A program made the position numbers and the translations under genes. A stretch of 64,000 bases of DNA from Verrucomicrobiales bacterium (GTDB lineage Bacteria > Verrucomicrobiota > Verrucomicrobiia > Verrucomicrobiales > DEV007), in contig JARGPJ010000001.1 in NCBI GenBank assembly GCA_029212615.1, positions 372,001 through 436,000 on the forward strand, given 5' to 3'. The notes under the pieces are model-generated. The model saw nothing but the letters and a program-made list of their open reading frames with translations, did not search any database and was not told where the DNA came from. Shown here one piece after another: positions 1 through 64,000 of this stretch; within the stretch, counting starts at the first letter, position 1; each line of letters begins with the position of its first letter.

Positions 1-35
1 TTCCTCTGACATGAAATTCGTGTAGAAATAGGTTA

Positions 36-743
36 ATGGGACAGGACGCTAGAATGATCGACCCCGCTGAAAAATCAACTGAAGGTTCCACTGTCGCCTC
101 TGCTGAGGTTTTTCCGGGGGTGATCCTTGATTCGAGGCTCGCGCTCTTTCATGAAGGCGAAAAATGGCTCGCCCTCTCTGATTTACACTACGGCTACGAA
201 GTGAGTCGGCGCGCTGACGGCGGGCTCTGGCCACTCTGGGGCATGGCTTCACTTCGCGAACGCCTCGCAGCCCTTATTGCAACGTGGAAGCCTCAAACCC
301 TCATTTTAGTCGGCGACATCGTCGATAGCAGTGCCGCCCCCACTGAAGCGATCGAATGGCTTGAACAAATCGGGGAGCTTTGCCCGCAACTCGTTCTCAT
401 CGAAGGAAACCATGACCGGGGGGAGGTGAGGCGCCACTTTCCTTTTGTCTCCTGTTTTAAAACCGGAGCCTTTTTCTTTCATCATGGTCATGAACAGCCA
501 ACCGTGACGGGAGGCATTGAAATCACCGGTCACCTGCATCCTTCGACACGCCTCAGGGATGGTGCCGGAACCTCACTGAAACTTCCGACTTTTACCCGCG
601 AACATCTTGGCGAAGGGCGGGAAAAATGGGTCCTGCCGGCCTTTTCCCCCTGGGCGGGAGGTCATCCTGCTGAACTGGCTGATACTGCCCATCCGTATCA
701 ACAATGGGCCTGTGGAAAAGAACGGGTCTTCGAAGTCGCCTGA
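36..743 (+). CDS. pdeM: DNA-ligase-associated metallophosphoesterase (PdeM type)
   Basis: Calcineurin-like metallophosphoesterase of 235 residues. The metal-binding motifs are all present and in order: D49-x-H51 (SDLHYGYE), G93-D94 (GDIVDS), GNHD at 124-127 and GHLH at 165-168. This compact, single-domain form matches the family usually found next to an ATP-dependent DNA ligase and a DEXH helicase in a DNA-repair cluster; neither partner is in view, but they could lie upstream of the window edge. AGG lies five bases before the ATG; a second in-frame ATG at 54 is an alternative. The next gene starts 12 bases downstream, so the two are probably cotranscribed. The phosphoesterase fold is certain; the PdeM assignment is by length and motif style. 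Confidence 0.82.
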   Translation: MGQDARMIDPAEKSTEGSTVASAEVFPGVILDSRLALFHEGEKWLALSDLHYGYEVSRRADGGLWPLWGMASLRERLAALIATWKPQTLILVGDIVDSSAAPTEAIEWLEQIGELCPQLVLIEGNHDRGEVRRHFPFVSCFKTGAFFFHHGHEQPTVTGGIEITGHLHPSTRLRDGAGTSLKLPTFTREHLGEGREKWVLPAFSPWAGGHPAELADTAHPYQQWACGKERVFEVA

Positions 744-754
744 ATTACCACCTC

Positions 755-1618
755 ATGGAAAAACACGTCCTCATCATCGGCCACGGCTACCTTGGCTCAG
801 CGCTTGCAAAGCAATTGCACGCCGGCGGGGCCACCGTCACCGCGATCAATCGCAGCGCCGATACCGGGACCGAATATACTCTCCTCGAAGGCGACGTGAG
901 CGATACGGCTTCGCTCCAGGCAATCAAGGCGAGGCTCGCTTCCGAACCGGACTACCTCATCCACTGCGCAAGTTCGGGGCGCGGCGGAGCTGATGCCTAC
1001 CGCTCCGTTTTCATCGAAGGAACCAAAAACCTCCAAACCACATTTCCGGGGGTTCCCGTGATTTTCACGAGCAGCTCAAGTGTCTACGGACAAACGGACG
1101 GCTCGACGGTGACGGAGACCTCTCCTACGGAACCGGATCGGGAAACGAGCCGGATTCTTGTCGAAGCTGAGGATCTTGTCTGCTCAAAAGGAGGTATCGC
1201 CCTGCGGCTCGCCGGCATCTACGGACCGGGGCGCTCAGTCTACCTGAAGCGAATCCTCAACGGCAGCGCTGCAATTGAAGCGGGAGAAGTGAGCCGCTAC
1301 TTGAATCAGATTCATCGCGACGATGCGGTGGAGGCGATCCTGCACTTGATCAACTACCCGAAAGAGGAAGCAGCAGGTCATATTTTCAATCTCAGTGACG
1401 ACGAACCAATCACCCAAAGGCAATGCTATGAAAGACTGGCTGAGTTTTTCGCCGTGCCCACCCCACCCGGGGTTCCGCCCGACAAAGACCGGAAACGAGC
1501 CTGGACTCACAAAATCGTATGCAACGACAAGCTCAAGACGCTCGGCTGGAGTCCGCAATACCCATCTTTCATCGGAGCGTTGACCAGGGATGCGCAGCTC
1601 GTGGATTCGATGCGCTAG
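755..1618 (+). CDS. NAD(P)-dependent SDR epimerase/reductase, YeeZ-like
   Basis: Extended/atypical short-chain dehydrogenase of 287 residues. The N-terminal Rossmann motif G-H-G-Y-L-G (residues 9-14) follows a hydrophobic strand, and the SSSSVYG segment is typical of YeeZ-type NAD-dependent epimerase/dehydratases. A longer frame opens at 704, but the ATG at 755 places the nucleotide-binding motif at the usual distance from the N-terminus and lies just after the stop of the preceding gene. The classical YxxxK pair is not clear, as in other YeeZ-like members, so the substrate (sugar nucleotide or other) cannot be given. Likely in one transcript with the phosphoesterase before it. Confidence 0.8.
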   Translation: MEKHVLIIGHGYLGSALAKQLHAGGATVTAINRSADTGTEYTLLEGDVSDTASLQAIKARLASEPDYLIHCASSGRGGADAYRSVFIEGTKNLQTTFPGVPVIFTSSSSVYGQTDGSTVTETSPTEPDRETSRILVEAEDLVCSKGGIALRLAGIYGPGRSVYLKRILNGSAAIEAGEVSRYLNQIHRDDAVEAILHLINYPKEEAAGHIFNLSDDEPITQRQCYERLAEFFAVPTPPGVPPDKDRKRAWTHKIVCNDKLKTLGWSPQYPSFIGALTRDAQLVDSMR

Positions 1619-1651
1619 CGTGGTAGGCACCCGGGCAGAAAAGGGGAAGAG

Positions 1652-2137
1652 TCAGGAAAACAGGCGCTGGCGATTCAGATCAAACCCTAGAGCAACTTCA
1701 CTCCCGGCAGCCCTTATTCGCTGCAGCTCTCGATCCAACACTTCCCGATCCTCCCGTAACTTTCGAAGGCGGGTTTTCAACTCCTCCAATTCGGTTTCCA
1801 AACGCTTCACCTCGCCGGATTGCCGCTCCTTAGACAAACCGGCTTTGCTAATCGTTTTAATGAGACGAAATCGATCCTCAGCGGTTTGTTGAATCCTGTC
1901 TTTCACGATTTCCGTGTGGAATTCAGGATAATCCAGAATCAAACGCTTAAAATAGCTGAAGGCCTCATCGAGCGCATTCAGCCCATCGGGCTCCCGCTCC
2001 TGCTGAATGAGCTCCTCAGCGCTTTGAACAGCGAGGAAACCTCGATACCAGAGGTCGGCGGGATCCTCACTCTCTTCACCCGGCAGATTTGCACCGGGAA
2101 AGAATAATCCGAGCAGTGAAATGAGCAGGATTTTCAT
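1652..2137 (-). CDS. Small secreted coiled-coil protein of unknown function
   Basis: Hypothetical protein of 161 residues. The chosen ATG gives a short basic-hydrophobic signal peptide (MKILLISLLGLFFPGANLPG). The middle part is helical (NALDEAFSYFKRLILDYPE, TPR-like in flavour) and the last third is a strongly charged heptad-like stretch rich in Glu, Arg and Leu, consistent with a coiled coil. It is convergent with the SDR gene, separated by 33 bases. No family is recognised. A frame extending 39 bases further upstream exists but would bury the signal peptide. Confidence 0.6.
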   Translation of the reverse strand: MKILLISLLGLFFPGANLPGEESEDPADLWYRGFLAVQSAEELIQQEREPDGLNALDEAFSYFKRLILDYPEFHTEIVKDRIQQTAEDRFRLIKTISKAGLSKERQSGEVKRLETELEELKTRLRKLREDREVLDRELQRIRAAGSEVALGFDLNRQRLFS

Positions 2138-2199
2138 GATGCCATGTATCCTGAAGTGACAACGGGCTGAACTCAAGCCAATTAAACCGGGGTCCTCCG

Positions 2200-2298
2200 G
2201 GGTCTGTCCCTCTATGGCGGATTGGGGGTCTGTCCCTCTATGGTATTGTCCCCCAGGGTCTGTCTCCCTATTGGCGCTCCCGGGGTCTGTCCCTCTAT
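2200..2298. repeat. Cluster of four GGTCTGTCCCTCTAT repeats (REP-like)
   Basis: A 15-base unit GGTCTGTCCCTCTAT occurs at 2201-2215, 2227-2241 and 2284-2298, with a variant (GGGTCTGTCTCCCTAT) at 2256-2271. Several copies are preceded by extra G residues and can pair partly with nearby C runs (for example 2251-2254). The cluster fills the space between the small secreted protein and the methyltransferase. Short GGGGTCTGTCCC-like units resemble REP-type elements mobilised by single-domain Y1 transposases (RAYTs); no transposase is in this window, so that link is inference. A further copy lies inside the adjacent gene. Confidence 0.85.
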
Positions 2299-2317
2299 TG
2301 ATACTGAAGAGCCTGAG

Positions 2318-3451
2318 TCAGGCCATCCCTCTACTCAGCTCCGCCATTTTGAACTGCGTCCCCATCATCCCCGGATGAGTCAGGGTCTGGAACTGCCTCA
2401 ATCGTTTCTCGGTTTCCAGATTAGAGGTCTGTCCCTCTATTGATAAAAGCCAGTCACGCGCTGCTTCGATCAGGAAATGGTGCTGATCGCTGAACTGGTA
2501 CCATTTAAGCCCTGCCTCCTCTGCCGCCGACCGGACATGGGTGAAATTCACGTGCGCGGTGATGTCTGTCTCTCCCGGAAAACGGAAAGGATCCTCGGTC
2601 GCCTGATGATTCCGGTAACAGCGGAACGTCCCGTCTTTCCGGTGAGGGGCGAAATAGTCACCGGATTCGTACCCATAGTCGATAAGCCACCAGAATCCTT
2701 TATCAAAAAGGGTCGCAGCTTCCCTCATCCAACTATCAACGGCAGGACACACCTCGGTCGTGTAACCATCGTCGAAATCTCTTCCCAACTCATCAGCATA
2801 ACGCTGAAGTTCAGGGGCGAGGGGTCGACTTACCCAGACGGGAAGATCACCCACTCTCCCAACCTGAAGCTCCAGCCATTCACCCTTATCGAACTTGAGC
2901 CTTCGAAAAGGAAAGGCATCGAGAAGCTCGTTACTGAGAAAGATGCCCTGCCCGGCTTTTGCTTCGTCCAACGATTCCACAATTTTCACCGAATCTCTAA
3001 AACCGGCCTCATTGAAGCGATTCTCAAGCCAACGACGCGTCTCCGGCCTCGGATCAACAATTCGATACTCGATATCTGTGATACCCAACTTCCTCAACCC
3101 CTCGAGAATATCGAGAGCCAACTGCCCGTCGTGAGCCCCTTGTTCAACGACAGTGAACGGTTCAGCTGAATTAAATTGTGAATCTCGAACAGCGGCAATC
3201 TTCTGCGCGAGAAGAAAGCCAAACATCCCCCCAACGGAGACGCTCGTGAAAAAATCGCCTTTTCGACCCACGATTCGCCTTTCCGGATGGGCATAATATC
3301 CATGATTTCCCTCATAGAGAGCGACGTCCATGTATTCCGAAAAAGGGATCGAATGTTCAGGACTTTTCTGAATTCTTTGAAAGACGACTTCAAAAAGAGG
3401 CGTATCGTCAAGACGAAGAGGGTTTTCGAACTCAGGGTGCATTGTGCCCAT
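2318..3451 (-). CDS. SAM-dependent methyltransferase, MidA/NDUFAF7 family
   Basis: Protein of about 377 residues with the MidA (COG1565) pattern: the IPFSEYM start motif, GDFFTSVSVG, the SAM-binding VVEQGAHDGQLALDIL segment, SNELLDAFP and the C-terminal HPGMMGTQFK. Mitochondrial relatives methylate an arginine of complex I subunit NDUFS2; bacterial substrates are uncertain. A TTG start 27 bases upstream is possible, but ATG at 3451 leaves room for a promoter before the divergent PBP gene. A dispersed 15-base repeat is embedded near the C-terminus without breaking the frame, in a loop that varies in length in the family. Confidence 0.85.
   Translation of the reverse strand: MGTMHPEFENPLRLDDTPLFEVVFQRIQKSPEHSIPFSEYMDVALYEGNHGYYAHPERRIVGRKGDFFTSVSVGGMFGFLLAQKIAAVRDSQFNSAEPFTVVEQGAHDGQLALDILEGLRKLGITDIEYRIVDPRPETRRWLENRFNEAGFRDSVKIVESLDEAKAGQGIFLSNELLDAFPFRRLKFDKGEWLELQVGRVGDLPVWVSRPLAPELQRYADELGRDFDDGYTTEVCPAVDSWMREAATLFDKGFWWLIDYGYESGDYFAPHRKDGTFRCYRNHQATEDPFRFPGETDITAHVNFTHVRSAAEEAGLKWYQFSDQHHFLIEAARDWLLSIEGQTSNLETEKRLRQFQTLTHPGMMGTQFKMAELSRGMA
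2426..2440. repeat. Fifth GGTCTGTCCCTCTAT copy, inside a coding sequence
   Basis: Exact 15-base copy of the unit clustered at 2200-2298. It lies in frame within the 3' part of the methyltransferase gene and is read on the minus strand as Ser-Ile-Glu-Gly-Gln-Thr, in the linker between the RDWLL and RQFQTL motifs. The reading frame stays open on both sides. Confidence 0.8.
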
Positions 3452-3487
3452 CGTAAACTCGCCTAACCATTTTGACAAAAGCCTTCC

Positions 3488-6085
3488 GTGTCCAACGACT
3501 TAGAAGACAACGATTTCGAAGCGATCGGCAGTGGTGGCAGTCCAAAAGAGACTGTCATTAAACTCCCTCCGCTCAGCGAAAAAGCGAAGCAGAAAGCCAA
3601 AAAGCGCCGTCGGCTCATTTTCTGGGCGAAATTTACCGGCGTTTGCCTTGTTCTCCTGCTTGTGATGGGAATCATCGGCCTCGCGGGAGCCTTCTTCTAT
3701 TGCAAACCGCGATATGATCTCGCGCACTCCTTTGATCTTTCGGAACTGGAGAAAGTCGAGGTCGCCAGCCGGATATTTGATCGAACCGGCGATGAACTGG
3801 GCCGAATTTTTGTCCAGAACCGTCGACCCGTCACTATTGACAATGTCTCTGACAACTTTGTCGAAGCGCTTCTCGCGGCAGAGGACAGCCGCTTCTATCA
3901 ACACAACGGGGTCGATTACTGGGGCATTCTCCGGGCTTTTTACTACGCAGCCCGCTCGAAGGAATGGAATCAGGGAGCCTCAACGATCACCCAGCAGCTC
4001 GCCAAACAGACCTTTGAGCTGAAAGACCGAACCATGAGCCGGAAGGTGACCGAGGTTTTTCTCGCTCAACGCATCGAGCAGGCGCTTGGCAGTAAGCAGA
4101 AAATTCTCGAACTCTACTTAAATCGCATTTATTTCGGCAGCGGCTATTACGGAATTGCCTCCGCTGCGGAAGGGTATTTCGGGAAGGATCCTTCACGCCT
4201 CTCTGTCGTCGAAGGAGCGACCCTCGCTGCCTGTATCCCGAACCCCTATCATCGTTCTCCAAGGTCATTCCCGGAAACGTCAAAACGCTGGAGAAACCAT
4301 GTCCTCACTCGCATGGAAGCAGAGGGGTACATCGATAAAAACACACTGAAACGCTCCCTTGAAGTCGCCATCCGAACCGAGGAGAAAAAGAACATCACGG
4401 GTAAATCCGCCTTCGTTTACGAGAAAGTCCGCCAGGAAGTGATCGATTTGCTCGGATATGAGACCGTCTCGAAAGGCGGCTTTCACATCCACACCACCAT
4501 CGACGGATCAATCCAGAATGTCGCCGAAACAACCTTGCAGCAGCAACTCAGCAACATCGAGCAACATCCTAAATTCAGTCACTCGACTCTCGCCGAATAC
4601 AAAGCCAAGAAAGCCGAATTCAGAAAGTCAGCCCTCCCCGATCAGACGTTTCCCGCTCCGGAGTATCTCCAGGGCGCGATTCTACTAATCGAAAACAAGA
4701 CAGGGTCAATCATCGCCCAGGTCGGTGGTCGAGACTTCAGCGACAGCATGTTCGACCGCGTGAACCAGGGAAGCCGCCCGACCGGAACCGCGTTTAAACC
4801 CTTCGTTTATGCCGCGGCTTTTGAGTCCGGTCTTTTTCCCGGAACCCTGGTCGATGACACGCCCATGGACACTCGTCAGGTCATGGTTGGAGGCACCACT
4901 GGAATCCTTGGTGAATGGGGACCCGAAAGTTTTGATAACACTTACGAAAACCGGATTACGGCAAGGACAGCCCTGGCAAAGTCGAAAAACGCTGCCTCAG
5001 TCCGCCTCGGTCAGAAAGTAGGCACCACTGCCGTCGTCAATCTGGCGGAAGCCGCCGGTTTAAAATTTCAGGGAGACCTGAAAAAGTTCAACGCAACCTT
5101 CCTCGGTCGAAACCCCTCTTCACCTGAGGACCTCTGCCTCGCTTATACCATCTTTCCGAACAACGGAAGGCGACCTGAAAAAACTCACATTATTTCCAAC
5201 ATCAAAGACTCGATCGGGAATTTGATCTACTCGCCAAGTATCAATATTAAGAACGAAGCAGTTATCGATCGCTACACCGCCTACCAGATCAACAGCATTC
5301 TTGAGGACACCTTTGATTTCGGCACCGGCGTCAAAGCCCGCGAAAAGTATCAATTGGGTGACTACCCCGTCGCCGGTAAGTCCGGCACGGAGTATAACTT
5401 CACTGATAACTGGTTTGTCGGCTACACCTCCGAAGTAACCTGTGTGGTCTGGGCGGGATTCGATCAGAGTGATACCATTTTCCCCGGCGCTTTCAGCTCG
5501 GATACCGTTCTTCCGGTTTGGACAAAAATCATGAACGCAGCTGCAGCCCGTTTTGAGCCGAGAGCCTTCCTTCCACCGCCCGATGCTCAGCAAGTGGAAA
5601 TCTGCCTCAAGTCCGGGGAGTTAGCCTCCAACAACTGCTACGAAACCGTCGACAAAGGTGACGGCACCAGCTCTCAGATCCGCTGCACCTACCTGGAGTA
5701 TTTAAGACCGAATACAGATCTTGAAATGATCTGCCACATTCACGGGCGTGGCGGAAATCGCCTCAAAAACCTGACCAAACAGCCTAAGAACGGCCCAATC
5801 AGGCCCAACTTTATTGTCACGGCGGACGCATCACCTGTATTCCCTGTTTCTCCGACGGTCGTTGGCACAGATGACCCTTATTCTTCCGTTGCACCTTTAC
5901 TCAGAGCCCGGGTTGCCCCGACCACCACGATCACAGCAACTCCGGTGGAGGATGAAGAACCGGCTGAAGCGGTCGACGGAAACGGTATCCCTGTCGCCCG
6001 CCCTGTCATGACCCGTTCAGAGGCGGAGCCCATTCCCGTCCAACGGGTTCAATTGCCGCCTCCTCGCGCGATCGAGTTTGATTGA
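3488..6085 (+). CDS. Bifunctional class A penicillin-binding protein, catalytic Ser replaced by Thr
   Basis: Peptidoglycan synthase of 865 residues: cytoplasmic Lys/Arg-rich tail, one membrane segment (about 43-71), GT51 glycosyltransferase domain with the catalytic Glu132 in AAEDSRFY and the QLAKQ motif, then a transpeptidase domain. The transpeptidase motifs are T434-A-F-K437 (normally SxxK), S499-K-N501 (SxN) and K631-S-G-T634 (KTG box). The codon at 4787-4789 is ACC, so Thr, not Ser, occupies the acyl-enzyme position. The C-terminal tail (about 750-865) is Pro/Thr-rich and of low complexity. Starts with GTG. The glycosyltransferase should work; the transpeptidase is either inactive or uses Thr. 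Confidence 0.92.
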   Translation: MSNDLEDNDFEAIGSGGSPKETVIKLPPLSEKAKQKAKKRRRLIFWAKFTGVCLVLLLVMGIIGLAGAFFYCKPRYDLAHSFDLSELEKVEVASRIFDRTGDELGRIFVQNRRPVTIDNVSDNFVEALLAAEDSRFYQHNGVDYWGILRAFYYAARSKEWNQGASTITQQLAKQTFELKDRTMSRKVTEVFLAQRIEQALGSKQKILELYLNRIYFGSGYYGIASAAEGYFGKDPSRLSVVEGATLAACIPNPYHRSPRSFPETSKRWRNHVLTRMEAEGYIDKNTLKRSLEVAIRTEEKKNITGKSAFVYEKVRQEVIDLLGYETVSKGGFHIHTTIDGSIQNVAETTLQQQLSNIEQHPKFSHSTLAEYKAKKAEFRKSALPDQTFPAPEYLQGAILLIENKTGSIIAQVGGRDFSDSMFDRVNQGSRPTGTAFKPFVYAAAFESGLFPGTLVDDTPMDTRQVMVGGTTGILGEWGPESFDNTYENRITARTALAKSKNAASVRLGQKVGTTAVVNLAEAAGLKFQGDLKKFNATFLGRNPSSPEDLCLAYTIFPNNGRRPEKTHIISNIKDSIGNLIYSPSINIKNEAVIDRYTAYQINSILEDTFDFGTGVKAREKYQLGDYPVAGKSGTEYNFTDNWFVGYTSEVTCVVWAGFDQSDTIFPGAFSSDTVLPVWTKIMNAAAARFEPRAFLPPPDAQQVEICLKSGELASNNCYETVDKGDGTSSQIRCTYLEYLRPNTDLEMICHIHGRGGNRLKNLTKQPKNGPIRPNFIVTADASPVFPVSPTVVGTDDPYSSVAPLLRARVAPTTTITATPVEDEEPAEAVDGNGIPVARPVMTRSEAEPIPVQRVQLPPPRAIEFD

Positions 6086-6124
6086 GGAATGACAAGACGC
6101 ATGACTTCGCCGTAGGCTTTCGTC

Positions 6125-6493
6125 ATGCTCACCGTCATCAAGCTGATCATTTCAGCCGCACTGATCTACTTCGTCAACGAAATCGTGATCACTCGCAGCC
6201 GACCGCTTCTCGGCAGCATGATCGCTTCTCTCCCCCTTGTCTCTATCATCACCTTCATCTGGATCTGGACCGGGCTTAAGGAATCCCCCTCCGAACAGGT
6301 TGAAAAACTGGCTGCGCATTCCACCGGAGTTTTCTGGTTTGTGCTCCCGAGCCTCCCGATGTTTCTGATTTTCCCCGTTTTACTGAAGAAGGGAATGTCG
6401 TTTTGGCCCTCGATCCTGATCTGCTGCCTCATCACGATGGCTCTTTATGCAGCAATGACGGTGCTCTTAAAACGCTTCGGAATGGATTTATGA
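6125..6493 (+). CDS. DUF3147 family small membrane protein
   Basis: Inner-membrane protein of 122 residues with four predicted helices. The conserved blocks SLPLVSIITFIWIW, GVFWFVLPSLPMF and the C-terminal LLKRFGMDL match DUF3147, a family of unknown function in many Gram-negatives. Its stop codon overlaps the start of the sulfatase gene by four bases (ATGA), so the two are probably translationally coupled, although no functional link is known. Confidence 0.8.
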   Translation: MLTVIKLIISAALIYFVNEIVITRSRPLLGSMIASLPLVSIITFIWIWTGLKESPSEQVEKLAAHSTGVFWFVLPSLPMFLIFPVLLKKGMSFWPSILICCLITMALYAAMTVLLKRFGMDL

Positions 6494-7929
6494 AAGTGGG
6501 CGCCCTCTTTTTGCTCCTGCTCAGCCCTCTCATCACCCTTAAAGCGGAAGAGCGTCCTCCGAACTTTATCGTCATCTTCTGCGATAACCTCGGGTATGGC
6601 GACATCGAACCCTTCGGTTCAACGATTCATCGCACCCCGCACCTCAACCGCATGGCAGAGGAAGGGCGAAAATTCACTCACTTCTGCGTCACCGCAGGCG
6701 TCTGCACGCCCTCCCGGGCCAGCCTCATCAGCGGAGCATACGCCCAGCGGGTCGGAATGCATCTGAACAGACGGGATCACCATGTCCTGCGGCCCGTCTC
6801 ACCTTTCGGCCTGCACCCTGATGAAGTCACGATCGCAGAGGAGCTGAAAGAACTCGGCTATCGAACTGCCATGGTCGGCAAATGGCATCTCGGCGATCAG
6901 GAACCCTTTCTCCCGACCCGTCAGGGCTTCGATTATTTCTTCGGCGTCCCCTACTCCGACGACATGACTGAACGCCTCTGGGATCAGGATGGAACACGCT
7001 GGCCACCCCTCCCCCTCATGGAAAATGAAAAGGTCATTGAGGCTCCTGCGGAGCGGAACGGCCTGACAAAACGCTATACCGAAGTGGCGATGAAATGGAT
7101 TAAGGAAAACCATGAAACCCCCTTTTTCCTCTACTTTCCGCAGGCAATGCCGGGGAGCACCGAAACACCCTTTTCCAGTGAAGCCTTCCGGGGTAAGAGC
7201 GCAAACGGTCCCTGGGGTGACTCGATTGAAGAGCTCGACTGGTCGACCGGCCAGCTCCTTGATCAACTCGAAGAACTCGGTATTGCAGAAGACACCCTTG
7301 TGGTGTGGACTTCAGATAACGGCGCCCCCATTCAACGAACTGCCGGAGATTTCACCAGAGGCTCCAATCAACCCCTCCATGGACGCGGATACACGACCAG
7401 TGAAGGCGCCTTTCGCGTGCCCACCCTGATATGGCAGCCCGGTAAAGTGCCTGCCAAGACAACTTGCGAAGAATTCTCCACCACCATGGATCTGCTGCCG
7501 ACCTTTGTCGCCATGGCAGGAGGAAATCCCGTCTCCAAATTAAAACGGGATGGCTACGACATCTCCGATCTCATCCTTGGAACGGAAAAGGCCAAAACCC
7601 CCTACCCCTATTTTGCCTACTACTACCTCGATCAACTCCAGGCAATCAGATCAGGCCCCTGGAAGCTATTTCTACCTCTGAATGCTTTCCCGAGACACCC
7701 TCACTACAAGAGGAGCCATCAAAAAAGCGGCCCTCTTCTATTTAACGTCGTCGAAGATGTCGCCAGTGAAATCAATGTAGCGGATCAACATCCGGAAATC
7801 GTTGCGAGGCTCTCAGCCTACGCTGACGCGATGAGAGCCGACCTCGGGGATCGCGATGCCCCGGGACCCGGGATGAGAAAACCGGGGAAAGTTGAGACCC
7901 CGCTTCCCATCGTAATGACCGGAGAATAA
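6490..7929 (+). CDS. Secreted sulfatase (formylglycine-dependent), CTPSR type
   Basis: Sulfatase of 479 residues. The ATG at 6490 gives a clean signal peptide (MKVGALFLLLLSPLITLKA); a longer upstream frame would remove it. The formylglycine motif C72-T-P-S-R76 followed by ASLISG is intact, as are the metal/phosphate-binding GKWHLG and TSDNGAP motifs. The usual N-terminal Asp-Asp metal pair is Asp32-Asn33 (CDNLGYGD). It would act outside the cytoplasm on sulfated glycans. No maturase gene (FGE or anSME) is in the window. Coupled to the preceding membrane protein gene. Confidence 0.93.
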   Translation: MKVGALFLLLLSPLITLKAEERPPNFIVIFCDNLGYGDIEPFGSTIHRTPHLNRMAEEGRKFTHFCVTAGVCTPSRASLISGAYAQRVGMHLNRRDHHVLRPVSPFGLHPDEVTIAEELKELGYRTAMVGKWHLGDQEPFLPTRQGFDYFFGVPYSDDMTERLWDQDGTRWPPLPLMENEKVIEAPAERNGLTKRYTEVAMKWIKENHETPFFLYFPQAMPGSTETPFSSEAFRGKSANGPWGDSIEELDWSTGQLLDQLEELGIAEDTLVVWTSDNGAPIQRTAGDFTRGSNQPLHGRGYTTSEGAFRVPTLIWQPGKVPAKTTCEEFSTTMDLLPTFVAMAGGNPVSKLKRDGYDISDLILGTEKAKTPYPYFAYYYLDQLQAIRSGPWKLFLPLNAFPRHPHYKRSHQKSGPLLFNVVEDVASEINVADQHPEIVARLSAYADAMRADLGDRDAPGPGMRKPGKVETPLPIVMTGE

Positions 7930-7969
7930 GGCTTTTTCCCGCCGCGCAACCGCGAGAGAAGGAAAAGCC
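7930..7969. terminator. Likely bidirectional terminator hairpin
   Basis: Imperfect inverted repeat GGCTTTTTCC ... GGAAAAGCC with a GC-rich loop, lying between two convergent genes (sulfatase and A-type Fe-S protein). The T-rich arm gives a short U run on either transcript. Confidence 0.5.
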
Positions 7970-7983
7970 GGGGGACCGGACCG

Positions 7984-8346
7984 CTACGCTGCAAAACTCT
8001 CGCCACAGGAACAAGTCACGACCGCATTCGGGTTCGTCACCTTAAAGCCGCCCTGTTGAAGATCCTCGCTGAAATCCAGTTCAGAGCCCGTCACAAATAG
8101 AGCACTCTTCGGATCGATGACGACGCGGACCTCGTTCGACTCAACCATGATATCCCGGTTCGCCGGACCGTCGACAAGATCCATCTTGTATTGTAATCCT
8201 GAGCATCCCCCGCCAATGACAGCGACACGAAGCGCTCCATGATCGAGACGTCCCTGCTTTTTCAAGAGGGAACGAAGCTTGTTCGATGCCCCATCGAGGA
8301 CCTTGATAAGGGTTTCATTACCCAGCTTAAAATTGACTTCACTCAC
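7984..8346 (-). CDS. A-type iron-sulfur carrier protein (IscA/ErpA/HesB)
   Basis: Fe-S cluster carrier of 120 residues, standard length for the family. The three cluster-binding cysteines are C48 (GGGCSGLQY), C112 and C114 (TCSCGESF). It would accept [2Fe-2S] or [4Fe-4S] clusters from the scaffold and pass them to apoproteins in the cytoplasm. It sits 49 bases downstream of the helicase gene on the same strand; I see no isc/suf partners, so whether it is ErpA, IscA or SufA cannot be decided. Confidence 0.92.
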   Translation of the reverse strand: MSEVNFKLGNETLIKVLDGASNKLRSLLKKQGRLDHGALRVAVIGGGCSGLQYKMDLVDGPANRDIMVESNEVRVVIDPKSALFVTGSELDFSEDLQQGGFKVTNPNAVVTCSCGESFAA

Positions 8347-8395
8347 TGGGGAAATTCCGGCAGAGACGCCCCTTCTGCAAGCACAGAAAGAGGTC

Positions 8396-10396
8396 TTATG
8401 ACGACAACATCGACTTCATCTGCTCGAAATAATCCGCCGCAAACTCTTCATCCACCGGAGCTGAGGCAAGCGTGTCGTGATCTGTTTCGATCAACTCTTC
8501 TTTATCCAGCTCCTTAAAAAACGAACTCGGCTGACAGGGAAGGTTGTCCCCGTATCGCCGGCGACTGTGGCACCAGCTGATAGTCAGGTCCTCTTTTGCC
8601 CGCGTGATCCCCACGTAAAAGAGTCGCCGCTCTTCGTCCCGGCTCCCCTCTTCGATGGAACGGGAGTGAGGTAGAATTCCGTCCTCGACGCCAATAATGA
8701 AACAAACCGGAAACTCAAGTCCCTTCGCGGCATGCATCGTGATCAGTGAGACTCCCTGTCCCTGATCGTCCTCTTTCTCGCGATCCTGCATCAAGGCAAC
8801 ACTGTCGAGAAATCCACGAAGCCCCTTTTTTGACTTCTCCACATGCGCGTGCATGCCGTCGATCAGCTCCGCGACATTTTTACGCCGATTGTCCACTTCC
8901 TCAGGCGTCTTGCAATTTCTCTTCACATAGTCGGAGTAGTTGAGTTCTTTCAACAACTCCTCTGTCATTGCCGCATAATTCGCGCCTGTTGTATGAGCGC
9001 TGTCCGTGTAGCGGTGAATGAAAGACACAAATTCCTCGATTGCGTTCTGCGCGCGCTTCGTCAGCGTCGCAAGAAACTCCATGTCATTGAGGGCCTCAAA
9101 AACACTCATTTGGTGTTCGATGCTGAACTGCGTCGCAAGAGCAATGGTTCCCTGCCCAATCCCGCGCGGAGGGGTCGCGATAACGCGAAGAAGACTGACG
9201 TCGTCTTCATGATTCATGAAGAGCGCAAGGTATCCCAGAATATCTTTGATTTCACGCCGCTCATAAAACGACTGCCCTCCGATCAGTTTATAGGGAATAT
9301 CATTCTCCCGGAGACGCTCCTCCATGAGGCGTGACTGGGTGTTCATCCGGAAAAGAATCGCCATGTCATCGTAAGGCCGGCGATCAATCCGGTGACATTC
9401 GAGAATTTCTGAAATCACCCAATCAGCTTCTGTCTCCGCATCCGGCATTGAAACAAGACGGATCTTTTCACCATCACCAAGACTGCTCCACAGCGTTTTC
9501 TCGCGACGGGTCTCATTGTGTCGAATGAGGCTGTTAGCGAGGCGGAGAATTCGATTCGTCGAACGATAATTCTCTTCCAGCTTAATCACTGTCGCATTCT
9601 TAAAGAAGCGCTCAAAATCGAGGATGTTTGAAATGTCGGCACCACGCCAGCCGTAGATACTCTGATCATCATCGCCGACCACACAGATGTTCTGCTCCTC
9701 ACTCACCAGCATCCGGAGAAGCTGCATCTGTAGATTATTCGTGTCCTGAAATTCATCGACCATGATGAAGCGGAAACGTCGCTGCCACTCTTTCTGAATA
9801 TCAGGATTCTCCTCCAGACCCCGAACTGCAAGAATCAGGAGGTCATCAAAATCGACTGCATTGAGCGCTTTCAGCTCCTTCTGGTAGGTTCGGTAAACTT
9901 CATTGATGAGAGCGTCTTCCTGCTCACCCGGCATCGTCCCGGTGTTCTTCGCCTGGCTGATGAGCATGTTCGCGAGCTTTGGCTCAAGTGACTCATCTTT
10001 ACCTAACTTCCGTACAATGATACGACGAAGAAGGCCCAATTGATCACTCTGAGTATAGATCGAGAACGTCCGCTTGTATCCCAGCCGCTCAATACAGGTT
10101 CTCAGGATCCGAACACAAAGAGAGTGGAAGGTACAAATAGTCGCATCCTCCGACATGCCCGGGTCCACCATCGAACCAACGCGCTCGCGCATTTCGTTGG
10201 CCGCCTTGTTAGTGAACGTCACCGCCAGAATCTGACTGGCGGGCACATCATTGTAGAGCATTCCCGCAATGCGGGTCGTAACTACACGCGTTTTTCCTGT
10301 CCCCGCCCCTGCAAGGATAAGAACAGGCCCATAAATCTGCTCAGCGGCGGCACGCTGAGGCGGATTCAGGGCCAGGAAGCCCTTCTGAATAGACAT
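8396..10396 (-). CDS. Superfamily I DNA helicase, UvrD/Rep/PcrA
   Basis: 3'-5' DNA helicase of 666 residues. It contains the Q-motif (LNPPQRAAAEQ), Walker A AGAGTGKT (29-36), motif Ia (TFTNKAANEMRERV), motif II VDEFQDTN, motif III GDDDQSIYGWRGAD, motif IV NYRST, motif V (TMHAAKGLEF) and motif VI (VGITRAKEDL). The N-terminal wording is closest to Rep. It is shorter than E. coli UvrD (720) because it lacks the extended C-terminal tail that carries the polymerase-interaction element. Roles: nucleotide excision or mismatch repair and replication restart. Confidence 0.95.
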   Translation of the reverse strand: MSIQKGFLALNPPQRAAAEQIYGPVLILAGAGTGKTRVVTTRIAGMLYNDVPASQILAVTFTNKAANEMRERVGSMVDPGMSEDATICTFHSLCVRILRTCIERLGYKRTFSIYTQSDQLGLLRRIIVRKLGKDESLEPKLANMLISQAKNTGTMPGEQEDALINEVYRTYQKELKALNAVDFDDLLILAVRGLEENPDIQKEWQRRFRFIMVDEFQDTNNLQMQLLRMLVSEEQNICVVGDDDQSIYGWRGADISNILDFERFFKNATVIKLEENYRSTNRILRLANSLIRHNETRREKTLWSSLGDGEKIRLVSMPDAETEADWVISEILECHRIDRRPYDDMAILFRMNTQSRLMEERLRENDIPYKLIGGQSFYERREIKDILGYLALFMNHEDDVSLLRVIATPPRGIGQGTIALATQFSIEHQMSVFEALNDMEFLATLTKRAQNAIEEFVSFIHRYTDSAHTTGANYAAMTEELLKELNYSDYVKRNCKTPEEVDNRRKNVAELIDGMHAHVEKSKKGLRGFLDSVALMQDREKEDDQGQGVSLITMHAAKGLEFPVCFIIGVEDGILPHSRSIEEGSRDEERRLFYVGITRAKEDLTISWCHSRRRYGDNLPCQPSSFFKELDKEELIETDHDTLASAPVDEEFAADYFEQMKSMLSS

Positions 10397-10435
10397 TGCG
10401 GTGCGAAACGCGGTCGGAAGGTGAAGAAAGGAAAC

Positions 10436-10924
10436 TTAGCTGACAAGGCGAAGCGCAAAGGGGTAGCGATAAGCAATACCTTTGTTCGCTTCGATACAGC
10501 CGAGGATACCAAAAATGAGGGAGGCGATCCCGATCGCCGGGTAAAGAAGGGCAGCAACACATCCAATCACCGGAATCATCGCAATGATTGAAGAAGCCAC
10601 GTACCCGATCAGTACCGTGATCTGAAAATTAAGCGCCTCTTTTCCCTGATCATCGACAAAAGGACTCTCCTCCCGCTTGATCAGCCAAATGATTAGTGGC
10701 CCCACGAAAGTTGTCACAGCTCCGAGAAGATGACAAAGGAGACCCATCGTCTTCTCCTCATTCTCAGCCATCTTACCCTGTCCCAATCCGATTCCGGCGG
10801 TGGAAGGTGCCTCCGTCGGCAACGAGTCCATGACAGAACCTTCAGAAGTCGGTTCCTTCGGCGGCGGAGCATCTTCTCCGGAAGAATTTTCATCCATGGG
10901 TGGCGGAGTGTCCTGATCGCTCAT
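10436..10924 (-). CDS. DUF4870 (Tic20-like) membrane protein with acidic Pro-rich head
   Basis: 162 residues from the preferred ATG (MSDQDTPPPM). Residues 1-55 are a Pro/Ser/Glu-rich disordered head. The rest shows the DUF4870 pattern: EKTMGLLCHLLG, a first helix, WLIKREESPFVDDQGKEALNFQ between helices, and two further hydrophobic helices. The function of the family is unknown. A TTG/ATG extension of 19 codons upstream has no added hydrophobic signal and is not preferred. It lies 39 bases upstream of the helicase start and may share its transcript. Confidence 0.82.
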   Translation of the reverse strand: MSDQDTPPPMDENSSGEDAPPPKEPTSEGSVMDSLPTEAPSTAGIGLGQGKMAENEEKTMGLLCHLLGAVTTFVGPLIIWLIKREESPFVDDQGKEALNFQITVLIGYVASSIIAMIPVIGCVAALLYPAIGIASLIFGILGCIEANKGIAYRYPFALRLVS

Positions 10925-11052
10925 GGGTATGAGATAAATCGAAAATCCTGCTTCATCAAGCAAATTGACTGAGGAAAACATCCTGCTTCACCACTTTAGT
11001 TGCGTCATTGACCCTCGATCCCGGTGACCGATATAGTTAAAGCATCCCCCGG

Positions 11053-11781
11053 ATGAAAATTCTCGTTGTTTCCGACATTCACTACAGCCTCCAGCAATAT
11101 GATTGGCTCACCGCGAAAAGCAGCACATACGATCTCATCATCATTGCGGGTGATCTGATGGAACTGGCTTCGACGGTTGATCTCGACACTCAGGCTTCTG
11201 TCGTCTCACAATACTTCCGCCGGATCAGTGCGCAGGTTCCGCTCGTCGTCTGTTCCGGAAACCATGATCTGCTGGAGGACTACGCCGGGGTCCGCTCCGC
11301 TGAGTGGCTCGAAGACCTCACTATTCCCGGGCTCACCGTCGATCACGGATCCTTCGAAAACGAAGTGCTCAGAATCCTCTCTTTTCCCTGGTGGGAAACA
11401 GAAGAGGAAAAAAGGCGCATTGAATCCTGGCTGGAAAACCAATCAAACCTCGACGACCCGCGCCCTGTATTCTGGGTTCATCACGCTCCCCCGCTCGGGG
11501 CAAAGACAAGTTGGAATGGAAAGCGTGACCTCGGCGACAAGTCACTCGTAGAGTGGATTGAACGCTACGCGCCCGATGTCGTTTTTTCCGGCCATGTCCA
11601 CAACGCCCCCTACTACGGACCGAAAGGGTCGTGGATCGATCGTGTCGGTTCCACCGTGGTCATCAATGGAGGCCGTCAGACCGGTGCGCGACCGGCCACC
11701 GTCGAACTGGAATTTGAAGACGGCCTTCTCACCTGGTGTGGCATGGAGGGTTGTGAAGAGCGATCACTTGCGACGGCCTAA
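11053..11781 (+). CDS. Calcineurin-like metallophosphoesterase
   Basis: 242 residues with all metal ligands: D8-I-H10 near the N-terminus, AGDLMEL, SGNHDLL, HHAPP and SGHVHNAP. Overall layout resembles the MPE superfamily members of the Icc/YfcE type, though the substrate (cyclic nucleotide, phosphodiester or protein) cannot be told. Its stop overlaps the stop of the convergent cNMP-binding gene by four bases. The pairing with a cyclic-nucleotide-binding protein is suggestive but may be chance. Confidence 0.88.
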   Translation: MKILVVSDIHYSLQQYDWLTAKSSTYDLIIIAGDLMELASTVDLDTQASVVSQYFRRISAQVPLVVCSGNHDLLEDYAGVRSAEWLEDLTIPGLTVDHGSFENEVLRILSFPWWETEEEKRRIESWLENQSNLDDPRPVFWVHHAPPLGAKTSWNGKRDLGDKSLVEWIERYAPDVVFSGHVHNAPYYGPKGSWIDRVGSTVVINGGRQTGARPATVELEFEDGLLTWCGMEGCEERSLATA

Positions 11782-12266
11782 AGCTTCTTTTTCAAATCCC
11801 GGTACAGAATTGAATCGAGCACCCCGTCAACCATCCCGACGTGGTCTGAACAGTCTTTAAGCTGATCTTTCACATCGACCAGATACTGAGTTGCCGCCGT
11901 GAGACGTGAAGCAAGCAACACGGAAACGTGAAGCGTCACCTCAGGATGCTCTTTGAGGAAATTGAGAGGGTCGGCGCACTCATACAGCTCCACCTCATCA
12001 AGCGCCAGCACCGTAGCCGTCGACGGCTGATGAAGCAGAATTGAGATTTCACCGAGAACACTGCCCGGAGTCTTAATCAAATTTACCCGGATCCCGTCAC
12101 GGGCGACTTCGAGGCGCCCCGACTTGAGAAAATATATCCGATCAAGCCTCGCTCCTTCTGAAATAATTTCAGCCCCGGCAGGAACCGAGATCACCGGAAG
12201 GCTGGATATGGAGGCTTCGATGCTCACGAAAGGATGGTAGCCCCACTTCCGCGAGGGTGGTAGCAA
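11778..12266 (-). CDS. Stand-alone cyclic-nucleotide-binding domain protein
   Basis: A single cNMP-binding (CAP-like) beta-roll of about 120 residues (PVISVPAGAEIISEGARLDR, LKSGRLEV, GSVLGEISILL) followed by a helical tail. There is no DNA-binding domain, so this is not a Crp/Fnr regulator; it is a ligand-sensing or adaptor protein. The phosphate-binding cassette is GEISILLHQPSTATV, where the ST-A element replaces the usual RxA Arg, so cAMP binding is doubtful. The listed start is TTG; a GTG 39 bases inside (VSIEAS) is as likely, since neither has a good ribosome site. Confidence 0.8.
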   Translation of the reverse strand: MLPPSRKWGYHPFVSIEASISSLPVISVPAGAEIISEGARLDRIYFLKSGRLEVARDGIRVNLIKTPGSVLGEISILLHQPSTATVLALDEVELYECADPLNFLKEHPEVTLHVSVLLASRLTAATQYLVDVKDQLKDCSDHVGMVDGVLDSILYRDLKKKL

Positions 12267-12367
12267 ATTGTCGGCAGAGGAGGAAGGGGGGGCGGCTCCG
12301 TCGACCGTGCCTCCCGCTTGTAGAGCCGATCACAGAAGAACACTCTGCATTGCAGCCGGGCTTCTGC

Positions 12368-12387
12368 GGACACGGGGGACCGTGTCC
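12368..12387. repeat. Perfect hairpin in a 167-base spacer
   Basis: GGACACGG-GGGA-CCGTGTCC, an 8-bp perfect stem with a four-base loop, downstream of queC on the minus strand. No U run follows on either strand, so it is not a classical intrinsic terminator. The rest of the spacer (12267-12433) is GC-rich and non-coding by eye, with a second weaker inverted pair CGGCTC/GAGCCG. It may be a dispersed palindromic element. Confidence 0.55.
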
Positions 12388-12433
12388 TTCCACGCCATAT
12401 CCAAACGCAGTGGAAAAGCTTCGGTCCCGGGGT

Positions 12434-13090
12434 TTAATCCTCGTAAAGAGTCCCGTCGACCAACTTCGCCAACATGAAGGCCTCTTTACGCTCGACACAG
12501 GTACCGCACTTTCCGCAGTGCACCTCTCCTCCCTTATAACAAGACCAGGTCTCGCTGAAATCGATACCGAGTTCATGTCCCATCACCGCAATGTCCTCTT
12601 TCCGTTGCGCGATAAACGGTCGCAGAACTTGAAGATCAACGTCTGTTCCCTGCGCAATCGCTTCCGCCATCGGGCTCATGAATTCTTCACGGCAGTCCGC
12701 GTAAATCGCATGATCACCTGAGTGAGCGGCAATCACGAGCGCATCGGCCCCCACACTTTCCGCAAAACCTGCCGAAATCGCAAGCATGATCCCATTCCGA
12801 AAAGGGACCACGGTTTGCTTCATGTTGGAAGCTTCGTAATGCCCTTCAGGAATCGCTCCCCCGCTTTGAAGAAGATCACTTTTAAACAAATCATTCATGA
12901 ACCCGAGGGAAACGACTTCGTGTTTCACCCCCAACCTGTTGCAGTGCAAAGCCGCAAAAGGAATCTCGCGATGATTGTGCTTGGATCCGTAATCGAAGCT
13001 CAATCCCGCTACGATTTCATGGTCGCGTTTTGCCTGATATAACGCGGTGACGGAGTCCATTCCCCCGCTGACAAGAACCACCACTTTCAT
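12434..13090 (-). CDS. queC: 7-cyano-7-deazaguanine synthase QueC
   Basis: ATP-dependent enzyme that turns 7-carboxy-7-deazaguanine into preQ0 in queuosine synthesis. 218 residues with the PP-loop SGGMDS near the N-terminus, the SLSFDYG-like GLSFDYGSKH block and the C-terminal zinc site formed by Cys in SCYKGGEVHCGKCGTC. Its ATG overlaps the TGA of queF by four bases, so the two are translationally coupled. QueD and QueE are not in this window. Confidence 0.97.
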   Translation of the reverse strand: MKVVVLVSGGMDSVTALYQAKRDHEIVAGLSFDYGSKHNHREIPFAALHCNRLGVKHEVVSLGFMNDLFKSDLLQSGGAIPEGHYEASNMKQTVVPFRNGIMLAISAGFAESVGADALVIAAHSGDHAIYADCREEFMSPMAEAIAQGTDVDLQVLRPFIAQRKEDIAVMGHELGIDFSETWSCYKGGEVHCGKCGTCVERKEAFMLAKLVDGTLYED

Positions 13091-13515
13091 GAAACTTCCT
13101 CAAGACCGGCATCTGGGTAGGAAGCGGTCGCGGTGAGTTGCACGCCCCCCCTCGGGGAAAATTTTCCGCGCACAATCATGCGGCGGGGATCACAGGCCGC
13201 AGCGAGTTCATCGAGAATCCGGTTCACGATCTCTTCATTGAAGGAAGGCGTGTTTCGAAACGAAGCGAGATAGAATTTAAGCGATTTCGTTTCGACACAT
13301 TTTTCACCCGGGATGTATTTGATCGTCAGATGCGCCGTATCCGGCTGGCCCGTCACAGGACAAAGCGAACTGAACTCAGGGTAATCGAGCTCGATCCAGT
13401 AGTTGCGATCCGCACTCCGGTTGGGAAATACTTCAAGCGTCGCCTCGTCCGGTGAACCGGGAAGCCGGTTTTCGCTGTGGCCGAGAAGGGTCAGATCTTT
13501 GACTGATGAAGACAT
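13087..13515 (-). CDS. queF: NADPH-dependent preQ0 reductase QueF (type I)
   Basis: Reduces preQ0 to preQ1, the step after QueC. 142 residues, the short unimodular type. The active-site Cys lies in LCPVTGQPD, the NADPH-binding motif is ETKSLKFYL, followed by FRN and a C-terminal GKFSPRGG segment. First gene of the queF-queC pair. The leader (13516-13619) was checked for a preQ1 riboswitch and no convincing one was seen. Confidence 0.96.
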   Translation of the reverse strand: MSSSVKDLTLLGHSENRLPGSPDEATLEVFPNRSADRNYWIELDYPEFSSLCPVTGQPDTAHLTIKYIPGEKCVETKSLKFYLASFRNTPSFNEEIVNRILDELAAACDPRRMIVRGKFSPRGGVQLTATASYPDAGLEEVS

Positions 13516-13619
13516 CTTATTAGAAGGAGAATTAGATTAGGGCAGGAATGGATTAAAGAATGGGAAGAGCCATACCGAAAGCAGAAATTCTCGACCTCTT
13601 TGCTTCCCCGATCCGCTTA

Positions 13620-14684
13620 TCAGTTCTTCCGAACAACGATCTCAACGCGACGGTTCAAGGCCTGATCATCAGCCGTCCCGTCAATTGAGACAATAGGGCG
13701 CTCCTTACCGAGACCCACGGTTTGAATATTTCCAGCATCAATTCTAAGGCGATCAACAAGCCACTGGCGCACCGCTTTTGCCCGCTTCAAACTCAGCTCA
13801 CGATTAAAGTCCTCCCCACCGAAACTGTCGGTGTGGCCCTCGATAATAAAAGTCGCATCGGGATTTGTCTGCACCACAAAGGCGAGCTTCATCATGCTGA
13901 GGCGGGCTTCCTCTTTCAGCTCGAATTCATTGTATTCGAAAAGAATGTCGGTCGGGAGCGCGATTTTTTCCTCACCGGAAGGCATGCCGCCCGATCGCCC
14001 GATCATTTCGTCGAGAGTGGAGTAACCCTGAATCAATTCATCAGCCCCGTTACCGAGCGCCTTCGCGGCCGCTTCTTTGAAAAACTCGTCCGTATCGACG
14101 CTGCTGCCGATGTCCTCAGTTTGATTCAGCTCCAGAGTTGGTTGCGCCACCGAAACGGTCGCCGAAGAATCAATGAGCTTGTTGCGCATGTCATCGAGGT
14201 CTTTCGAAAGCATCTCAGCGACGGGGATATCAAGCCCACCCGCCGCAATATCCAGCGCTTCACCGGGTGCTTTAGGTGCCTCGGCTGAAAAAATCTGCGG
14301 CGTTTCGATCGGCGCCATCCGGATCGTCTCGTCTTTCATCTCCTCCATGAGATCAAACTCGTCGAGCGACTTGTCGACCAAATCAAGATCACTCAATTTC
14401 TCCGGTTCGAGGGCCGTCTCTTCAGGGATAAACGGCTCCTCCAGCAGTTTATTCAGCTTCTCCTGATCGATTGAAATTTGCTCTCTCTTGCTACGCCAGA
14501 CAATAGATTCATCAGTTGAAACAAGTCCGCTCCTTTCGATTCCCGCAAGAATGATGTAAAGACAGATGTGAATGATGACGGAAACCAGGATCGCCAAAAC
14601 CACCCACCACCCGAGATTGCGGTTTTTCACTTTGAAGACCGATTGGCCTTTGGTGGACGGATGCCAGTCGAAAGAAGAAGACAT
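13620..14684 (-). CDS. Inner-membrane-anchored OmpA-domain protein
   Basis: 354 residues from the ATG chosen (MSSSFDWHP). A short cytoplasmic head is followed by one membrane segment (GWWVVLAILVSVIIHICLYIILAG), a long acidic, repetitive linker (about 60-210) and a C-terminal OmpA/MotB peptidoglycan-binding domain (ILFEYNEFEL, EGHTDSFGGEDFN, LSLKRAKAVRQWL, NRRVEIV). The N-terminal anchor makes it MotB/TonB-like in topology rather than an outer-membrane protein. No motA, exbB or tol partner is adjacent. It is divergent from the LMF gene. The upstream longer frame adds no supported sequence. Confidence 0.85.
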   Translation of the reverse strand: MSSSFDWHPSTKGQSVFKVKNRNLGWWVVLAILVSVIIHICLYIILAGIERSGLVSTDESIVWRSKREQISIDQEKLNKLLEEPFIPEETALEPEKLSDLDLVDKSLDEFDLMEEMKDETIRMAPIETPQIFSAEAPKAPGEALDIAAGGLDIPVAEMLSKDLDDMRNKLIDSSATVSVAQPTLELNQTEDIGSSVDTDEFFKEAAAKALGNGADELIQGYSTLDEMIGRSGGMPSGEEKIALPTDILFEYNEFELKEEARLSMMKLAFVVQTNPDATFIIEGHTDSFGGEDFNRELSLKRAKAVRQWLVDRLRIDAGNIQTVGLGKERPIVSIDGTADDQALNRRVEIVVRKN

Positions 14685-14752
14685 GGTAGAATTACTCTTA
14701 AGATAAGCGCATTTTCTCATTTCAGCAAAGGGGCACTCCCACTATAAAAACT

Positions 14753-16345
14753 GTGAAAAACTTCGATTGGCAGACAATTTTCGGACTCGATCTCGACCGG
14801 CATCGCATCGGGCGATCCTTCATGATTCGCGGCCTGGGAGTCATTTATCTCATCGCAATTTGCTCGTGGTGGACACAGGTCGCCCTCCTCGTCGGGGAAA
14901 ACGGGCTCTCCCCTGCTGGAAATTTGCACGAAATCCTTCGCGAACGACTCGGTTCAGCCGGTGAGAGCACTTTCCTCGCCCTCCCCAACCTCTTCTGGGT
15001 CCTGGGTACTACCGATTTTGCCTTTCACTTTATCTGCTTCATCGGGGCAATGCTCGCCGGACTCGTCATCATCGGCCGCTTCACCGGCTTTGCGCTTACC
15101 GGGCTCTGGTCGATCTATCTTTCGCTCGTAAATACCGGAGGCGTTTTCATGAGCTTTCAGTGGGATATTCTCCTTCTCGAAGTCGGCTTCCTTGCGCTCT
15201 TCCTGACTGACTGGAAGCTGAAAAGCAGTTGGCGCGACCCCGCTCCCCTGAGCACCATCAATCAGATTGCCCTCATTTGGTCCTGGCTCCTCATCGCCAA
15301 ACTCATGTTCTTTTCCGGATGGGTAAAGCTGGCCTGGGCGGGGGATGCCAGTCCGGAATGGTGGCCGGAGCGTTCCGCGATGCTCTATCACTACATGACG
15401 CAGCCGATCCCTTCGTGGACCTCCTGGCACGTCCACCACTGGCCCGAAGGCTTTCATTACCTTTCGATCTGGCCCATGTTTTTCATCGAACTCGTCCTCC
15501 CTTTTGCGATTACCTTCGGTCGCTTCGGCAGGCTTACTGCAGCGATCGGATTCACCCTCCTGATGATCCTCATCCTCGCGACGGGAAACTACACCTACTT
15601 CAACTGGCTCACCATCCTGCTCTGCTTTCCTCTCGTACAGGACCGCCTCTGGCCGCAATGGCTTCGCAAAGGAATCGGATTCCAACCGCTGGGACTCATC
15701 CCGCCCGCGGCTAAAAAGCCGCTCCTCATCAAACTTTCGCTTATCTCACCGTTCCTCGTCACCGTGCTGCTTCTGAATTTCCAAATTGTCGCCGGAGATC
15801 TGCATCGGGCACCGAAACCGGGACTCAAATTTGATCTCACCCCCGGATGGCTCGATAGTTTCCGAAATAAAATGGAACCTTTCCGCCTTGCTTCCGGCTA
15901 TGGGCTGTTCAGGACCATGACAACACAACGCCCTGAAATCATTTTAGAAGGAAGCTGGGACGGCATCACCTGGTTCGAATACGACTTTGTCTGGAAAGTT
16001 GACGAACTCTCGGACCCACCCAAATTCGTCGCCCCCCATCAACCCCGTGTCGCCTGGCAGTTCTGGTTCGCCGCGCTTGAACAAAGATTCAATCCCCGAA
16101 GCCGAAATGCGAAATGGATCGAATCCATCGTGATCAAACTCCTTCAAGACGACCCTGACGTTGAAAAATTAATCAAACGGAACCCGTTTCCTCATTCGCC
16201 CCCCCGGTTGATTCGAGCGAGACTATTTAACTATCAGTTCACTACCCCCGAAGAACGAAAGCAATCCGGTGACTGGTGGAAGCGCGTCGCCGCAGGAGAA
16301 TACCTCAGCCCCGTCAGTCTGAGCCAACCCGAAACATCACCCTGA
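14753..16345 (+). CDS. Lipase maturation factor (LMF) family membrane protein
   Basis: 530-residue polytopic membrane protein starting at GTG. The N-terminal two thirds hold many helices, with conserved SFQWDILLLE and FSGWVKL blocks; the C-terminal part carries the LMF signature (GLFRTMTTQRPEI, GSWDGITWFEYDF, PRVAWQFWFAAL). In animals LMF1 helps lipoprotein lipase fold in the ER; the bacterial homologues have no known function. No lipase lies nearby; the next gene, 13 bases downstream, encodes a small HExxH-type protein. Confidence 0.9.
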   Translation: MKNFDWQTIFGLDLDRHRIGRSFMIRGLGVIYLIAICSWWTQVALLVGENGLSPAGNLHEILRERLGSAGESTFLALPNLFWVLGTTDFAFHFICFIGAMLAGLVIIGRFTGFALTGLWSIYLSLVNTGGVFMSFQWDILLLEVGFLALFLTDWKLKSSWRDPAPLSTINQIALIWSWLLIAKLMFFSGWVKLAWAGDASPEWWPERSAMLYHYMTQPIPSWTSWHVHHWPEGFHYLSIWPMFFIELVLPFAITFGRFGRLTAAIGFTLLMILILATGNYTYFNWLTILLCFPLVQDRLWPQWLRKGIGFQPLGLIPPAAKKPLLIKLSLISPFLVTVLLLNFQIVAGDLHRAPKPGLKFDLTPGWLDSFRNKMEPFRLASGYGLFRTMTTQRPEIILEGSWDGITWFEYDFVWKVDELSDPPKFVAPHQPRVAWQFWFAALEQRFNPRSRNAKWIESIVIKLLQDDPDVEKLIKRNPFPHSPPRLIRARLFNYQFTTPEERKQSGDWWKRVAAGEYLSPVSLSQPETSP

Positions 16346-16358
16346 CAAATCACCTGAT

Positions 16359-16829
16359 TTGAAAACCTTTTTTACCAGGACCTTTGTTCCACTTATTCTC
16401 CCTCTCGGCACTCATTGGGCCGAGCGGCAGGAGTCGTTAATCCTCCGTGAAGGGCGCCCACTCAGCGAATGGGAAACGATGTGGGCCACTGATGTCGGCG
16501 TGAAAAAACCGGAATCCGTTCGCATCCTCCCCGTCCCCCGAATTCCTACGCCCGGATCCTGGTTCACGAGACTCCTTCGAATCTTCACGGAAGGCCCCAC
16601 GGGAATGGCCGTAAACTACGGCATTTACCTCGAAGCATCGCAGGCGACCAATCCTTCGCTGCTCGTTCACGAACTCACGCACGTCGCTCAATTCGAACGC
16701 CTCGGCGGCATCGAATCCTTTCTCCGGGAATACATCACGCAGTGTGTTCGCGACGGTTACTGGGAATCCGACTTAGAGAAGGAAGCCCGTGAAGCGGCCG
16801 CTCCCTTTTCCCGCCCGCCGGGAGGATAG
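16359..16829 (+). CDS. Small protein with HELTH zinc-protease-like motif
   Basis: 156 residues, start TTG. The central HELTHVAQ is a zincin-type HExxH helix like that in DUF4157 proteins, followed about 30 residues later by ESDLEKEA, which could supply a third ligand. The N-terminus is mildly hydrophobic but not a clear signal peptide. Thirteen bases after LMF, so probably in the same transcript. A peptidase activity is plausible but not shown; the family is best called DUF4157-like. Confidence 0.65.
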   Translation: MKTFFTRTFVPLILPLGTHWAERQESLILREGRPLSEWETMWATDVGVKKPESVRILPVPRIPTPGSWFTRLLRIFTEGPTGMAVNYGIYLEASQATNPSLLVHELTHVAQFERLGGIESFLREYITQCVRDGYWESDLEKEAREAAAPFSRPPGG

Positions 16830-16926
16830 TTATTCATTTTGATAACAAAGACAGAAAGAGGAGCTTTCAATCCGACCCGCACTCCTCACTTGTTATTACC
16901 ACACCTTTCGAGCACTATTCCCCACC

Positions 16927-17406
16927 ATGGAGTCACACGAAGTCTTGAAGAAAGCGTTTGATCGGTCAAACACGAGCCCGAAGGAGATTGCCTCCGACCT
17001 GGGGGTTTCCCTTTCCCTCGTTTACAAATGGGCACAGCCGAATTCAGAGACCGGATCAGGAAGTCGAAACCCACTCGATCGAATCGAGAAACTCATCGAA
17101 TTGACGCAGGACCCGGAAATTCTTGAATGGCTCTCTCAAAAGGCGGGAGGCTACTTCGTCATGAATCCGAAAAGCTCCTGCGAGCAGGGCTATGAGGTCG
17201 TTCCCGCGACCCACGTCATCGTCCAGCAATTTGCCGGCCTCCTCGATGTCGTTTCAAAAGCAGCGCAGGACAACACGATTGACCCGGACGAGTCCGCTCA
17301 GATCCGGATCGTTTGGGACAAATTGAAATCCTACTGCGAGGGATTTGTGCGTTGCTGCGAGGAGGGTGATTTCGAACAAATTCAGAGAGATCTCAACGTA
17401 AAGTAG
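16927..17406 (+). CDS. CII-like (phage regulatory protein) DNA-binding protein
   Basis: 159 residues. The first 40 hold a helix-turn-helix (SPKEIASDLGVSLSLVYKWA) followed by NPLDRIEKLIELTQD and GGYFVMNP, the pattern of the phage CII/CP76 regulator family, which occurs as chromosomal single copies in Planctomycetes-Verrucomicrobia. The C-terminal half is helical and contains Cys pairs (YCEGFVRCC). No other phage gene is around, so it is likely a resident regulator. Twelve bases before alr, which suggests cotranscription and perhaps a role in cell-wall control. Confidence 0.75.
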   Translation: MESHEVLKKAFDRSNTSPKEIASDLGVSLSLVYKWAQPNSETGSGSRNPLDRIEKLIELTQDPEILEWLSQKAGGYFVMNPKSSCEQGYEVVPATHVIVQQFAGLLDVVSKAAQDNTIDPDESAQIRIVWDKLKSYCEGFVRCCEEGDFEQIQRDLNVK

Positions 17407-17418
17407 CGTATCAACCGC

Positions 17419-18558
17419 ATGACTTTATCGTCTTCTGACGCGACGCAACTCCGCTGCTGGGCGGAGATCGACCTCGAGATACTCCGCGAAAACGCGAGAG
17501 CTTGCAGCATTCTGGCAGGCGGACAATGCGGCCTCATGGCAATCGTGAAGGCTGATGCCTACGGCCACGGCCTTGAGCATGTCGTTACCGCTCTCGCCAA
17601 CGAAGTCGATTGGTTTGGCGTCGCCAATGTCCGGGAGGCTCAGCGTGCACGTATCGCCGCCGGAAGCGACGTTTCGGTTCTCATTCTGAGCCCGCCGACT
17701 CCTGCCGAAATCGAAGCCATCGTCGCGGGTCGCTTCTCCGCCTCCGTTTCATCAGAGCAGGAAGTTACCGCCTTTTCAGAAGCAGCTCAAAGAACCGGAA
17801 GCGTGGCCAAACTCCACGCGGTCGCCGACACCGGCATGGGCCGAATGGGTGCCCAGGGAAATGATTTTTTGAAGCTTGCGAAAGCTATCCGGGACACCCC
17901 CCACTGCACCCTTGAAGGGCTCGAGACTCATTTCCCGTCCGCCGATGAGGACCCGGAATTCACGGCGAATCAGATCGACAGGTTTCAACACCTCATCGAA
18001 CAGATCGAGCGTGACTCCGGATGCGAGATTCATCTTGGAAACAGCGCCGGTCTCCTGGGATTTCATCAGACGACTCCCTTCGCGACACTGGCACGCCCCG
18101 GACTTGCTCTGTACGGGGTCTCCCCTTTCGAAGAGCCGGATTCCACGCTGCATCCCGCCCTTTCTCTCAAGTCGCGAATCACACTGATTCGCAACGTCCC
18201 TGCAGGAACCAGTATCAGCTATGGCCGAACTTTTATCGCAGACAAGGCGATGACCGTGGCGACGCTCGGGGTGGGCTACGGTGATGGTTACCCCCGCCAC
18301 CTTTCAGGATCCAATACAGATGTTCTCATCGGCGGAGAACGATGCCGCCTTCTCGGCCGGGTCACGATGGACCAAATCATGGTCGATGTTACCCCCCTCG
18401 AAAAACAACCGAACTGCGGCGACGAAGTGGTTCTTATAGGACGCCAGGGTGAAGAGGAAATCACCGCCTGCGAAATGGCAGAAAAAGCCGGAACCATCCC
18501 ATGGGAAATTCTCACCGGAATCACAAGCCGGGTCGTTAGAATCTATCACGGCGGCTAG
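17419..18558 (+). CDS. alr: Alanine racemase
   Basis: PLP-dependent enzyme making D-alanine for peptidoglycan. 379 residues, standard length. The PLP lysine is K44 in VKADAYGHG; the C-terminal domain contains the catalytic Tyr in SYGRTF and the GYGDGYPR and GRVTMDQ motifs. Coupled after the CII-like gene. Its stop overlaps by four bases the stop of convergent recF. Confidence 0.97.
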   Translation: MTLSSSDATQLRCWAEIDLEILRENARACSILAGGQCGLMAIVKADAYGHGLEHVVTALANEVDWFGVANVREAQRARIAAGSDVSVLILSPPTPAEIEAIVAGRFSASVSSEQEVTAFSEAAQRTGSVAKLHAVADTGMGRMGAQGNDFLKLAKAIRDTPHCTLEGLETHFPSADEDPEFTANQIDRFQHLIEQIERDSGCEIHLGNSAGLLGFHQTTPFATLARPGLALYGVSPFEEPDSTLHPALSLKSRITLIRNVPAGTSISYGRTFIADKAMTVATLGVGYGDGYPRHLSGSNTDVLIGGERCRLLGRVTMDQIMVDVTPLEKQPNCGDEVVLIGRQGEEEITACEMAEKAGTIPWEILTGITSRVVRIYHGG

Positions 18559-19625
18559 GAAACCGCGGCTCCATCAACATGGAGGCGCATGGCGTCATCG
18601 AACCGATCGTCGAGCCAATCCAGATTCGTCGTCGTGATCAACTTCTGAGACGCTTCCGGCCACGCCGCCATCAGTGCATTCCGCCTCGCCGGGTCCAGCT
18701 CTCCGAATACATCATCAATCAGGAGAACCGGCGGTTGTTCCCGTGTCTTAAGGAAAAGATGGGTTTGCCCCAGCTTTAACGCTAAAGCAACGGTCCTCTG
18801 CTGCCCTTCACTCGCAAACTTGGCCGCAGGCATGCCGTTAAGATTTAAACTGAGATCATCGCGATGAGGGCCGGCGAAAGTCTGGCGCTTCTTATACTCA
18901 TCATCCCGATGATCCGTAAGATACTGAAAAAGATCGCTCGAATCAGCAGAGCCGCATTCATATTGAATGTCGAGATTCTCATTTGTTCCACTGATCTCCT
19001 GCTGCGCCTCCGCCGTTTTAGGGCTCAGATGCGCAACCAGTTCACGGCGCAGCGAAGAGAGAATACGCCCCTGCTCACTGAGAATTTTCGTGTAGGCATC
19101 AATCTCCGGCCACTTTGGGCTCGCGTCCCGTTTCAGGAGATAGTTGCGGGTTCGCAGTGCCTTGTCATAAGTGCGCAGTGCCTGCAGATAACCGGGGTAG
19201 AGCTGCGAGGCCATGAAGTCGAGGTAGCGCCTTCGGCTCTCTCCCCCACCTCGAACGAGGATCAAATCGTCATTTGCCATCCAGACTACGAGGGAACTGT
19301 GACGCAAATAGTCAGCCCCCCTCTTCTGCGTTTCCCCGTCTACAATCAGACGACGTCCCGATTCGCGGTACTGAAGGCGAAGCTCCGAAGAATCACCACC
19401 CTCCAACTTCCCCCCGATCGCAAAAGCTTTCTCCGAGAACCGGATACAATCAGCCAACTTCGACGCCCGGGGGCTTTGCAGACGCATCAGAACACAGGCA
19501 GCCTCAAGGATCGAAGTCTTTCCCTGTGCATTGTTTCCATGGAAAAGAGTGACCTCCGGCGACAACGACAACTGCATCGATTCGAAGCAGCGGAAATGAT
19601 TCAGGTTGAGCGAGCGGAGAAACAT
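18555..19625 (-). CDS. recF: DNA replication and repair protein RecF
   Basis: SMC-like ATPase of 356 residues that helps load RecA at gaps with RecO and RecR. Walker A is FHGNNAQGKTSILEA near the N-terminus; the ABC signature lies in ASEGQQRTVALALKLGQ and Walker B in VLLIDDVFGELD. The ATG at 19625 (MFLRSLNLNHFRCF) is preferred over one five codons upstream. It is not next to dnaA, dnaN or gyrB here, unlike in many bacteria. Confidence 0.95.
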   Translation of the reverse strand: MFLRSLNLNHFRCFESMQLSLSPEVTLFHGNNAQGKTSILEAACVLMRLQSPRASKLADCIRFSEKAFAIGGKLEGGDSSELRLQYRESGRRLIVDGETQKRGADYLRHSSLVVWMANDDLILVRGGGESRRRYLDFMASQLYPGYLQALRTYDKALRTRNYLLKRDASPKWPEIDAYTKILSEQGRILSSLRRELVAHLSPKTAEAQQEISGTNENLDIQYECGSADSSDLFQYLTDHRDDEYKKRQTFAGPHRDDLSLNLNGMPAAKFASEGQQRTVALALKLGQTHLFLKTREQPPVLLIDDVFGELDPARRNALMAAWPEASQKLITTTNLDWLDDRFDDAMRLHVDGAAVS

Positions 19626-19640
19626 AGAGAGCAGCCCCAC

Positions 19641-19675
19641 TCAACAGGGTTTAGTCGATGATTCAACAGGGTTAA
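19641..19675. repeat. Two direct copies of a TCAACAGGGTT motif
   Basis: TCAACAGGGTTTAGTCGA (19641-19658) is followed at once by a shorter TCAACAGGGTTAA copy (from 19663). The same core, arranged as a long palindrome, lies between pgk and tpiA at 45510-45542. The copy sits in the 89-base spacer between recF and the sulfatase gene, upstream of recF. Confidence 0.6.
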
Positions 19676-19714
19676 GCAGCGAATCAAAGACCGCGGTGTT
19701 CATTCGTGGCCTTC

Positions 19715-21136
19715 CTAAAACACCGGCTCGATCATTTCTTCATCGAGGGCCTCCCATTCCTCCACGAGGTTTTCAAGAATCTCCTGCTCCTCTTCAGCAA
19801 GGTCCTTGCTCTCACCAATGTCCTCCTTCAAATGGTAGAGTTCCCAGGGGCCGGGCTTCCCACGCTGCCGATCCCTGACAATCTTCCAATCCCCCTTGCG
19901 AAAGGCCGCCCGGTCCCCCACCCGCCAGAAAAGCGATTCATGCGGAGCACCTGCATCACCACCCGAAAGGTAGGGAAGTAAATCGACCCCGTCGGTTTCA
20001 CGATTCACTTTCAACCCGGCCATGGCCAGACTTGTCGGAAAAAGATCGAGCGAGGTAACCGGTTTCTCGTAGAGCGTTCCCGCATCGATCATTCCCGGAT
20101 ACTGAATAAGAAACGGAACCCGGATCCCTCCCTCGTTGAGACGCCCCTTCTCCCCGCGAAGGGGAAGATTGCTACTCGTGAGCTCCCTCGTTGGTCCTCC
20201 GTTATCGCTCAGAAAAACAATCATCGTATTCTCCCAAATTCCCTCCGCTTTAACCACCTCAAGGAGCCGGCCGACACCATCATCGAGATGACCTAACATT
20301 GCCGCAAAAATACGCCGCTGAATATCTTCAATACCGGCGTATTTCTCCATATAACTTGCCTCTCCCTGAAGCGGACTGTGCACTGCGTTATACGCCAGAT
20401 AGAGAAAGAAAGGGCGCTCATCACTGCATCGCTGAACAAAGCTGACTGCCTCCCTTGTCATCGCATCCGTGAGGTTTTCCGCTTCATCAACAGGTTGACC
20501 ATTGCGATAAATAGGATTGTCAGCGTCATAGTCAGGCTCATTGCCCCCCATGTGAGTTGAATAAATGAGTTGTCCATCATTAGAGGTCCAGCGGCCTGTC
20601 TTCCCGCCCGGCAATACTTTGCGCCGCAGCCAGGTCGTCATGCCCTCATACGGCAGCGGCCTGAAGTAATGCCCTTCGTGAAGGAAGCCGTAGAACTCGT
20701 CGAAGCCACGGCGAATCGGATTAAAATGCGCGGTTCCCCCGAGGTGCCATTTTCCGATCATCGCCGTGCTGTAGCCCGCCTCATCGCGCAACAGGTCGGC
20801 AAGAGTGACCTCCTTTGGCGGCAATCCTGCATCAGGGTCCTCGTTACGGGGGCCGATTGGATTAAACTCAAAGCCGAAGCGAGTCTGATATCGCCCTGTG
20901 ATCAGGCCGGCGCGGGAGGCAGCACAGAAAGGGGCTGAAACATACCCGTCTGTGAACCGCACCCCGTTCGCAGCAATGGAATCAATGTGAGGTGTCGGCA
21001 CATCGGTGTCCGGATTCTGAACGCTCAGCTCCCCGTAGCCGAGGTCGTCCGCAATGATGAAAATGATATTGGGCAGGTCAGCTGACCGCACGAATACCGG
21101 GAAAAAAATGAGCACGCAAACAAGTAGCAATCGCAT
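19715..21136 (-). CDS. Secreted sulfatase, CAASR type
   Basis: 473 residues from the ATG that opens a signal peptide (MRLLLVCVLIFFPVFVRSA). The formylglycine motif is C71-A-A-S-R75 in APFCAASRAGLITG; the metal-site Asp pair is in IADDLGYGE, and GKWHLGG and FLSDNGGP are conserved. It belongs to the arylsulfatase A-like S1 families. An upstream extension of 18 codons would place charged residues before the signal and is not preferred. It is followed upstream on the same strand by the heme protein gene, 50 bases away, so the pair may be an operon. Confidence 0.93.
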   Translation of the reverse strand: MRLLLVCVLIFFPVFVRSADLPNIIFIIADDLGYGELSVQNPDTDVPTPHIDSIAANGVRFTDGYVSAPFCAASRAGLITGRYQTRFGFEFNPIGPRNEDPDAGLPPKEVTLADLLRDEAGYSTAMIGKWHLGGTAHFNPIRRGFDEFYGFLHEGHYFRPLPYEGMTTWLRRKVLPGGKTGRWTSNDGQLIYSTHMGGNEPDYDADNPIYRNGQPVDEAENLTDAMTREAVSFVQRCSDERPFFLYLAYNAVHSPLQGEASYMEKYAGIEDIQRRIFAAMLGHLDDGVGRLLEVVKAEGIWENTMIVFLSDNGGPTRELTSSNLPLRGEKGRLNEGGIRVPFLIQYPGMIDAGTLYEKPVTSLDLFPTSLAMAGLKVNRETDGVDLLPYLSGGDAGAPHESLFWRVGDRAAFRKGDWKIVRDRQRGKPGPWELYHLKEDIGESKDLAEEEQEILENLVEEWEALDEEMIEPVF

Positions 21137-21186
21137 CCCAAGGCTTTCCCTAAATGCGGACACGAAACAAGAGGCGGAATTGCGTT

Positions 21187-22497
21187 TCAATTCCCCCAGG
21201 CGGGAGAAAGGCGCGGCAGTGTTTCGGAGATAATTTCGAAAATATGTTCCCGCTCTGAAGGACTGAGGTGCCCGAAATCCGGATGCGAAGCCGGCTCCGT
21301 GAGAATCCCGTGAAGCCGATCAAGAACCGCGACACGAATCTCATCAGGAAGTTGATCAAACGCATCACTGTAAATGAGATGACTGCATCGGTATTTCATG
21401 AGCCGCTCATACAGCCGAAAGTCCTTCAGAGATCGACCCGCCGTAGATTTTCGCTCATTTCTCTGAAAGCCTTCCTGAAAACTCTCGCTGCCTTCAACGC
21501 CTCCCGGCAGGACGAATTCATCGACGTACAAAATCTGTTTGAGGACCCGCTCCGCCATGTTGTCGAGAATCCGGCGGTTCGTCTCAGAGAGAGGGCCATC
21601 AACCGGCTCACCAAATGCCTTCTGCATTTCGGCATGACGATGCAACGTCGTTCGAGTCGTTAAATTTGCCTCAATGAGGGCGTTGTGAACACCGACCTGA
21701 TGTTCAAGTACCATCAAGGCGACGGCATCACTTTGGCCACCATGCAGATAGGGCTCAGCATTCACGATCCCGTCGAGCGTCGTCAGATTCGTTTCGGAGA
21801 GAGAGTGAAGCGTCACTTCGTTGCCGGAGCGATCTCCCTGAGCGAACTGATTCCCCAGGTGGGTGCTCTCATCGACAGACCCTGTCACATACCACCCGCC
21901 CCAACGCTCTTCGATCGGACTGTCCTGGCGAGTGTGAAACGTTCCCGCCTGAAAAAGCGGCTGACCGGTCTCGGCCGGATAAACGGAGCGCACCATGAGT
22001 CCCGGCAGATTTTGATTCGATGAGCCTGCATGACAGTTCAAGCAGGATCGTGCACGAGTGAGCTTCGGCGGATGATCCTCTTCCCGGCTGGACAACTCGA
22101 CGAGATGAAAAACCAACCCGAGTTTCCTATCGAAACTCGCCACCTCGATTTCTCCTCCCTGCACCCAGCCAACATAGGTGTTATCGGAAAAATAAATGGC
22201 CCGCGGCGTTTGCGGCGAAATACGGCTGTTCTGCTCACTGGTCTTTGAAAACACGAGCACCTGCGACTCGATCGGAACCTCGAGGGCCCTGAGAAGATTC
22301 GCCAGAATCTCCCGGTCCGTCCCCCTTGCCAGCGGCCCACCCGACTCCGCCTTCGCGAGGAGACGCGTTAAATTCGTGTCAGCTTCCGTCTCATGGTAAT
22401 AAATCGGAGCCCGCTCATACAGCGGCTCGAACGCTAATAATGAGGCGATCGCAAGGAAATTTGAGAGGAAAAGAATGGAGAGATATCGGCTCATCAC
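21187..22497 (-). CDS. Secreted c-type heme protein, single CxxCH, unknown role
   Basis: 436 residues with an N-terminal signal sequence (MMSRYLSILFLSNFLAIASL). One heme-attachment site, C152-L-N-C-H156, lies in a region (ARSCLNCHAGS) typical of large planctomycete/verrucomicrobial cytochromes. Downstream are a possible second ligand region (HQVGVHNALIEANLTTR) and long helical parts. A periplasmic location is implied. The substrate or partner is unknown. It precedes a sulfatase gene on the same strand. The two ATGs at the start are adjacent, so either may serve. Confidence 0.75.
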   Translation of the reverse strand: MMSRYLSILFLSNFLAIASLLAFEPLYERAPIYYHETEADTNLTRLLAKAESGGPLARGTDREILANLLRALEVPIESQVLVFSKTSEQNSRISPQTPRAIYFSDNTYVGWVQGGEIEVASFDRKLGLVFHLVELSSREEDHPPKLTRARSCLNCHAGSSNQNLPGLMVRSVYPAETGQPLFQAGTFHTRQDSPIEERWGGWYVTGSVDESTHLGNQFAQGDRSGNEVTLHSLSETNLTTLDGIVNAEPYLHGGQSDAVALMVLEHQVGVHNALIEANLTTRTTLHRHAEMQKAFGEPVDGPLSETNRRILDNMAERVLKQILYVDEFVLPGGVEGSESFQEGFQRNERKSTAGRSLKDFRLYERLMKYRCSHLIYSDAFDQLPDEIRVAVLDRLHGILTEPASHPDFGHLSPSEREHIFEIISETLPRLSPAWGN

Positions 22498-22603
22498 GAG
22501 TCGTCAGTCTCTCACTTTCAACGATATCAATCAGATCGCCATGCCGCAATTGCGACTCTCTCCGCATCTCTTGAAAAGCTCATTTATCGAAATTTTCTCT
22601 GCG

Positions 22604-22630
22604 ATTACAAAGCTTTCACCCGTTTGTAAT
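22604..22630. promoter_or_regulatory. Perfect 27-bp dyad, operator candidate
   Basis: ATTACAAA-N11-TTTGTAAT, 8-bp perfect arms, in the 196-base spacer between the divergent heme-protein and DUF4126 genes. A second inverted pair, TTCACC-N11-GGTGAA (22615-22637), overlaps it. Dyads of this size suit binding by a dimeric regulator; none is identified. Confidence 0.5.
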
Positions 22631-22693
22631 AGGTGAAGAGGCAAAGGCATGGTGTCATGCTGACGTCCCTTATTAACCCACCTCATTGATCTT

Positions 22694-23749
22694 ATGGAAG
22701 TCCTCGAAACACTTGCCGTTGCCCTCGGGTTTGCCACCCTCGCGGGCTTGAACCTTTATCTTGTCGTTCTCGTGACCGGCCTCGCCATCAATCAGGGCTG
22801 GGTCGATGTCTCCGCGACTTATCCGGACCTGATGGTCCTCGGCGATCCAGCCGTCGTCACTGTCGCCGGTGTCTTCTTCTGCATGGAGTTCTTTTCCGAT
22901 AAAGTCCCCTGGGTCGATTCTCTATGGGACACGGTCCACACCCTTGTCCGCCCCGTCGGCGGCTCCCTGCTTGCGATTCACACGCTCGGGCCGACCGAAC
23001 CGGCCTTCGAAGTCATCATCGCACTCCTTGCCGGAGGAACCACCATGGTCGCCCATGGATTCAAATCCGGAACACGCCTTGCCATCAACGCCTCCCCCGA
23101 ACCGATTTCCAATGTCGCGGCCAGCGTCACCGAAGACATCGCCGTGCTCGGCGGGCTCGCACTCCTCAGCGTGAACCCCCTTCTCGCGGCCGCCTTCTGT
23201 CTCGTCTTTCTCGGGATCAGCGCCTGGCTCACGCCGAAGCTGTTCCGCCGCATCAAAGCATTCGTCTGGCTCGTCAGCAGCAAACTTTCCGCCCTCGTTT
23301 CGCCACCGAATGAAGAGCGATCACTCAATGCGGGACTCTCCTCCTCCGAAAATCAAATGCTCGGGGCCGTGATCGGCGGGCGGCAGCCCGATCCGGTCTG
23401 GTCCGCGAAAGTACTCGTCGGAAAAGCCCGGCTCATGCCCGGCTTCATTCCAATGACCTTCGGACGTCTCATCGCCGAAGGAGATTCTCTCGGGTCACTC
23501 CATTTCGTGGGACGCCGTTTCTGGCGAAACTACTACACCTACCTCAATCTCGACGGCCTTGAGATCAACCATGAGACCCGCCTCTTCAGCGAGGACATTG
23601 TCCTCTACGACATGATGGGATCGAGGAAGCTGATTCTACGCCTCCCCTCCGGCCATCGTGAAATGGCAAACCGCGTCGTCGAAAGTCTCAAGGCTATCCG
23701 GAATCGAAACATCACGCAGATGCCGGATGACCGCGTTCTGATGGCATAG
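22694..23749 (+). CDS. DUF4126 family membrane protein
   Basis: 351 residues. The N-terminal 200 form a polytopic membrane domain with the DUF4126 pattern (GFATLAGLNLYLVVLVTGL, FFCMEFFSDKVPWVD, AHGFKSGTRLAINASPEP). The C-terminal 130 are soluble and less conserved. The function is unknown. Its stop is eight bases from that of convergent lysA. Confidence 0.85.
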   Translation: MEVLETLAVALGFATLAGLNLYLVVLVTGLAINQGWVDVSATYPDLMVLGDPAVVTVAGVFFCMEFFSDKVPWVDSLWDTVHTLVRPVGGSLLAIHTLGPTEPAFEVIIALLAGGTTMVAHGFKSGTRLAINASPEPISNVAASVTEDIAVLGGLALLSVNPLLAAAFCLVFLGISAWLTPKLFRRIKAFVWLVSSKLSALVSPPNEERSLNAGLSSSENQMLGAVIGGRQPDPVWSAKVLVGKARLMPGFIPMTFGRLIAEGDSLGSLHFVGRRFWRNYYTYLNLDGLEINHETRLFSEDIVLYDMMGSRKLILRLPSGHREMANRVVESLKAIRNRNITQMPDDRVLMA

Positions 23750-23757
23750 GTGACCGC

Positions 23758-25044
23758 CTAGACAATCACTTCACCGGCAACCAGGTCGTCCATTGTCTGG
23801 CGCCGGCGGATGACGTGAGCCTGTTCCCCATCGACGAGAATCTCGGCGGGAAGCGGGCGTGAATTGTAGTTCGACGCCATCACGAATCCATATGCCCCTG
23901 CACTGAGAAGCGCAATGCGATCTCCCGCATCCAATCCGGGGAGTTCACGGTTCTGAGCAAAAAAATCTCCGCTTTCACAAACCGGCCCGACGATGTCAAC
24001 GATCTCGTTATCCTCCCCGGTCGGTTCCTTGAGACGGGCGATATCATGATGTCCTTCGTAGAGCGCCGGACGAATGAGGTCATTCATCGCCGCATCGATA
24101 ATCTTGAAAGTCTTTGCTGAGCCGCGCTTTTCATAGAGCACTTCAGTGATGAGAACCCCGGCGTTACCGACCATGAAACGGCCAGGTTCAAGAATAATCT
24201 TGAGCCCGAGAGGTTTCAGAAGCGGCACCAGCTGCGAAGCATACTCCTCAATCGTGAGCGGCTTTTCCTCCTGCGCCTCCCACCAGCTGTCACTTCCACT
24301 CGCCAGCGTGTCTTCGTAAACGATCCCGATTCCGCCACCAATGCTGAAAAATTCGATATTGTATTTCTCTTTCAACGCCTCCACGAACGGACGCACTTTT
24401 TCGACCGCCTCGACGAAGGGTTTTACCGAGGTGAGCTGAGATCCGATATGCATCTGGAGGCCGCGAATCTTCACATTCGGGAGCGCGGCGGCACGCTCAT
24501 AAGCTTTCTCAATGACTTCAAAATCAATTCCGAACTTATTCTCACTCTTTCCCGTCGAAATGTATTTGTGAGTCTTCGCATCCACATTTGGATTCACCCG
24601 CAGTGCGATCGGCGCGACTTTTCCCAGTTCTCCGGCGACCTGATTGATAAATGCGACTTCGGCTTCGCTTTCGGCGTTAAAAGAGTAAATCCCCTTCTCA
24701 AGCCCCAGCTCGATCTCCGCACGGGTCTTTCCGACCCCGGCAAAAGTACACTTCCCGGGAGCGCCCCCCGCTTTCTCCACGCGGAAAATCTCTCCTCCGG
24801 AAACGACATCGAACCCGGCGCCCTCCTTGGCGAGCAGGTTGAGCACTGAAAGGTTCGAATTCGCCTTCGTCGCGTAGCAGATCTGGCAATCAAGTTCGCT
24901 CATCCCCGCAGCAAGACGACGGTAATGATCTACGATCGTCGCCTTACTGTAAACATAGAGGGGTGTTCCCTGCTCATCAGCCAGGGTATTCAAATTGACG
25001 CCTTCACAATGCAGCGCGCCGTTCTCGTAATGAAAGGAATGCAT
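23758..25044 (-). CDS. lysA: Diaminopimelate decarboxylase
   Basis: PLP enzyme catalysing the last step of lysine synthesis. 428 residues of the fold III alanine-racemase type: PLP lysine K60 in CYATKANSN, the HIGSQL motif, FSIGGGIGI, the EPGRFMVG phosphate-binding block, CESGDFFAQ and the C-terminal GAYGFVMASNYNSRP. The length and motif set fit LysA rather than arginine or ornithine decarboxylases. A single-gene unit, upstream of the tRNA-Leu gene on the same strand order. Confidence 0.96.
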   Translation of the reverse strand: MHSFHYENGALHCEGVNLNTLADEQGTPLYVYSKATIVDHYRRLAAGMSELDCQICYATKANSNLSVLNLLAKEGAGFDVVSGGEIFRVEKAGGAPGKCTFAGVGKTRAEIELGLEKGIYSFNAESEAEVAFINQVAGELGKVAPIALRVNPNVDAKTHKYISTGKSENKFGIDFEVIEKAYERAAALPNVKIRGLQMHIGSQLTSVKPFVEAVEKVRPFVEALKEKYNIEFFSIGGGIGIVYEDTLASGSDSWWEAQEEKPLTIEEYASQLVPLLKPLGLKIILEPGRFMVGNAGVLITEVLYEKRGSAKTFKIIDAAMNDLIRPALYEGHHDIARLKEPTGEDNEIVDIVGPVCESGDFFAQNRELPGLDAGDRIALLSAGAYGFVMASNYNSRPLPAEILVDGEQAHVIRRRQTMDDLVAGEVIV

Positions 25045-25175
25045 GGCCGCGAAGATAGGCGGGAAAATCGCGCTCGCAACGGAGAAGGCAAGCGATGAGA
25101 GAGGGATTACCGATCCACCTTTTCAGCGAAATATTGTCTTAATCCGCTCGAAAATAAGAGCCCCTCAATCACAAA

Positions 25176-25257
25176 TACCGGGAACAGGACTCGAACCTGC
25201 ACACCTTGCGGCACCTGAACCTAAATCAGGCGTGTCTACCAATTTCACCATCCCGGC
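25176..25257 (-). tRNA. tRNA-Leu, anticodon UAG
   Basis: Read on the minus strand it starts GCCGGGATGGTGAAATTGGT and ends in the T-loop GGTTCGAGTCC and the acceptor 3' arm TCCCGGT plus discriminator A. The 7-bp acceptor stem closes with one G-U pair at its end. The anticodon arm CCTGA-TTTAGGT-TCAGG places TAG as anticodon. The variable arm is long (class II), as expected for Leu. The 3' CCA is not encoded. Confidence 0.95.
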
Positions 25258-25367
25258 ATGAATGGTCCACACTGTGACATGAAGAAGCCGGGAAAACAAG
25301 AGGCCTGAACAGCAAAAAATCGCTGCAGGCCGGGCCGTCCCGCGCTAAGGCTTCCCCCCATCATTCC

Positions 25368-28300
25368 ATGAGTAACCCTGTCACCCTGAGCCGAAAATTT
25401 CTCGCCGAAACAGGCGGTTGGAAAGAGATGAAAGAGGCCCGCTCGATTCACGCCGCAGGGCGGGTTTCAGAAGCAAAATACGAGAATGGCCTTCTTGAGG
25501 GCTTCGTTCGAACCGGCGAAAAAACACTGAAGGTCCGCCTCGAGATTCAGACGCGCATCGATGTCATCAATCACTGCCCCTGCTTTCGAACCCGGCGCGA
25601 CGGCATTATTTGCGCGCACGCCCTCGCCGTCGGCCTTGAATTTCTCGAACCCTCCGAAAAGGCGAAACCGGTAACGAAGGAGTCAGCCACCCCGAAAGAA
25701 AAGGCAATCCCACTGAGTCCCGACTGGCCGAAGTTCACCGAAACACCGGAGGAATCAGCCGACGCGGCAAGCCTGTACCTCGTCCTCGCTCCGAACCTCG
25801 CTGACGCCTGGTACAAAGGCCGGGTAACCACTGGGATCGAGGTCGAAATAGAGGGACGTCGTCAGCTTCTTTCATCTGTGCCCCCCGCGACACGACTCTT
25901 TCTCGACTCGGCTGACGCAGCCCTCATACGGGTGCTTCAGGAAATTTCTCCGGCAACGGTCCCGGGGATGCTCCCTTTGTCCACGGACCATCTTGCCCGG
26001 ATTTTTTCCACGATCCCGGGCCATCGCGGCGTGACTCTTGGAAAAAAGACGGCGCTTCGTCTCTCCTACCTTGCCTACCGACCGGCGATTCGCCGCACGA
26101 AGGGGCTCCATTTCAAAGTCGATTGGCCGGGCGAAATCGTTCCCCTGATCTCGTCACGAGGTGTCTGGGCGATGACCGAAGCCGACCTCATTCAACCGGT
26201 TGCCCCCGGCCTGGAGAGCCGCTGGCAGGCGGTCATGGTCGGCGGCTTGACCGTCGAACCGGCTGACTTCGCTTCTGCTTTTCCCGCCCTGCAAAATCAT
26301 TTCGAAACAGAAGAGATAGAGATCATTCGACCGAAAGCAGAGGTCAAACTTGAACTGGAGGGATCCTTAAACCACCTCGACGCAGATCTCAGCTTCATCT
26401 ACGGAGACAAAACGATTCCCGCCGCCTCGAATCGCCCCGCGGTGGTGGAAGATCACGGGAAACTGCGAGCCTCCGATACATTGACCGAATCAGAAGCGAT
26501 CCGTGAGCTGGAAGCCGCAGGATTCTCACGCCGCGGGGAGGAGGGCCGCTGGGTCCTCAAAGACAAGGCCGCGATTCTGCAATTTCTCGGTCATGGCTAC
26601 ACAACCGTTCAACCCTCCTGGCAAATGAAAACAGGAGAGCGCTTCGACCATGCCCTCAGCCAGGTGGAACCGATTGAAACCAACCTGAACTTCCGAAGCA
26701 GTGGCGAAGACTGGTTCTCAATGGAAGTGGGCTTCGGTACCAGCTCCGGGGAATCTGTCCCCCGTCAGGAGATTGAGCGCCTCCTCCAAATGGGACAATC
26801 CAGCAAGCCGCTGGCGAATGGAAAAATTGCGGTCCTGAATACGAATGTCGCCGAGCATTTCGGGGAGATTATCAGCGATTGCGAACCGGAGCAAATGCAG
26901 GGCGGAGTCTACCGCATTGATCAATCACAAGCCGGCTATCTCCGCGAAACGGCAAAGGATTTTGCCTTTCAAACCACGGGGGCTGTTCCCTGGCAAACAT
27001 CGGAAGAGGGCATTGAATTTTACGACCTCTCCGACGATCTCAGCAAAACACTTCGCCCCTACCAGCTCGAAGGCTTCGAGTGGATGCAGCACCTGGCTGC
27101 ACAGGGCATGGGCGGCATTCTCGCCGATGACATGGGACTTGGAAAAACGCTCCAGACCCTGTCCTTTCTCTACTCGGTTGGAGGAACCACCCTCGTAATC
27201 TGCCCGTCCTCACTTGTCTTCAACTGGGTCGCTGAAGCCGAAAAATTTACCCCCGAGCTGAAAGCCGTTGCGATCGAAGGCCCTCACCGTGCCAAAGTTT
27301 TAGCTGAAAATGAAGACGCTGATATCTTCGTCACAAGCTACGCCCTGCTCCGGCGCGATGAAAAAATCTGGCAGTCACGGGACTTCGATGTCGTGATTCT
27401 TGATGAAGCGCAGCATATCAAAAATCCGGATGCTCAAGTCACCAAAGCAGCCCACCGCTTAAAAGGAACCTATCGATTTGCCCTCACCGGAACACCGATC
27501 GAGAACTCAGTCCGCGATCTCTGGTCGATTTCACAATACGCCCTGCCCGGCTATCTCGGGAGTCGCAAAGATTTTGCCGAACGCTTCGAAAAACCGCTCT
27601 CCTCAAATCAACCTGACAACTCGATCCGGGAACGACTCTCGCGCCGCCTCAAGCCGATCATTCTTCGCCGCCTCAAGAAAGAAGTCGCCAAAGACCTTCC
27701 CGACAAAATCGAACAAATTGTTTACTGCGATCTCAAACCGAAACAGAAAGAAGTTTACGAAAAGCTTCTCAGAGAGAGCAAAGCCTCAATCCTTGAAGCC
27801 GACGGAGGAAAACAACGTATGCTCGCTCTCACCGCACTGCTGCGACTTCGGCAAACCTGCTGCGATCTACGTTTGCTGGGAATGCAGGACATCAAAGACG
27901 AAGACGCCTCGGTGAAAGCGGAGACACTGAATGAACTTCTCGATGAAGCGATTGAAGGCGGGCACCGGGTGCTCATTTTCAGCCAGTTTGTCGAAATGCT
28001 TCAGGTTCTCGTCCCTGATCTCGCCGCAAAGAAAATTGATTTCTGCTACCTCGACGGGCAGACCAAAAATCGCGGAGAAGTTGTGAAGCGCTTTCAGGAA
28101 AGAGACGTGCCCGTTTTCCTCATCAGCCTCAAAGCCGGCGGCGTCGGCCTGAACCTGACTGCCGCCGATACCGTGATCCACATCGACCCCTGGTGGAACC
28201 CGGCTGTCGAAGCCCAGGCCACTGACCGCGCCCACCGGATTGGACAAAGCAATGTGGTCACGAGCTACAAGCTGATCACCCGCGGAACCGTCGAAGAGAA

Positions 28301-28406
28301 AATACTTTCTCTCCAGAACAGAAAGCGGGCCATGACTGAATCACTGCTCTCCGAAACCGGCGATGCAAAACTCAGCGGATCAGAGCTCATGAGTCTCTTC
28401 GACTGA
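25368..28406 (+). CDS. SWI2/SNF2-family ATPase with N-terminal SWIM zinc finger
   Basis: 1012 residues. A SWIM finger (C70-x-C72, C82-x-H84 in NHCPCF ... ICAHAL) opens the protein. A middle region of about 450 residues is followed by the Snf2 helicase core: RPYQLEGFEWMQHL, Walker A DDMGLGKT, DEAQHIKNP, TGTPIENS, and in the second lobe IFSQFVEML, SLKAGGVGLNL and DRAHRIGQ. Such ATPases translocate on double-stranded DNA to displace proteins; the bacterial SWIM-SNF2 type (HepA-like) has no agreed role. It is monocistronic, with its stop six bases from that of hflC. Confidence 0.94.
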   Translation: MSNPVTLSRKFLAETGGWKEMKEARSIHAAGRVSEAKYENGLLEGFVRTGEKTLKVRLEIQTRIDVINHCPCFRTRRDGIICAHALAVGLEFLEPSEKAKPVTKESATPKEKAIPLSPDWPKFTETPEESADAASLYLVLAPNLADAWYKGRVTTGIEVEIEGRRQLLSSVPPATRLFLDSADAALIRVLQEISPATVPGMLPLSTDHLARIFSTIPGHRGVTLGKKTALRLSYLAYRPAIRRTKGLHFKVDWPGEIVPLISSRGVWAMTEADLIQPVAPGLESRWQAVMVGGLTVEPADFASAFPALQNHFETEEIEIIRPKAEVKLELEGSLNHLDADLSFIYGDKTIPAASNRPAVVEDHGKLRASDTLTESEAIRELEAAGFSRRGEEGRWVLKDKAAILQFLGHGYTTVQPSWQMKTGERFDHALSQVEPIETNLNFRSSGEDWFSMEVGFGTSSGESVPRQEIERLLQMGQSSKPLANGKIAVLNTNVAEHFGEIISDCEPEQMQGGVYRIDQSQAGYLRETAKDFAFQTTGAVPWQTSEEGIEFYDLSDDLSKTLRPYQLEGFEWMQHLAAQGMGGILADDMGLGKTLQTLSFLYSVGGTTLVICPSSLVFNWVAEAEKFTPELKAVAIEGPHRAKVLAENEDADIFVTSYALLRRDEKIWQSRDFDVVILDEAQHIKNPDAQVTKAAHRLKGTYRFALTGTPIENSVRDLWSISQYALPGYLGSRKDFAERFEKPLSSNQPDNSIRERLSRRLKPIILRRLKKEVAKDLPDKIEQIVYCDLKPKQKEVYEKLLRESKASILEADGGKQRMLALTALLRLRQTCCDLRLLGMQDIKDEDASVKAETLNELLDEAIEGGHRVLIFSQFVEMLQVLVPDLAAKKIDFCYLDGQTKNRGEVVKRFQERDVPVFLISLKAGGVGLNLTAADTVIHIDPWWNPAVEAQATDRAHRIGQSNVVTSYKLITRGTVEEKILSLQNRKRAMTESLLSETGDAKLSGSELMSLFD

Positions 28407-28411
28407 TAGAA

Positions 28412-29443
28412 CTATCGAGGCAGACCCGGGCCGCCGGGCACCTTTTTCGGCGTCGGCGCATCCGCAGAATTGCTCGGCTCAACAGGCTTCACCGACTTTA
28501 AATACTTGAAGAGGTCACTGTCAGTCGTCAGCACCACAGTGCTGTCACCCAGAACATCGCTGTAGAGCTCAAGCGTCCTCACAAACTCATAAAACTCAGC
28601 CGCTTCAGGCGACTGGTTGTATGCCTTAGCGTATATTTCAGTCGCAGTGGCATCCGCTTCACCCATCGTCACCTGAACGGTCTTGTAAGCCTCTGATTCG
28701 ATCTTTCTCAGATCTCGCTCCATGTCTCCGAGAATCTTGGCCGCTTCGCCGGCACCCTCGGAACGGAATCGTTCCGCGATCTGCTGACGCTCAGAAATCA
28801 TTCGATCATAAATACGCTCCTGCACACTTTGATTGTAATTGATGCGCTTGAATCGTGCATCGAGCAGCTCGATTCCAAATTCGCGCAACTTTGCCCTCGC
28901 CGTTTTGTAGATATCGCTCTCGAGAGCGCTGCGACCGCGACGGATTGGAATAAGCTTCCCGACGGAACCGGAAAGATCCGCTTCGACAAGATCTTCGTCG
29001 ACGGTTTCTTTGCGGTCTTTTGTCGTGCGAATCACCTCGATCAACTCATGTTTAGCGACAGCATTCCTCACTTCCGAGCCAAGAATATCATCAAGACGTG
29101 ACTGGGCGCTTCGTTCATCCCGGAGCTTTTCAAAATACCGTAGCGGGTCGGTAATCATCCAACGTGCATAGGTATCAACCATGATATAAGTCTTATCCTT
29201 GGTCGGCATTTCAGTCGCGCGGCCGTCCCACTCAAGAATTCGCTTATCGAACCGATTCACCTTCTGGAGGAACGGAATCTTAAATTTCAATCCCGGTTCC
29301 TTAACAGGATCACCTACCGGCTCACCAAATTGAGTGACAATGATCTGCTCTGTTTCAAGCACAGTATAAATGCCGCCGGAAGCGACCACAAAAACAGCCA
29401 AGGCAGCGAGAGCAACAAGGCATCCAAATCCAGTTTTCTTCAT
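28412..29443 (-). CDS. hflC: SPFH-domain membrane protein HflC
   Basis: 343 residues: short N-terminal membrane helix (about 7-27), then an SPFH/prohibitin domain (YTVLETEQIIVTQFGEP, EPGLKFKIPFLQKV, YIMVDTYARWMI) and a coiled-coil tail (ISERQQIAERFRSEG, EADATATEIYAKAYNQSPE). In the HflKC complex it encloses and modulates the FtsH protease at the inner membrane. The gene follows hflK by 21 bases. The C-terminus ends in a Pro-rich tail. Confidence 0.94.
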   Translation of the reverse strand: MKKTGFGCLVALAALAVFVVASGGIYTVLETEQIIVTQFGEPVGDPVKEPGLKFKIPFLQKVNRFDKRILEWDGRATEMPTKDKTYIMVDTYARWMITDPLRYFEKLRDERSAQSRLDDILGSEVRNAVAKHELIEVIRTTKDRKETVDEDLVEADLSGSVGKLIPIRRGRSALESDIYKTARAKLREFGIELLDARFKRINYNQSVQERIYDRMISERQQIAERFRSEGAGEAAKILGDMERDLRKIESEAYKTVQVTMGEADATATEIYAKAYNQSPEAAEFYEFVRTLELYSDVLGDSTVVLTTDSDLFKYLKSVKPVEPSNSADAPTPKKVPGGPGLPR

Positions 29444-29464
29444 GGGAAATTAGAGGGGGTAAAA

Positions 29465-30460
29465 TTATTTCGCGCGAGTCACTTCCGGAGTTGGCGTAAG
29501 TGGTAAAAAGGGAAGGACCTGGCTTGCGCCTTCATCCAAAATCACCTTTTTGCCCAGTCGCGGCATCACTTCCTCCATCGTCTCAAGATAGATGCGTCGA
29601 CGGGTAACCTCCGAAGCTTTCTGATATTCGGTGAAAAGCGCATTAAACCGCTCCGCATCACCTTCAGCCTCATTTATTCGCATCGTTGCGTAACCCTCCG
29701 CTTCGGAAATAGTTTTCTCCGCCTCACCGCGCGCACGCGGCACTGCCCGATTATACTCGCCATTCGCTACGTTGATCGATTTCTCTTTCTCCTGTTGAGC
29801 CTGATTCACTTCGTTGAAGGAAGCCTGGACCGGCTGAGGAGGATCGACGTCCTTCAACTGAATCTGATCAATTGTAAAACCCAATTCATAGAGGTCGACC
29901 AAAGCTTTGAGCTTCTCATTACATTCCGACTCGATCTCCTGTCGTCCGATCGTGATAACTTCATCAACGGTGCGATCTCCAACTACTTCACGCATCACCG
30001 CCTCACTTGCGGCGCGAAGAGTGGCGTCCGCATTCCTGACCTGAAAAAGATACTTTTCCGGTTCGGTGATACGATACTGGATGACCCACTCCACAAGCGC
30101 GGCGTTGAGATCACCTGTTACCATGTTTTTTTCAAGCTCCATTTCGGCAGGACTCGCCCACTGACTGGAATTTGAGTTGCCGGCGGTTCCAAAGCCAAAC
30201 TCCTGTTTCTGCTGACGACGAACCGGAACGGTAATGTGCTGATCAATTCCGAAAGGGAGTTTAAAATGCAAGCCCGGTTCAACCGTATCAATGTGTTTTC
30301 CAAATCGAAGGACGACTCCTGCCTCCTCCACTTGAACTGTGTAGAAGGAGCCGAGTGCTCCGATCACGAGGACAATCGCCGCGATCACTCCGAAAATGGC
30401 TTTCGGACTGAAAGACGGCGGTTTCAGTTCAACAATTTCGTTTCCAACCTGAATGCGCAT
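29465..30460 (-). CDS. hflK: SPFH-domain membrane protein HflK
   Basis: 331 residues from the ATG MRIQVGNEIV; a TTG 14 codons upstream is possible. One membrane helix (about 21-41) is followed by an SPFH domain (TVQVEEAGVVLRFGKH, VEPGLHFKLPFGI) and a coiled-coil region (ANGEYNRAVPRARGEAEKTI). It lacks the long Gly-rich cytoplasmic head of E. coli HflK. First gene of hflK-hflC. ftsH is not in the window. Confidence 0.92.
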   Translation of the reverse strand: MRIQVGNEIVELKPPSFSPKAIFGVIAAIVLVIGALGSFYTVQVEEAGVVLRFGKHIDTVEPGLHFKLPFGIDQHITVPVRRQQKQEFGFGTAGNSNSSQWASPAEMELEKNMVTGDLNAALVEWVIQYRITEPEKYLFQVRNADATLRAASEAVMREVVGDRTVDEVITIGRQEIESECNEKLKALVDLYELGFTIDQIQLKDVDPPQPVQASFNEVNQAQQEKEKSINVANGEYNRAVPRARGEAEKTISEAEGYATMRINEAEGDAERFNALFTEYQKASEVTRRRIYLETMEEVMPRLGKKVILDEGASQVLPFLPLTPTPEVTRAK

Positions 30461-30495
30461 ATTAAGTAGGGTAAACGGGTAATCGATACGATCCA

Positions 30496-30605
30496 GTGAC
30501 AATTCATGTCACCTTTTGGAATCTCTCTTAAAGATAAATTAACGGGCGCGAATCTTGCTCATCATTAAAAAAACCTTCATGCTCAATGAATCACCGATTC
30601 ACTGA
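30496..30605. promoter_or_regulatory. Spacer with two inverted repeats ahead of the pseudopilin cassette
   Basis: GTGACA-ATTCA-TGTCAC (30496-30512) is a perfect 6-bp dyad just upstream of hflK. A second, TCAATGAATC-ACC-GATTCACTGA (30583-30605), has 10-bp arms with one mismatch and ends 18 bases before the first cassette ATG, where it would form a leader hairpin or an operator. Both are in the divergent spacer. Confidence 0.45.
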
Positions 30606-30623
30606 GAGAAAACGAAGTCACTC

Positions 30624-31349
30624 ATGAAGACGAAAGAAAAGCATGCTCATTCGCCTCCTGCCCCGGAAAAGGGTCAGTTGCGAAATGGCTTTTCACTCGT
30701 AGAACTGCTCATCGTCATGGCAGTGGTTGGTCTTCTCCTCGCGCTTACCGCTCCCAACATGCTGGACCTGAGCCCCTCCCGGAAAGCAGCGGCGATCGAG
30801 TTGGCAGGCTTTCTTGAAAGAGCGAGATCGAAAGCTCTCTCCACAGAGGATGAAGTGTTCGTCGCCTTCGCCAATAAAAACCATCCTGTCGAGTCATTGC
30901 GTTTTCGCTCCTACGCCTATTTCACGAAGGAAATTGATTCTGATCCCGAAACCTCTCTGGCCACCCGCCCCCTGAGACAGATTTCGGAATGGCTTGAGCT
31001 TCCTCCGGGGATGGTCTTTGGAAACGCCTCACACTTCTCCGCTGAAGCTGAGTATCCCATTCGAACGATTCATGATCTGCCCTATCTCCGCGACTTTTCG
31101 GTTCAAAGTGACTCTGGCGGCGCCCGGACGGTCCAATTCCCTTATTTAGTTTTCGCACCTTCAGGTCAAGTGATCGTCCCCTCGTTTGCCAATGCTGACG
31201 GCCTCAATCTCGCTGTTCTGGAAGGAATGGTGAGTGCGAATGGACAAAATATTAAACCGTTCGGCGCTGAAAGTAAATCAGGAGCCGGCAAAGGGGAACT
31301 CCTTCAGATTTCCTATTACACCGGCAGGGCCAGCATATTGACCGACTAG
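30624..31349 (+). CDS. Verru_Chthon cassette protein D, GspH-like minor pseudopilin
   Basis: 241 residues. A 22-residue basic leader ends in Gly, followed by the prepilin helix FSLVELLIVMAVVGLLLALT; cleavage would fall between Gly22 and Phe23, and Glu at mature position 5 is present. The globular part (LEFLER-like LAGFLERARSKALSTEDEVFVAF) shows the helix-then-strand start of GspH/FimT. It would be processed by PilD and inserted into a pseudopilus. First gene of a tightly packed run; two bases separate it from the next. Cassette naming is from memory of the TIGRFAM families. Confidence 0.88.
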   Translation: MKTKEKHAHSPPAPEKGQLRNGFSLVELLIVMAVVGLLLALTAPNMLDLSPSRKAAAIELAGFLERARSKALSTEDEVFVAFANKNHPVESLRFRSYAYFTKEIDSDPETSLATRPLRQISEWLELPPGMVFGNASHFSAEAEYPIRTIHDLPYLRDFSVQSDSGGARTVQFPYLVFAPSGQVIVPSFANADGLNLAVLEGMVSANGQNIKPFGAESKSGAGKGELLQISYYTGRASILTD

Positions 31350-31351
31350 CG

Positions 31352-31882
31352 ATGAACATACTTCCGACCAGAGATCGCAGACCATTCCAGCACGGCTTCA
31401 GCCTTGCGGAGGTCACGATTTCAATCGGGATTGTTTCAGCGATCCTCCTTCCCATCATTGGCCTTCTTGCGACAGGCACCCAACTCGCCACCGTCTCTCA
31501 GGACCAGCAAACTTCATCCCGTATTGCAGACCTTGTCTCCGAAAGCATTAAAGCGGAAGGCGGGATCCACCTCATCCTACTGGGAGAACATTCCAGCGGC
31601 TTCCCGCTCGACAGCAGCGGACAGGAAACCCTCCTGACATTTTCTACCGATGGGGAATTTTTAAGGGAAGTCACCCCTTCAGATTACTCATCCGGTGTTC
31701 AAGATGATGAAAAGGCGGCCTACCTGGTGAGCGCATCCCTGACTCCTGTTATTCCCGTGAGCGGTTCGATACCCAGATCAGTACCCATCTTGCAAGTCGA
31801 AATAGAAGTGCAACATCCCGCCGTCACAGCCGAAGATGATCGAACCGGGCAGCGCTTCACTTCACGTGTTGTTGCTCCATGA
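31352..31882 (+). CDS. Verru_Chthon cassette protein B, GspI-like minor pseudopilin
   Basis: 176 residues. Leader of 15 residues ending HG, then the prepilin helix FSLAEVTISIGIVSAILLP with Glu5. The small size and the short globular domain match GspI/PilV-like minor pseudopilins. Its TGA overlaps the ATG of the next gene (ATGA), so expression is coupled. In type II secretion, GspI nucleates the tip complex with GspJ and GspK. Confidence 0.87.
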   Translation: MNILPTRDRRPFQHGFSLAEVTISIGIVSAILLPIIGLLATGTQLATVSQDQQTSSRIADLVSESIKAEGGIHLILLGEHSSGFPLDSSGQETLLTFSTDGEFLREVTPSDYSSGVQDDEKAAYLVSASLTPVIPVSGSIPRSVPILQVEIEVQHPAVTAEDDRTGQRFTSRVVAP

Positions 31883-33099
31883 AAACATCGCGGACCATCT
31901 TCAATTCGGGCGCCACCCTCATTGAGTTGATCACCGCAATGTCCATCCTCCTCGTCATTCTGTTGATGTTGAGCACCGCTCTGGACGCCTCTCTCGGCCA
32001 ATTTCGCCAGAGCACGGACCGCACCGCGAAACGAACTTCAGCCAGAGCTGCCCTGCAATGGCTGGAACGGGATTTGGAGACAGTGCTCCTTCCCCGACCG
32101 GCCCGACTCTCACCACTCCCCGATTCAGCAACAACAGCGCAACGGGAATTCTTTGAAAGCCGCCTTTTCTATCCAACCGAAATCAATCGATCTCAACACT
32201 CCGGTGACAAGCAAAGCCTGCCCAACGCTTCAGACAAATTTGACCGCCTCTGTTTTGTCTCCCAGATCCCGGGGACTCCACAGCTGGACCCTGCCTTGAA
32301 CTCCAATACACGTCGTGCAGACCCGGCCCCGTCCATCGTCGGCTACTATGTGGCCTACACTCGCAATTCACCGTTAAAAGGAGACACCCTTGCAAGCATG
32401 AAACTCTTCCGGCATTTCAGACCCGGAAGCTCAGTGAGTGGGCAGCGATACGCCAACGAATTCCTTTCCTACTGCGCTACAGAAATCAACAGCCGCAGCG
32501 AACTCGGCCAACCCCTCTCAGCTCCCAATTCTGCCGCCGTTCGAAAAGGACTCTTTTCCAATACGGAACTCCCTTCACTTCTCGGCATGAGGCTGCCCAA
32601 CGATCCTTCAGCCTCCCCGGAAGAAAGCGATGCCGCGTGGCCGGTATTTCCTCTTACCAACTACCTTACCGAACCGCCACCGGCCCTGAACCCAAACCGG
32701 GGTAACCTCAACGATTGGGAGAATCCGGATCATTCTGTCCACCATACTGTTTTTCCGGATGAATCGCTCTGCCGAAATGTCGTTCGTTTCGAAGTCAGGC
32801 CGGAACGACGCGTTGAAACCTCCCCCGGCGTATTCGAGACACTTGAAGCCTCTGAAATCAATACCCATCTCGGCCTGAGCAACGGAGATGAATGGCCTTG
32901 TCTCGTCGTCCCCGACTATCTCTATATCACGGTCGGAGTCATCAATGAAGCAACTGCCCGAACCCTCACTCGATACGAAGACTGGCTTGTTGACTGGAAG
33001 ATCACCGACCCTTCTGATTGGTCCGAAACCCGGACAAAAATCGAGCGAAGCCTTCAGACGTTTCAGCTCAAAGTCAAACTGAGGAGGGCCGCGACATGA
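31879..33099 (+). CDS. Verru_Chthon cassette protein C, GspJ-like minor pseudopilin
   Basis: 406 residues, about twice the size of ordinary GspJ. Leader of 11 residues ending SG, then ATLIELITAMSILLVILLML with Glu at position 5. The mature part begins like GspJ (TAKRTSARAALQWLERDLE) and continues with a large, probably extracytoplasmic domain rich in Pro and Ser. Overlaps the preceding and following genes by four bases each. Confidence 0.87.
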   Translation: MKTSRTIFNSGATLIELITAMSILLVILLMLSTALDASLGQFRQSTDRTAKRTSARAALQWLERDLETVLLPRPARLSPLPDSATTAQREFFESRLFYPTEINRSQHSGDKQSLPNASDKFDRLCFVSQIPGTPQLDPALNSNTRRADPAPSIVGYYVAYTRNSPLKGDTLASMKLFRHFRPGSSVSGQRYANEFLSYCATEINSRSELGQPLSAPNSAAVRKGLFSNTELPSLLGMRLPNDPSASPEESDAAWPVFPLTNYLTEPPPALNPNRGNLNDWENPDHSVHHTVFPDESLCRNVVRFEVRPERRVETSPGVFETLEASEINTHLGLSNGDEWPCLVVPDYLYITVGVINEATARTLTRYEDWLVDWKITDPSDWSETRTKIERSLQTFQLKVKLRRAAT

Positions 33100-36000
33100 A
33101 GCCTGACACAATCCAAAGTTCGAAAGCAGGAGCAGCCCTCATCACCACTTTGATTCTCGTCTCGGCCATAGCGCTCATTGTTGTCAGCCTCTTTGCTGTC
33201 AACCGCCAGGAAATCGAGTCCACCGGATCGAACCTCGCAAAAACACGCGCTAAACTTGCAGAATCAGCTGCTTTCGAAGACGCGTCCAGCCTCCTGCGCA
33301 GCTTCACTGAAACCGACAATTATCTCATCACGGCGACCACTGAGGGAAGCGGCAGCGATCTAACCCGGTACTACTATGTATCAACTCCCCAATCTGATTC
33401 GTTGATCCATACCCCTCTCTTCGTCGGCGGCAAAACGGAGAACACTTCCATGCCGAATCTGGACACAAAGGAAACATCCCGGTTGGCATCCAGCCCGGTC
33501 GGCCCGCCACCGCTTCAATTTTCCAGTCGGGAAGCCGAAGGCAGGATCGAACTTCCTCCCCTCACCCACCTTGCCGCCAATGGAGAAACATTTCCGGAAA
33601 ACAGGTTTCCGACCACGGGCTTCATCGAACTCGATCAAGCTGCCAGCCCATCACTCGATCCGCGCAACAGGAACCCCGGGGCACGCTACACCTACTGGAT
33701 CGAAGACCTTGAGGGCTACCCAAACCTCGATGCCATTATATCGCGAACCGATCACCACCTCACCGACGAGGGAACCCCTTACCCCGACTTCTTCCGGGGA
33801 GGCTACCCGGAAGACGACTCTCGAACCGATCTCTCGTCCAGCGGCGACGAGGGCCTCCGTCTATGTTCTGCGGAGAACTCCTCCGTCTTCTACCAGTTTC
33901 CTAAAGCCTACCGTGGACAGAAACGAGCCGGACAAATCGCCCCGGGTCTCAGCGCCTCCGACTTTTCACCCCTACCCTGGTCCACCCCTACGCTTGGTTT
34001 TAATGACCATCCCTACGCAAGAATCAAAGAGTTGGCGAATCACCCGATCCACCACCTGCCACTCCTGCCCGGGAAAACCGCACCTGAGGTGAACCGGTTT
34101 TCATCGGGACTCTCCCCATGGCTCCAACGCCCCATGATTCCCTATGGGCACGGCTACTCCGATGAAGGGCTCCCACGTTTCAACATCAACGAACTCGTTG
34201 CGACCAGCGACATGTCGTTGGCGACCATCATCGAGCGGAACCTCCCCAACTTCGAGAATCGCAGGGGTGGCTTTCCGGAAAACCCGGTCAATCCAGCGAC
34301 CGGCGATTACACTGCCACCATTGCCGCGAGCCTCATCGACTACGCGGATAAGGATGACCTCCCTTCGACGCCGGACAATACCATTAACACGACAGGACAA
34401 GTCTTCCGAGGTGTCGATAGCTACTGTCCAGTGAATGAGTTCTTCATCAAGTTCGAGTATCATGGATACCAACACTCGGGAAGCAACTATACCCTTATCT
34501 TCAGAGGTGAAGTATTCGCCGAATTCTGGAACACCTTCAATGTTACCGCAAAAATGAACGAAGTAGGCGTCGACTTTCAGTTTCTGGATGACCCTCAGTT
34601 CACCTGCTTCACGTCGGCCTGGATTCTGGAACCCTCAGCGATCACCAAGAACGAACCCCTCGATCTGCCAGTCCCATCAATCAGCGTCGCCCCCAACGAG
34701 ATCAAAGTAGTCAGTTTCGGCGAAATCGAATGGAGAGTCTCCGTGAGCGATACAGGAGGACTGCCTGTTGCATTTCCTGTTGTCGAAGACTTCAAAGCAC
34801 AAGCGTCCGCTGGAAATGTTAATCCACGCGCGACATACACACTCAAACTTGCGAACATCACCGCTGACTCAAGCGGGAGGAGTCCCGCAGGTTTTGATGA
34901 TGCGCACGGATTCTTCTTCTATCAGGAAAGCAGACTGGCTCAAAACGATCCAGTCATGAGAGTCGGCGGCTCCGTCCCAAGGCACAAAGCGCACGGGTCA
35001 GGCACCAGTGCCCCCGGCAGCAGTGAACATGGGATCCAGGGGACTACCCTGGGCGATCCATGGATGAATTATTACACCACTTCCACGGTCGATAACTACC
35101 GGTTCCGGGGATCCGAGTACAGAAACCACGCATCCCCCGGCTCGAGAAATCTCTCGCAATCTGCCGTGCCCTCCAGCCGCGAAGATTGTTTCAGCGATCA
35201 GGCACGAATCCGCGACTGGCCGGACCGGGGTTACGAAAATCCAATCGGAATCAGCCCGTCTTCTGACTCCGTCCTACCTGACGACCCTTCCTTTATCCTA
35301 CCGACCGACCCGCGGCGCGCCCCGTGGAGGATCTCCAATGAGGGACGGTTTTTCTCGATCACCGAACTGGGGAATATTCACGACCCCGTGATGTGGGTTT
35401 ATGGAGACGACACTGCGACGACAGTTCTCGGAGGTCAAAACTACCGGGACCCGATTGATCGAAGTATCCTCAACCCCTACCTCGTCAGTCTACCTTCCAA
35501 TGCGAAAGCCAACCCCAGATATGGAGGAGGAAACACTTTGCGCATAGGAAGGCCGGAGCATGAGAAATTCGACCAGCCCGGAATGCGCGCAAGCCAACTC
35601 CTCGACCTCTTCCACGCCGCATCGAACGGCTCCAATCTCTCCACCGTCTCCTCAAGTGAGATCGATCTTCTCTACGAGAATTTTTCCCCCGCCGATCACC
35701 GGGATCCGCCCACGGCCGGGGATGAGAATAAGGCACAACGTGAACCTTTCCTTTCCCTATATGACCCCGAGAGGCATGCCCTCGGAGATCTGGAATCACA
35801 ATGGGGGAAACTGAATATAAACACAGCCCCCACCTTATTCGAAATTGAGGCGCTGCTAAGAGGGCCTCTCGTGTCCTCAGATTTAGTCGTTGAGGCGGGA
35901 ACGGAAGATCACCCGATCAGCCCGGACTACAGTGACGAAGGAACCCTGGGCGAACTCACTAAGAGCCTCGATCGCGAAGCGATTCCGCTTATCGCACTGG

Positions 36001-36320
36001 GACTCTACGAGGCGAGACCATTTTACAACCCGTCACATCTCGCCCGGGTCCTCTCAGAATTGATCAAACAACACGACGCGCTTCCTCATCACCACAACGA
36101 TGCCGAAGCAGAGGAAACTTTCGCGCGCATCTTCAATACGACCTCCTTCAACAGTCGTCACTTTCGCATCTACACATACGCTGAAACCTATCAAACCACG
36201 ACAGGTGCCATTCTCTCGCGCGACAGCAAAGCATACGAAGTCTTTATCGAACCGGAACGCGATGAGAATGGCGACATCGTATCAAACACGCTTCGCCTCC
36301 TTAAAGTGTCCAACCCCTGA
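33096..36320 (+). CDS. Verru_Chthon cassette protein A, giant GspK-like minor pseudopilin
   Basis: 1074 residues. The ATG at 33096 has an AGGAGG site 7 bases upstream and overlaps the previous stop. Leader of 12 residues (MKPDTIQSSKAG) then AALITTLILVSAIALIVVSL; Thr sits at mature position 5 where the other pseudopilins have Glu, a hallmark of GspK, the tip subunit. Like GspK it has an NxNTA block late in the chain (W903-G-K-L-N-I-N-T-A) and an early YWIEDLEGYPNLDA segment. A very large inserted region (about 250-880) is unlike any enterobacterial GspK and probably forms the exposed head. It has no transmembrane segment besides the prepilin helix. Confidence 0.88.
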   Translation: MKPDTIQSSKAGAALITTLILVSAIALIVVSLFAVNRQEIESTGSNLAKTRAKLAESAAFEDASSLLRSFTETDNYLITATTEGSGSDLTRYYYVSTPQSDSLIHTPLFVGGKTENTSMPNLDTKETSRLASSPVGPPPLQFSSREAEGRIELPPLTHLAANGETFPENRFPTTGFIELDQAASPSLDPRNRNPGARYTYWIEDLEGYPNLDAIISRTDHHLTDEGTPYPDFFRGGYPEDDSRTDLSSSGDEGLRLCSAENSSVFYQFPKAYRGQKRAGQIAPGLSASDFSPLPWSTPTLGFNDHPYARIKELANHPIHHLPLLPGKTAPEVNRFSSGLSPWLQRPMIPYGHGYSDEGLPRFNINELVATSDMSLATIIERNLPNFENRRGGFPENPVNPATGDYTATIAASLIDYADKDDLPSTPDNTINTTGQVFRGVDSYCPVNEFFIKFEYHGYQHSGSNYTLIFRGEVFAEFWNTFNVTAKMNEVGVDFQFLDDPQFTCFTSAWILEPSAITKNEPLDLPVPSISVAPNEIKVVSFGEIEWRVSVSDTGGLPVAFPVVEDFKAQASAGNVNPRATYTLKLANITADSSGRSPAGFDDAHGFFFYQESRLAQNDPVMRVGGSVPRHKAHGSGTSAPGSSEHGIQGTTLGDPWMNYYTTSTVDNYRFRGSEYRNHASPGSRNLSQSAVPSSREDCFSDQARIRDWPDRGYENPIGISPSSDSVLPDDPSFILPTDPRRAPWRISNEGRFFSITELGNIHDPVMWVYGDDTATTVLGGQNYRDPIDRSILNPYLVSLPSNAKANPRYGGGNTLRIGRPEHEKFDQPGMRASQLLDLFHAASNGSNLSTVSSSEIDLLYENFSPADHRDPPTAGDENKAQREPFLSLYDPERHALGDLESQWGKLNINTAPTLFEIEALLRGPLVSSDLVVEAGTEDHPISPDYSDEGTLGELTKSLDREAIPLIALGLYEARPFYNPSHLARVLSELIKQHDALPHHHNDAEAEETFARIFNTTSFNSRHFRIYTYAETYQTTTGAILSRDSKAYEVFIEPERDENGDIVSNTLRLLKVSNP

Positions 36321-36324
36321 GAAC

Positions 36325-37026
36325 ATGATTCGTCTGCTAACCGCTCTCGCTCTTCCCGGAATTTCGGCACTTCCTACTCTTTCTGCCCAGGAAGACTTCA
36401 CGGACCAGGCCGGAATACTTCAAGTCATGAACCTGGTCTCCTTAAAAACACCAACCTACATGTCGCTTGATGCTTTCAAGTTTAACCGGGGAGAACCTGT
36501 CGAAATAGGTTCGGGCTCAGGGAGCCTCGCCCTGCGACCCGGTGAGCTGACTTTCTCAATTGCAAACCCCGGGGCGAAGCCGGCGACCGCCACTCTCCCC
36601 ATCAACATCGAGAACGGAAAGTCAGTCGTCGTCATTTGCTATGACGAAGTGAAGTCGTTCAAAGACGGGAGCGAAGAAGCCAGGCTTCGCTTCAGTGTCC
36701 TGACTGAAGCACCTCCAACAACGGTGCCCGAGCTCACTCTGGTATCTCTCATGACAGAGGAAAGTATTTCTCTCTCGATCGAAGGCCGGCCCTACCGGGT
36801 AAAACCGAAATCTCCCGTCGATATCGACATCGCCGACAAAGAAACTGTCGCCATTAAATCGGGAAAGAAAACGTTAATCGATTTTGAATCGGAACGTCCC
36901 GGCCACTACATTGTCTTCCTCTTTCAAGACCCCGAAGCAGGCGAACCCTCCGCTTCACTCGTTCACAACGAAACGCTTGAATATCATCCTCCACGGGAAG
37001 AGGACGACGAAGATCCTGATCAGTGA
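36325..37026 (+). CDS. Secreted protein of two tandem copies of one small domain, linked to the cassette
   Basis: 233 residues. The ATG at 36325 follows the cassette A stop by four bases and opens a signal peptide (MIRLLTALALPGISALPTLSA). The rest divides into two repeats of about 95 residues, each beginning with LVSLxT-x4-SL, then PV-(E/D)-I, a beta-rich stretch, and a strand rich in V/I/L; the second copy starts near TLVSLMTEESISL. It ends in an acidic tail (EEDDEDPDQ). No family is recognised. Position and spacing put it in the cassette operon, so it may be a substrate or a periplasmic partner of the pseudopilus. Its 3' end overlaps convergent folP by seven bases. Confidence 0.75.
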   Translation: MIRLLTALALPGISALPTLSAQEDFTDQAGILQVMNLVSLKTPTYMSLDAFKFNRGEPVEIGSGSGSLALRPGELTFSIANPGAKPATATLPINIENGKSVVVICYDEVKSFKDGSEEARLRFSVLTEAPPTTVPELTLVSLMTEESISLSIEGRPYRVKPKSPVDIDIADKETVAIKSGKKTLIDFESERPGHYIVFLFQDPEAGEPSASLVHNETLEYHPPREEDDEDPDQ

Positions 37027-37865
37027 CGGATCGCGGCAATGACGCGCACGCTGTCAGCGACAGCTTTGACGTGATGAACACGAAAGATGTCCGCCTTTGC
37101 AACGAGCCCGCGAACGAGACAGGCTATCGTTCCCGCATCCCGATCTGCCGGGTTCTCAATTCCTAACACCTCGCCGATCACCGTCTTTCTGGAAATAGGA
37201 AGAAGCACTGGAAGATCGCAGGCGACGAGGCGTTCGAGTTCACGGTAGATTGAAAGATTATCATCCCGCTGTTTCGCAAAATCGATCCCCGGATCGAGGA
37301 TGATCTGGTCATCGCTCAATCCTATCCGCCGCGCTCTGGCGATACGGTCGTTAAAGAACTCCATCATCGTTTCCCAGATATTTTCATATCTCTGCGTGAG
37401 ATGCGGCACCTTGGGCTCTCCGACAGTGTGCATGATCAAAAGCGTCGCCCCGAATTCGAAACAGAGCCGGGCATTGGTATCTTCGACAAGGCCGCCAATG
37501 TCGTTGATAATATCCACCTTCCCGGTCTTCAGCACGGCGGCCACGATATCAGGACGCCAGGTATTCACCGAAAGAAGCGGAGGCCAAATTTGCAACTCAT
37601 CGCGCGGCTGAAGCTCTTCACAGGCTGCGGAGAACGCCTCGATAAATGGAGCAAGCCGATCAATCTCCGCATTCGGAGAAATAGCCTCCCGGTTCGTTCG
37701 CGCACTTTCCGCCCCGACATCGATGATGTCAGCACCGTCGAGAACCATCTGGACGGCCTGATGAAGCGCTGCCTCTATATCGAGAGTGCCGTCACCGGAA
37801 AAAGAATCATCATTAATGTTAACGATCCCCATGACCCGGGGAAAAGACCGGAGAAGGTCTTTCAT
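37020..37865 (-). CDS. folP: Dihydropteroate synthase, divergent
   Basis: 281 residues from the ATG (MKDLLRSFPRVMG); a GTG 13 codons upstream is an alternative. Pterin-binding TIM barrel of the DHPS type: MGIVNINDDSFSGDG, INDI, DPGIDFAK, PISRKT and the C-terminal RVHHV are all recognisable. Some residues differ from the standard: the usual VTPDSFSDGG loop is INDDSFSGDG, ESTRPG is ESARTN, and the pterin-contact Asp in SVDT is Asn101 (SVNT). It may be a lineage-specific active DHPS or a related enzyme. No other folate gene is adjacent. Confidence 0.8.
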   Translation of the reverse strand: MKDLLRSFPRVMGIVNINDDSFSGDGTLDIEAALHQAVQMVLDGADIIDVGAESARTNREAISPNAEIDRLAPFIEAFSAACEELQPRDELQIWPPLLSVNTWRPDIVAAVLKTGKVDIINDIGGLVEDTNARLCFEFGATLLIMHTVGEPKVPHLTQRYENIWETMMEFFNDRIARARRIGLSDDQIILDPGIDFAKQRDDNLSIYRELERLVACDLPVLLPISRKTVIGEVLGIENPADRDAGTIACLVRGLVAKADIFRVHHVKAVADSVRVIAAIRH

Positions 37866-38023
37866 GCTCTTGCCCCCCCGTTGCTCAAAAAGCAGCGCAC
37901 GCACGCTTTGAAAAACTCCGTAAAGCCCTTCAAATCACCAGTCGCGACATCTTTCATCTTTGCCAGTGGATGAAAAAGAGCCACTTACTTCAACTCTAAA
38001 AGCGAGATTCTCGCGCTATCAAA

Positions 38024-39187
38024 CTAAGCAACCCGAACACTGCGCTTCTTATTGAGCTTCAAAACCTGCCCCGGAGAAAGGGCTGGCTCACTCTTCGGGT
38101 CGGAGAGTTTTTCGCCATCAAGTTGAATACTGCCCTGTTGAATCAGACGCCTCACATCAGATCCCGACTTAGGCTCCTCCAGAGAAGCAAAGGCAGCCTG
38201 AACAATTCCAAGAAGATCTTTTCGATCAGCAGGAAGGGAAAATTCCGGAAGTTCCACCGCATCCAGCTTTCCGCGATTATTCCAGTTGGTGAGTGCCTGA
38301 TCAGCAGCTTCTGCGGAGTGGTAGCGAGCCACAATTTTTGCAGCAAGAGCCTTTTTCGCTTCTACCGGATGCTCCGACGGGTCGATTTCTTCCCCAATCA
38401 GTAAAACAGCATAACGAGCCATGAGGTCGTCGGAAATACTCATGATTTTCCCGAACATCTCTCCAGCCGGCTCCGTGATGCCGACATAATTGTTGAGGCT
38501 CTTACTCATCTTCTGAACCCCGTCGAGGCCTTCGAGAATAGGCAGGCACATCACGACTTGAGGATCCATTCCTTTCGTTTTCTGCAAATCGCGACCGACG
38601 AGAATATTGAAAAGCTGATCTGTTCCCCCGAGTTCGACATCGGCTCGAACCTCCACTGAATCCCACCCCTGCACGATCGGATACTGAATCTCATGCAGCC
38701 GAACCTCCTGATCCTTCGCGATCCGGTTCTTGAAATCCTCCCGCTGCAACATCTGCTGCATCGTGACTCTCGCATTTAACTGGATCACTTCGGAAAAAGT
38801 CATCTTGTTGAACCAGGTCCCGTTGTAAACGATCTCAGTCTTGTCCCGATCAAGGATGCGGAAAGCCTGCTCCTGATACGTTTCCGCATTGGCGAGAATC
38901 TCTTCACGGGAAAGAGGAGGCCGGGTCTTTGATCGACCCGTTGGATCACCGATCTGAGCGGTGAAATCACCGATAATTAAGACAGCCTGATGACCCAGTT
39001 CCTGAAACTGGCGAAGCTTCTCGAGGACAACGCTGTGTCCGAGATGTAGATCAGGCGATGTCGGGTCCACTCCAAGCTTCACGCGAAGCGGCTCGCCTTT
39101 TTCCAATTTTTTCAGGAGTTCGGCATCGCTGAGAACTTTTGCGGTTCCGCGAGTGAGTATTTCAAGCTGTTCGGCAGGCGACTTCAT
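38024..39187 (-). CDS. tyrS: Tyrosyl-tRNA synthetase
   Basis: Class I synthetase of 387 residues. HLGH at residues 48-51 and KMSKS (VQKMSKSLNN) are intact, and the C-terminus is an S4 RNA-binding domain (DVRRLIQQGSIQLDGEKL). The wording is that of the TyrZ-like bacterial type. ATG at 39187 (MKSPAEQLEI) is chosen over a start 12 codons upstream. The 158-base spacer before it (37866-38023) shows nothing I can name. Confidence 0.95.
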   Translation of the reverse strand: MKSPAEQLEILTRGTAKVLSDAELLKKLEKGEPLRVKLGVDPTSPDLHLGHSVVLEKLRQFQELGHQAVLIIGDFTAQIGDPTGRSKTRPPLSREEILANAETYQEQAFRILDRDKTEIVYNGTWFNKMTFSEVIQLNARVTMQQMLQREDFKNRIAKDQEVRLHEIQYPIVQGWDSVEVRADVELGGTDQLFNILVGRDLQKTKGMDPQVVMCLPILEGLDGVQKMSKSLNNYVGITEPAGEMFGKIMSISDDLMARYAVLLIGEEIDPSEHPVEAKKALAAKIVARYHSAEAADQALTNWNNRGKLDAVELPEFSLPADRKDLLGIVQAAFASLEEPKSGSDVRRLIQQGSIQLDGEKLSDPKSEPALSPGQVLKLNKKRSVRVA

Positions 39188-39229
39188 AAAGGGCAAAAGG
39201 CGCCAAGAAACATGCCTCAGCAAGGATGA

Positions 39230-40162
39230 TCAAGCCCCTTCTTTGTCGGGAAGCGCCTCTGCGACTGCTTTTACCGGACCAAATTTTTCCCGATAGACCG
39301 AAGGCGGAATGTCGAAGATCGACTCGAACTCACGGTTGAACTCGCTCATCGATCCGAAACCGAGCGCTTTTGAAATTTTTCGCGGCTCATCCTCACTGAA
39401 AAGGAGATGACAGGCCGCGTAAAAGACCCGGCGGCGATGAGCGTAATCCATCATCGTCATGCCGGTGATCTCTTCAAAAGCGCGCTCAATCGCCAATTTT
39501 TCGAATCCACCCCGCGGCATCGATGAAGCATCAAAAGCCTCCGCCCGCCGCGTTGCTCCCTCGATCTGGTCAAGGGCATGTTTTGCCTCAGGTAAAAACT
39601 CGACCTCGGTGACACCTCGCCAGAAACGGTGGTGCTCATCCGCAAGAAGCATCATGAGTTTGAGAACGGAAACCCGCGCGACCGGCTCGAGCTGCCTCTT
39701 ATCCTTCAGCAGCTGCCCCAGATAGTCGAGCTCAGCGCGTACCCTGGCGCCCCCTTCACTCCGGGTCGTGAACACATGGAGATTTTCATCGCGCGGATAA
39801 CGAAACCACGACTGATCAAAAAAGAGCGAAAGCACATTGGGCGAATTCGCGATGAGATCATACTCCAGGGTGAGCCACTCCGGCAGATACCGAACACGAG
39901 TGAGAACCACTTCCTCCGGCTTCTTAATCGTGTGACGATGACCGGGATTGACGACGACGACGGCCCCTTCACGAACCGCCTGCGTACCGATATCGGTTTC
40001 GTGAAGAAAGTTTCCCTCCCGAACAAAAAAGATCTCGGGAAAGTTCGTCGCCGGAAATTCGTATTCGTCGATCAAATAGAAATGCGTCAAGCGCACCGGC
40101 CAGCGACCGGCATTCTCGATACGATTATCTGTGATGGAGGATTTTTTGAAAAACAGTCCCAT
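39230..40162 (-). CDS. AraC-family transcriptional regulator
   Basis: 310 residues. An N-terminal cupin-like sensor domain (FPEIFFVREGNFLHETDIG, VVVNPGHRHTIKKPEEV) is joined to a C-terminal double HTH: GGFEKLAIERAFEEITGMT, MDYAHRRRVFYAACHLL and KISKALGFGSMSEFNREFE, with FDIPPSVYREKFG closing the domain. The ligand is likely a sugar or small metabolite. It lies between truA and tyrS on the same strand, 32 bases after truA. No target is apparent. Confidence 0.9.
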   Translation of the reverse strand: MGLFFKKSSITDNRIENAGRWPVRLTHFYLIDEYEFPATNFPEIFFVREGNFLHETDIGTQAVREGAVVVVNPGHRHTIKKPEEVVLTRVRYLPEWLTLEYDLIANSPNVLSLFFDQSWFRYPRDENLHVFTTRSEGGARVRAELDYLGQLLKDKRQLEPVARVSVLKLMMLLADEHHRFWRGVTEVEFLPEAKHALDQIEGATRRAEAFDASSMPRGGFEKLAIERAFEEITGMTMMDYAHRRRVFYAACHLLFSEDEPRKISKALGFGSMSEFNREFESIFDIPPSVYREKFGPVKAVAEALPDKEGA

Positions 40163-40194
40163 GAGAAATGGAAAAGGGATTGAGGTTCGACGTA

Positions 40195-40989
40195 TTACTC
40201 GGCCGGGTAATGCACAGACTGCAATGACAGTCCATCAGGGGGAGCGCAGTACGGAGCTTTCGTCGCCCCCTGCTCTTTGAGCAGCTGATCAATTTCGCTC
40301 ATGGAAACCCGACCTTCAACACAATACACCGCTGTTCCGACAAGGAAACGGACCATTTTATAAAGAAATCCATTCCCGTGAAAGTGGAGGTCAAGCTGAT
40401 GATCTCCACTTTCGACGACCGAAGCCTCAAAAATCGTTCGCTCCGCGTCGCGCGTTTCGTCCTTTCCATCATTCCTGTTTGCCGCAAACAAACGGAACTG
40501 ATGAGTGCCTTCGTAGAGCCCTAAAACCTCGGAAAGACGTTCTTTTCCCGCCAGACCGCGTCGATGCCAGGCCAGACCGACCTGCAGAGGCGGCAGGACA
40601 TCACCCGTCGCGATCCGATAGCGATAACATTTCCCGATCGCGCCGAAACGTGCGTGAAAATCCCCGGGAACCTCGACAGCGGCGAGGATTCGAATCGTTG
40701 GCGGAATCTTGGTATTGAGCGCCTTACGCCATTCGTCACCCCCCATTCGCCATTCCCCGGGAGTGTCGAAGTGCGCCACCTGTCCTTCCGCCGAGACGCC
40801 GGCATCAGTCCGCCCCGATCCCTGAATCATTTTCACCGCCGGACAAATCGACTGAAGGCCGGCGAGAAGAATATCCTGAATCGTATTTCCCGAAACCTGA
40901 CTCTGCCAGCCGTCATAAGGACGCCCGTCATAGGCGATGACCAGCTTGAACCGTCTCTTTTCATTTTCTGCACCCATCCTTGACCGCAT
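40195..40989 (-). CDS. truA: tRNA pseudouridine(38-40) synthase TruA
   Basis: 264 residues. Catalytic Asp62 lies in GSGRTDAGVSAEGQVAHFD, with YDGRPYDGWQSQ at the N-terminus and FLYKMVRFLVGT and the C-terminal CAPPDGL blocks. It modifies the anticodon stem-loop of tRNAs. Starts at the first of two nearby ATGs. It is the first gene of a minus-strand run truA-araC-tyrS. Confidence 0.95.
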   Translation of the reverse strand: MRSRMGAENEKRRFKLVIAYDGRPYDGWQSQVSGNTIQDILLAGLQSICPAVKMIQGSGRTDAGVSAEGQVAHFDTPGEWRMGGDEWRKALNTKIPPTIRILAAVEVPGDFHARFGAIGKCYRYRIATGDVLPPLQVGLAWHRRGLAGKERLSEVLGLYEGTHQFRLFAANRNDGKDETRDAERTIFEASVVESGDHQLDLHFHGNGFLYKMVRFLVGTAVYCVEGRVSMSEIDQLLKEQGATKAPYCAPPDGLSLQSVHYPAE

Positions 40990-41012
40990 TCATCGCCCCC
41001 ATCATCCGGAGG

Positions 41013-41030
41013 GGCAAGTTCCACCTTGCC
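41013..41030. repeat. Short hairpin GGCAAG-TTCCAC-CTTGCC
   Basis: Perfect 6-bp inverted repeat with a six-base loop in the divergent spacer between truA and the M23 peptidase gene. It does not have a following U run. It could be a 5' leader hairpin of truA or part of an operator. Confidence 0.35.
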
Positions 41031-41095
41031 TGCCAGAATCACCTCATGAAATTCCCTTGTGAGAAAGGTAAAACGTTTGAAGCTATACTCTCGCC

Positions 41096-41908
41096 GTGAA
41101 GAAAATCCCCTATCTCGATCTCAAACAACACTGGAAAGAATGGCATCAGCTCGCTCTGCCACTCTTCGTCGTCATCTCGGCGGTGATTCTGGTGCTGTTT
41201 CTCATGGGTCGAACCAGAGATCAGGCTCGCCAATGGCATGAAGACCTCACCGCGGCAAAACGACTGGGCCTCATCGAAATTAAACCGGATGCGATTTTTG
41301 ATCCTGCCTTTGCAGTCGCTTCGCCGATCGAACTCGTCAAAGCACCTACCTCAGATCATTTTGATTTCCCTGTCGGGAGCCGGCTCGGGGCACTCACCTA
41401 CAACGCTCAGCCATTTTTCACCAACCGCCATCTCGGTGATGACCTGAACGGCATCGGAGGGCAAAATTCCGATCTCGGAGACCCCGTCTACGCTATTTCC
41501 GATGGCCTCGTTCTCTTTGCCGGTTGGCCCTCCGACGGATGGGGAAACGTCATCATCCTGCAACACGAGTTAACAAACGGACAGCTCATTCAGACCTTCT
41601 ACGGCCACCTCGACACCATGAAAGTGCCGGTTGGCTCCCTCGTGAGACGCGGAGAGGAAATCGGCACCATCGGAACCGCGAACGGTCGATACCTCGCCCA
41701 CCTGCATCTCGAGGTGCGGCGCTACCCGACGATCGATGTCGGCGTCGGCTACTCAGACTCCCGGCTCGGACGCATCGCCGGAGAACTGGCCCTTTCGAAA
41801 TGGCGCTCCCGCCCCGACGACTCTCTGGTCGCCGCTCCCGTCGGACCGCCGCCGGAGCCCAAATCGCTCCAACTCGATGTGGAAGCGATCACAGCCCCGA
41901 CTCCTTAA
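41096..41908 (+). CDS. Membrane-anchored M23 (LytM) peptidase
   Basis: 270 residues, start GTG. An N-terminal membrane helix (about 20-38) is followed by a LytM domain with zinc ligands H112 and D116 (RHLGDD), the H171 of FYGHLD and H202-L-H204 (LAHLHLEV). All catalytic residues are present, so it should cut peptidoglycan peptide cross-links. It follows a divergent spacer and precedes the TauE gene by four bases. Confidence 0.92.
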   Translation: MKKIPYLDLKQHWKEWHQLALPLFVVISAVILVLFLMGRTRDQARQWHEDLTAAKRLGLIEIKPDAIFDPAFAVASPIELVKAPTSDHFDFPVGSRLGALTYNAQPFFTNRHLGDDLNGIGGQNSDLGDPVYAISDGLVLFAGWPSDGWGNVIILQHELTNGQLIQTFYGHLDTMKVPVGSLVRRGEEIGTIGTANGRYLAHLHLEVRRYPTIDVGVGYSDSRLGRIAGELALSKWRSRPDDSLVAAPVGPPPEPKSLQLDVEAITAPTP

Positions 41909-41912
41909 GAAA

Positions 41913-42641
41913 ATGGATCCCATCATCCCTTTTCTGGCAGTGATTCTCTTCGCTGCTGCCTTTTTACAATCGGCGACGGGCTTTGGCATGGCCCTCGTTT
42001 GCACCGCACTCATCCCCCTCTTTCTACCGGTCAAAGAGGCCATTGCCTTCGTCTCAATCTCCTGTTTTATCGCCACGATTTTTATCATGCTGGCGAATCA
42101 CAGCGGGCTTTCCTTTCGTCATGCCGGGCCACTTGCCCTTGGCATGTTTATCGGCGTTCCCATTGGCTACTACGGGCTGCATTCTGTCGACGGCACTCTC
42201 GTCGTGCGCATCCTCGGTATCACCCTCATGTTGATCGCCCTCGCGGAATTCTTTCAATCCCGATACAAAGGGAGCAGAAAAATTCCCGAAAAATCAGCGG
42301 GGATCTTCGGCCTCATCGGCGGGGTAATCAGTGGAGCCTTCAATGTCGGAGGCCCTCCTGTCGTGATCTACGCCTACTCCCGTGCGTGGTCAAAAACAGA
42401 AACCGTCGCCATTCTTCAATCGGTCTTCCTCACCGGCAGCATCACGAGGAATATCCTCATGTGGCAGGCCGGTGAATATACAAAAGATCTCCTCTTCCTC
42501 GTCCTTTGCTCGATCCCAACCGCGCTGGTCGGAATCTGGCTCGGGAAAAAGACTCTCGACCGCTTGCCCCAGGTCTGGCTCCGGCGGGTCGTTTTTGCGC
42601 TGATCTTTGTGATCGGTCTGAATTATGTGATCACCGCCTAG
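41913..42641 (+). CDS. TauE/SafE-family membrane transporter
   Basis: 242 residues, six to eight predicted helices, with the duplicated TauE signature: FLQSATGFGMALVCTALIP in the first half and GVISGAFNVGGPPVVIYAY in the second. Family members export sulfite or sulfonates, or import anions; the substrate is unknown here. ATG at 41913 is used; a longer frame starting inside the peptidase gene is ignored. Four bases downstream of the M23 gene. Confidence 0.9.
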   Translation: MDPIIPFLAVILFAAAFLQSATGFGMALVCTALIPLFLPVKEAIAFVSISCFIATIFIMLANHSGLSFRHAGPLALGMFIGVPIGYYGLHSVDGTLVVRILGITLMLIALAEFFQSRYKGSRKIPEKSAGIFGLIGGVISGAFNVGGPPVVIYAYSRAWSKTETVAILQSVFLTGSITRNILMWQAGEYTKDLLFLVLCSIPTALVGIWLGKKTLDRLPQVWLRRVVFALIFVIGLNYVITA

Positions 42642-42668
42642 GCCGGCGCGTTCCAGAGCCTCCGCCGA

Positions 42669-42693
42669 CATTCATTCTCTCAGGCAATGAATG
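42669..42693. promoter_or_regulatory. Inverted repeat CATTCATT-N9-AATGAATG
   Basis: Perfect 8-bp arms in the 139-base spacer between the TauE gene and the porin gene. The remainder of the spacer (about 42715-42780) is extremely AT-rich (TTTAAAATTTTGTTAATAT), as expected of a promoter for the porin. The dyad lies upstream of that and could be an operator or a weak terminator without a U run. Confidence 0.5.
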
Positions 42694-42780
42694 CGAAGCC
42701 CTCCCGATATTCTTTAAAATTTTGTTAATATACCTTAATAAAAGATATTGAAATTATAAAATAATGAAATAATTTTATAC

Positions 42781-44076
42781 ATGAGCCCGTTTTCAACCCT
42801 GCGCGTCTTTTCTTTATTAATTTTTCCAACCACTTTCCTCCTTGGAGGAGATCCCCTTTTCCCAATCGATAAGGAAATCATCCCACAGGATAATCCAACC
42901 CGTGTCATTTATCAGGACTTTGAATACTCTGAAACGATCCTGGACTGGCAGGAGGACGTGACCTTCAAACCTCTCCGAATGCTCGAATTCGGGCAGGCCG
43001 GCATCCCCACCGCCCCCGGGCTCGTTTTCTCCGGCGCATTCTGGGGCAACTGGCTGCAGGAAGAAACGAGCGACGCCGGTAAATTCCCCATTCTCTCCCG
43101 TTTTCCCGATGAGCGGGGCAACGTCTCAACCTCAACGGACCGCTGGGTCGCAAGCAACGCCGCTCTCGCGATCACAGCCCGCCCCGTGAACTGGATCACC
43201 GCCTACGCCCAGATGGAATACTCGGAAGTTGAATTTCCGGGGCAGGAAGACTGGCAGTACCGGAAAGCCTTCGTCATGTTTGGTGACCTCGAGCAATCCC
43301 CCTTCTACGGATACTTTGGACGCAACACCGTCGACTTCGGCTGGCTCGACGGATACAACCCCTTCACCCACACGGTCAACAACCACTCTTTCCGCGTCGA
43401 CAGTGATGACCCTGTCATTGCCATGGGATACGCAAAGGGAGGGCTCGACCTCATCGGCACCTTGATACCTTCCGGACGCCAACTCCGCGTCGCCGACACA
43501 CAGGATGACGATGGCTATAGCAATGGTGCCTTCATGGGCAGCTACACCTTCGGAGACCTCGAGGAAAACGGTCGTCAGCTTCGTGTCGGTGGTGGTTACC
43601 TCCACAGCACAATCTACAACAATGACTTCCCCCATCACCCCGGCCCGACCTTTGTAATGTCCCGCGCCGCGAGTCCAAACCTCACTCGAAACGCTGCCTA
43701 CGATGTCTTCGCTGAATACATTCACGGGCCGCTTCGCTTCGGAATTGAGCACACTACCACCGCGGAACCGTGGCCTGCAACCGGAGTCGACGTCTCAGCG
43801 ACCAACCTTCAGGCAGCCTACGACTTCGACCTCTTTGATCGTCCGAGCCGCTTCTCCATCGTCTACGGCGTCAACGAACAGGGACCGGATGGAGCGGAGT
43901 ACGAAGACCTCACCCAGCTCGTGATCGGATTTGAAACTCAGGTCACTGATTTCCTCCGCCTCTCCGCCGAGTATGTCAGAAATGAGGCCTTTGTTCCCCT
44001 CGTAAACATCCGCAACGTCGCGGATGGATCGGTGACCGCGAATGCCTTCATCGTCGGGGGCAAGGTGAACTTCTAG
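42781..44076 (+). CDS. Outer-membrane beta-barrel protein (LbtU-like porin)
   Basis: 431 residues with a signal peptide (to about residue 22) and a barrel of alternating strands ending in the C-terminal Phe (VGGKVNF) typical of BAM substrates. Blocks such as FSGAFWGNW, YGYFGRNTVDFGWLDGYNPFTHTV and IHGPLRFGIEH resemble LbtU-family porins, a group with a siderophore-related member in Legionella. The specific ligand is unknown. Promoter region AT-rich; followed by a strong terminator. Confidence 0.75.
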   Translation: MSPFSTLRVFSLLIFPTTFLLGGDPLFPIDKEIIPQDNPTRVIYQDFEYSETILDWQEDVTFKPLRMLEFGQAGIPTAPGLVFSGAFWGNWLQEETSDAGKFPILSRFPDERGNVSTSTDRWVASNAALAITARPVNWITAYAQMEYSEVEFPGQEDWQYRKAFVMFGDLEQSPFYGYFGRNTVDFGWLDGYNPFTHTVNNHSFRVDSDDPVIAMGYAKGGLDLIGTLIPSGRQLRVADTQDDDGYSNGAFMGSYTFGDLEENGRQLRVGGGYLHSTIYNNDFPHHPGPTFVMSRAASPNLTRNAAYDVFAEYIHGPLRFGIEHTTTAEPWPATGVDVSATNLQAAYDFDLFDRPSRFSIVYGVNEQGPDGAEYEDLTQLVIGFETQVTDFLRLSAEYVRNEAFVPLVNIRNVADGSVTANAFIVGGKVNF

Positions 44077-44096
44077 GCCCCCATTCCGACGATGAC

Positions 44097-44130
44097 AAAA
44101 GCCCGCCTCCTTCCGGAAGCGGGCTCTTTT
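44097..44130. terminator. Strong terminator between convergent genes (copy 1)
   Basis: Stem GCCCGC ... GCGGGC enclosing a TTCCGGAA core, followed by CTCTTTT on the plus strand and by TTTTGTC on the minus. It can serve both the porin and the convergent cytochrome gene. The 29 bases from 44097 to 44125 recur exactly at 44617-44645. Confidence 0.85.
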
Positions 44131-44184
44131 AAAATCAATTCTATCGCCGCAGAAGAGACGATCCGAATCCTGCAAGAAATAGTT

Positions 44185-44565
44185 TCAATCCTTCTTCGGC
44201 TTGTGATCCGAATGGCAGCCCTTGCAATTGGAGGCACTATCCAATCGATCAATCGCCGGACCGCTCATGTCACCACCTGCGATCGCGTCGATCGCTGCGA
44301 TCAACTCCGCAACCTTGTCATCGTAGGCATCCTGATCTCCTACCGGGGCCTCTGTCCCCTCCATCGTCTTGATCAATGATGCCAGGGAAGTCACCTCCTC
44401 TTCGGTCGCTGACTCCTCGAGAATTTTTGCCAGTGGACTGTCGTCCCCCTTCAAGCCTTCCTTCATCACTTTTTCGATAATTTCATGATTTTCGTCCGCA
44501 AACGAGATCGCGGCGCTGGAGAAAGAAAGGGTGAGGATGGCAGCAAAGAAGCAAGTCAATTTCAT
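44185..44565 (-). CDS. Small periplasmic cytochrome c with C-terminal heme site
   Basis: 126 residues from the ATG opening a signal peptide (MKLTCFFAAILTLSFSSAA). The mature protein is acidic and helical and ends with NCKGCHSDHKPKKD. The CxxCH near the C-terminus is the layout of cytochrome c' and c556 four-helix bundles. An electron-transfer or gas-binding role is possible. Bracketed by two identical terminator sequences. Confidence 0.8.
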   Translation of the reverse strand: MKLTCFFAAILTLSFSSAAISFADENHEIIEKVMKEGLKGDDSPLAKILEESATEEEVTSLASLIKTMEGTEAPVGDQDAYDDKVAELIAAIDAIAGGDMSGPAIDRLDSASNCKGCHSDHKPKKD

Positions 44566-44616
44566 AGGCCCTAAAATCACCGATACCCCTGCTACTGTCC
44601 AAGCCCAAAACAACAA

Positions 44617-44650
44617 AAAAGCCCGCCTCCTTCCGGAAGCGGGCTTTTTT
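44617..44650 (-). terminator. Strong terminator (copy 2) after tpiA
   Basis: Same GCCCGC/GCGGGC hairpin as at 44097-44130, here with AAAAAA before and TTTTTT after. It ends the minus-strand gap-pgk-tpiA transcript, 46 bases past the tpiA stop. Confidence 0.85.
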
Positions 44651-44695
44651 CAAAGTTGATTCAAAGACTCTGAACCAGGTATCGAGTCAGGCTGA

Positions 44696-45463
44696 TCAGC
44701 CTGCGATTCCCGCCTTCACGATTTCAGCGAAGCTGGTTGGATCGAGGGCCGCACCACCGACGAGGAAACCGTCGATGTCAGGCTGAGCGATGAGCTCACC
44801 GGCGTTACCGGGCTTCACGCTGCCGCCGTACTGAATACGAGTCGCTCCGGCAACATCCGCGCCGAAAAGCTTCTCGAGAACACTGCGAACGAACTTCTGT
44901 GTCTCCTGTGCCTGCCCGGAAGTTGCCGTGACACCGGTTCCAATGGCCCAAACGGGCTCATAGGCGATCACAACATTTGCCATTTGATCGGCACTGACAT
45001 CGGCAAGACTTCCTTCGAGCTGGCTCGTGAGAACACTCTCAAGCTTTCCGCCTTCACGTTCTTCGAGGGATTCACCGATGCAGAGGATCGGCTTCATGCC
45101 CGCAGCAAGTGTCGCGTGAACTTTTTTGTTAATGACAGAGTCGCACTCATTATAGAGAGAGCGGCGCTCGCTGTGTCCGAGGATGACGTATTCGCAGCCC
45201 AGATCGAGTAGCATGGCCGCGCTGGTTTCTCCGGTGAAGGCACCGGAAGCTTCGTGCGACATATTCTGCGCGGAGAGGGAAACGGCAGGATTCGGAGTGA
45301 TCTCCTCTGACGCTTTCGCAAGAGAAACAAAGGATGGAGCAATGACGATGTCGCAATCGACGGCGTCGCTGAAGGTAGTGAGAAAAGGATCGAGGAACGC
45401 GGCCGTCTCTGTCGGCGTCATGTTCATCTTCCAGTTGGCTGCGATGATGTTTTTACGGCTCAT
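44696..45463 (-). CDS. tpiA: Triosephosphate isomerase
   Basis: 255 residues. Catalytic residues: K12 in ANWKMN, H97 in ILGHSERR and E169 in AYEPVWAIGTG; phosphate-binding QYGGSVKPGN and GFLVGGAAL at the C-terminus. Last gene of the glycolytic operon gap-pgk-tpiA. Confidence 0.98.
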   Translation of the reverse strand: MSRKNIIAANWKMNMTPTETAAFLDPFLTTFSDAVDCDIVIAPSFVSLAKASEEITPNPAVSLSAQNMSHEASGAFTGETSAAMLLDLGCEYVILGHSERRSLYNECDSVINKKVHATLAAGMKPILCIGESLEEREGGKLESVLTSQLEGSLADVSADQMANVVIAYEPVWAIGTGVTATSGQAQETQKFVRSVLEKLFGADVAGATRIQYGGSVKPGNAGELIAQPDIDGFLVGGAALDPTSFAEIVKAGIAG

Positions 45464-45509
45464 GATTTTGAAGTAGGAGAGAATGAAAAAAGTTTAGGAG
45501 TAGAGAATC

Positions 45510-45542
45510 CAACAGGGTCAGGTCGTCGACCTAACCCTGTTG
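45510..45542. repeat. 33-base near-perfect palindrome between pgk and tpiA
   Basis: CAACAGGGTCAGGTCG and CGACCTAACCCTGTTG are 16-base arms (one mismatch) around a single base. In the minus-strand transcript it would make a strong intercistronic hairpin that could set the relative amounts of pgk and tpiA mRNA; no U run follows, so full termination is not expected. The CAACAGGGTT core is shared with 19641-19675. Confidence 0.7.
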
Positions 45543-45550
45543 AAATTGGA

Positions 45551-46759
45551 TTATTTGTCGTCGAGAGCGGCGATGCCGGGAAGTTCTTTCCCTTCGAGAA
45601 GTTCGAGGGACGCGCCCCCACCCGTGGACATATGGTCCATTTTCTCGCCGAATCCGAACTGGTTCGCCGCCGTGACAGAGTCACCTCCGCCAACGATGGT
45701 GATCGCCGCTTCATTGGCAGCAATCGCAGCACCGACGGCTTTGGTTCCAATATCGAAGCCACGCTTTTCGAACACACCCATGGGGCCGTTCCAGATCACG
45801 GTACCGGCTTCAGCGATGACTTTGGTGAAGTCTTCGATCGCCTTGTCACCGATGTCGATACCTTCACGGTCAGCAGGAACAGCAGTGCCCTCCTCACCCC
45901 AGATACCGGTGCACTCGGTCGGGGCGTCGTCAGCAAAATCTTTGGTATACCGGGTGTCCGCAGGAAGGTGAAACGGAGTGCCGTTCGCTTCCGCTGTTTT
46001 GAGAATGCCGCGGGCCATCTCGAGAGCTTCCTCTTTGCGCTCCGCAAAGCTGTTCCCCATCTCGTAGCCCTGCGCGAGGCGGAAGGTATTTGCCATCGCT
46101 CCACCAATGATGAAGGCATCAGCCTTTTCCATGAGGCGCTCAAGAATTTGAATCTTATCCGAGACCTTCGCTCCCCCCATGATAACCACGAAAGGACGCT
46201 GGGGCTCTTCAAGCTTGGTCACGAGATACTCGAGTTCTTTCTCGATCAAAAATCCCATGACAGAAGTGTCAATAAACGCAGTCACTCCGGCAGTGGAAGC
46301 GTGGGCGCGGTGAGCGGTGCCGAAGGCATCGTTCACATAGATGTCACCATGAGCAGCGAGCTGCCTGGAGAAATCGGCATCATTATCAGTCTCGCCCGCA
46401 TAGAAACGCACGTTTTCGAGAAGCAGCACTTCGCCATCCTTGAGGTCAGCGACAGCAGCCTCAGCACTTGCCCCGACACAGTCATCGACGAATTTCACCG
46501 GAGCGGAAATCAACTCACCGAGACGGTCAGCAGCAGGCTTGAGCGAAAATTCAGGATTCTTTTCCCCTTTGGGGCGTCCGAGGTGGGACATAAGAATGAC
46601 CCGTCCACCTGCATTAGTGAGATGCTCAATCGAGGGAATCGCCCCCTTGATGCGGCTGTCATCGGTGATTTTGCCGTCATCATCAAGCGGCACGTTAAAA
46701 TCGACACGCATGAGAACGCGCTTCCCTGCTGGATCGATGTCGCGAATGGATTTTTTCAT
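45551..46759 (-). CDS. pgk: Phosphoglycerate kinase
   Basis: 402 residues, normal length. Contains RVDFNVPLD, the substrate-binding SHLGRPKG, ENVRFYAGE, VIMGGAKVSDKI, WNGPMGVFE and the ATP-binding IVGGGDSVTA. Middle gene of gap-pgk-tpiA. The opposite strand carries a long open frame that is a by-product of its codon pattern. Confidence 0.98.
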   Translation of the reverse strand: MKKSIRDIDPAGKRVLMRVDFNVPLDDDGKITDDSRIKGAIPSIEHLTNAGGRVILMSHLGRPKGEKNPEFSLKPAADRLGELISAPVKFVDDCVGASAEAAVADLKDGEVLLLENVRFYAGETDNDADFSRQLAAHGDIYVNDAFGTAHRAHASTAGVTAFIDTSVMGFLIEKELEYLVTKLEEPQRPFVVIMGGAKVSDKIQILERLMEKADAFIIGGAMANTFRLAQGYEMGNSFAERKEEALEMARGILKTAEANGTPFHLPADTRYTKDFADDAPTECTGIWGEEGTAVPADREGIDIGDKAIEDFTKVIAEAGTVIWNGPMGVFEKRGFDIGTKAVGAAIAANEAAITIVGGGDSVTAANQFGFGEKMDHMSTGGGASLELLEGKELPGIAALDDK

Positions 46760-46809
46760 CAGTAAAATTCTAAGTCCTCTTCTTCTTTGGTTCTTTGCTA
46801 TTCAACAAA

Positions 46810-46843
46810 AAGCGCCCGCCAACTGAGACAGTCGGGGGCGCTT
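46810..46843 (-). terminator. Intrinsic terminator or attenuator after gap
   Basis: AAGCGCCC ... GGGCGCTT (8-bp perfect arms) followed on the minus strand by TTTTTGTTG. It lies between gap and pgk, so it probably lets gap be made in excess over the downstream genes. Confidence 0.75.
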
Positions 46844-46880
46844 CGTAAATCAAAAATTGATTTCGTGAGAGGTCACCCGA

Positions 46881-47944
<1,064 letters not shown>

Positions 47945-48068
47945 AGCTCCACCCGTAGGCGGCAGCCGCGGCAACCTATTGATGATTGTTCATCCGTCAA
48001 AGGAAAAGCCCATGCCAAAAATGATACAGGATTCGAGGATCGCGCCGGGAATTTGATACCCTGGAGGA

Positions 48069-48197
48069 CCACTCGTGAGCGTGAAATCAGGACAGAAGCC
48101 TTTTAAAAAAGGCTTCGCTCAACAATCGAGACCAGCTCGTCGTAAAAAATGAACGTTTTATCATAAGACATGGTCTCAACACGTCGATCACGAGTGG
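48069..48197. ncRNA. Candidate structured RNA or DNA element (nested inverted repeats)
   Basis: An outer 10-bp perfect pair, CCACTCGTGA (48069-48078) and TCACGAGTGG (48188-48197), encloses two further perfect pairs: GAAGCCTTTT/AAAAGGCTTC (48095-48116) and GAGACCA/TGGTCTC (48128-48177). Together they form a closed three-way junction. This is in the 464-base spacer between gap and the ParA-like gene. No ORF is seen here. The strand is not known. Downstream, 48250-48340, the sequence is AT-rich and promoter-like. Confidence 0.5.
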
Positions 48198-48343
48198 CTC
48201 GAAAGCCGTATCGAAATCAACACAAACAAACTCCTCCCAATGGACTGCCTTTATAAGCATTCCTAAATATTTTAAAAATCTTAAACTTTTATCTTGCTGT
48301 CTAAATTATAAAATTTATAGTCAAACTGTAAATTCGACCTGCC

Positions 48344-49048
48344 ATGAAAAAACTTATCGTCGTTGTCAATGATCTGGAGCGCTCAGGGAAATCCGCCCTC
48401 GCACGCGCTATCGCCCACCATCTCAATGAATCCGAGGTGAAAAATCTCCTCGTGACTTCCAATGAGATGGACATGTCGGACTCCTATCAGGGAGAATTCT
48501 GGGACCTCGAGGACCAGTTCGATGTTTCGCTCCTCATTGGAGCCCTCGACAACTTCGATGCGATCGTTCTCGACGTTCATACCGGAGCCGCCCGCAACTG
48601 GGGTGAGTTTTGTGAAAACGAAGATCTCGAAAACCTCCTTGCTGAGTTGGATGCCGAAATGACCATGGTCATTCCGAACAATCAAAGCGAACGCTGCAAC
48701 GAAGAGATCTCCGACCTCGCTGAAATTTTTGCTGACCAGGCCGATTACGTTGTCGCTCAACTTCCGGGTGATGACCGTTCCGTGAAGTGGAAAGCAAGCC
48801 CTGCTGAAAAAGCACTTCGCTACCTCGGTGCCTCCGAAGTCAGTTTCCCCGGCATGACAGACGATCTCGTGACTGCCCTCGAGACTTCCGAAGTCGCTTT
48901 TGCCAACGCCCTCAACAATCCTTCCGAACTTCCCCGCTTTGCCGAGGTCCAGGTCACACAGTGGCTTGAGAAAGCAAACGAGGCACTCATTGCCGGTCAG
49001 GATTACCTCCTTCCGGAAGCAGTCGTCGAAGTGGCTCTCGACTACTGA
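48344..49048 (+). CDS. Orphan ParA/MobD-like P-loop ATPase with degenerate Walker A
   Basis: 234 residues, acidic. It starts with a strand then NDLERSGKSALARAIAHHL, which resembles a deviant Walker A of ParA/MinD ATPases but lacks the first Gly. The middle has FDAIVLDVHTG in the Walker B position and TMVIPNNQSE as switch. No ParB-like partner or parS-like site is adjacent. The C-terminal half (about 150-234) is not recognised. A weak -35/-10 pair (TTGCTG / TATAAA region) precedes it; the leader contains the nested inverted repeats described separately. The gene stands alone and ends at a strong terminator. Confidence 0.65.
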   Translation: MKKLIVVVNDLERSGKSALARAIAHHLNESEVKNLLVTSNEMDMSDSYQGEFWDLEDQFDVSLLIGALDNFDAIVLDVHTGAARNWGEFCENEDLENLLAELDAEMTMVIPNNQSERCNEEISDLAEIFADQADYVVAQLPGDDRSVKWKASPAEKALRYLGASEVSFPGMTDDLVTALETSEVAFANALNNPSELPRFAEVQVTQWLEKANEALIAGQDYLLPEAVVEVALDY

Positions 49049-49080
49049 TTTCAGACGAGTCAAATTTACCTCCCAACCTA

Positions 49081-49117
49081 ACAAAGGGCTTCTTCCGAAA
49101 GGAAGAGGCCCTTTTGT
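49081..49117. terminator. Strong bidirectional terminator with GAAA tetraloop
   Basis: AAAGGGCTTCTTCC-GAAA-GGAAGAGGCCCTTTT; long stem with one mismatch, GNRA loop and U runs on both strands. It lies between the ParA-like gene and the convergent sulfatase gene. Confidence 0.9.
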
Positions 49118-49139
49118 TTGAGAGAAATGAGGCTCCCTG

Positions 49140-50573
49140 CTATTTTAAGGCCTGCGCGATACGCTTCTTGAGTTCAGCCCGTGCTTTGGCGAGGTCTTCC
49201 GTGTGGTTCTCACTCCAGATCAAATTGCTCTCCTCCCCGGGGTCGACGACCAGGTCCGTGAGCACCGGAGGCTCCGCCTCCCCTTCTTCGTCGTGCCACT
49301 CGGTGTAACGAAAGGCACCCATCCGAATGCTATGCCCCATCATTTCCCCGTGTGGATACGAGCTGTAGGCGCTGGAGCGATGCTCTTTTGAAAGGTCACT
49401 CAGGAGCGGAACAAAACTTTCTCCCTGGAGGTGATGCGGCACCGGAATACCGGTCAGTTCGCAAAGAGTTGGGTATAGATCAATCAGCTCAACCAGCGCA
49501 TTCGTCGCACCGGTTTCTTTTCCAGGCACCCGCATCATGAGCGGGACCCGTGTATCGACTTCGAAGTTCGTGTGCTTACACCAACTGGAGTGATCACCAA
49601 GCTTCCACCCATGATCCCCCCAAAACACAACGATGGTATTCCCCGCCGCACCGGAAGCCTCGAGCGCATCGAGCACTTTGCCGATATTCGCATCAGTGTA
49701 GCTGACACAGGCAGCATAGCCGTGAAGGAGCCTCTGATTCAGGTCGTCAGAAAAATCGACGGGCGATTTCCCTTCGTAATCTGAATATTTTGACATTTCT
49801 CCGGCCTTGGCATTTCTCGCCTTTTCCGGGTATCCCGGCGGCCAGGATCGATTCTCGGGCATTGAAAATGAATCTCTCTCATAGAGATCCCAATACCGTT
49901 TCGGAGCGATGAAAGGCAGATGCGGCTTGATAAACCCCACCGCGAAAAAGAACGGCTCTTCTCCCGCAGCCAGCTCGCTGATTTTTTCCGCCGCGGCCAC
50001 GGCCCGGGCGCCGTCTCGATAGGTTTCATCGGAAACATCAGCGCTCTCTGTTGTCCTTCCCCGAAAACTGGAAGGATCCTTCCCGGGATTCGCCTTTCGG
50101 CGCCGCTTCATTTCCGCAGTACTTTCATCGAGAACATAGGAGGCCCCTTTTGCTTCGAGCCACTCATCCCAGTTTTTTGCCTCAATTTTCCCGCCATTCG
50201 TACCATGATAAACTTTCCCGATGCCAAGAGTGCGATATCCATTCGCGCGGAAATGCTGATTCATCGTCAGCATTTCCGGGTGCCTCTTTCTCCAGTCCGT
50301 GACATGAAAAGTCTGCTCGCCCGTTTTTGTCGGATAGAGCCCGCCCATGAGAGACAGTCTCGAAGCACCGCAGACAGCCTGATTACAATACGCCCGGTCA
50401 AAACGGACCCCGCTTGCAGCAAGACGATCCAGGTTCGGCGTTTGCACTTCCGCTCCGTAGGTCGCCAGTTCCGGACGGAGATCATCGACCGCAATAAAAA
50501 GCACATTCGGCCGATCCGCCGCGCCAAGAACTGAAGTTAAAGAGAGGGCGACAGAAAGAAGAATGATTTTCAT
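49140..50573 (-). CDS. Secreted sulfatase, CGASR type (iduronate-2-sulfatase-like)
   Basis: 477 residues with signal peptide (MKIILLSVALSLTSVLGA). Formylglycine motif C68-G-A-S-R72 in NQAVCGASRLSLMGG; metal pair in VDDLRPEL, and FFAVGFIKPHLPF and WGDHGWKLGDHSSWCKHT are typical of the iduronate-2-sulfatase group (S1_7). Its start lies five bases after the stop of the TIM-barrel gene upstream, so the two are cotranscribed. Substrate: probably a sulfated polysaccharide. Confidence 0.94.
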   Translation of the reverse strand: MKIILLSVALSLTSVLGAADRPNVLFIAVDDLRPELATYGAEVQTPNLDRLAASGVRFDRAYCNQAVCGASRLSLMGGLYPTKTGEQTFHVTDWRKRHPEMLTMNQHFRANGYRTLGIGKVYHGTNGGKIEAKNWDEWLEAKGASYVLDESTAEMKRRRKANPGKDPSSFRGRTTESADVSDETYRDGARAVAAAEKISELAAGEEPFFFAVGFIKPHLPFIAPKRYWDLYERDSFSMPENRSWPPGYPEKARNAKAGEMSKYSDYEGKSPVDFSDDLNQRLLHGYAACVSYTDANIGKVLDALEASGAAGNTIVVFWGDHGWKLGDHSSWCKHTNFEVDTRVPLMMRVPGKETGATNALVELIDLYPTLCELTGIPVPHHLQGESFVPLLSDLSKEHRSSAYSSYPHGEMMGHSIRMGAFRYTEWHDEEGEAEPPVLTDLVVDPGEESNLIWSENHTEDLAKARAELKKRIAQALK

Positions 50574-50578
50574 GAGGG

Positions 50579-52382
50579 CTATTTGAAAACCGCGTCGATG
50601 CCCATGGCGCTCTTTCTCGCAATTTTCGGAACCATCTTCGGACGCGAACGCTTCAACGTAAAATACGCGATCGAGAGAAGCCTGAGACCGATGATACGAT
50701 CCACGATTCGATAACTCGGATTCCTGCGAACGAGATGATTGAAGAAAATCCCGATGTAACGCCCGTTCATTTTGAAGGGTTTGAAATCGAGGTTCACGGT
50801 ATAACGAAAACGGGTTCCTTTCGGGTAGCGTTTTTTGTAAGCCTTCTTCGCTTTCTTGAGCCGGGACTTAATCTCCTTATCGAACGGTCGGAAAAAATAC
50901 TCCCGGGCCAGCGCAATGATCCCGAAAGTATATTCCATGTACTCGATGTCCTCCTCAGGAAGCCCGCATTCCAGCGCGAGGGTTCTCATTCTCCGAATCT
51001 TCACCATCGCAGCGTGCGCCGAACGGATCGACGCCTCTCCGTCTTCAACAAAGTAGTTCAGCATCTTTTTCAAAGAGTGCGCCACAAAGATATGGTGCCA
51101 GTATACGCCGATGAGCGGCGGTATGCGGACCCGCCGAAAATACAATCGCCGCCGCGCAAAATCGGGCAGGTAGAGAAGATCGGTGACGACCTCTTCGGAA
51201 AGGCGAAGAAGTTCATGGAGCGCGGGAGAATTACTGACTCCCGGCAAATGGGAAATTGCTTCCTCGACGAGTTCACCATGCTTAAAAAGACGAAGCGCAA
51301 CAAAGGTATTAATTTCCGTCCAGATACTGGAGCCTTCAAGAAAGGCGAGACGACGAAACGGCGTCCAGCCGCCGGTCTGACACCACACTGAAATACCCAC
51401 GACATTGGGCGCGTCTCGCAGTTCAATCGCAAGCTGTTCGTAATCATGGCCGATAAAACTGGGATACTCTCCACAGCCTTCGTACTCCCGGCGCGTCTGC
51501 AGTTCGACAATAGTGGGTATATCAGTGACAAAGAAATTCCGGTTCAAAGAGAGGTAACGAAAGAAATCCGACTCCCCGTATTTCATCGAAAGAACGAGAG
51601 CCGGGCTCGTGATTCCCGCGACCGTTTTTTCCAACGTCGCGTGGTGCCAAATCAAGTCACCGACTTCATGGGCACCCACGGTCCACGTACGAAAGATGCA
51701 GCGGCGCCCGTGTTTTTCAAAAATCGGCAGGACCGCCTTCAAGCAGCGGTTTACCATCGCCGAATTCTTAAGAACAAGTTTACTCCTGAACTGCTCCTTG
51801 ATATCGAGCCCGTCGCTTTCCCCAATCCGGAGAACGACGCCGGCGACCTCAGGAAAGTCCGTAAAGAATTTGTCGAGAAGTTCCGCGAGAAAGAGGCGCA
51901 TCTTTCTCTCACTCTTTCCGATCCGCTTTTCGAGAGCCGGCGTGAACGTGAGAATATCCATCGTGAGATAGATGTGCATCCCCTCTTCGTGCATGACCCG
52001 GAAAAGCTCGCGGAACTTCCGCTGATACACCCCAATTTGTTCGCGGACACTCTCCTCGTAATAGTCGTGATCCGCGAGATGCGGCACGTCGTCCAGCGTG
52101 ACCCCGTTATAGCCAATCTGCGAAACGCTTCGGCAAAACGATTTCATGTCAGCACGGACACGCACGAATGCTTCATCCAGTTCCGGCTGATCCATCCCTT
52201 CGAAACGCATCCAGGGAAGCTTTGACCAATTGATCCGAAAGCGGTCGTAGCCCGGAAAGAATGGGCCGATCGCATCGATGAGATAGAGAGAGGAATTGAG
52301 GGCAGGGAGGTCCAAAACAAAGCATTGTCTTAACTGATGCGTGAACCATCTGCAAAGCCTTACTTCCCGTTCAACCCTCACC
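50579..52382 (-). CDS. Large TIM-barrel, glycosidase-like protein of unknown family
   Basis: About 600 residues. The N-terminal half looks like a (beta/alpha)8 barrel of a glycoside hydrolase (YNGVTLDDVPHL, GMHIYLTMDIL, VAGVVLRIGESDG, VLSMKYGES, NVVGISVWCQTGG), distantly like alpha-glucuronidases, with acidic residues at the ends of strands. The C-terminal 200 residues are helical and basic (KSRLKKAKKAYKKRYPKG). The start is uncertain: GTG at 52382 and TTG at 52315 are candidates; the frame is open even further upstream but would overlap the divergent gene. No signal peptide is evident. It is coupled to the sulfatase gene downstream, which supports a role in glycan breakdown. Confidence 0.6.
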
Positions 52383-52470
52383 AGGGTGACAAAATCGTCA
52401 GGCTGAGAAGCACGGGAAAAGGCCAGCAAAAAACTCGCCCAAGCTCTCCCCGATGCGCATAGTGTCCGCC

Positions 52471-53541
52471 ATGAAATCTCACTGCGCTCATTCAACGCCC
52501 CGGTTGACTCCGTTTTTAGCCCCCGCACTGGCCCTCGCATGCCTTTCCTTTATTGCCCTGGCAATGGTTGGCTGCGGCGACAGCACTGCGGCAAAATCTG
52601 CCGACTCTACGAAAATCATCTTCATTTCGGGCCAACCCAGTCACCCCTCCGGCCAGCATGAATTTTTTGCAGGTGCCACCATTCTTGCAAACGCACTGGA
52701 AAATGAAAGCGGCCTTCCCCTCGACGTCGAAGTGATTCGGCATGGCTGGCCCGAAGACGATGCGACTTTCGACGGCGCCGATGCCGTCATCATTTACTCA
52801 GACGGGAATTCAAAGCATCCTGTGAACGGCCATGAGGAAAAAATGGATGCCCTCGCGAAAAGCGGAGTAGGCATCATGTTCATGCACTACGGCGTTGAAG
52901 TCCCGAAAGGTGAGCAGGGTGACTACTTCAAACAATGGATCGGCGGACACTATGAAGCCGGATTCTCAGTGAACCCTCACTGGACCGCTGAGGTCGAGCT
53001 CGACGCCGACCACCCCATAAGCAAAGGTGTCCCCGGGTTCACCGCGAATGACGAATGGTATTACAACATGCGTTTTGCCGACCCCGATTCCTCAGCGCAC
53101 ATCCTCACCGCGGTCCCGACGACTGATCGCATCAATCGCTACATTCACTGGACACCCGCCGGAAAAGCAGGGCTGGGCAAACGTCAGACAATGATGTGGG
53201 CGGTCACCCGCGCAGACGGCGGGCGCGGAGTTGGATTCACCGGCGGACACTGGCATCGCAACTGGGCCCTCGACGATTTTCGAAAGGTTGTCCTCAATGC
53301 CATCGTATGGGTGGCGAAAGGTGAGGTGCCGGAGAGCGGTGTCCGCTCCAACGCTCTCACCGAAGCGCAACTCAATGAAAACCTCGACGAGAAAGAGGAC
53401 ATGGTTCACGTCGCTCTGCCATCTGAAGCCGACCTCACGCAGCCTCCTGCGGAAGAGAAGCAATTTCACTGGCCCGGAAAGCCGAAGCCTGAACCCAAAG
53501 GAAAAGGTAAGGGTAAAACCAAGGCCAAAGGAAAAGGGTAA
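52471..53541 (+). CDS. ThuA-domain lipoprotein
   Basis: 356 residues from the ATG MKSHCAHSTP; an ATG six codons upstream is possible. A long signal with lipobox-like MVGC (SFIALAMVGCGDS) is followed by a ThuA (trehalose utilisation, glutamine-amidotransferase-like) domain: IFISGQPSHPSGQHE, DAVIIYSDGN, GIMFMHYGVE, and GGRGVGFTGGHWHRNW. The C-terminus ends in a Lys/Gly-rich tail (KGKGKGKTKAKGKG). ThuA proteins of this group are common in planctomycete/verrucomicrobial sugar degradation loci. Divergent from the TIM-barrel gene. The catalytic role is unknown. Confidence 0.8.
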   Translation: MKSHCAHSTPRLTPFLAPALALACLSFIALAMVGCGDSTAAKSADSTKIIFISGQPSHPSGQHEFFAGATILANALENESGLPLDVEVIRHGWPEDDATFDGADAVIIYSDGNSKHPVNGHEEKMDALAKSGVGIMFMHYGVEVPKGEQGDYFKQWIGGHYEAGFSVNPHWTAEVELDADHPISKGVPGFTANDEWYYNMRFADPDSSAHILTAVPTTDRINRYIHWTPAGKAGLGKRQTMMWAVTRADGGRGVGFTGGHWHRNWALDDFRKVVLNAIVWVAKGEVPESGVRSNALTEAQLNENLDEKEDMVHVALPSEADLTQPPAEEKQFHWPGKPKPEPKGKGKGKTKAKGKG

Positions 53542-53559
53542 CACAACGGGAACGCTCTC

Positions 53560-54339
53560 GTGAAAATTGGCCTCTTAGACTCTGGCGTCGGCGGGTTCTC
53601 CGTTCTTCGGGAAATCCATCAATTGATCCCCGGAGCACAGCTTCACTACGTCGCCGACTCCTCCTGGTGCCCCTACGGAAACAAACCGGGACACATCATC
53701 TGTGAGCGAGTCACCGGTATCGCCGATTATCTTCTCGAAGCCGGTGCTGAGGTTCTCGTGATCGCCTGCAACTCCGCGACGATTCACGCGGTCGGTTCCC
53801 TTCGGGCGACCTATCCGCTCCCTGTTGTAGGCATGGAGCCGGCGGTAAAACCCGCTGCGGAACTCACTCGCACCGGGGTCGTCGGAGTCCTTGCGACCGA
53901 GGCTTCCATTGCCGGGGAAAAATTTCACCAACTCGTCAACACTCACGCCAGAGGCGTCCGGGTCATCACTCGCCCCTGCCCCAGATTTGTCGAACTGGTC
54001 GAGTCCGGTACTCTTCAGGGGGACGAAGTCAATGAGGCGATCGATGAAGCTATCACGCCACTCATCGCATCCGATGCTGATGTGCTTGTCCTCGGCTGCA
54101 CCCACTACCCTTTCCTCCGGCCCGCCATCGAGCAGCGACTTCCCGAGGGAATCACTCTCATCGATACAGGCCCTGCTGTCGCCAAACGAGTCGCAAGCCT
54201 AATTCCGGAACTGTCCGATCTCTCAAAAGAACCGACCAATATCCACATTGAAACAACGGGATCTTTGGAGCAGCTCGACTTACTCTTGCCAAAACTTCTC
54301 CCCGATCTCACCGCCTCAACTTCAGAGGCGGGATTCTGA
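53560..54339 (+). CDS. murI: Glutamate racemase
   Basis: Makes D-glutamate for peptidoglycan. 259 residues, start GTG. The two catalytic cysteines are C70 (IACNSAT) and C180 (GCTHYP); DSGVGG at the N-terminus is intact. Follows the ThuA gene by 18 bases and precedes a sulfatase by five, so it is in a mixed transcript. Confidence 0.97.
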   Translation: MKIGLLDSGVGGFSVLREIHQLIPGAQLHYVADSSWCPYGNKPGHIICERVTGIADYLLEAGAEVLVIACNSATIHAVGSLRATYPLPVVGMEPAVKPAAELTRTGVVGVLATEASIAGEKFHQLVNTHARGVRVITRPCPRFVELVESGTLQGDEVNEAIDEAITPLIASDADVLVLGCTHYPFLRPAIEQRLPEGITLIDTGPAVAKRVASLIPELSDLSKEPTNIHIETTGSLEQLDLLLPKLLPDLTASTSEAGF

Positions 54340-54344
54340 CGACC

Positions 54345-55748
54345 ATGAAAGCGATTCTCTACTCCTTTGCTTCCTTCATCCTCTTTTCCTTCGCCGCGAA
54401 TGCGACGCCTCAGCCCAATTTTCTCATCATTATCGGGGACGACTGCACCTACAATGACCTGCCTCTCTACGGAGGGGAAAATGCAAAAACGCCAAACCTT
54501 GACGCGCTTGCTGCACGCGGCCTGACATTCAATCAGGCATATGTTGCCTCCGCGATGTGCCAACCCTGCCGTGCTGAACTTTACTCGGGCCAGTATCCGA
54601 TGAGTAACGGTTGTGCGTGGAACCATTCGGCAAGCCGTCCGGAAACAAGAAGCCTCCCCCACTACCTCAAGCCTCTTGGCTATCGCGTTGGAATCGCAGG
54701 GAAAGTTCATGTGAAACCTGACGCCAATTTCCCTTTCGATCCCGTCGAAGGTTTTGACAAAAGCTGCGTCCGGAATCCCACTCAGCCACACGACCTCACC
54801 GGAATGAAGAGATACCTCTCCGGGGATGATCCGTTCTGCCTCGTGATAGGGCTAACCGAACCACATATTCCGTGGGTCATGGGCGATGCCTCACGGTACC
54901 CGTTAAAAGAAATCAAACTCCCGCCCAATCTTGCCGACACCCCTGAGACCCGGAAGCACTTCGCAGACTACCTCGCCGAGATTACCTACATGGATTCTCA
55001 AGTCGGGGACATTCTCGAGGCTCTCGAAGCATCCGGAAAAGCAGACGAAACGCTCGTCCTCTTCACCTCCGAGCAGGGTTCACAGTTTCCCGGCTGCAAG
55101 TGGACCAACTGGAATACCGGCCTCCACACCGCTTTCATCGCCGCCCGGGCAGGAAAGGTGCCCGAAGGTAAACGCACTGACGCCCTCATTCAATATGCCG
55201 ACGTTGCCCCCACCCTCGTTGATCTTGCAGGAGGAGAAATTGAATCACAAGTCGACGGCAGCAGCTTTGCTGAAGTACTTCGGGGAAAGGCTGACAAACA
55301 TCGCGACTTCGCCTACGGGATACACAACAACCTTCCCGAAGGCCCCCGTTATCCGATCCGTTCGGTCACCAACGGACAGTTCCGTTACATCCGGAACCTT
55401 CTCCCTAAAGAAATCTACATCGAGAAACATCTCATGGGTGGCGGCAAGTTGAACAACCCCTACTGGGCAACCTGGATGGGAGATGATCCGATGACTCAGC
55501 CGAACAGCTACGCAAAGATCAAGCGCTACATGAGCCGCCCCTTCGTGCAGCTCTACTTTTCTCTCGAAGACTCCTACGAGTTGGAGAACCTCGCCGGAGA
55601 CGAAGGGTATGCCGAAGTCAAAGCGAAGCTCAGCTCAGCCCTGGACAACTGGATGGAATCCGAAGGCGACCCCGGTGCTCCCGTCGATACGGTCAAAGCT
55701 TTGAGTGCTTCACGAAAAGGCGAGCATATCTACGGGAAGTTTCGTTGA
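54345..55748 (+). CDS. Secreted sulfatase, CQPCR type
   Basis: 467 residues with signal peptide (MKAILYSFASFILFSFAANA). Formylglycine motif C72-Q-P-C-R76 in SAMCQPCRAELYSG: the fourth position is Cys rather than Ser, still allowed by C-x-P-x-R. Metal site IGDDCTYNDLP at the N-terminus and FTSEQGSQFPG in the position of the SDNG block are both altered from classical members; this is a heparan/mannan-like S1 group. It lies five bases after murI. Confidence 0.93.
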   Translation: MKAILYSFASFILFSFAANATPQPNFLIIIGDDCTYNDLPLYGGENAKTPNLDALAARGLTFNQAYVASAMCQPCRAELYSGQYPMSNGCAWNHSASRPETRSLPHYLKPLGYRVGIAGKVHVKPDANFPFDPVEGFDKSCVRNPTQPHDLTGMKRYLSGDDPFCLVIGLTEPHIPWVMGDASRYPLKEIKLPPNLADTPETRKHFADYLAEITYMDSQVGDILEALEASGKADETLVLFTSEQGSQFPGCKWTNWNTGLHTAFIAARAGKVPEGKRTDALIQYADVAPTLVDLAGGEIESQVDGSSFAEVLRGKADKHRDFAYGIHNNLPEGPRYPIRSVTNGQFRYIRNLLPKEIYIEKHLMGGGKLNNPYWATWMGDDPMTQPNSYAKIKRYMSRPFVQLYFSLEDSYELENLAGDEGYAEVKAKLSSALDNWMESEGDPGAPVDTVKALSASRKGEHIYGKFR

Positions 55749-55797
55749 AAGCTTCATTAGCTTCGAACAATCTGATTTCCAGCGGCTTACATCGATC

Positions 55798-55840
55798 TTA
55801 CTCAGCAGTAATGAACTGCTTTCATAAACCTGATGAGTAA
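55798..55840. promoter_or_regulatory. Hairpin in the porin leader region
   Basis: TTACTCA (55798-55804) and TGAGTAA (55834-55840) flank AGCAGT-AATGA-ACTGCT (6-bp stem, five-base loop). Together they make a bulged stem in the 157-base spacer between the sulfatase and the porin; it could be an mRNA leader structure or a terminator without a clear U run. Confidence 0.4.
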
Positions 55841-55905
55841 CTTCCTGCTCTTCATCCTCTAATTCTGTAGCTGAATGGACACAAACCCGCTCCCTTGGCA
55901 TACAG

Positions 55906-57165
55906 ATGAAATCGACACATACTTCACTGATCGCCATTGCAGCCCTCATGCTTCCGGCTTTCATCGGGCAGGCCGGAGACTATTCCGGCAAGGCATTAGT
56001 GCTAAATGACAAGGAGCCATCCCTCGTTGAAATCTCCCTCAACACGCGACTTCGCTATGAGTACGGAGAACTGAACGGACTCGACGTCTCTCACGCATGG
56101 ACCGTAAGGAACCGGCTCGGACTGCTCAGCAGAAAAACGGCCGGCTTTCAGGCCTATGCTGAATACGAAGGCAATGTCGCTGCCGACCGCGACCAGTACT
56201 TCGCCCCTGGTACTGAACCCGCAACTGGACAGACGCCTATCGCGGATGCTGAATCACACGAATTAAACCAGGCATGGGTTTCCTACACCACAATGGATGA
56301 CGTCTGGGGATTGAAAGTCGGCCGCCAGGCAATCAATCTAGACGGGCAACGATTTATCGGGACAGTCGGCTGGAGGCAGAACATGCAAACCTATGATGCC
56401 GCAACGCTCACCTGGAATCCCAATTCAGATCTCAGCGTTCTCTACTCCTACGTTTCCGGGGTTGAGCGCATCTTCGGGTCTGAAACCGTGATTCCTGGAT
56501 TCGACGATTTTGAGGGCAGCTCACACCTTTTCAACGCGAAATACAAAGGCCTGCCTTTTGGAATCTTAACAGGCTACGTCTACTCGCTGGATCTCCACAA
56601 CGGTGCCGGAGACGCCAACAGCAGCGATACTTTCGGCTTCAGCCTGGCCGGTGAATTTATCGGTGAATCTGCGTATTACCTCGAGTATGCGTATCAGACA
56701 AACGCCTACAGCAACCCAAATGACTACGCTGCCAACTACGTACATACCAGCCTCGCCAAGAGCTTCCTTCCCGGCGTAAAAACGACGGTCGGCTACGAAT
56801 ATCTTGGCTCTGACAATAGGATTGGCTTCGCGACCCCGCTGGGAACTCTTCACAAGTTCAATGGCTTCGCGGACCAGTTCCTCACCACTCCTGCCAGCGG
56901 CCTTTCAGACGCATACCTCTCCGTCAGCACCAAACTGGCTGAAATCAATTTTGCCGCCGCCTACCACTACTTCTGGGATGACGGGTTCGACGTCTCCCTT
57001 GGACAGGAAATCGACCTCATCGCCTCTAAAGCCCTCACAGATGAGATTAGCATCCTCGCTAAAGCTGCCTTCTACGACGGAATGGCCGGAACCGCTGCAG
57101 GCACCGCGGGATTCCCTGCTCTCGATGCTACTCGCTTCATCCTCGAGATGAACATCAACTACTGA
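55906..57165 (+). CDS. Outer-membrane porin (alginate-export-like barrel) next to nitrate genes
   Basis: 419 residues with signal peptide (to about residue 23). The body is a beta-barrel (RLRYEYGEL, WTVRNRLGL, YAEYEGNVA, GLKVGRQAI, AAYHYFWDDGF) ending in an aromatic C-terminus (LEMNINY). Fits the alginate-export/porin superfamily. Placed just before the LysR-nitrate cluster, it may serve as the outer-membrane entry for nitrate, but this is position-based inference. Confidence 0.72.
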   Translation: MKSTHTSLIAIAALMLPAFIGQAGDYSGKALVLNDKEPSLVEISLNTRLRYEYGELNGLDVSHAWTVRNRLGLLSRKTAGFQAYAEYEGNVAADRDQYFAPGTEPATGQTPIADAESHELNQAWVSYTTMDDVWGLKVGRQAINLDGQRFIGTVGWRQNMQTYDAATLTWNPNSDLSVLYSYVSGVERIFGSETVIPGFDDFEGSSHLFNAKYKGLPFGILTGYVYSLDLHNGAGDANSSDTFGFSLAGEFIGESAYYLEYAYQTNAYSNPNDYAANYVHTSLAKSFLPGVKTTVGYEYLGSDNRIGFATPLGTLHKFNGFADQFLTTPASGLSDAYLSVSTKLAEINFAAAYHYFWDDGFDVSLGQEIDLIASKALTDEISILAKAAFYDGMAGTAAGTAGFPALDATRFILEMNINY

Positions 57166-57238
57166 ATCTATTTTTGATCGTCAATTTTCTGCAGCCAACA
57201 GCGTTCGATATCACTCCTGGACCCTGTTCGAATTTCAA

Positions 57239-58180
57239 CTAGGATGCCTTACGTATCTCGAGGAGGCGCTCCGTTCGCAGAGTCAGCGTGTTCACCACAT
57301 TCCGTGTGATTCCGGCAAAAACCTCTTCAATCATTTGCGGCTCATGACGCGGGTCACGATGAATAGCCCATCGCCGCTTCCGGTTCTTCCAGGGAAGCTT
57401 GCGAAAGACAAGTGATCCCTGCGCGACCTCATGCTCAGCAACCCATGGCGAGAGTAAACCGATTCCCATTCCGATTTTCGCCATCTCTTTAATGGCTGCC
57501 ATACTACCAACCTGCATCGCCGTTTTTAATCGAATGCCACTGCTCAGCGATTCGTTTTCAAGAACCCGGAAAGTTTCACTGGCCTGGTTGTAAAAAATAA
57601 AGCTCTCTTCAAGGATATCCTCAGCTTTCACTTTCGCCTTCGAAGCAAGCGGGTGCAAAGGAGACAGCGCCATTTGAATATGATCCTCGAAGAGCGTCTC
57701 ACATTTCAACGAATCTGAAAATGAAGTCTCCAGGGCGACGGCGACATCTATCTCTCCGGCTTCAACAAGAGACATCAATCCCCTCGAATCATCTGTCGTC
57801 ACCGCGATATCAAAAGCAGGAAAGCTCTCCCGCAATTCCCGAAGCACTGAAGGTAGCACGTACTGGCTGATCGTCACCGTCGCCCCAATCCGGAGTCGAC
57901 CATAACCGGGACGCTCCAACTGCTTCAACTCTTCCTGAGCCCGCACCATTCGAGATAGAATCTGATCGGCTTGAGGCAATAAAGCTTCTCCCGCCCGGGT
58001 TAATCTGACGGTCTTCCCAAGCCGTTCGAACAGAACAATTTCAAGAGAACGTTCCAGCGCTTTGATTGAATGGCTCACCGCCGATTGAGTGAGGTTTAAC
58101 GCCTTCGCCGCTGCCGTAAAACTGCCATTCCTGGCAAGCTCCTGAAATGCACGAAGTTGTCGGCTATCGAGTAATTCCAT
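57239..58180 (-). CDS. LysR-type regulator of the nitrate cluster
   Basis: 313 residues. N-terminal winged HTH (residues about 15-65: GSFTAAAKALNLTQSAVSHSIKALE) and a C-terminal type 2 periplasmic-binding-like effector domain (LRIGATVTISQYVLPSVL, LMSLVEAGEIDVAVALE). Divergently oriented to the NasS-like gene with a perfect T-N11-A dyad between them. Relatives of this layout control assimilation of nitrogen or sulfur sources. Likely autoregulated. Confidence 0.9.
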   Translation of the reverse strand: MELLDSRQLRAFQELARNGSFTAAAKALNLTQSAVSHSIKALERSLEIVLFERLGKTVRLTRAGEALLPQADQILSRMVRAQEELKQLERPGYGRLRIGATVTISQYVLPSVLRELRESFPAFDIAVTTDDSRGLMSLVEAGEIDVAVALETSFSDSLKCETLFEDHIQMALSPLHPLASKAKVKAEDILEESFIFYNQASETFRVLENESLSSGIRLKTAMQVGSMAAIKEMAKIGMGIGLLSPWVAEHEVAQGSLVFRKLPWKNRKRRWAIHRDPRHEPQMIEEVFAGITRNVVNTLTLRTERLLEIRKAS

Positions 58181-58194
58181 CGCCTTTAGATATG

Positions 58195-58221
58195 AGTTTC
58201 ATTCATCGTTTTCATGAAACT
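58195..58221. promoter_or_regulatory. LysR binding box, T-N11-A dyad
   Basis: AGTTTCAT-N11-ATGAAACT: eight perfect base pairs on each side of an 11-base spacer, with T58202 and A58214 as the conserved pair. It starts 14 bases before the lysR start and lies about 63 bases upstream of the divergent NasS-like gene, the usual place for an LTTR recognition site that controls both directions. Confidence 0.75.
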
Positions 58222-58283
58222 ATTGAAAGCAGCTTTTAGACCAGAATCGCACAAATGGCACAAAAAGGGCTTTCCAGTAGGGC

Positions 58284-59321
58284 ATGCAAAGCCATCGAAA
58301 ACGCCACTCTGATACTATCCGCCTCGGGTTTGTCCCGCTGGTAGATTGCGCTTCGATCGCCGTAGCATATGAAACCGGCCTCTTCCAAAAACGGGGTCTG
58401 AATGTCGAACTGATGCGTGAACCGGGCTGGGCGACGATTCGTGACAAAATGGCCTACGGTGAACTCGAAGCTGTTCACGCGCCTGTCGGCTTAGCATTCG
58501 CACTCAACTGGGGTCTGGGCGTACTCAAACACCCCTGTTCCACCGGCTACCTTCTGAACTCGAACGGGGATGCCATCACGATCTCGAAAAGCCTGCATGA
58601 TGAAGGCATCGTCGACCCGGAATCTCTTGCTCACCGCCTCAAAACAACCCGGCAAGAGCGCCCTTTCACCTTCGGCGTACCACATCTTTTCAGCACGCAT
58701 CATTTCCTTCTCCTTCAATGGCTGCGGCCTGCCGGCATCCTGGCGAACCATCACATAGATATCGCAGTCCTCCCCCCTTCCCTCATGACGTCCTGTCTCG
58801 CCGCAGGAAACATCGACGGCTACTGCGTCGGTGAACCTTTCAATACCATGGCAGTGCGTGAGGGCTCCGGGGTGATTCTCGCAGAATCAGCAGATCTCTC
58901 ACCGATGCACCCTGAAAAGGCGCTCATCGTCAGTGATGACTTCAACGCGTTGGAGCACGAAACCCATCTCGAAATGATTCGGGCCATCGATGAAGCAGCG
59001 GTGCTTTGCGAAACTCATGACGGCAGAGAGCAAGCTGTCGAAATTCTTTCCCAACCTCACTATCTCGGCATCGAACCCGGCCTCATTCGCTCCAGTCTTT
59101 TCGCCGGTGAAGATAGCGAAGTCTCAAGCGAGTCCTTTCATATTTTCTCCCATCCCGATGTAAACCGACCGGACGCCGACAAGGCAAACTGGCTCGTCGC
59201 CCAGATGAGGAATGCTGGGCTTCTCAACCTCGTCAATACCAAGGCCGGCCCGCCACTCAGCCACATTTTCCGGGAGGATCTTTTTGATGAAGCCATGTCT
59301 TCACTTACTCCCGCATCCTAA
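58284..59321 (+). CDS. Cytoplasmic NrtA-like nitrate-binding protein (NasS-like)
   Basis: 345 residues of the NMT1/NrtA/CmpA substrate-binding fold: IRLGFVPLVDCASIAVAYE, LNVELMREPGWATIRDK, HAPVGLAFAL, and NIDGYCVGEPFN. There is no signal peptide; the N-terminus is charged (MQSHRKRHSD). This is the layout of NasS, the cytosolic nitrate sensor that holds the antiterminator NasT in Proteobacteria. No NasT (ANTAR protein) gene is seen nearby, so here it may feed another regulator such as the LysR, or act like the regulatory C-terminal NrtA-like domain of cyanobacterial NrtC, which is lacking in the NrtC protein of this cluster. Confidence 0.8.
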   Translation: MQSHRKRHSDTIRLGFVPLVDCASIAVAYETGLFQKRGLNVELMREPGWATIRDKMAYGELEAVHAPVGLAFALNWGLGVLKHPCSTGYLLNSNGDAITISKSLHDEGIVDPESLAHRLKTTRQERPFTFGVPHLFSTHHFLLLQWLRPAGILANHHIDIAVLPPSLMTSCLAAGNIDGYCVGEPFNTMAVREGSGVILAESADLSPMHPEKALIVSDDFNALEHETHLEMIRAIDEAAVLCETHDGREQAVEILSQPHYLGIEPGLIRSSLFAGEDSEVSSESFHIFSHPDVNRPDADKANWLVAQMRNAGLLNLVNTKAGPPLSHIFREDLFDEAMSSLTPAS

Positions 59322-59351
59322 CGCTCTCACCCTCCTAACGGACCCCACCCC

Positions 59352-60716
59352 ATGAAAACCAAACCTATCATCACGATCGCTTTTGCCGCCTGTCTTCTTG
59401 CCGGAACAGCTTTATCTCATGCTGACCTTCTCGATGTAGAAAAGGACACGCTCAAATTCGGTTTCATCAAACTGACGGACTGCGCCCCCATCGTGATCGC
59501 CAAAGAAAAAGGCTATTTTGATGACGAGGGCCTGAGCGTCACGGTCGAAGCCCAGGGGAACTGGAAAGAGTTACTGAACAGGGTCATCACGGGTGACCTC
59601 GACGGCGCCCACATGCTCGCAGGCCAACCCATCGGAGCCACCGTCGGATTCGGCACTCAAGCCGAAATCATGACGGCCTACAGTCTCGACTACAACGGGA
59701 ACGGAATCACGGTTTCGAACGATCTCTGGGCCCGAATGAAGCCTGGGATTCCCGCCGATGCTGACGGGTCACCGATCCACCCTATCACCGCCGACAGTCT
59801 CAAACCAATTTCAGATGCCTCCCTCGCCGCAAATAACAAACTTAAAATGGGCATGGTGTTTCCCGTTTCGACACACAACTATGAAATCCGCTACTGGCTC
59901 GCAGCTGCAGGTATCAGGCCCGGTTTCTACTACGACCCTACCACAGGACAAGTCGATGTTCCGGGCTTCCTGAATGGGGACGTCGAACTCTCTGTGACCC
60001 CGCCCCCTCAAATGCCGCAGACTCTCGAGCAGGGAACTATCGCCGGCTACTGCGTCGGTGAACCCTGGAATCAGCAGGCGGTCGTCAAAGGAATCGGTGT
60101 TCCCGTGACGACCAACTACGACATCTGGAAGAACAATCCTGAAAAAGTCTTCGGGGTCTCGAGGGAGTGGGCGGAAGCAAATCCCAATACCTGGATCGCC
60201 GTCACGAAAGCTCTTATCCGGGCCGGCCATTGGCTGGACGCAGCACGCGGGAACCGGGTCGAAGCGGCAAAGATCCTCTCTAAACCCAACTACGTAGGGG
60301 CCCCTTTCGAGGTGATCAGCAACAGCATGACCGGAACCTTCGAATTCGAGAAAGGAGACAAACGCGAAATGCCTGACTTTAACGTATTTTTCCGCCACAA
60401 CGCCAGCTTCCCCTACTACAGCGACTGCGTCTGGTTCCTCACTCAAATGATCCGGTGGGGCCAAATTACAGAGCAGCAGCCTGACAGCTACTTCGAGGAA
60501 ATGGCCCGGAGAATCTACCGTCCTGATGTCTACATGGAAGCAGTCAAAGAACTCATCGACGACGGCGAGTTTACCGAAGACGATTTTGCAGATGCATTCT
60601 TCGCTTTCGAAAACGGAGGCTACAAGCCTTCAACCACCGACTTCATCGACGGCAAAGAATACGACGGCACAAAGCCAAACGAATACATCCAGTCATTTGA
60701 AATCGGGCTGAAATAG
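59352..60716 (+). CDS. nrtA: Periplasmic nitrate-binding protein NrtA
   Basis: 454 residues with a Sec signal peptide (cleavage probably after ALSHA). Core motifs match the NrtA/CmpA family: [71 protein letters not shown] and [15 protein letters not shown]. The family binds nitrate or bicarbonate; nitrate is preferred because of the neighbouring genes. It is the substrate receptor for the permease encoded next. Confidence 0.9.
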
Positions 60717-60802
60717 CCGGCACAAAGAGAACTCTTCCCACTCCCTGAAAAGAAAAGCAGACCGGGGATTCTATCAGACCAACATCTACCCGCGAGAAGC
60801 AC

Positions 60803-62041
60803 ATGGAAACAACCGCAACAGCAGGCGTGACGCCAAACGATTCAAAACCCGGAAAGGCAAAATTCACCTTCAATCCGAACCGGGTCGCTCACAACCTGAA
60901 CAAATTGGGCCTCGGATACTTCTCGCCTTTTGCCCGACTCATCGCCAAAGACGAGCCGGCAAAACAGATAAAAGAAATAGCAACGAACACCATTCTTCCC
61001 ATCATTGCCTTCCTCATCTTCGTCGCGTTATGGGCAATTACCGCCAAAGCAGTCAAAACAGATAGCGTACAAATTCCAAGTCCACACCAATCCTGGTATG
61101 CACTGACGGGAACGGCCCTTCCCGGATTCTCCCACCCCTTCCCTGAAAGCATTGAAGGCCTTGAGAAACCATTCTTTGAAGACAATGCAGGAATGGATCC
61201 CAAATCGATCAACGGTTTCGCCCAGGCGGAGACCGTTGCCAGGGAAACCTATCAAACAGCCAGGCAGGAACGTGTCGACAAGTACATGAGCCGTTCCAAC
61301 GAGGCGGCGGCATCGGGGGATCTCGAGAAAGCGGAAAAATACAAAGGGAACGCTGAGATGTTCGCGTCAAAAACCTACGCGGGTAACAAGACTTTCTACG
61401 ACCAGATCTGGATCTCTCTCCTCACGGTCTCAATCGGTTTCGTCATCGCCACTCTCATCGCGGTCCCAATCGGAGTCCTCTGTGGGATCTCACCCATGTT
61501 CAACACCGCAGTGAATCCACTCATTCAGCTCTTCAAGCCGGTGAGTCCTCTCGCCTGGTTTCCCATTGTCTTTGTGATCACAACCTGGGGAATCGAAGCA
61601 CCTCCATCGGACTCAATCTGGCAACGCGCTCTTTTTACCTCTGCAGGAGTCGTCATGCTTTGTTCACTCTGGCCGACCCTCATCAACACCGCGGTCGGCG
61701 TAGCCTCGGTTGACAAAGATCACCTCAATGTCGCCAAAGTGTTGAAACTGGGTTGGTTCAAAAGGATCTGGAAAATTATTCTCCCGGCTTCGCTTCCACT
61801 CATCTTCACCGGCCTCCGCCTTTCCATCGGGGTGGGCTGGATGGTCCTGATCGCCGCAGATATGATGGCTCAGAACCAGGGTCTCGGGAAGTTTGTCTGG
61901 GACATGTACCAGAACGGAGACACCATGAGCACCGCTCAGATCATCGTCGCCGTATTCGTCATCGGGGCAGTAGGATTCGCGCTCGACCGCATCATGCTCG
62001 TGTGCCAGCGACTCGTTACTTTCGAAGAACAGTCCATCTAG
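60803..62041 (+). CDS. nrtB: Nitrate ABC permease NrtB with large periplasmic insertion
   Basis: 412 residues, about 130 more than typical NrtB. A 60-residue N-terminal extension precedes membrane segment 1 (62-82). The IPSPHQSW motif is then followed by a highly charged, helical insertion (about 120-195; FFEDNAGMDPKSINGF, REERV-like RQERVDKYMSR) before the standard five-helix permease core with VAVPIG-like sequences, TVGVASVDKDHLNVAKVL and the coupling helix LPASLPLIFTGLR. The insertion would be outside the membrane, possibly as an NrtA docking element. Confidence 0.9.
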   Translation: METTATAGVTPNDSKPGKAKFTFNPNRVAHNLNKLGLGYFSPFARLIAKDEPAKQIKEIATNTILPIIAFLIFVALWAITAKAVKTDSVQIPSPHQSWYALTGTALPGFSHPFPESIEGLEKPFFEDNAGMDPKSINGFAQAETVARETYQTARQERVDKYMSRSNEAAASGDLEKAEKYKGNAEMFASKTYAGNKTFYDQIWISLLTVSIGFVIATLIAVPIGVLCGISPMFNTAVNPLIQLFKPVSPLAWFPIVFVITTWGIEAPPSDSIWQRALFTSAGVVMLCSLWPTLINTAVGVASVDKDHLNVAKVLKLGWFKRIWKIILPASLPLIFTGLRLSIGVGWMVLIAADMMAQNQGLGKFVWDMYQNGDTMSTAQIIVAVFVIGAVGFALDRIMLVCQRLVTFEEQSI

Positions 62042-62064
62042 TTCACCTCAATGAAATTCATACC

Positions 62065-62967
62065 ATGGCATATATAGAACTGAACAATGTCTCAGTAGGG
62101 TTCGGATCAGGAACAAACCGTTCCGAAGTCCTAACCGATATTAATCTCCACATGGAGAAGGGTGAATTCGTCGCCATTCTGGGATATTCAGGCACAGGCA
62201 AATCAACGATCATGAACCTGATCGCCGGACTCGTAAAACCGGATAAAGGGGAAGTGCTCGTTGATGGAAAAAAGGTCGCAGGACCGGGCCCCGATCGCGG
62301 CCTCGTTTTCCAAAATTATTCACTACTTCCGTGGTTTGACGTCTATACAAACGTCGGACTCGCCGTCAATGAAGTCTACCCGGATAAGTCTTCGAAAACG
62401 AAGGACATGCTCATTCGCGAAGCGATTGACAGAGTCAACCTGACCGATGCCATTCACAAAAAGCCGGGCGAACTCTCCGGAGGGATGCGCCAGCGGAACT
62501 CGGTCGCAAGAACCCTCTCAATGAACCCTGAGGTGCTCTTGTTAGATGAACCGTTGAGCGCCCTTGACGCCCTCACTCGTTCCGTCATTCAGGACGAGAT
62601 CCTGAAGATTTGGAAGGAACTGGGGCAGACCATCATCCTCATCACCAATGACGTGGATGAAGGCCTCTACATGGCCGACCGGATCATTCCTCTCAGCGTA
62701 GGGCCGCCTGCAACCTTTGGCCCCGAGACCATCGTTCAAAAAGAAAGACCTCGCGACCGTAGAGCAATCACTACCGGGTCCGAGTATCACCCTCTGCGAC
62801 AAGAAGTCATCGAATTCCTCCTCGGAGAGAAGGAAAAAGAACGCGCCGGCTCAGAAAGCAAAGCCGTCTCGCTTCCTAACATCAGCCCAATGGACATCAG
62901 CCGGCACAAGCCAAGCTGGTTCCTCGGACTTCGACCCAAAGCTAGAAAAGCCATCAACGCCGCGTGA
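62065..62967 (+). CDS. nrtC: Nitrate ABC ATPase, NrtC-like, H-loop His replaced by Asn
   Basis: 300 residues. Walker A GYSGTGKST (40-48), Q-loop Q83, signature LSGGMRQR (137-144), Walker B LLLDEP (158-163), D-loop SALD. The switch His is missing: the sequence is ITNDVDE with Asn195 where the family has THDVDE. The codon is AAT, so no sequencing ambiguity of His (CAT) is visible. It lacks the large C-terminal NrtA-like domain of cyanobacterial NrtC but has a 60-residue tail. The ATG at 62065 is preferred; the frame extends upstream inside nrtB. Confidence 0.9.
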   Translation: MAYIELNNVSVGFGSGTNRSEVLTDINLHMEKGEFVAILGYSGTGKSTIMNLIAGLVKPDKGEVLVDGKKVAGPGPDRGLVFQNYSLLPWFDVYTNVGLAVNEVYPDKSSKTKDMLIREAIDRVNLTDAIHKKPGELSGGMRQRNSVARTLSMNPEVLLLDEPLSALDALTRSVIQDEILKIWKELGQTIILITNDVDEGLYMADRIIPLSVGPPATFGPETIVQKERPRDRRAITTGSEYHPLRQEVIEFLLGEKEKERAGSESKAVSLPNISPMDISRHKPSWFLGLRPKARKAINAA

Positions 62968-62970
62968 ATT

Positions 62971-63762
62971 ATGTCCTATTTCGAAGCCATTAACCTAGGT
63001 AAAACCTACAAGACGCCCTCCGGGGACGCCGTCATTGTAGAAGGGTTTGACCTCAAGATGAAGAAGGGTGAATTCGTCTGTGTCCTCGGTCATTCAGGGT
63101 GCGGAAAATCGACGGTGCTCTCGATGGTCGCCGGATTGAACGATATCAGTAACGGCAGCGTTCTCCTCGACCACCGGGAAATCGAGGGAGCCGGTCCCGA
63201 CCGGGGCGTCGTTTTCCAATCCCCCTGCCTCCTGCCCTGGATGACCACCCGGGATAATGTCATGCTGGGCGTTGAACAAGTCTACTATCATGCGACCACG
63301 GAAGAACGGCACAGAATCGTTGATTACTACCTCGCTGCAGTCGGACTAACCGAAGCAGCTGACAAGCGCCCTGCCGAACTCTCGGGAGGGATGCGCCAGC
63401 GAGTTGGCCTAGCCCGCGCTTTTGCCTTGAACCCCAAAATGTTGCTCCTGGATGAGCCGTTCGGCATGCTCGACAAACTCACCAAGTTCGAGCTCCAGCA
63501 AGTCCTCATTGATCTTTGGAATCGGGAACGACTTACGGCAATGATGATCACTCACGATGTCGATGAAGCCATCTACCTCGCCGACAGAATCGTCATGATG
63601 ACAAACGGTCCCGCCGCCCGTGTTGGAGAAATCGTGACGATCGACTTCGAACGTCCCCGTGATCGTCGCGACATCATGGCAGATCTCAAGTACCTCGAAT
63701 ACCGGGAACAGCTCATCAGCTTTCTTGAAGAACGTGTCTACCTACTGGACAAAGCCGCCTAA
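62971..63762 (+). CDS. nrtD: Nitrate ABC ATPase NrtD
   Basis: 263 residues with all motifs: Walker [11 protein letters not shown]-loop FQSP, signature LSGGMRQR, Walker [12 protein letters not shown] and H-loop [14 protein letters not shown]. The DEPFGMLD wording matches NrtD/CmpD. It should form a heterodimer with the NrtC-like protein, in which only one composite site has a normal H-loop. It starts four bases after nrtC. Confidence 0.93.
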
Positions 63763-63775
63763 CCGACAAGCTGTG

Positions 63776-64000
63776 ATGAAAGCCCTGCCATCCATTCCAC
63801 CCTCATCGCCATTTTCCGAAGACCAGCGCCTCTGGCTCAACGGATACATTGCCGGTATGATCTCAGAAGCGGAGGATTCTCCGCCGCTTTCGAGCACTCC
63901 GAAAGTCCGCGTTCCGGTGATGTATGCAAGCCAGTCCGGCAACAGTGAAGGTCTCGCTGAGAGCTTCGCCGGACAACTCTCAGAAGCCGGCTTTGATGCG
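63776..64000 (+). CDS. Diflavin reductase subunit (CysJ-like/assimilatory reductase flavoprotein), partial
   Basis: First 75 codons of a gene running off the window. The head (PFSEDQRLWLNGYIAGM) and the flavodoxin FMN-binding start (RVPVMYASQSGNSEGLAESF) match sulfite-reductase-type flavoproteins and the diflavin partners of assimilatory nitrate/nitrite reductases. Located 13 bases after nrtD, it is likely part of the nitrate operon. What lies beyond is not visible. Confidence 0.8.
   Translation, partial: MKALPSIPPSSPFSEDQRLWLNGYIAGMISEAEDSPPLSSTPKVRVPVMYASQSGNSEGLAESFAGQLSEAGFDA

What the first reader, a model, noticed from the sequence alone, without database searches (positions are those of the whole stretch)
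30624..36320. Verru_Chthon cassette is a complete GspH-I-J-K-type minor pseudopilin module
Seen: three of the four proteins have prepilin leaders cut after Gly, with Glu at mature position 5; the fourth, giant one, lacks Glu5 (Thr instead) and has the late N-x-N-T-A block of GspK. Order (H, I, J, K) equals that of gsp operons. Known: these families were named as a cassette of unknown function in Verrucomicrobium and Chthoniobacter. Inference: the cassette makes the tip complex of a pseudopilus or secretion device, with an enlarged GspK head (1074 residues) that could be the effector or receptor. No gspD, E, F, G or pilD is nearby, so the cassette would rely on a shared machine, and different cassettes could be swapped on it.
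Basis: partly seen in the sequence, partly recalled or inferred. Interest (0 to 1): 0.75.

Follow-up and report, generated by a model that had tools for sequence, protein, structure and literature searches.

The report
Machine-less pilus-tip cassette with giant GspK
A Verrucomicrobiales bacterium carries, apart from any secretion or pilus machine, a tight five-gene operon that encodes the four tip subunits of a type II secretion-like pilus, one of them (GspK) about three times its usual size, plus an exported partner protein, which suggests add-on tips for filament machines encoded elsewhere in the genome.

Summary
The window (30624-36320) holds D-B-C-A = GspH-I-J-K in gsp order, with 4-nt overlaps or 2-4-nt gaps. 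Mature Glu5 is kept in D 18/18, B 16/16 and C 22/22 orthologs, and in A 0/19. AlphaFold models match solved pseudopilins: A matches GspK/XcpX (Z 12.0; next unrelated 5.4) and C matches GspJ (Z 10.9; next unrelated 4.1). A's extra ~410 residues lie between the two GspK-specific blocks and are as conserved as the rest. B=GspI and D=GspH rest on weaker profile evidence.

The label 'Verru_Chthon' fails: all four proteins are far below the curated cut-offs, and A's soluble part is not related to Verru_Chthon A by profile comparison. A true Verru_Chthon cassette lies elsewhere in this genome.

Across 122 cassette stretches (2.15 Mb, partly overlapping) no Gsp/Pil machine gene was found. The genome nevertheless has two T2SS loci with their own I-J-K, other T4P/T2SS cores and one prepilin peptidase gene. 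It is therefore a machine-less tip module, most likely served by a core encoded elsewhere. Which core, and whether tips are swapped, is not shown.

The parts
30624..31349 (+). Protein D, GspH-type prepilin (241 aa; mature from F23, Glu5)
   Evidence: Pfam GspH in 5 of 18 orthologs, best 3e-4
31352..31882 (+). Protein B, GspI-type prepilin (176 aa; mature from F16, Glu5)
   Evidence: profile match to GspI over 136 columns, 95.8%
31879..33099 (+). Protein C, GspJ-type prepilin (406 aa; mature from A12, Glu5)
   Evidence: fold match to EpsJ/XcpW/GspJ, Z 10.9-10.3; Foldseek top six hits EpsJ
33096..36320 (+). Protein A, giant GspK-type prepilin (1074 aa; mature from A13, Thr at position 5)
   Evidence: fold match to XcpX/GspK, Z 12.0, 210 of 259 residues, 3.5 A
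34161..34370 (+). A residues 356-425: first GspK block (LN-N...IDYADKD)
   Evidence: profile alignment to GspK, second segment
34371..35780 (+). A residues 426-895: region enlarged by about 410 aa relative to GspK; beta-sandwich at 443-621, then conserved but poorly modelled 622-895
35781..36140 (+). A residues 896-1015: second GspK block with GKLNINTAP
36325..37026 (+).
28412..30502 (-). hflC and hflK (conserved divergent flank, not part of the cassette)
   Evidence: identity named from sequence
37020..37904 (-). folP, dihydropteroate synthase (conserved convergent flank, not part of the cassette)
   Evidence: identity named from sequence

Best explanation
The operon encodes the tip complex of a type II secretion-like (type 4 filament) pseudopilus. 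D, B and C are GspH-, GspI- and GspJ-type minor pseudopilins. A is a GspK-type cap, enlarged by about 410 residues between the two halves of its alpha-domain. E is an exported partner. Shown: fold of A and C, leaders, Glu5 pattern, order, tight operon, conservation of all five genes, absence of a linked machine. Inferred: the single prepilin peptidase cuts the four leaders; B nucleates an I-J-K complex; A, lacking Glu5, caps it; a GspE/GspF/GspG core encoded elsewhere (the tip-less core on contig C6 is one candidate) builds a filament below it; and the large head of A, with E bound to it, is what the filament presents to or pushes towards a secretin, as receptor, adaptor or cargo handler. Binding of E to A is a guess from its position, by analogy with CofJ on CofB and PilY1 on the T4P tip.
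For: GspK fold of A: the three top PDB matches are XcpX (Z 12.0, 11.9, 11.0), then 5.4. GspJ fold of C: EpsJ 10.9, XcpW 10.5, GspJ 10.4, then 4.1 beyond the pilins, Foldseek prob 0.99. Profile matrix: A is best against K, B against I, C against J. With N-terminal helices removed, A still gives three collinear weak segments on GspK. Glu5 18/18, 16/16, 22/22, 0/19; the capping subunit of type 4 filaments is the one without Glu5 (PMC10191384). D-B-C-A-E is conserved in relatives. No machine gene in 122 cassette stretches, against ready detection at six control loci. Machines and one peptidase gene in the genome.
Against: No complex was modelled. The folds of B and D were not predicted. The soluble parts of B, C and D do not match GspI/J/H by profile alone (GspH profile not built). 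The genome's T2SS loci already have their own I-J-K, so these tips are not needed for basic secretion. No cassette is linked to any machine, so the partner is unknown. Residues 622-830 of A are modelled with low confidence. No expression or phenotype data.
Confidence: 0.75

Rival explanations
1. The cassette is the tip of a type IV pilus rather than of a T2SS pseudopilus: H-I-J-K minor pilins are shared by both, A acts as a tip adhesin or DNA receptor (as ComZ does in Thermus) and E as a tip effector.
For: The genome has two T4P-like loci with PilB/PilT/PilQ. H-I-J-K sets are common to T4aP and T2SS (PMC10191384). ComZ is GspK-like with a large inserted domain and binds DNA at the pilus tip (PMC6561018). 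B weakly hits PilV.
Against: A has the GspK blocks and fold with XcpX on top. One T4P locus (C12) already has its own minor prepilins including a Glu5-less 553-aa one. E has no PilY1 family match.
Confidence: 0.25
2. Each cassette is an additional secretion tip dedicated to one or few substrates, E being its own substrate (tip and cargo), working with the ordinary T2SS.
For: E is exported, directly behind A, and belongs to a different family in different cassette clades, as cargo might. GspK is considered to control pseudopilus length (PMC6211770).
Against: E is small and shows no enzyme domain. Canonical Verru_Chthon cassettes have no E. No test of secretion was possible.
Confidence: 0.2
3. 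A remnant or independent envelope complex: the four prepilins form a membrane-anchored complex that is never put into a filament.
For: No machine is linked in any cassette.
Against: Leaders and Glu5, which serve filament assembly, are strictly kept. All five genes are conserved, with mean column identities of 43-48%.
Confidence: 0.1

Closest known systems
T2SS minor pseudopilins GspH-I-J-K (XcpU-V-W-X), PDB 3CI0, 5VTM
   Same: Order, leaders, Glu5 in three and not in the K subunit, GspJ fold of C, GspK pilin plus alpha-domain fold of A
   Different: A is 1074 aa against about 310; C is 406 aa against about 200; a fifth exported protein replaces gspL/M after K; no machine genes linked; below curated GspK cut-off (30.8 against 130 bits)
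Verru_Chthon cassette (NCBIfam TIGR02596, 02598, 02599, 02600)
   Same: Four prepilins of H, I, J and giant K kind in Verrucomicrobiota; no machine nearby
   Different: Canonical order is A-B-C-D without E (C1 of this genome, L042); window proteins score far below cut-offs; soluble part of A unrelated by profile
ComZ of Thermus thermophilus (PMC6561018)
   Same: GspK-like pilin fold with a large inserted domain, thought to sit at the filament tip
   Different: ComZ inserts a beta-solenoid between the last two strands of the pilin fold; A enlarges the GspK alpha-domain region; no DNA binding tested
CofB/CofJ and modular tip pilins (PMC8179133)
   Same: Large tip pilin with an exported partner
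   Different: CofB is a T4b minor pilin with modules at its C-terminus; no search made here links E to CofJ

Membership tests
T2SS-type minor pseudopilin module (GspH-I-J-K) | Prepilin leaders, Glu5 in H, I, J and not in K | tested here: met
   D 18/18, B 16/16, C 22/22, A 0/19
T2SS-type minor pseudopilin module (GspH-I-J-K) | K subunit with pilin fold plus inserted alpha-domain | tested here: met
   XcpX Z 12.0, 210 of 259 residues at 3.5 A; collinear blocks
T2SS-type minor pseudopilin module (GspH-I-J-K) | J subunit with GspJ fold | tested here: met
T2SS-type minor pseudopilin module (GspH-I-J-K) | I and H subunits of GspI and GspH fold | tested here: inconclusive
   B-GspI profile match 95.8% over 136 columns but carried by the helix; D hits Pfam GspH in 5 of 18 orthologs; no models
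T2SS-type minor pseudopilin module (GspH-I-J-K) | Curated T2SS_GspK score (130 bits) | tested here: not met
   30.8 bits, N-terminus only; the genome's two normal GspK also fall below it (69.6, 59.9), so the cut-off does not discriminate here
T2SS-type minor pseudopilin module (GspH-I-J-K) | I-J-K form one complex at a filament tip | not testable with these tools
   no multimer prediction, no experiment
Complete T2SS locus | Linked gspD/E/F/G | tested here: not met
   none in 122 cassette stretches including the whole window
Verru_Chthon cassette (TIGR02596/02598/02599/02600) | Curated cut-offs of the four models | tested here: not met
   27.9/70, 30.2/51.4, 22.5/256.5, 19.4/332.3 bits
Verru_Chthon cassette (TIGR02596/02598/02599/02600) | Relation of protein A outside the pilin helix | tested here: not met
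   profile probability 0.9%, against 99.7% for another D-B-C-A-E clade
T4aP minor pilins with PilY1 | PilY1-type non-pilin partner | tested here: not met
   no PilY1 family match in E or its orthologs
Modular tip pilin / ComZ-like DNA receptor | Extra module inserted in a GspK-like pilin | tested here: met
Modular tip pilin / ComZ-like DNA receptor | DNA or ligand binding | not testable with these tools
   needs purified A

The most novel reading that the evidence does not exclude
Verrucomicrobiales use several machine-less, separately encoded H-I-J-K tip cassettes, each with its own giant conserved GspK head and its own exported partner, on one or few shared filament cores, so that one type II secretion or type 4 filament machine performs several different tasks depending on which cassette is expressed.
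Probability: 0.3. Interest if true: 0.8.

Novelty: new variant of a known kind. Interest (0 to 1): 0.55.

Why it matters
It gives a concrete identity to a class of gene cassettes for which no paper was found here, and extends the modular-pilin idea to GspK: a tip subunit about three times the usual size plus an exported protein, encoded far from any machine. It makes a clear question testable: can one filament machine be re-tasked by swapping its tip complex? It would also help explain the many orphan prepilins in Verrucomicrobiota genomes.

Tried and rejected
Filing as Verru_Chthon: rejected on cut-offs and on profile comparison. Sequence search of the PDB with profiles of A-E: only pilin helices, or nothing for E. 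Pfam T2SSK (PF03934) as a GspK counter: not useful, it matches stretches in ORFs of other sizes and misses the genome's own GspK. Foldseek alone on A: no E below 0.001; GspK at ranks 7 and 21; the structural re-alignment resolved it. Weak Z of about 5 between A 446-616 and adaptin/GGA appendage domains: treated as a common beta-sandwich, not kinship. The idea that Akkermansia shows cassettes without a T2SS: rejected, its giant prepilins stand alone without B, C, D. E as two repeats of one domain: not supported.

Full report
OBSERVATION. The window lies at G000:C13:372001-436000 of a 4.55-Mb genome in 21 contigs, a Verrucomicrobiales to judge by the named relatives of the cassette. The four ORFs are as described. 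D and B are separated by 2 nt, B/C and C/A overlap by 4 nt, and A is followed after 4 nt by a fifth ORF, E (36325-37026), with a signal peptide. Leaders are cut after Gly, with Glu at mature position 5 in D, B and C and Thr in A. In orthologs Glu5 is kept in 18/18, 16/16 and 22/22 sequences and absent in 19/19 A.

CONSERVATION. A has relatives in 24 of 75 genomes of its family; one of these (G009) is an N-terminal match to another cassette type. Neighbouring genes show the same D-B-C-A-E order, often between hflK/hflC (divergent) and folP (convergent). A scan of 84,980 species genomes gave 90 matching places, of which 80 were kept (partly the same contigs as the family orthologs), all in Verrucomicrobiota, among them Luteolibacter, Haloferula, Roseibacillus and a MAG labelled Prosthecobacter; the loci read show the same H-I-J-K order, in many with an E-like gene behind A.

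IDENTITY OF THE SUBUNITS. AlphaFold2 on a 19-sequence alignment of A gave pTM 0.76 and mean pLDDT 72.5: a 60-residue N-terminal helix, pilin strands at both ends of the chain, and the rest between them. The structural re-alignment puts XcpX/GspK first three times (Z 12.0, 11.9, 11.0; 210 of 259 residues at 3.5 A), and the next match is 5.4. C (pLDDT 85.7, pTM 0.82) matches EpsJ, XcpW and GspJ (Z 10.9, 10.5, 10.4); beyond pilins the next is 4.1, and Foldseek ranks EpsJ first six times. Profile comparison with GspK, J and I built from other Verrucomicrobiota gives the cognate pattern: A-K 94.0%, C-J 97.4%, B-I 95.8% over 136 columns. This rests mostly on the helix. Without it only A-K keeps a weak, collinear signal, at A residues 360-425, 903-913 and 1009-1036. 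D hits Pfam GspH in 5 of 18 orthologs. So A=GspK and C=GspJ are shown at the level of predicted fold; B=GspI and D=GspH are likely.

THE GIANT HEAD. Between the first and second GspK blocks the reference GspK (L215) has about 70 residues and A has about 480. The extra part holds a beta-sandwich (443-621) and a poorly modelled but very conserved stretch; the best-conserved 12-mer of the whole protein is GGGNTLRIGRPE at 810. The insert (0.52-0.64 conservation) is about as conserved as the pilin part (0.51-0.61), which speaks for one constant task rather than a variable adhesin.

THE FIFTH GENE. E orthologs are 21-52% identical to E; two of 15 touch DUF4397 (best 0.002). E of the Luteolibacter-Roseibacillus clade is homologous (99.2%). 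In other D-B-C-A-E clades (L245, L251, L258; L259, L260, L104) the same position holds exported proteins not detectably related to it. The position is conserved, the family is not. Mechanism suggestion only: a partner carried by the head of A, as CofJ on CofB (PMC8179133) or PilY1 on the T4aP tip (PMC10191384).

NOT VERRU_CHTHON. Against TIGR02596, 02598, 02599 and 02600 the four proteins score 27.9, 30.2, 22.5 and 19.4 bits for cut-offs of 70, 51.4, 256.5 and 332.3, at the N-terminus or little beyond. The genome's true Verru_Chthon cassette is on C1 (A 434.7 and 380.9 bits; order A-B-C-D, no E, L042). Soluble A of the window against soluble Verru_Chthon A gives 0.9%, while another D-B-C-A-E clade gives 99.7%. 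So giant GspK cassettes form at least two deeply separate groups, of which the window represents one without a curated model.

MACHINES. tblastn with 18 of the genome's own machine proteins found nothing in 122 cassette stretches (2.15 Mb, partly overlapping), while each query was found at control loci. The genome has a T2SS-like locus on C18 with its own I-J-K and secretin, a second set on C7 with its own GspF and H-I-J-K and no GspE or secretin seen in the stretch read, T4P-like loci on C12 and C18, and on C6 a core of two GspE, GspF and GspG without minor pseudopilins or secretin in the stretch read (gene names given from sequence and). It has seven secretin matches and one prepilin peptidase gene (two matches in one ORF). 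Among 12 good genomes of the family, normal-length GspK number 1-3 and giant ones 1-4 by the same model, with more giants by TIGR02600. 'Many tips, one machine' is thus seen at most in part. Akkermansia-type genomes of the same order mostly lack GspK, and the giant prepilins read there stand alone.

INFERENCE. The module most likely starts and caps a T2SS-like filament whose core is encoded elsewhere, with A (and perhaps E) as the working head. That the tips are exchanged on one machine is attractive but unproven. In the library searched, no paper was found that mentions these cassettes. One paper reports strong enrichment of pilins and pseudopilins in some Verrucomicrobiae (PMC12487129), and another 67 homologs of one PulG-like pseudopilin in a verrucomicrobial genome (PMC13274419).

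Noticed in passing
L046 (G000:C6:48000-62000), 5386-10828: A tip-less T2SS-like core: two GspE, GspF and GspG, with no H-I-J-K and no secretin in the stretch read; a candidate partner of the orphan tip cassettes.
   Followed up: partly
L265-L271 (Akkermansia-type genomes, same order): Stand-alone giant prepilins (about 1130-1390 aa) without B, C or D neighbours; several copies share one N-terminus (KGFALIATITLMMLLALLSVGLLTIASSQ) but differ in length and end, some ending after 322 aa, near oppositely oriented ORFs; this looks like repeated rearrangement.
   Followed up: no
L042, L246, L248, L252: The canonical Verru_Chthon cassette lies repeatedly between aroA and a pair that looks like actA/actB of alternative complex III.
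   Followed up: no
L261 (3253-12212), L263 (6152-14645): Tandem duplications of canonical Verru_Chthon protein A (1332-1512 aa) next to a single set of other prepilins.
   Followed up: no
L245, L251, L258, L259, L260, L104: Other H-I-J-K-partner cassettes in which the exported partner behind giant GspK belongs to families not detectably related to E of the window.
   Followed up: partly
L044 (G000:C12:155000-174000), 4473-16204: T4P-like locus with many prepilins of its own, among them a 553-aa Glu5-less one (8218-9879) that may be its K subunit.
   Followed up: no

Follow-up and report, generated by a model that had tools for sequence, protein, structure and literature searches.

Gene layout of the locus

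We analysed a window of 64,000 nt (contig positions 372001-436000) from a genome of 4.55 Mb in 21 contigs that is 93.8% complete. From left to right, the locus holds a porin-like gene, lysR, the sensor gene, nrtA, nrtB, nrtC and nrtD. Past the window end, open reading frames and Pfam matches identified a flavodoxin-type reductase, a NirA-type nitrite reductase and a molybdopterin NasA-type reductase. The nrtABCD genes span 59352-63762, and 30 nt separate the sensor stop codon from the nrtA start on the same strand. A preliminary description of this DNA had noted an NrtA-fold protein free of a signal peptide, a divergent LysR and nrtABCD downstream; Pfam, the N-terminus test and the gene layout bore out each of these. 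The features are as follows.

57239-58180, minus strand: LysR-family regulator gene, divergent from the sensor gene (Pfam HTH_1 and LysR_substrate; belongs to the single clade of sensor-adjoining LysR proteins)
58192-58206, no strand assigned: predicted LysR-type box ATGAA-N5-TTCAT (T-N11-A); the window copy, ATGAGTTTCATTCAT, has one mismatch and is centred at about -83 from the predicted sensor start site (dyad count over 77 clustered loci)
58228-58244, minus strand: weak sigma-54-type promoter facing lysR, CTGGTCTAAAAGCTGCT, predicted start at about 58217 (score 10.4, below the threshold of 11, yet 15 nt away from the forward -24 element, the spacing that is conserved)
58255-58271, plus strand: sigma-54-type promoter facing the sensor gene, ATGGCACAAAAAGGGCT, GG-N10-GC, predicted start at about 58282, 2 nt before the ATG (core TGGCA-N8-GC conserved)
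58284-59321, plus strand: cytoplasmic NrtA-fold sensor, NasS-like, of a LysR-linked subfamily, 345 aa (Pfam, structure model, tree branch 100/100)
59352-60716, plus strand: NrtA with an N-terminal signal-like stretch (Pfam, N-terminus test)
60803-62041, plus strand: NrtB permease, 412 aa, with a long N-terminal extension (BPD_transp_1 at residues 220-397; best NCBIfam match ntrB, below cut-off)
62056-62967, plus strand: NrtC ATPase without an NrtA-like C-terminal domain, 303 aa (ABC_tran only; TIGR01184 278 bits, below cut-off)
62971-63762, plus strand: NrtD ATPase (TIGR01184 320 bits, over cut-off)
63776-64000, plus strand: 5' part of the flavodoxin-type reductase gene, which runs past the window and is followed by the NirA- and NasA-type genes (open reading frame, Pfam; the start codon is a chosen one)

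In the window NrtB (60803-62041), an N-terminal part of about 200 residues precedes the permease domain; some other Verrucomicrobiota NrtB proteins are about 294 aa long.

The sensor protein

The product of 58284-59321 matched Pfam NMT1_2 (4e-61). By sequence, its best matches among solved structures were the C-terminal regulatory domains of NrtC and CmpC (about 1e-47), and NrtA (2g29) matched at 6.5e-22. The AlphaFold2 model of the sensor (pLDDT 91) superposed on NrtA 2g29 with Z 44.0 and rmsd 1.9 over 330 residues, and on the CmpC/NrtC regulatory domains with Z of about 42. Its N-terminus is short and polar, and no export signal was found there in a test in which the neighbouring NrtA was positive. 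Among 127 sensor N-termini, no signal peptide was seen by eye; four contained a 12-residue window above 1.8.

We compared the ligand pocket at what we take to be the nitrate-pocket positions of NrtA. The Trp, His and Lys of the pocket are all present in the window sensor. Over 85 sensor clusters, Trp was retained in 84 (with one gap), Lys in 84, His in 77 and Pro in 80. The position of NrtA Gln155 is Asn or Asp in the sensors and mostly Asn in proteobacterial NasS. Judged from its sequence, the protein is a cytoplasmic NrtA-fold sensor with conserved nitrate-pocket positions, and its ligand would be nitrate or nitrite.

Pairing of sensor and LysR genes across Verrucomicrobiota

We searched an even sample of 288 Verrucomicrobiota genomes and obtained sensor-profile matches in 48. 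With a cut of E<=1e-90 for stand-alone sensors, chosen after the list was seen, 40 of the 48 carried such genes, 43 in total; the remainder had NrtA or long ABC fusions. The co-occurrence of sensor and LysR in this phylum, raised as a check in the preliminary description, was found throughout: a lysR gene lay divergent from and directly upstream of 41 of the 43 sensor genes, with at least one such arrangement in every sensor-bearing genome (40/40). The two exceptions were G085:C150, where LysR is at the opposite end of the operon, and a second sensor copy in G181. Among all collected loci, a set biased to near relatives, 122 of 133 unique sensor entries had a divergent lysR, the total being inflated by split genes (L069 counted twice, L048 in two pieces). 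The 11 entries lacking one were L069 (twice), L052 (whose operon has LysR at its opposite end), L079, L107, L128, L140, L194, the second copies L086 and L130 (contig end) and L095 (contig edge).

The LysR partners formed one clade (99*) among 102 LysR rows, which also included two LysR proteins divergent from nrtA and one distant LysR (G190, L241). Three genomes (G071, G085, G270) carry two sensor-LysR pairs each, and in G071 and G085 the members of each pair fell in matching subclades of the sensor and LysR trees. Over 39 loci, the sensor and LysR distance matrices correlated with r 0.70, or 0.68 as a partial correlation given NrtD, and none of 500 permutations reached as high. The partial correlation of sensor with NrtD given LysR was -0.01 over the same number of loci.

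That the sensor acts together with the divergent LysR, as the preliminary description had suggested for a NasS, is well supported by context, namely the 40/40 pairing, the single LysR clade, the co-variation and a conserved LysR-type box; a physical partnership we infer from this. Verrucomicrobiota probably sense nitrate through a partner other than the RNA-binding NasT.

At locus L241 (4513-6524; G190:C1), a third, distant sensor-like gene with 25% identity is divergent from an in-clade LysR, and there are no nitrate genes around it.

A shared control region with a LysR-type box and sigma-54-type promoters

The control-region set comprised the LysR-sensor intergenic DNA of 77 loci, with sensors clustered at 70% identity. 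Dyads were counted against Markov shuffles. As discovery and counting of the box used the same, related loci, the numbers are descriptive: ATGAA-N5-TTCAT with at most one mismatch occurred in 46 of 77 loci (expected 1.1) and was missing from 31. Its T-N11-A form is presumably that of a LysR box. The core TGGCA-N8-GC was directed towards the sensor in 60 of 77 loci (expected 1.2), on the reverse strand in 13 of 77 and before other LysR genes in 1 of 22. We take GG-N10-GC to be the core of the sigma-54 consensus TGGCACG-N4-TTGC(A/T). A weighted scan placed a forward sigma-54 site in 75 and a reverse one in 54 of the 77 loci, where about 15 of each were expected. No sigma-70 promoter-like match was found between the LysR and sensor genes. 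Neither the box nor the sigma-54 promoters of 58181-58283 had featured in the preliminary description.

The spacing of these elements was also conserved. The -24 elements were 14 or 15 nt apart in 37 of 53 loci with both promoters, and among the 42 loci that have a box, 35 had its centre at positions -81 to -84 relative to the predicted start of the sensor transcript. In 56 of the 73 loci with a site (L048 and L086 left out), the sensor start codon was 1-9 nt past the predicted transcript start, while starts shifted by 10-40 nt put it there in 6.1 loci on average and in at most 15. Start codon and sigma-54 site thus agree as independent signals, which speaks for sigma-54 promoters and gives an antitermination leader no space ahead of the sensor gene. 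Box presence differed with the recognition helix of LysR: a box was present in 45 of 68 loci of the common TQSAxSH type and in 1 of 9 whose helix is altered (helices sorted by eye; Fisher p 0.002, uncorrected for kinship).

The amtB gene is a classical sigma-54 target. Within 1.5 kb upstream of amtB, a sigma-54-type site was present in 24 of 26 loci and the box (at most one mismatch) in 6 of 26. Sites matching what we take to be the NtrC consensus with at most three mismatches occurred in 6 of 77 sensor regions, a count for which no chance level was set. The rpoN gene was found in 282 of the 288 phylum genomes, including all 40 with a sensor. NtrC-family proteins were present in 44 of 44 genomes tested, none of them over the NtrC cut-off. 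The 77 loci show a shared control region at fixed spacing, in which the box is a predicted LysR-bound site.

An operator role was also considered for an 8-bp inverted repeat at 58195-58221, which is perfect and has a spacer of 11 nt. It was rejected: with that spacer the repeat is not conserved in relatives, and the shared box overlaps it.

ANTAR proteins and leader RNA

The preliminary description had seen no ANTAR protein and no antitermination leader, and proposed looking for nasT beyond the window. We found no ANTAR (PF03861) match in the genome, near the locus or elsewhere; at 93.8% completeness this absence is not absolute. That search matched no control genome, and the method was verified separately on NasS-bearing genomes, where all six genomes with proteobacterial NasS gave ANTAR matches. 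In the five of these in which nasT was read as an open reading frame, it lay directly upstream of nasS on the same strand, and Pfam recognised four of the five as response regulator plus ANTAR; in the sixth (L148), nasT was placed by coordinates. The same nasT-nasS layout was present in plasmid examples from Sinorhizobium meliloti, Methylocella tundrae and Haematobacter.

Leader RNA gave the same picture. None of 58181-58283, 59300-59360 and 60700-60810 folded clearly better than shuffled sequences, and no Rfam family exceeded its gathering score in the window leaders. A conserved ANTAR RNA motif upstream of nrtA had been named as evidence that would speak against the earlier proposal; no leader motif was seen.

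ANTAR proteins are rare in the phylum. One genome in the even sample of 288 had one, as did 5 of the 71 Verrucomicrobiota genomes of the positive-control search set. Three of these five have it at the head of a separate nrt operon (L073, NIT-ANTAR; L207 and L208, response regulator-ANTAR), and in genome G256 the sensor with its LysR is at a separate place (L197). Where this phylum has ANTAR control, it thus exists alongside the sensor system linked to LysR and is no substitute for it.

In L207 (G015:C237) and L208 (G398:C315), the response regulator-ANTAR gene directly precedes nrtABC with no separate sensor, and the LysR-sensor loci are elsewhere. In L205 (G007:C11) and L206 (G025:C22), from the genus of the window, a response regulator-ANTAR gene sits beside DUF883-like and response-regulator genes (by eye), away from nitrate genes.

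Sensor-LysR pairs without NrtCD

NrtCD over the TIGR01184 cut-off was missing from 14 of the 40 sensor genomes. We set aside G079 (true nrtCD, 289 bits), G120 (nrtA and nrtB adjoining) and G258 (broken contig), which left 11 genomes, five of them single-contig, that keep the sensor-LysR pair without NrtCD over the cut-off. As the search scored a limited number of candidates per genome, this absence is strong but not absolute. A Methylacidiphilum-type genome (L244) has the order LysR/sensor-NasA-NirB-Rieske-MFS transporter (NasA by similarity, the rest by eye), and in L126 and L173 a NarK-family transporter adjoins the sensor (best NCBIfam match, below cut-off). In the operons of L244, L126, L173 and L243, an MFS transporter takes the place of NrtCD (L244 and L243 by eye). 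The NrtA proteins encoded behind the sensor-LysR pair belong to two lineages in the tree.

Loci linked to urea

A sister subclade (L199:4060-8683, L102:2435-9779, L125:7971-15061) has the sensor-LysR pair before urea transport genes. NCBIfam confirmed urtA, urtB and urtC in L199; the other urea-operon genes were assigned by eye, as were formamidase- and amidase-like genes in the operons of L102 and L125. Members of the urea-linked subclade have an altered LysR recognition helix, and the nitrate-type box is missing. Gln occupies the pocket His position in 7 of 85 sensors and was seen in L050 and L051 of this subclade. The sensor loci with no nitrate gene nearby include L064, L186 and L187. Given the urea-heading subclade and the loci without nitrate genes, the ligand is not nitrate throughout, which suggests that the pairing may have been re-used for other nitrogen sources.

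Relation to NasS and other known systems

In our trees, the sampled Verrucomicrobiota sensors occupied one side of a 100/100 branch separating them from NrtA, NrtC domains and NasT-linked NasS. Trees in which sensors and NasS were held together were not rejected (p-AU 0.209 and 0.30). The earlier idea of a rewired NasS is not established, and neither is membership in NasS: the sensors have their own branch, even if common descent with NasS is compatible with the data. For these proteins on their separate branch, the name NasS is a functional analogy; the defining partner, NasT, is absent.

NasS-NasT is known from Paracoccus, Azotobacter, Pseudomonas and rhizobia (PMC3795266, PMC5424462). There too, an NrtA-fold protein that lacks a signal peptide and keeps the nitrate-pocket positions is linked to nitrate assimilation genes and to nitrogen control; its partner is the RNA-binding ANTAR protein NasT, whereas here it would be a DNA-binding LysR. 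Control here would be transcriptional rather than through leader RNA, and the sensor is on a separate tree branch.

AmiC-AmiR of Pseudomonas likewise has a cytoplasmic sensor of binding-protein fold that acts through a separate regulator, and one subclade here stands before urea operons with amidase-like genes. Unlike LysR, however, AmiR is an ANTAR antiterminator, and AmiC comes from another binding-protein family than the NrtA-fold sensor. The regulatory domains of NrtC and CmpC (8wm7, 9uai, 9u9z) are the closest solved relatives by sequence and share the fold, but here the sensor is a stand-alone gene kept also in genomes without NrtCD. In cyanobacteria, NtcB and CmpR are LysR regulators at nitrate or bicarbonate transport operons, a likeness to the present LysR; we know of no cytoplasmic NrtA-fold partner for them. 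LysR genes from two cyanobacterial genomes fell outside the sensor-linked LysR clade, though NtcB and CmpR are not necessarily among them. NAC of Klebsiella resembles the present arrangement in that its LysR-type gene is driven by a sigma-54/NtrC promoter on which NAC acts in turn; it differs in needing no co-sensor and having no NrtA-fold partner. In titles and abstract openings of the open-licence papers that our searches listed, we found no description of a NasS-like/LysR pair or of such nitrate regulation in Verrucomicrobiota.

A proposed two-protein switch and its alternatives

We consider it likely that 58284-59321 encodes the nitrate/nitrite sensor of a two-protein switch whose partner would be the divergent LysR and not NasT, and which would gate a nitrogen-status sigma-54 promoter for nitrate. 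Under nitrogen limitation, an NtrC-family sigma-54 enhancer-binding protein would open the promoter, and LysR at the -83 box would gate it. Without nitrate, the apo-sensor would keep LysR inactive or repressing; nitrate or nitrite would close the sensor, LysR would be freed or re-set, and the nas/nrt operon would be made. LysR might either activate or merely stop blocking, as the sequence is compatible with both. In the reverse direction, the box would lie about 20 nt inside the lysR transcript, where it is a likely autorepression site. Sigma-54 and the NtrC-type activator would thus supply the nitrogen-status input, and sensor and LysR the nitrate input. The complex, its ligand, the sign of control and the identity of the activator are all putative parts of this scheme. 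As a rule, LysR proteins work at sigma-70 promoters and possess an effector pocket of their own, so that a LysR may need no protein partner; since LysR alone cannot open a sigma-54 promoter, a third protein, an activator, would be required. Also counting against the model are the 31 of 77 loci without a box, the mismatch in the window box and the weak reverse promoter of the window.

Two other readings assign the sensor a different partner altogether. An ordinary NasS-NasT system with NasT hidden in the unsequenced part of the genome is barely credible: the incomplete assembly and the few ANTAR proteins in Verrucomicrobiota would allow it, but ANTAR occurs in only 1 of the 288 genomes of the phylum sample, the ANTAR genes of the five genomes in the positive-control search set head their own nrt operons (three) or lie among unrelated genes (two), and the sensor transcript is predicted to be leaderless. 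The preliminary description had also suggested that the sensor acts on the transporter in place of the domain missing from NrtC, inhibiting or licensing NrtBCD in trans. The lack of that domain in the window NrtC, the sequence kinship of the sensor with the NrtC/CmpC regulatory domains and the 30-nt distance to the transporter genes on one strand are in keeping with this. The 11 genomes with the pair but no NrtCD over the cut-off (five single-contig) and the differing transporters disfavour it, with an MFS transporter instead in L244, L126, L173 and L243, two NrtA lineages behind the pair and a sensor divergence that does not track NrtD; we regard an in-trans role as very improbable.

The remaining two readings accept the shared control region. 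Sensor and LysR may share it and yet work apart, LysR with a small effector of its own and the sensor through some other protein, for example a sensor kinase, PII or the sigma-54 activator. NtcB of cyanobacteria is thought to sense its own small effector, and Pfam shows the effector domain of the window LysR to be complete. The two genes need not always adjoin: in G085 and G106 LysR is divergent from nrtA with the sensor further down the operon, and the sensors of L079, L107, L128, L140 and L194 have no adjoining LysR. Against such independence, the pairing survives duplication (G071, G085, G270), replacement of the transporter and the move to urea operons, and the partial matrix correlation of the two proteins is 0.68; we hold separate working to be unlikely, though not far-fetched. 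Improbable, in our view, is that the -83 palindrome is the upstream site of a sigma-54 activator and not a LysR site. An enhancer-binding protein would fit a site about 83 bp upstream, and the box resembles NtrC sites in being a palindrome with 5-bp spacing. Against this, only 6 of 26 amtB loci have the box upstream, although 24 have sigma-54-type sites; in addition, its presence tracks the LysR recognition helix and its spacing is the T-N11-A form of LysR.

Taking the nitrate-linked and urea-linked loci together, we suggest, tentatively and with slightly less than even confidence, that Verrucomicrobiota have a general class of switches made of a cytoplasmic binding-protein-fold sensor and a LysR, for nitrate and, in the sister subclade, urea or amides, which would replace the ANTAR-based pairs NasS-NasT and AmiC-AmiR of Proteobacteria; acting from a fixed site at -83, LysR would gate a bidirectional sigma-54 promoter, and the mRNA of the sensor would be leaderless. 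If true, this would show nitrate sensing by a whole phylum without NasT, a LysR regulator whose input is a protein and not a small molecule, and the coupling of LysR to sigma-54 promoters at fixed geometry. Genes labelled 'nitrate-binding protein' and 'CbbR' beside nitrate genes here, as in Methylacidiphilum, would then probably encode regulatory proteins.

Nitrogen status and the Methylacidiphilum-type loci

Published RNA-seq of Methylacidiphilum fumariolicum bears on the nitrogen-status input. There, the 'nitrate-binding protein' gene Mfum_140012 rises from 28 to 117 RPKM in N2-fixing cells, as amtB does from 343 to 1143 RPKM, the adjoining LysR gene Mfum_140011 stays flat at 47 and 41 RPKM, and nitrate reductase stands at 13-14 RPKM without nitrate (PMC3404531). 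By gene order, Mfum_140012 would be the sensor, and its rise fits nitrogen-status control of the sensor. The same paper cites Hou et al. 2008 for the coupling of a LysR gene to nitrate genes in strain V4 (PMC3404531). The Methylacidiphilum-type loci L111 and L185 are without the LysR box. In the Methylacidiphilum-type genome of L244, the 416-nt gap between sensor and NasA (7749-8164) folds better than shuffled sequences (z -2.4); an RNA element may lie there, or a second promoter.
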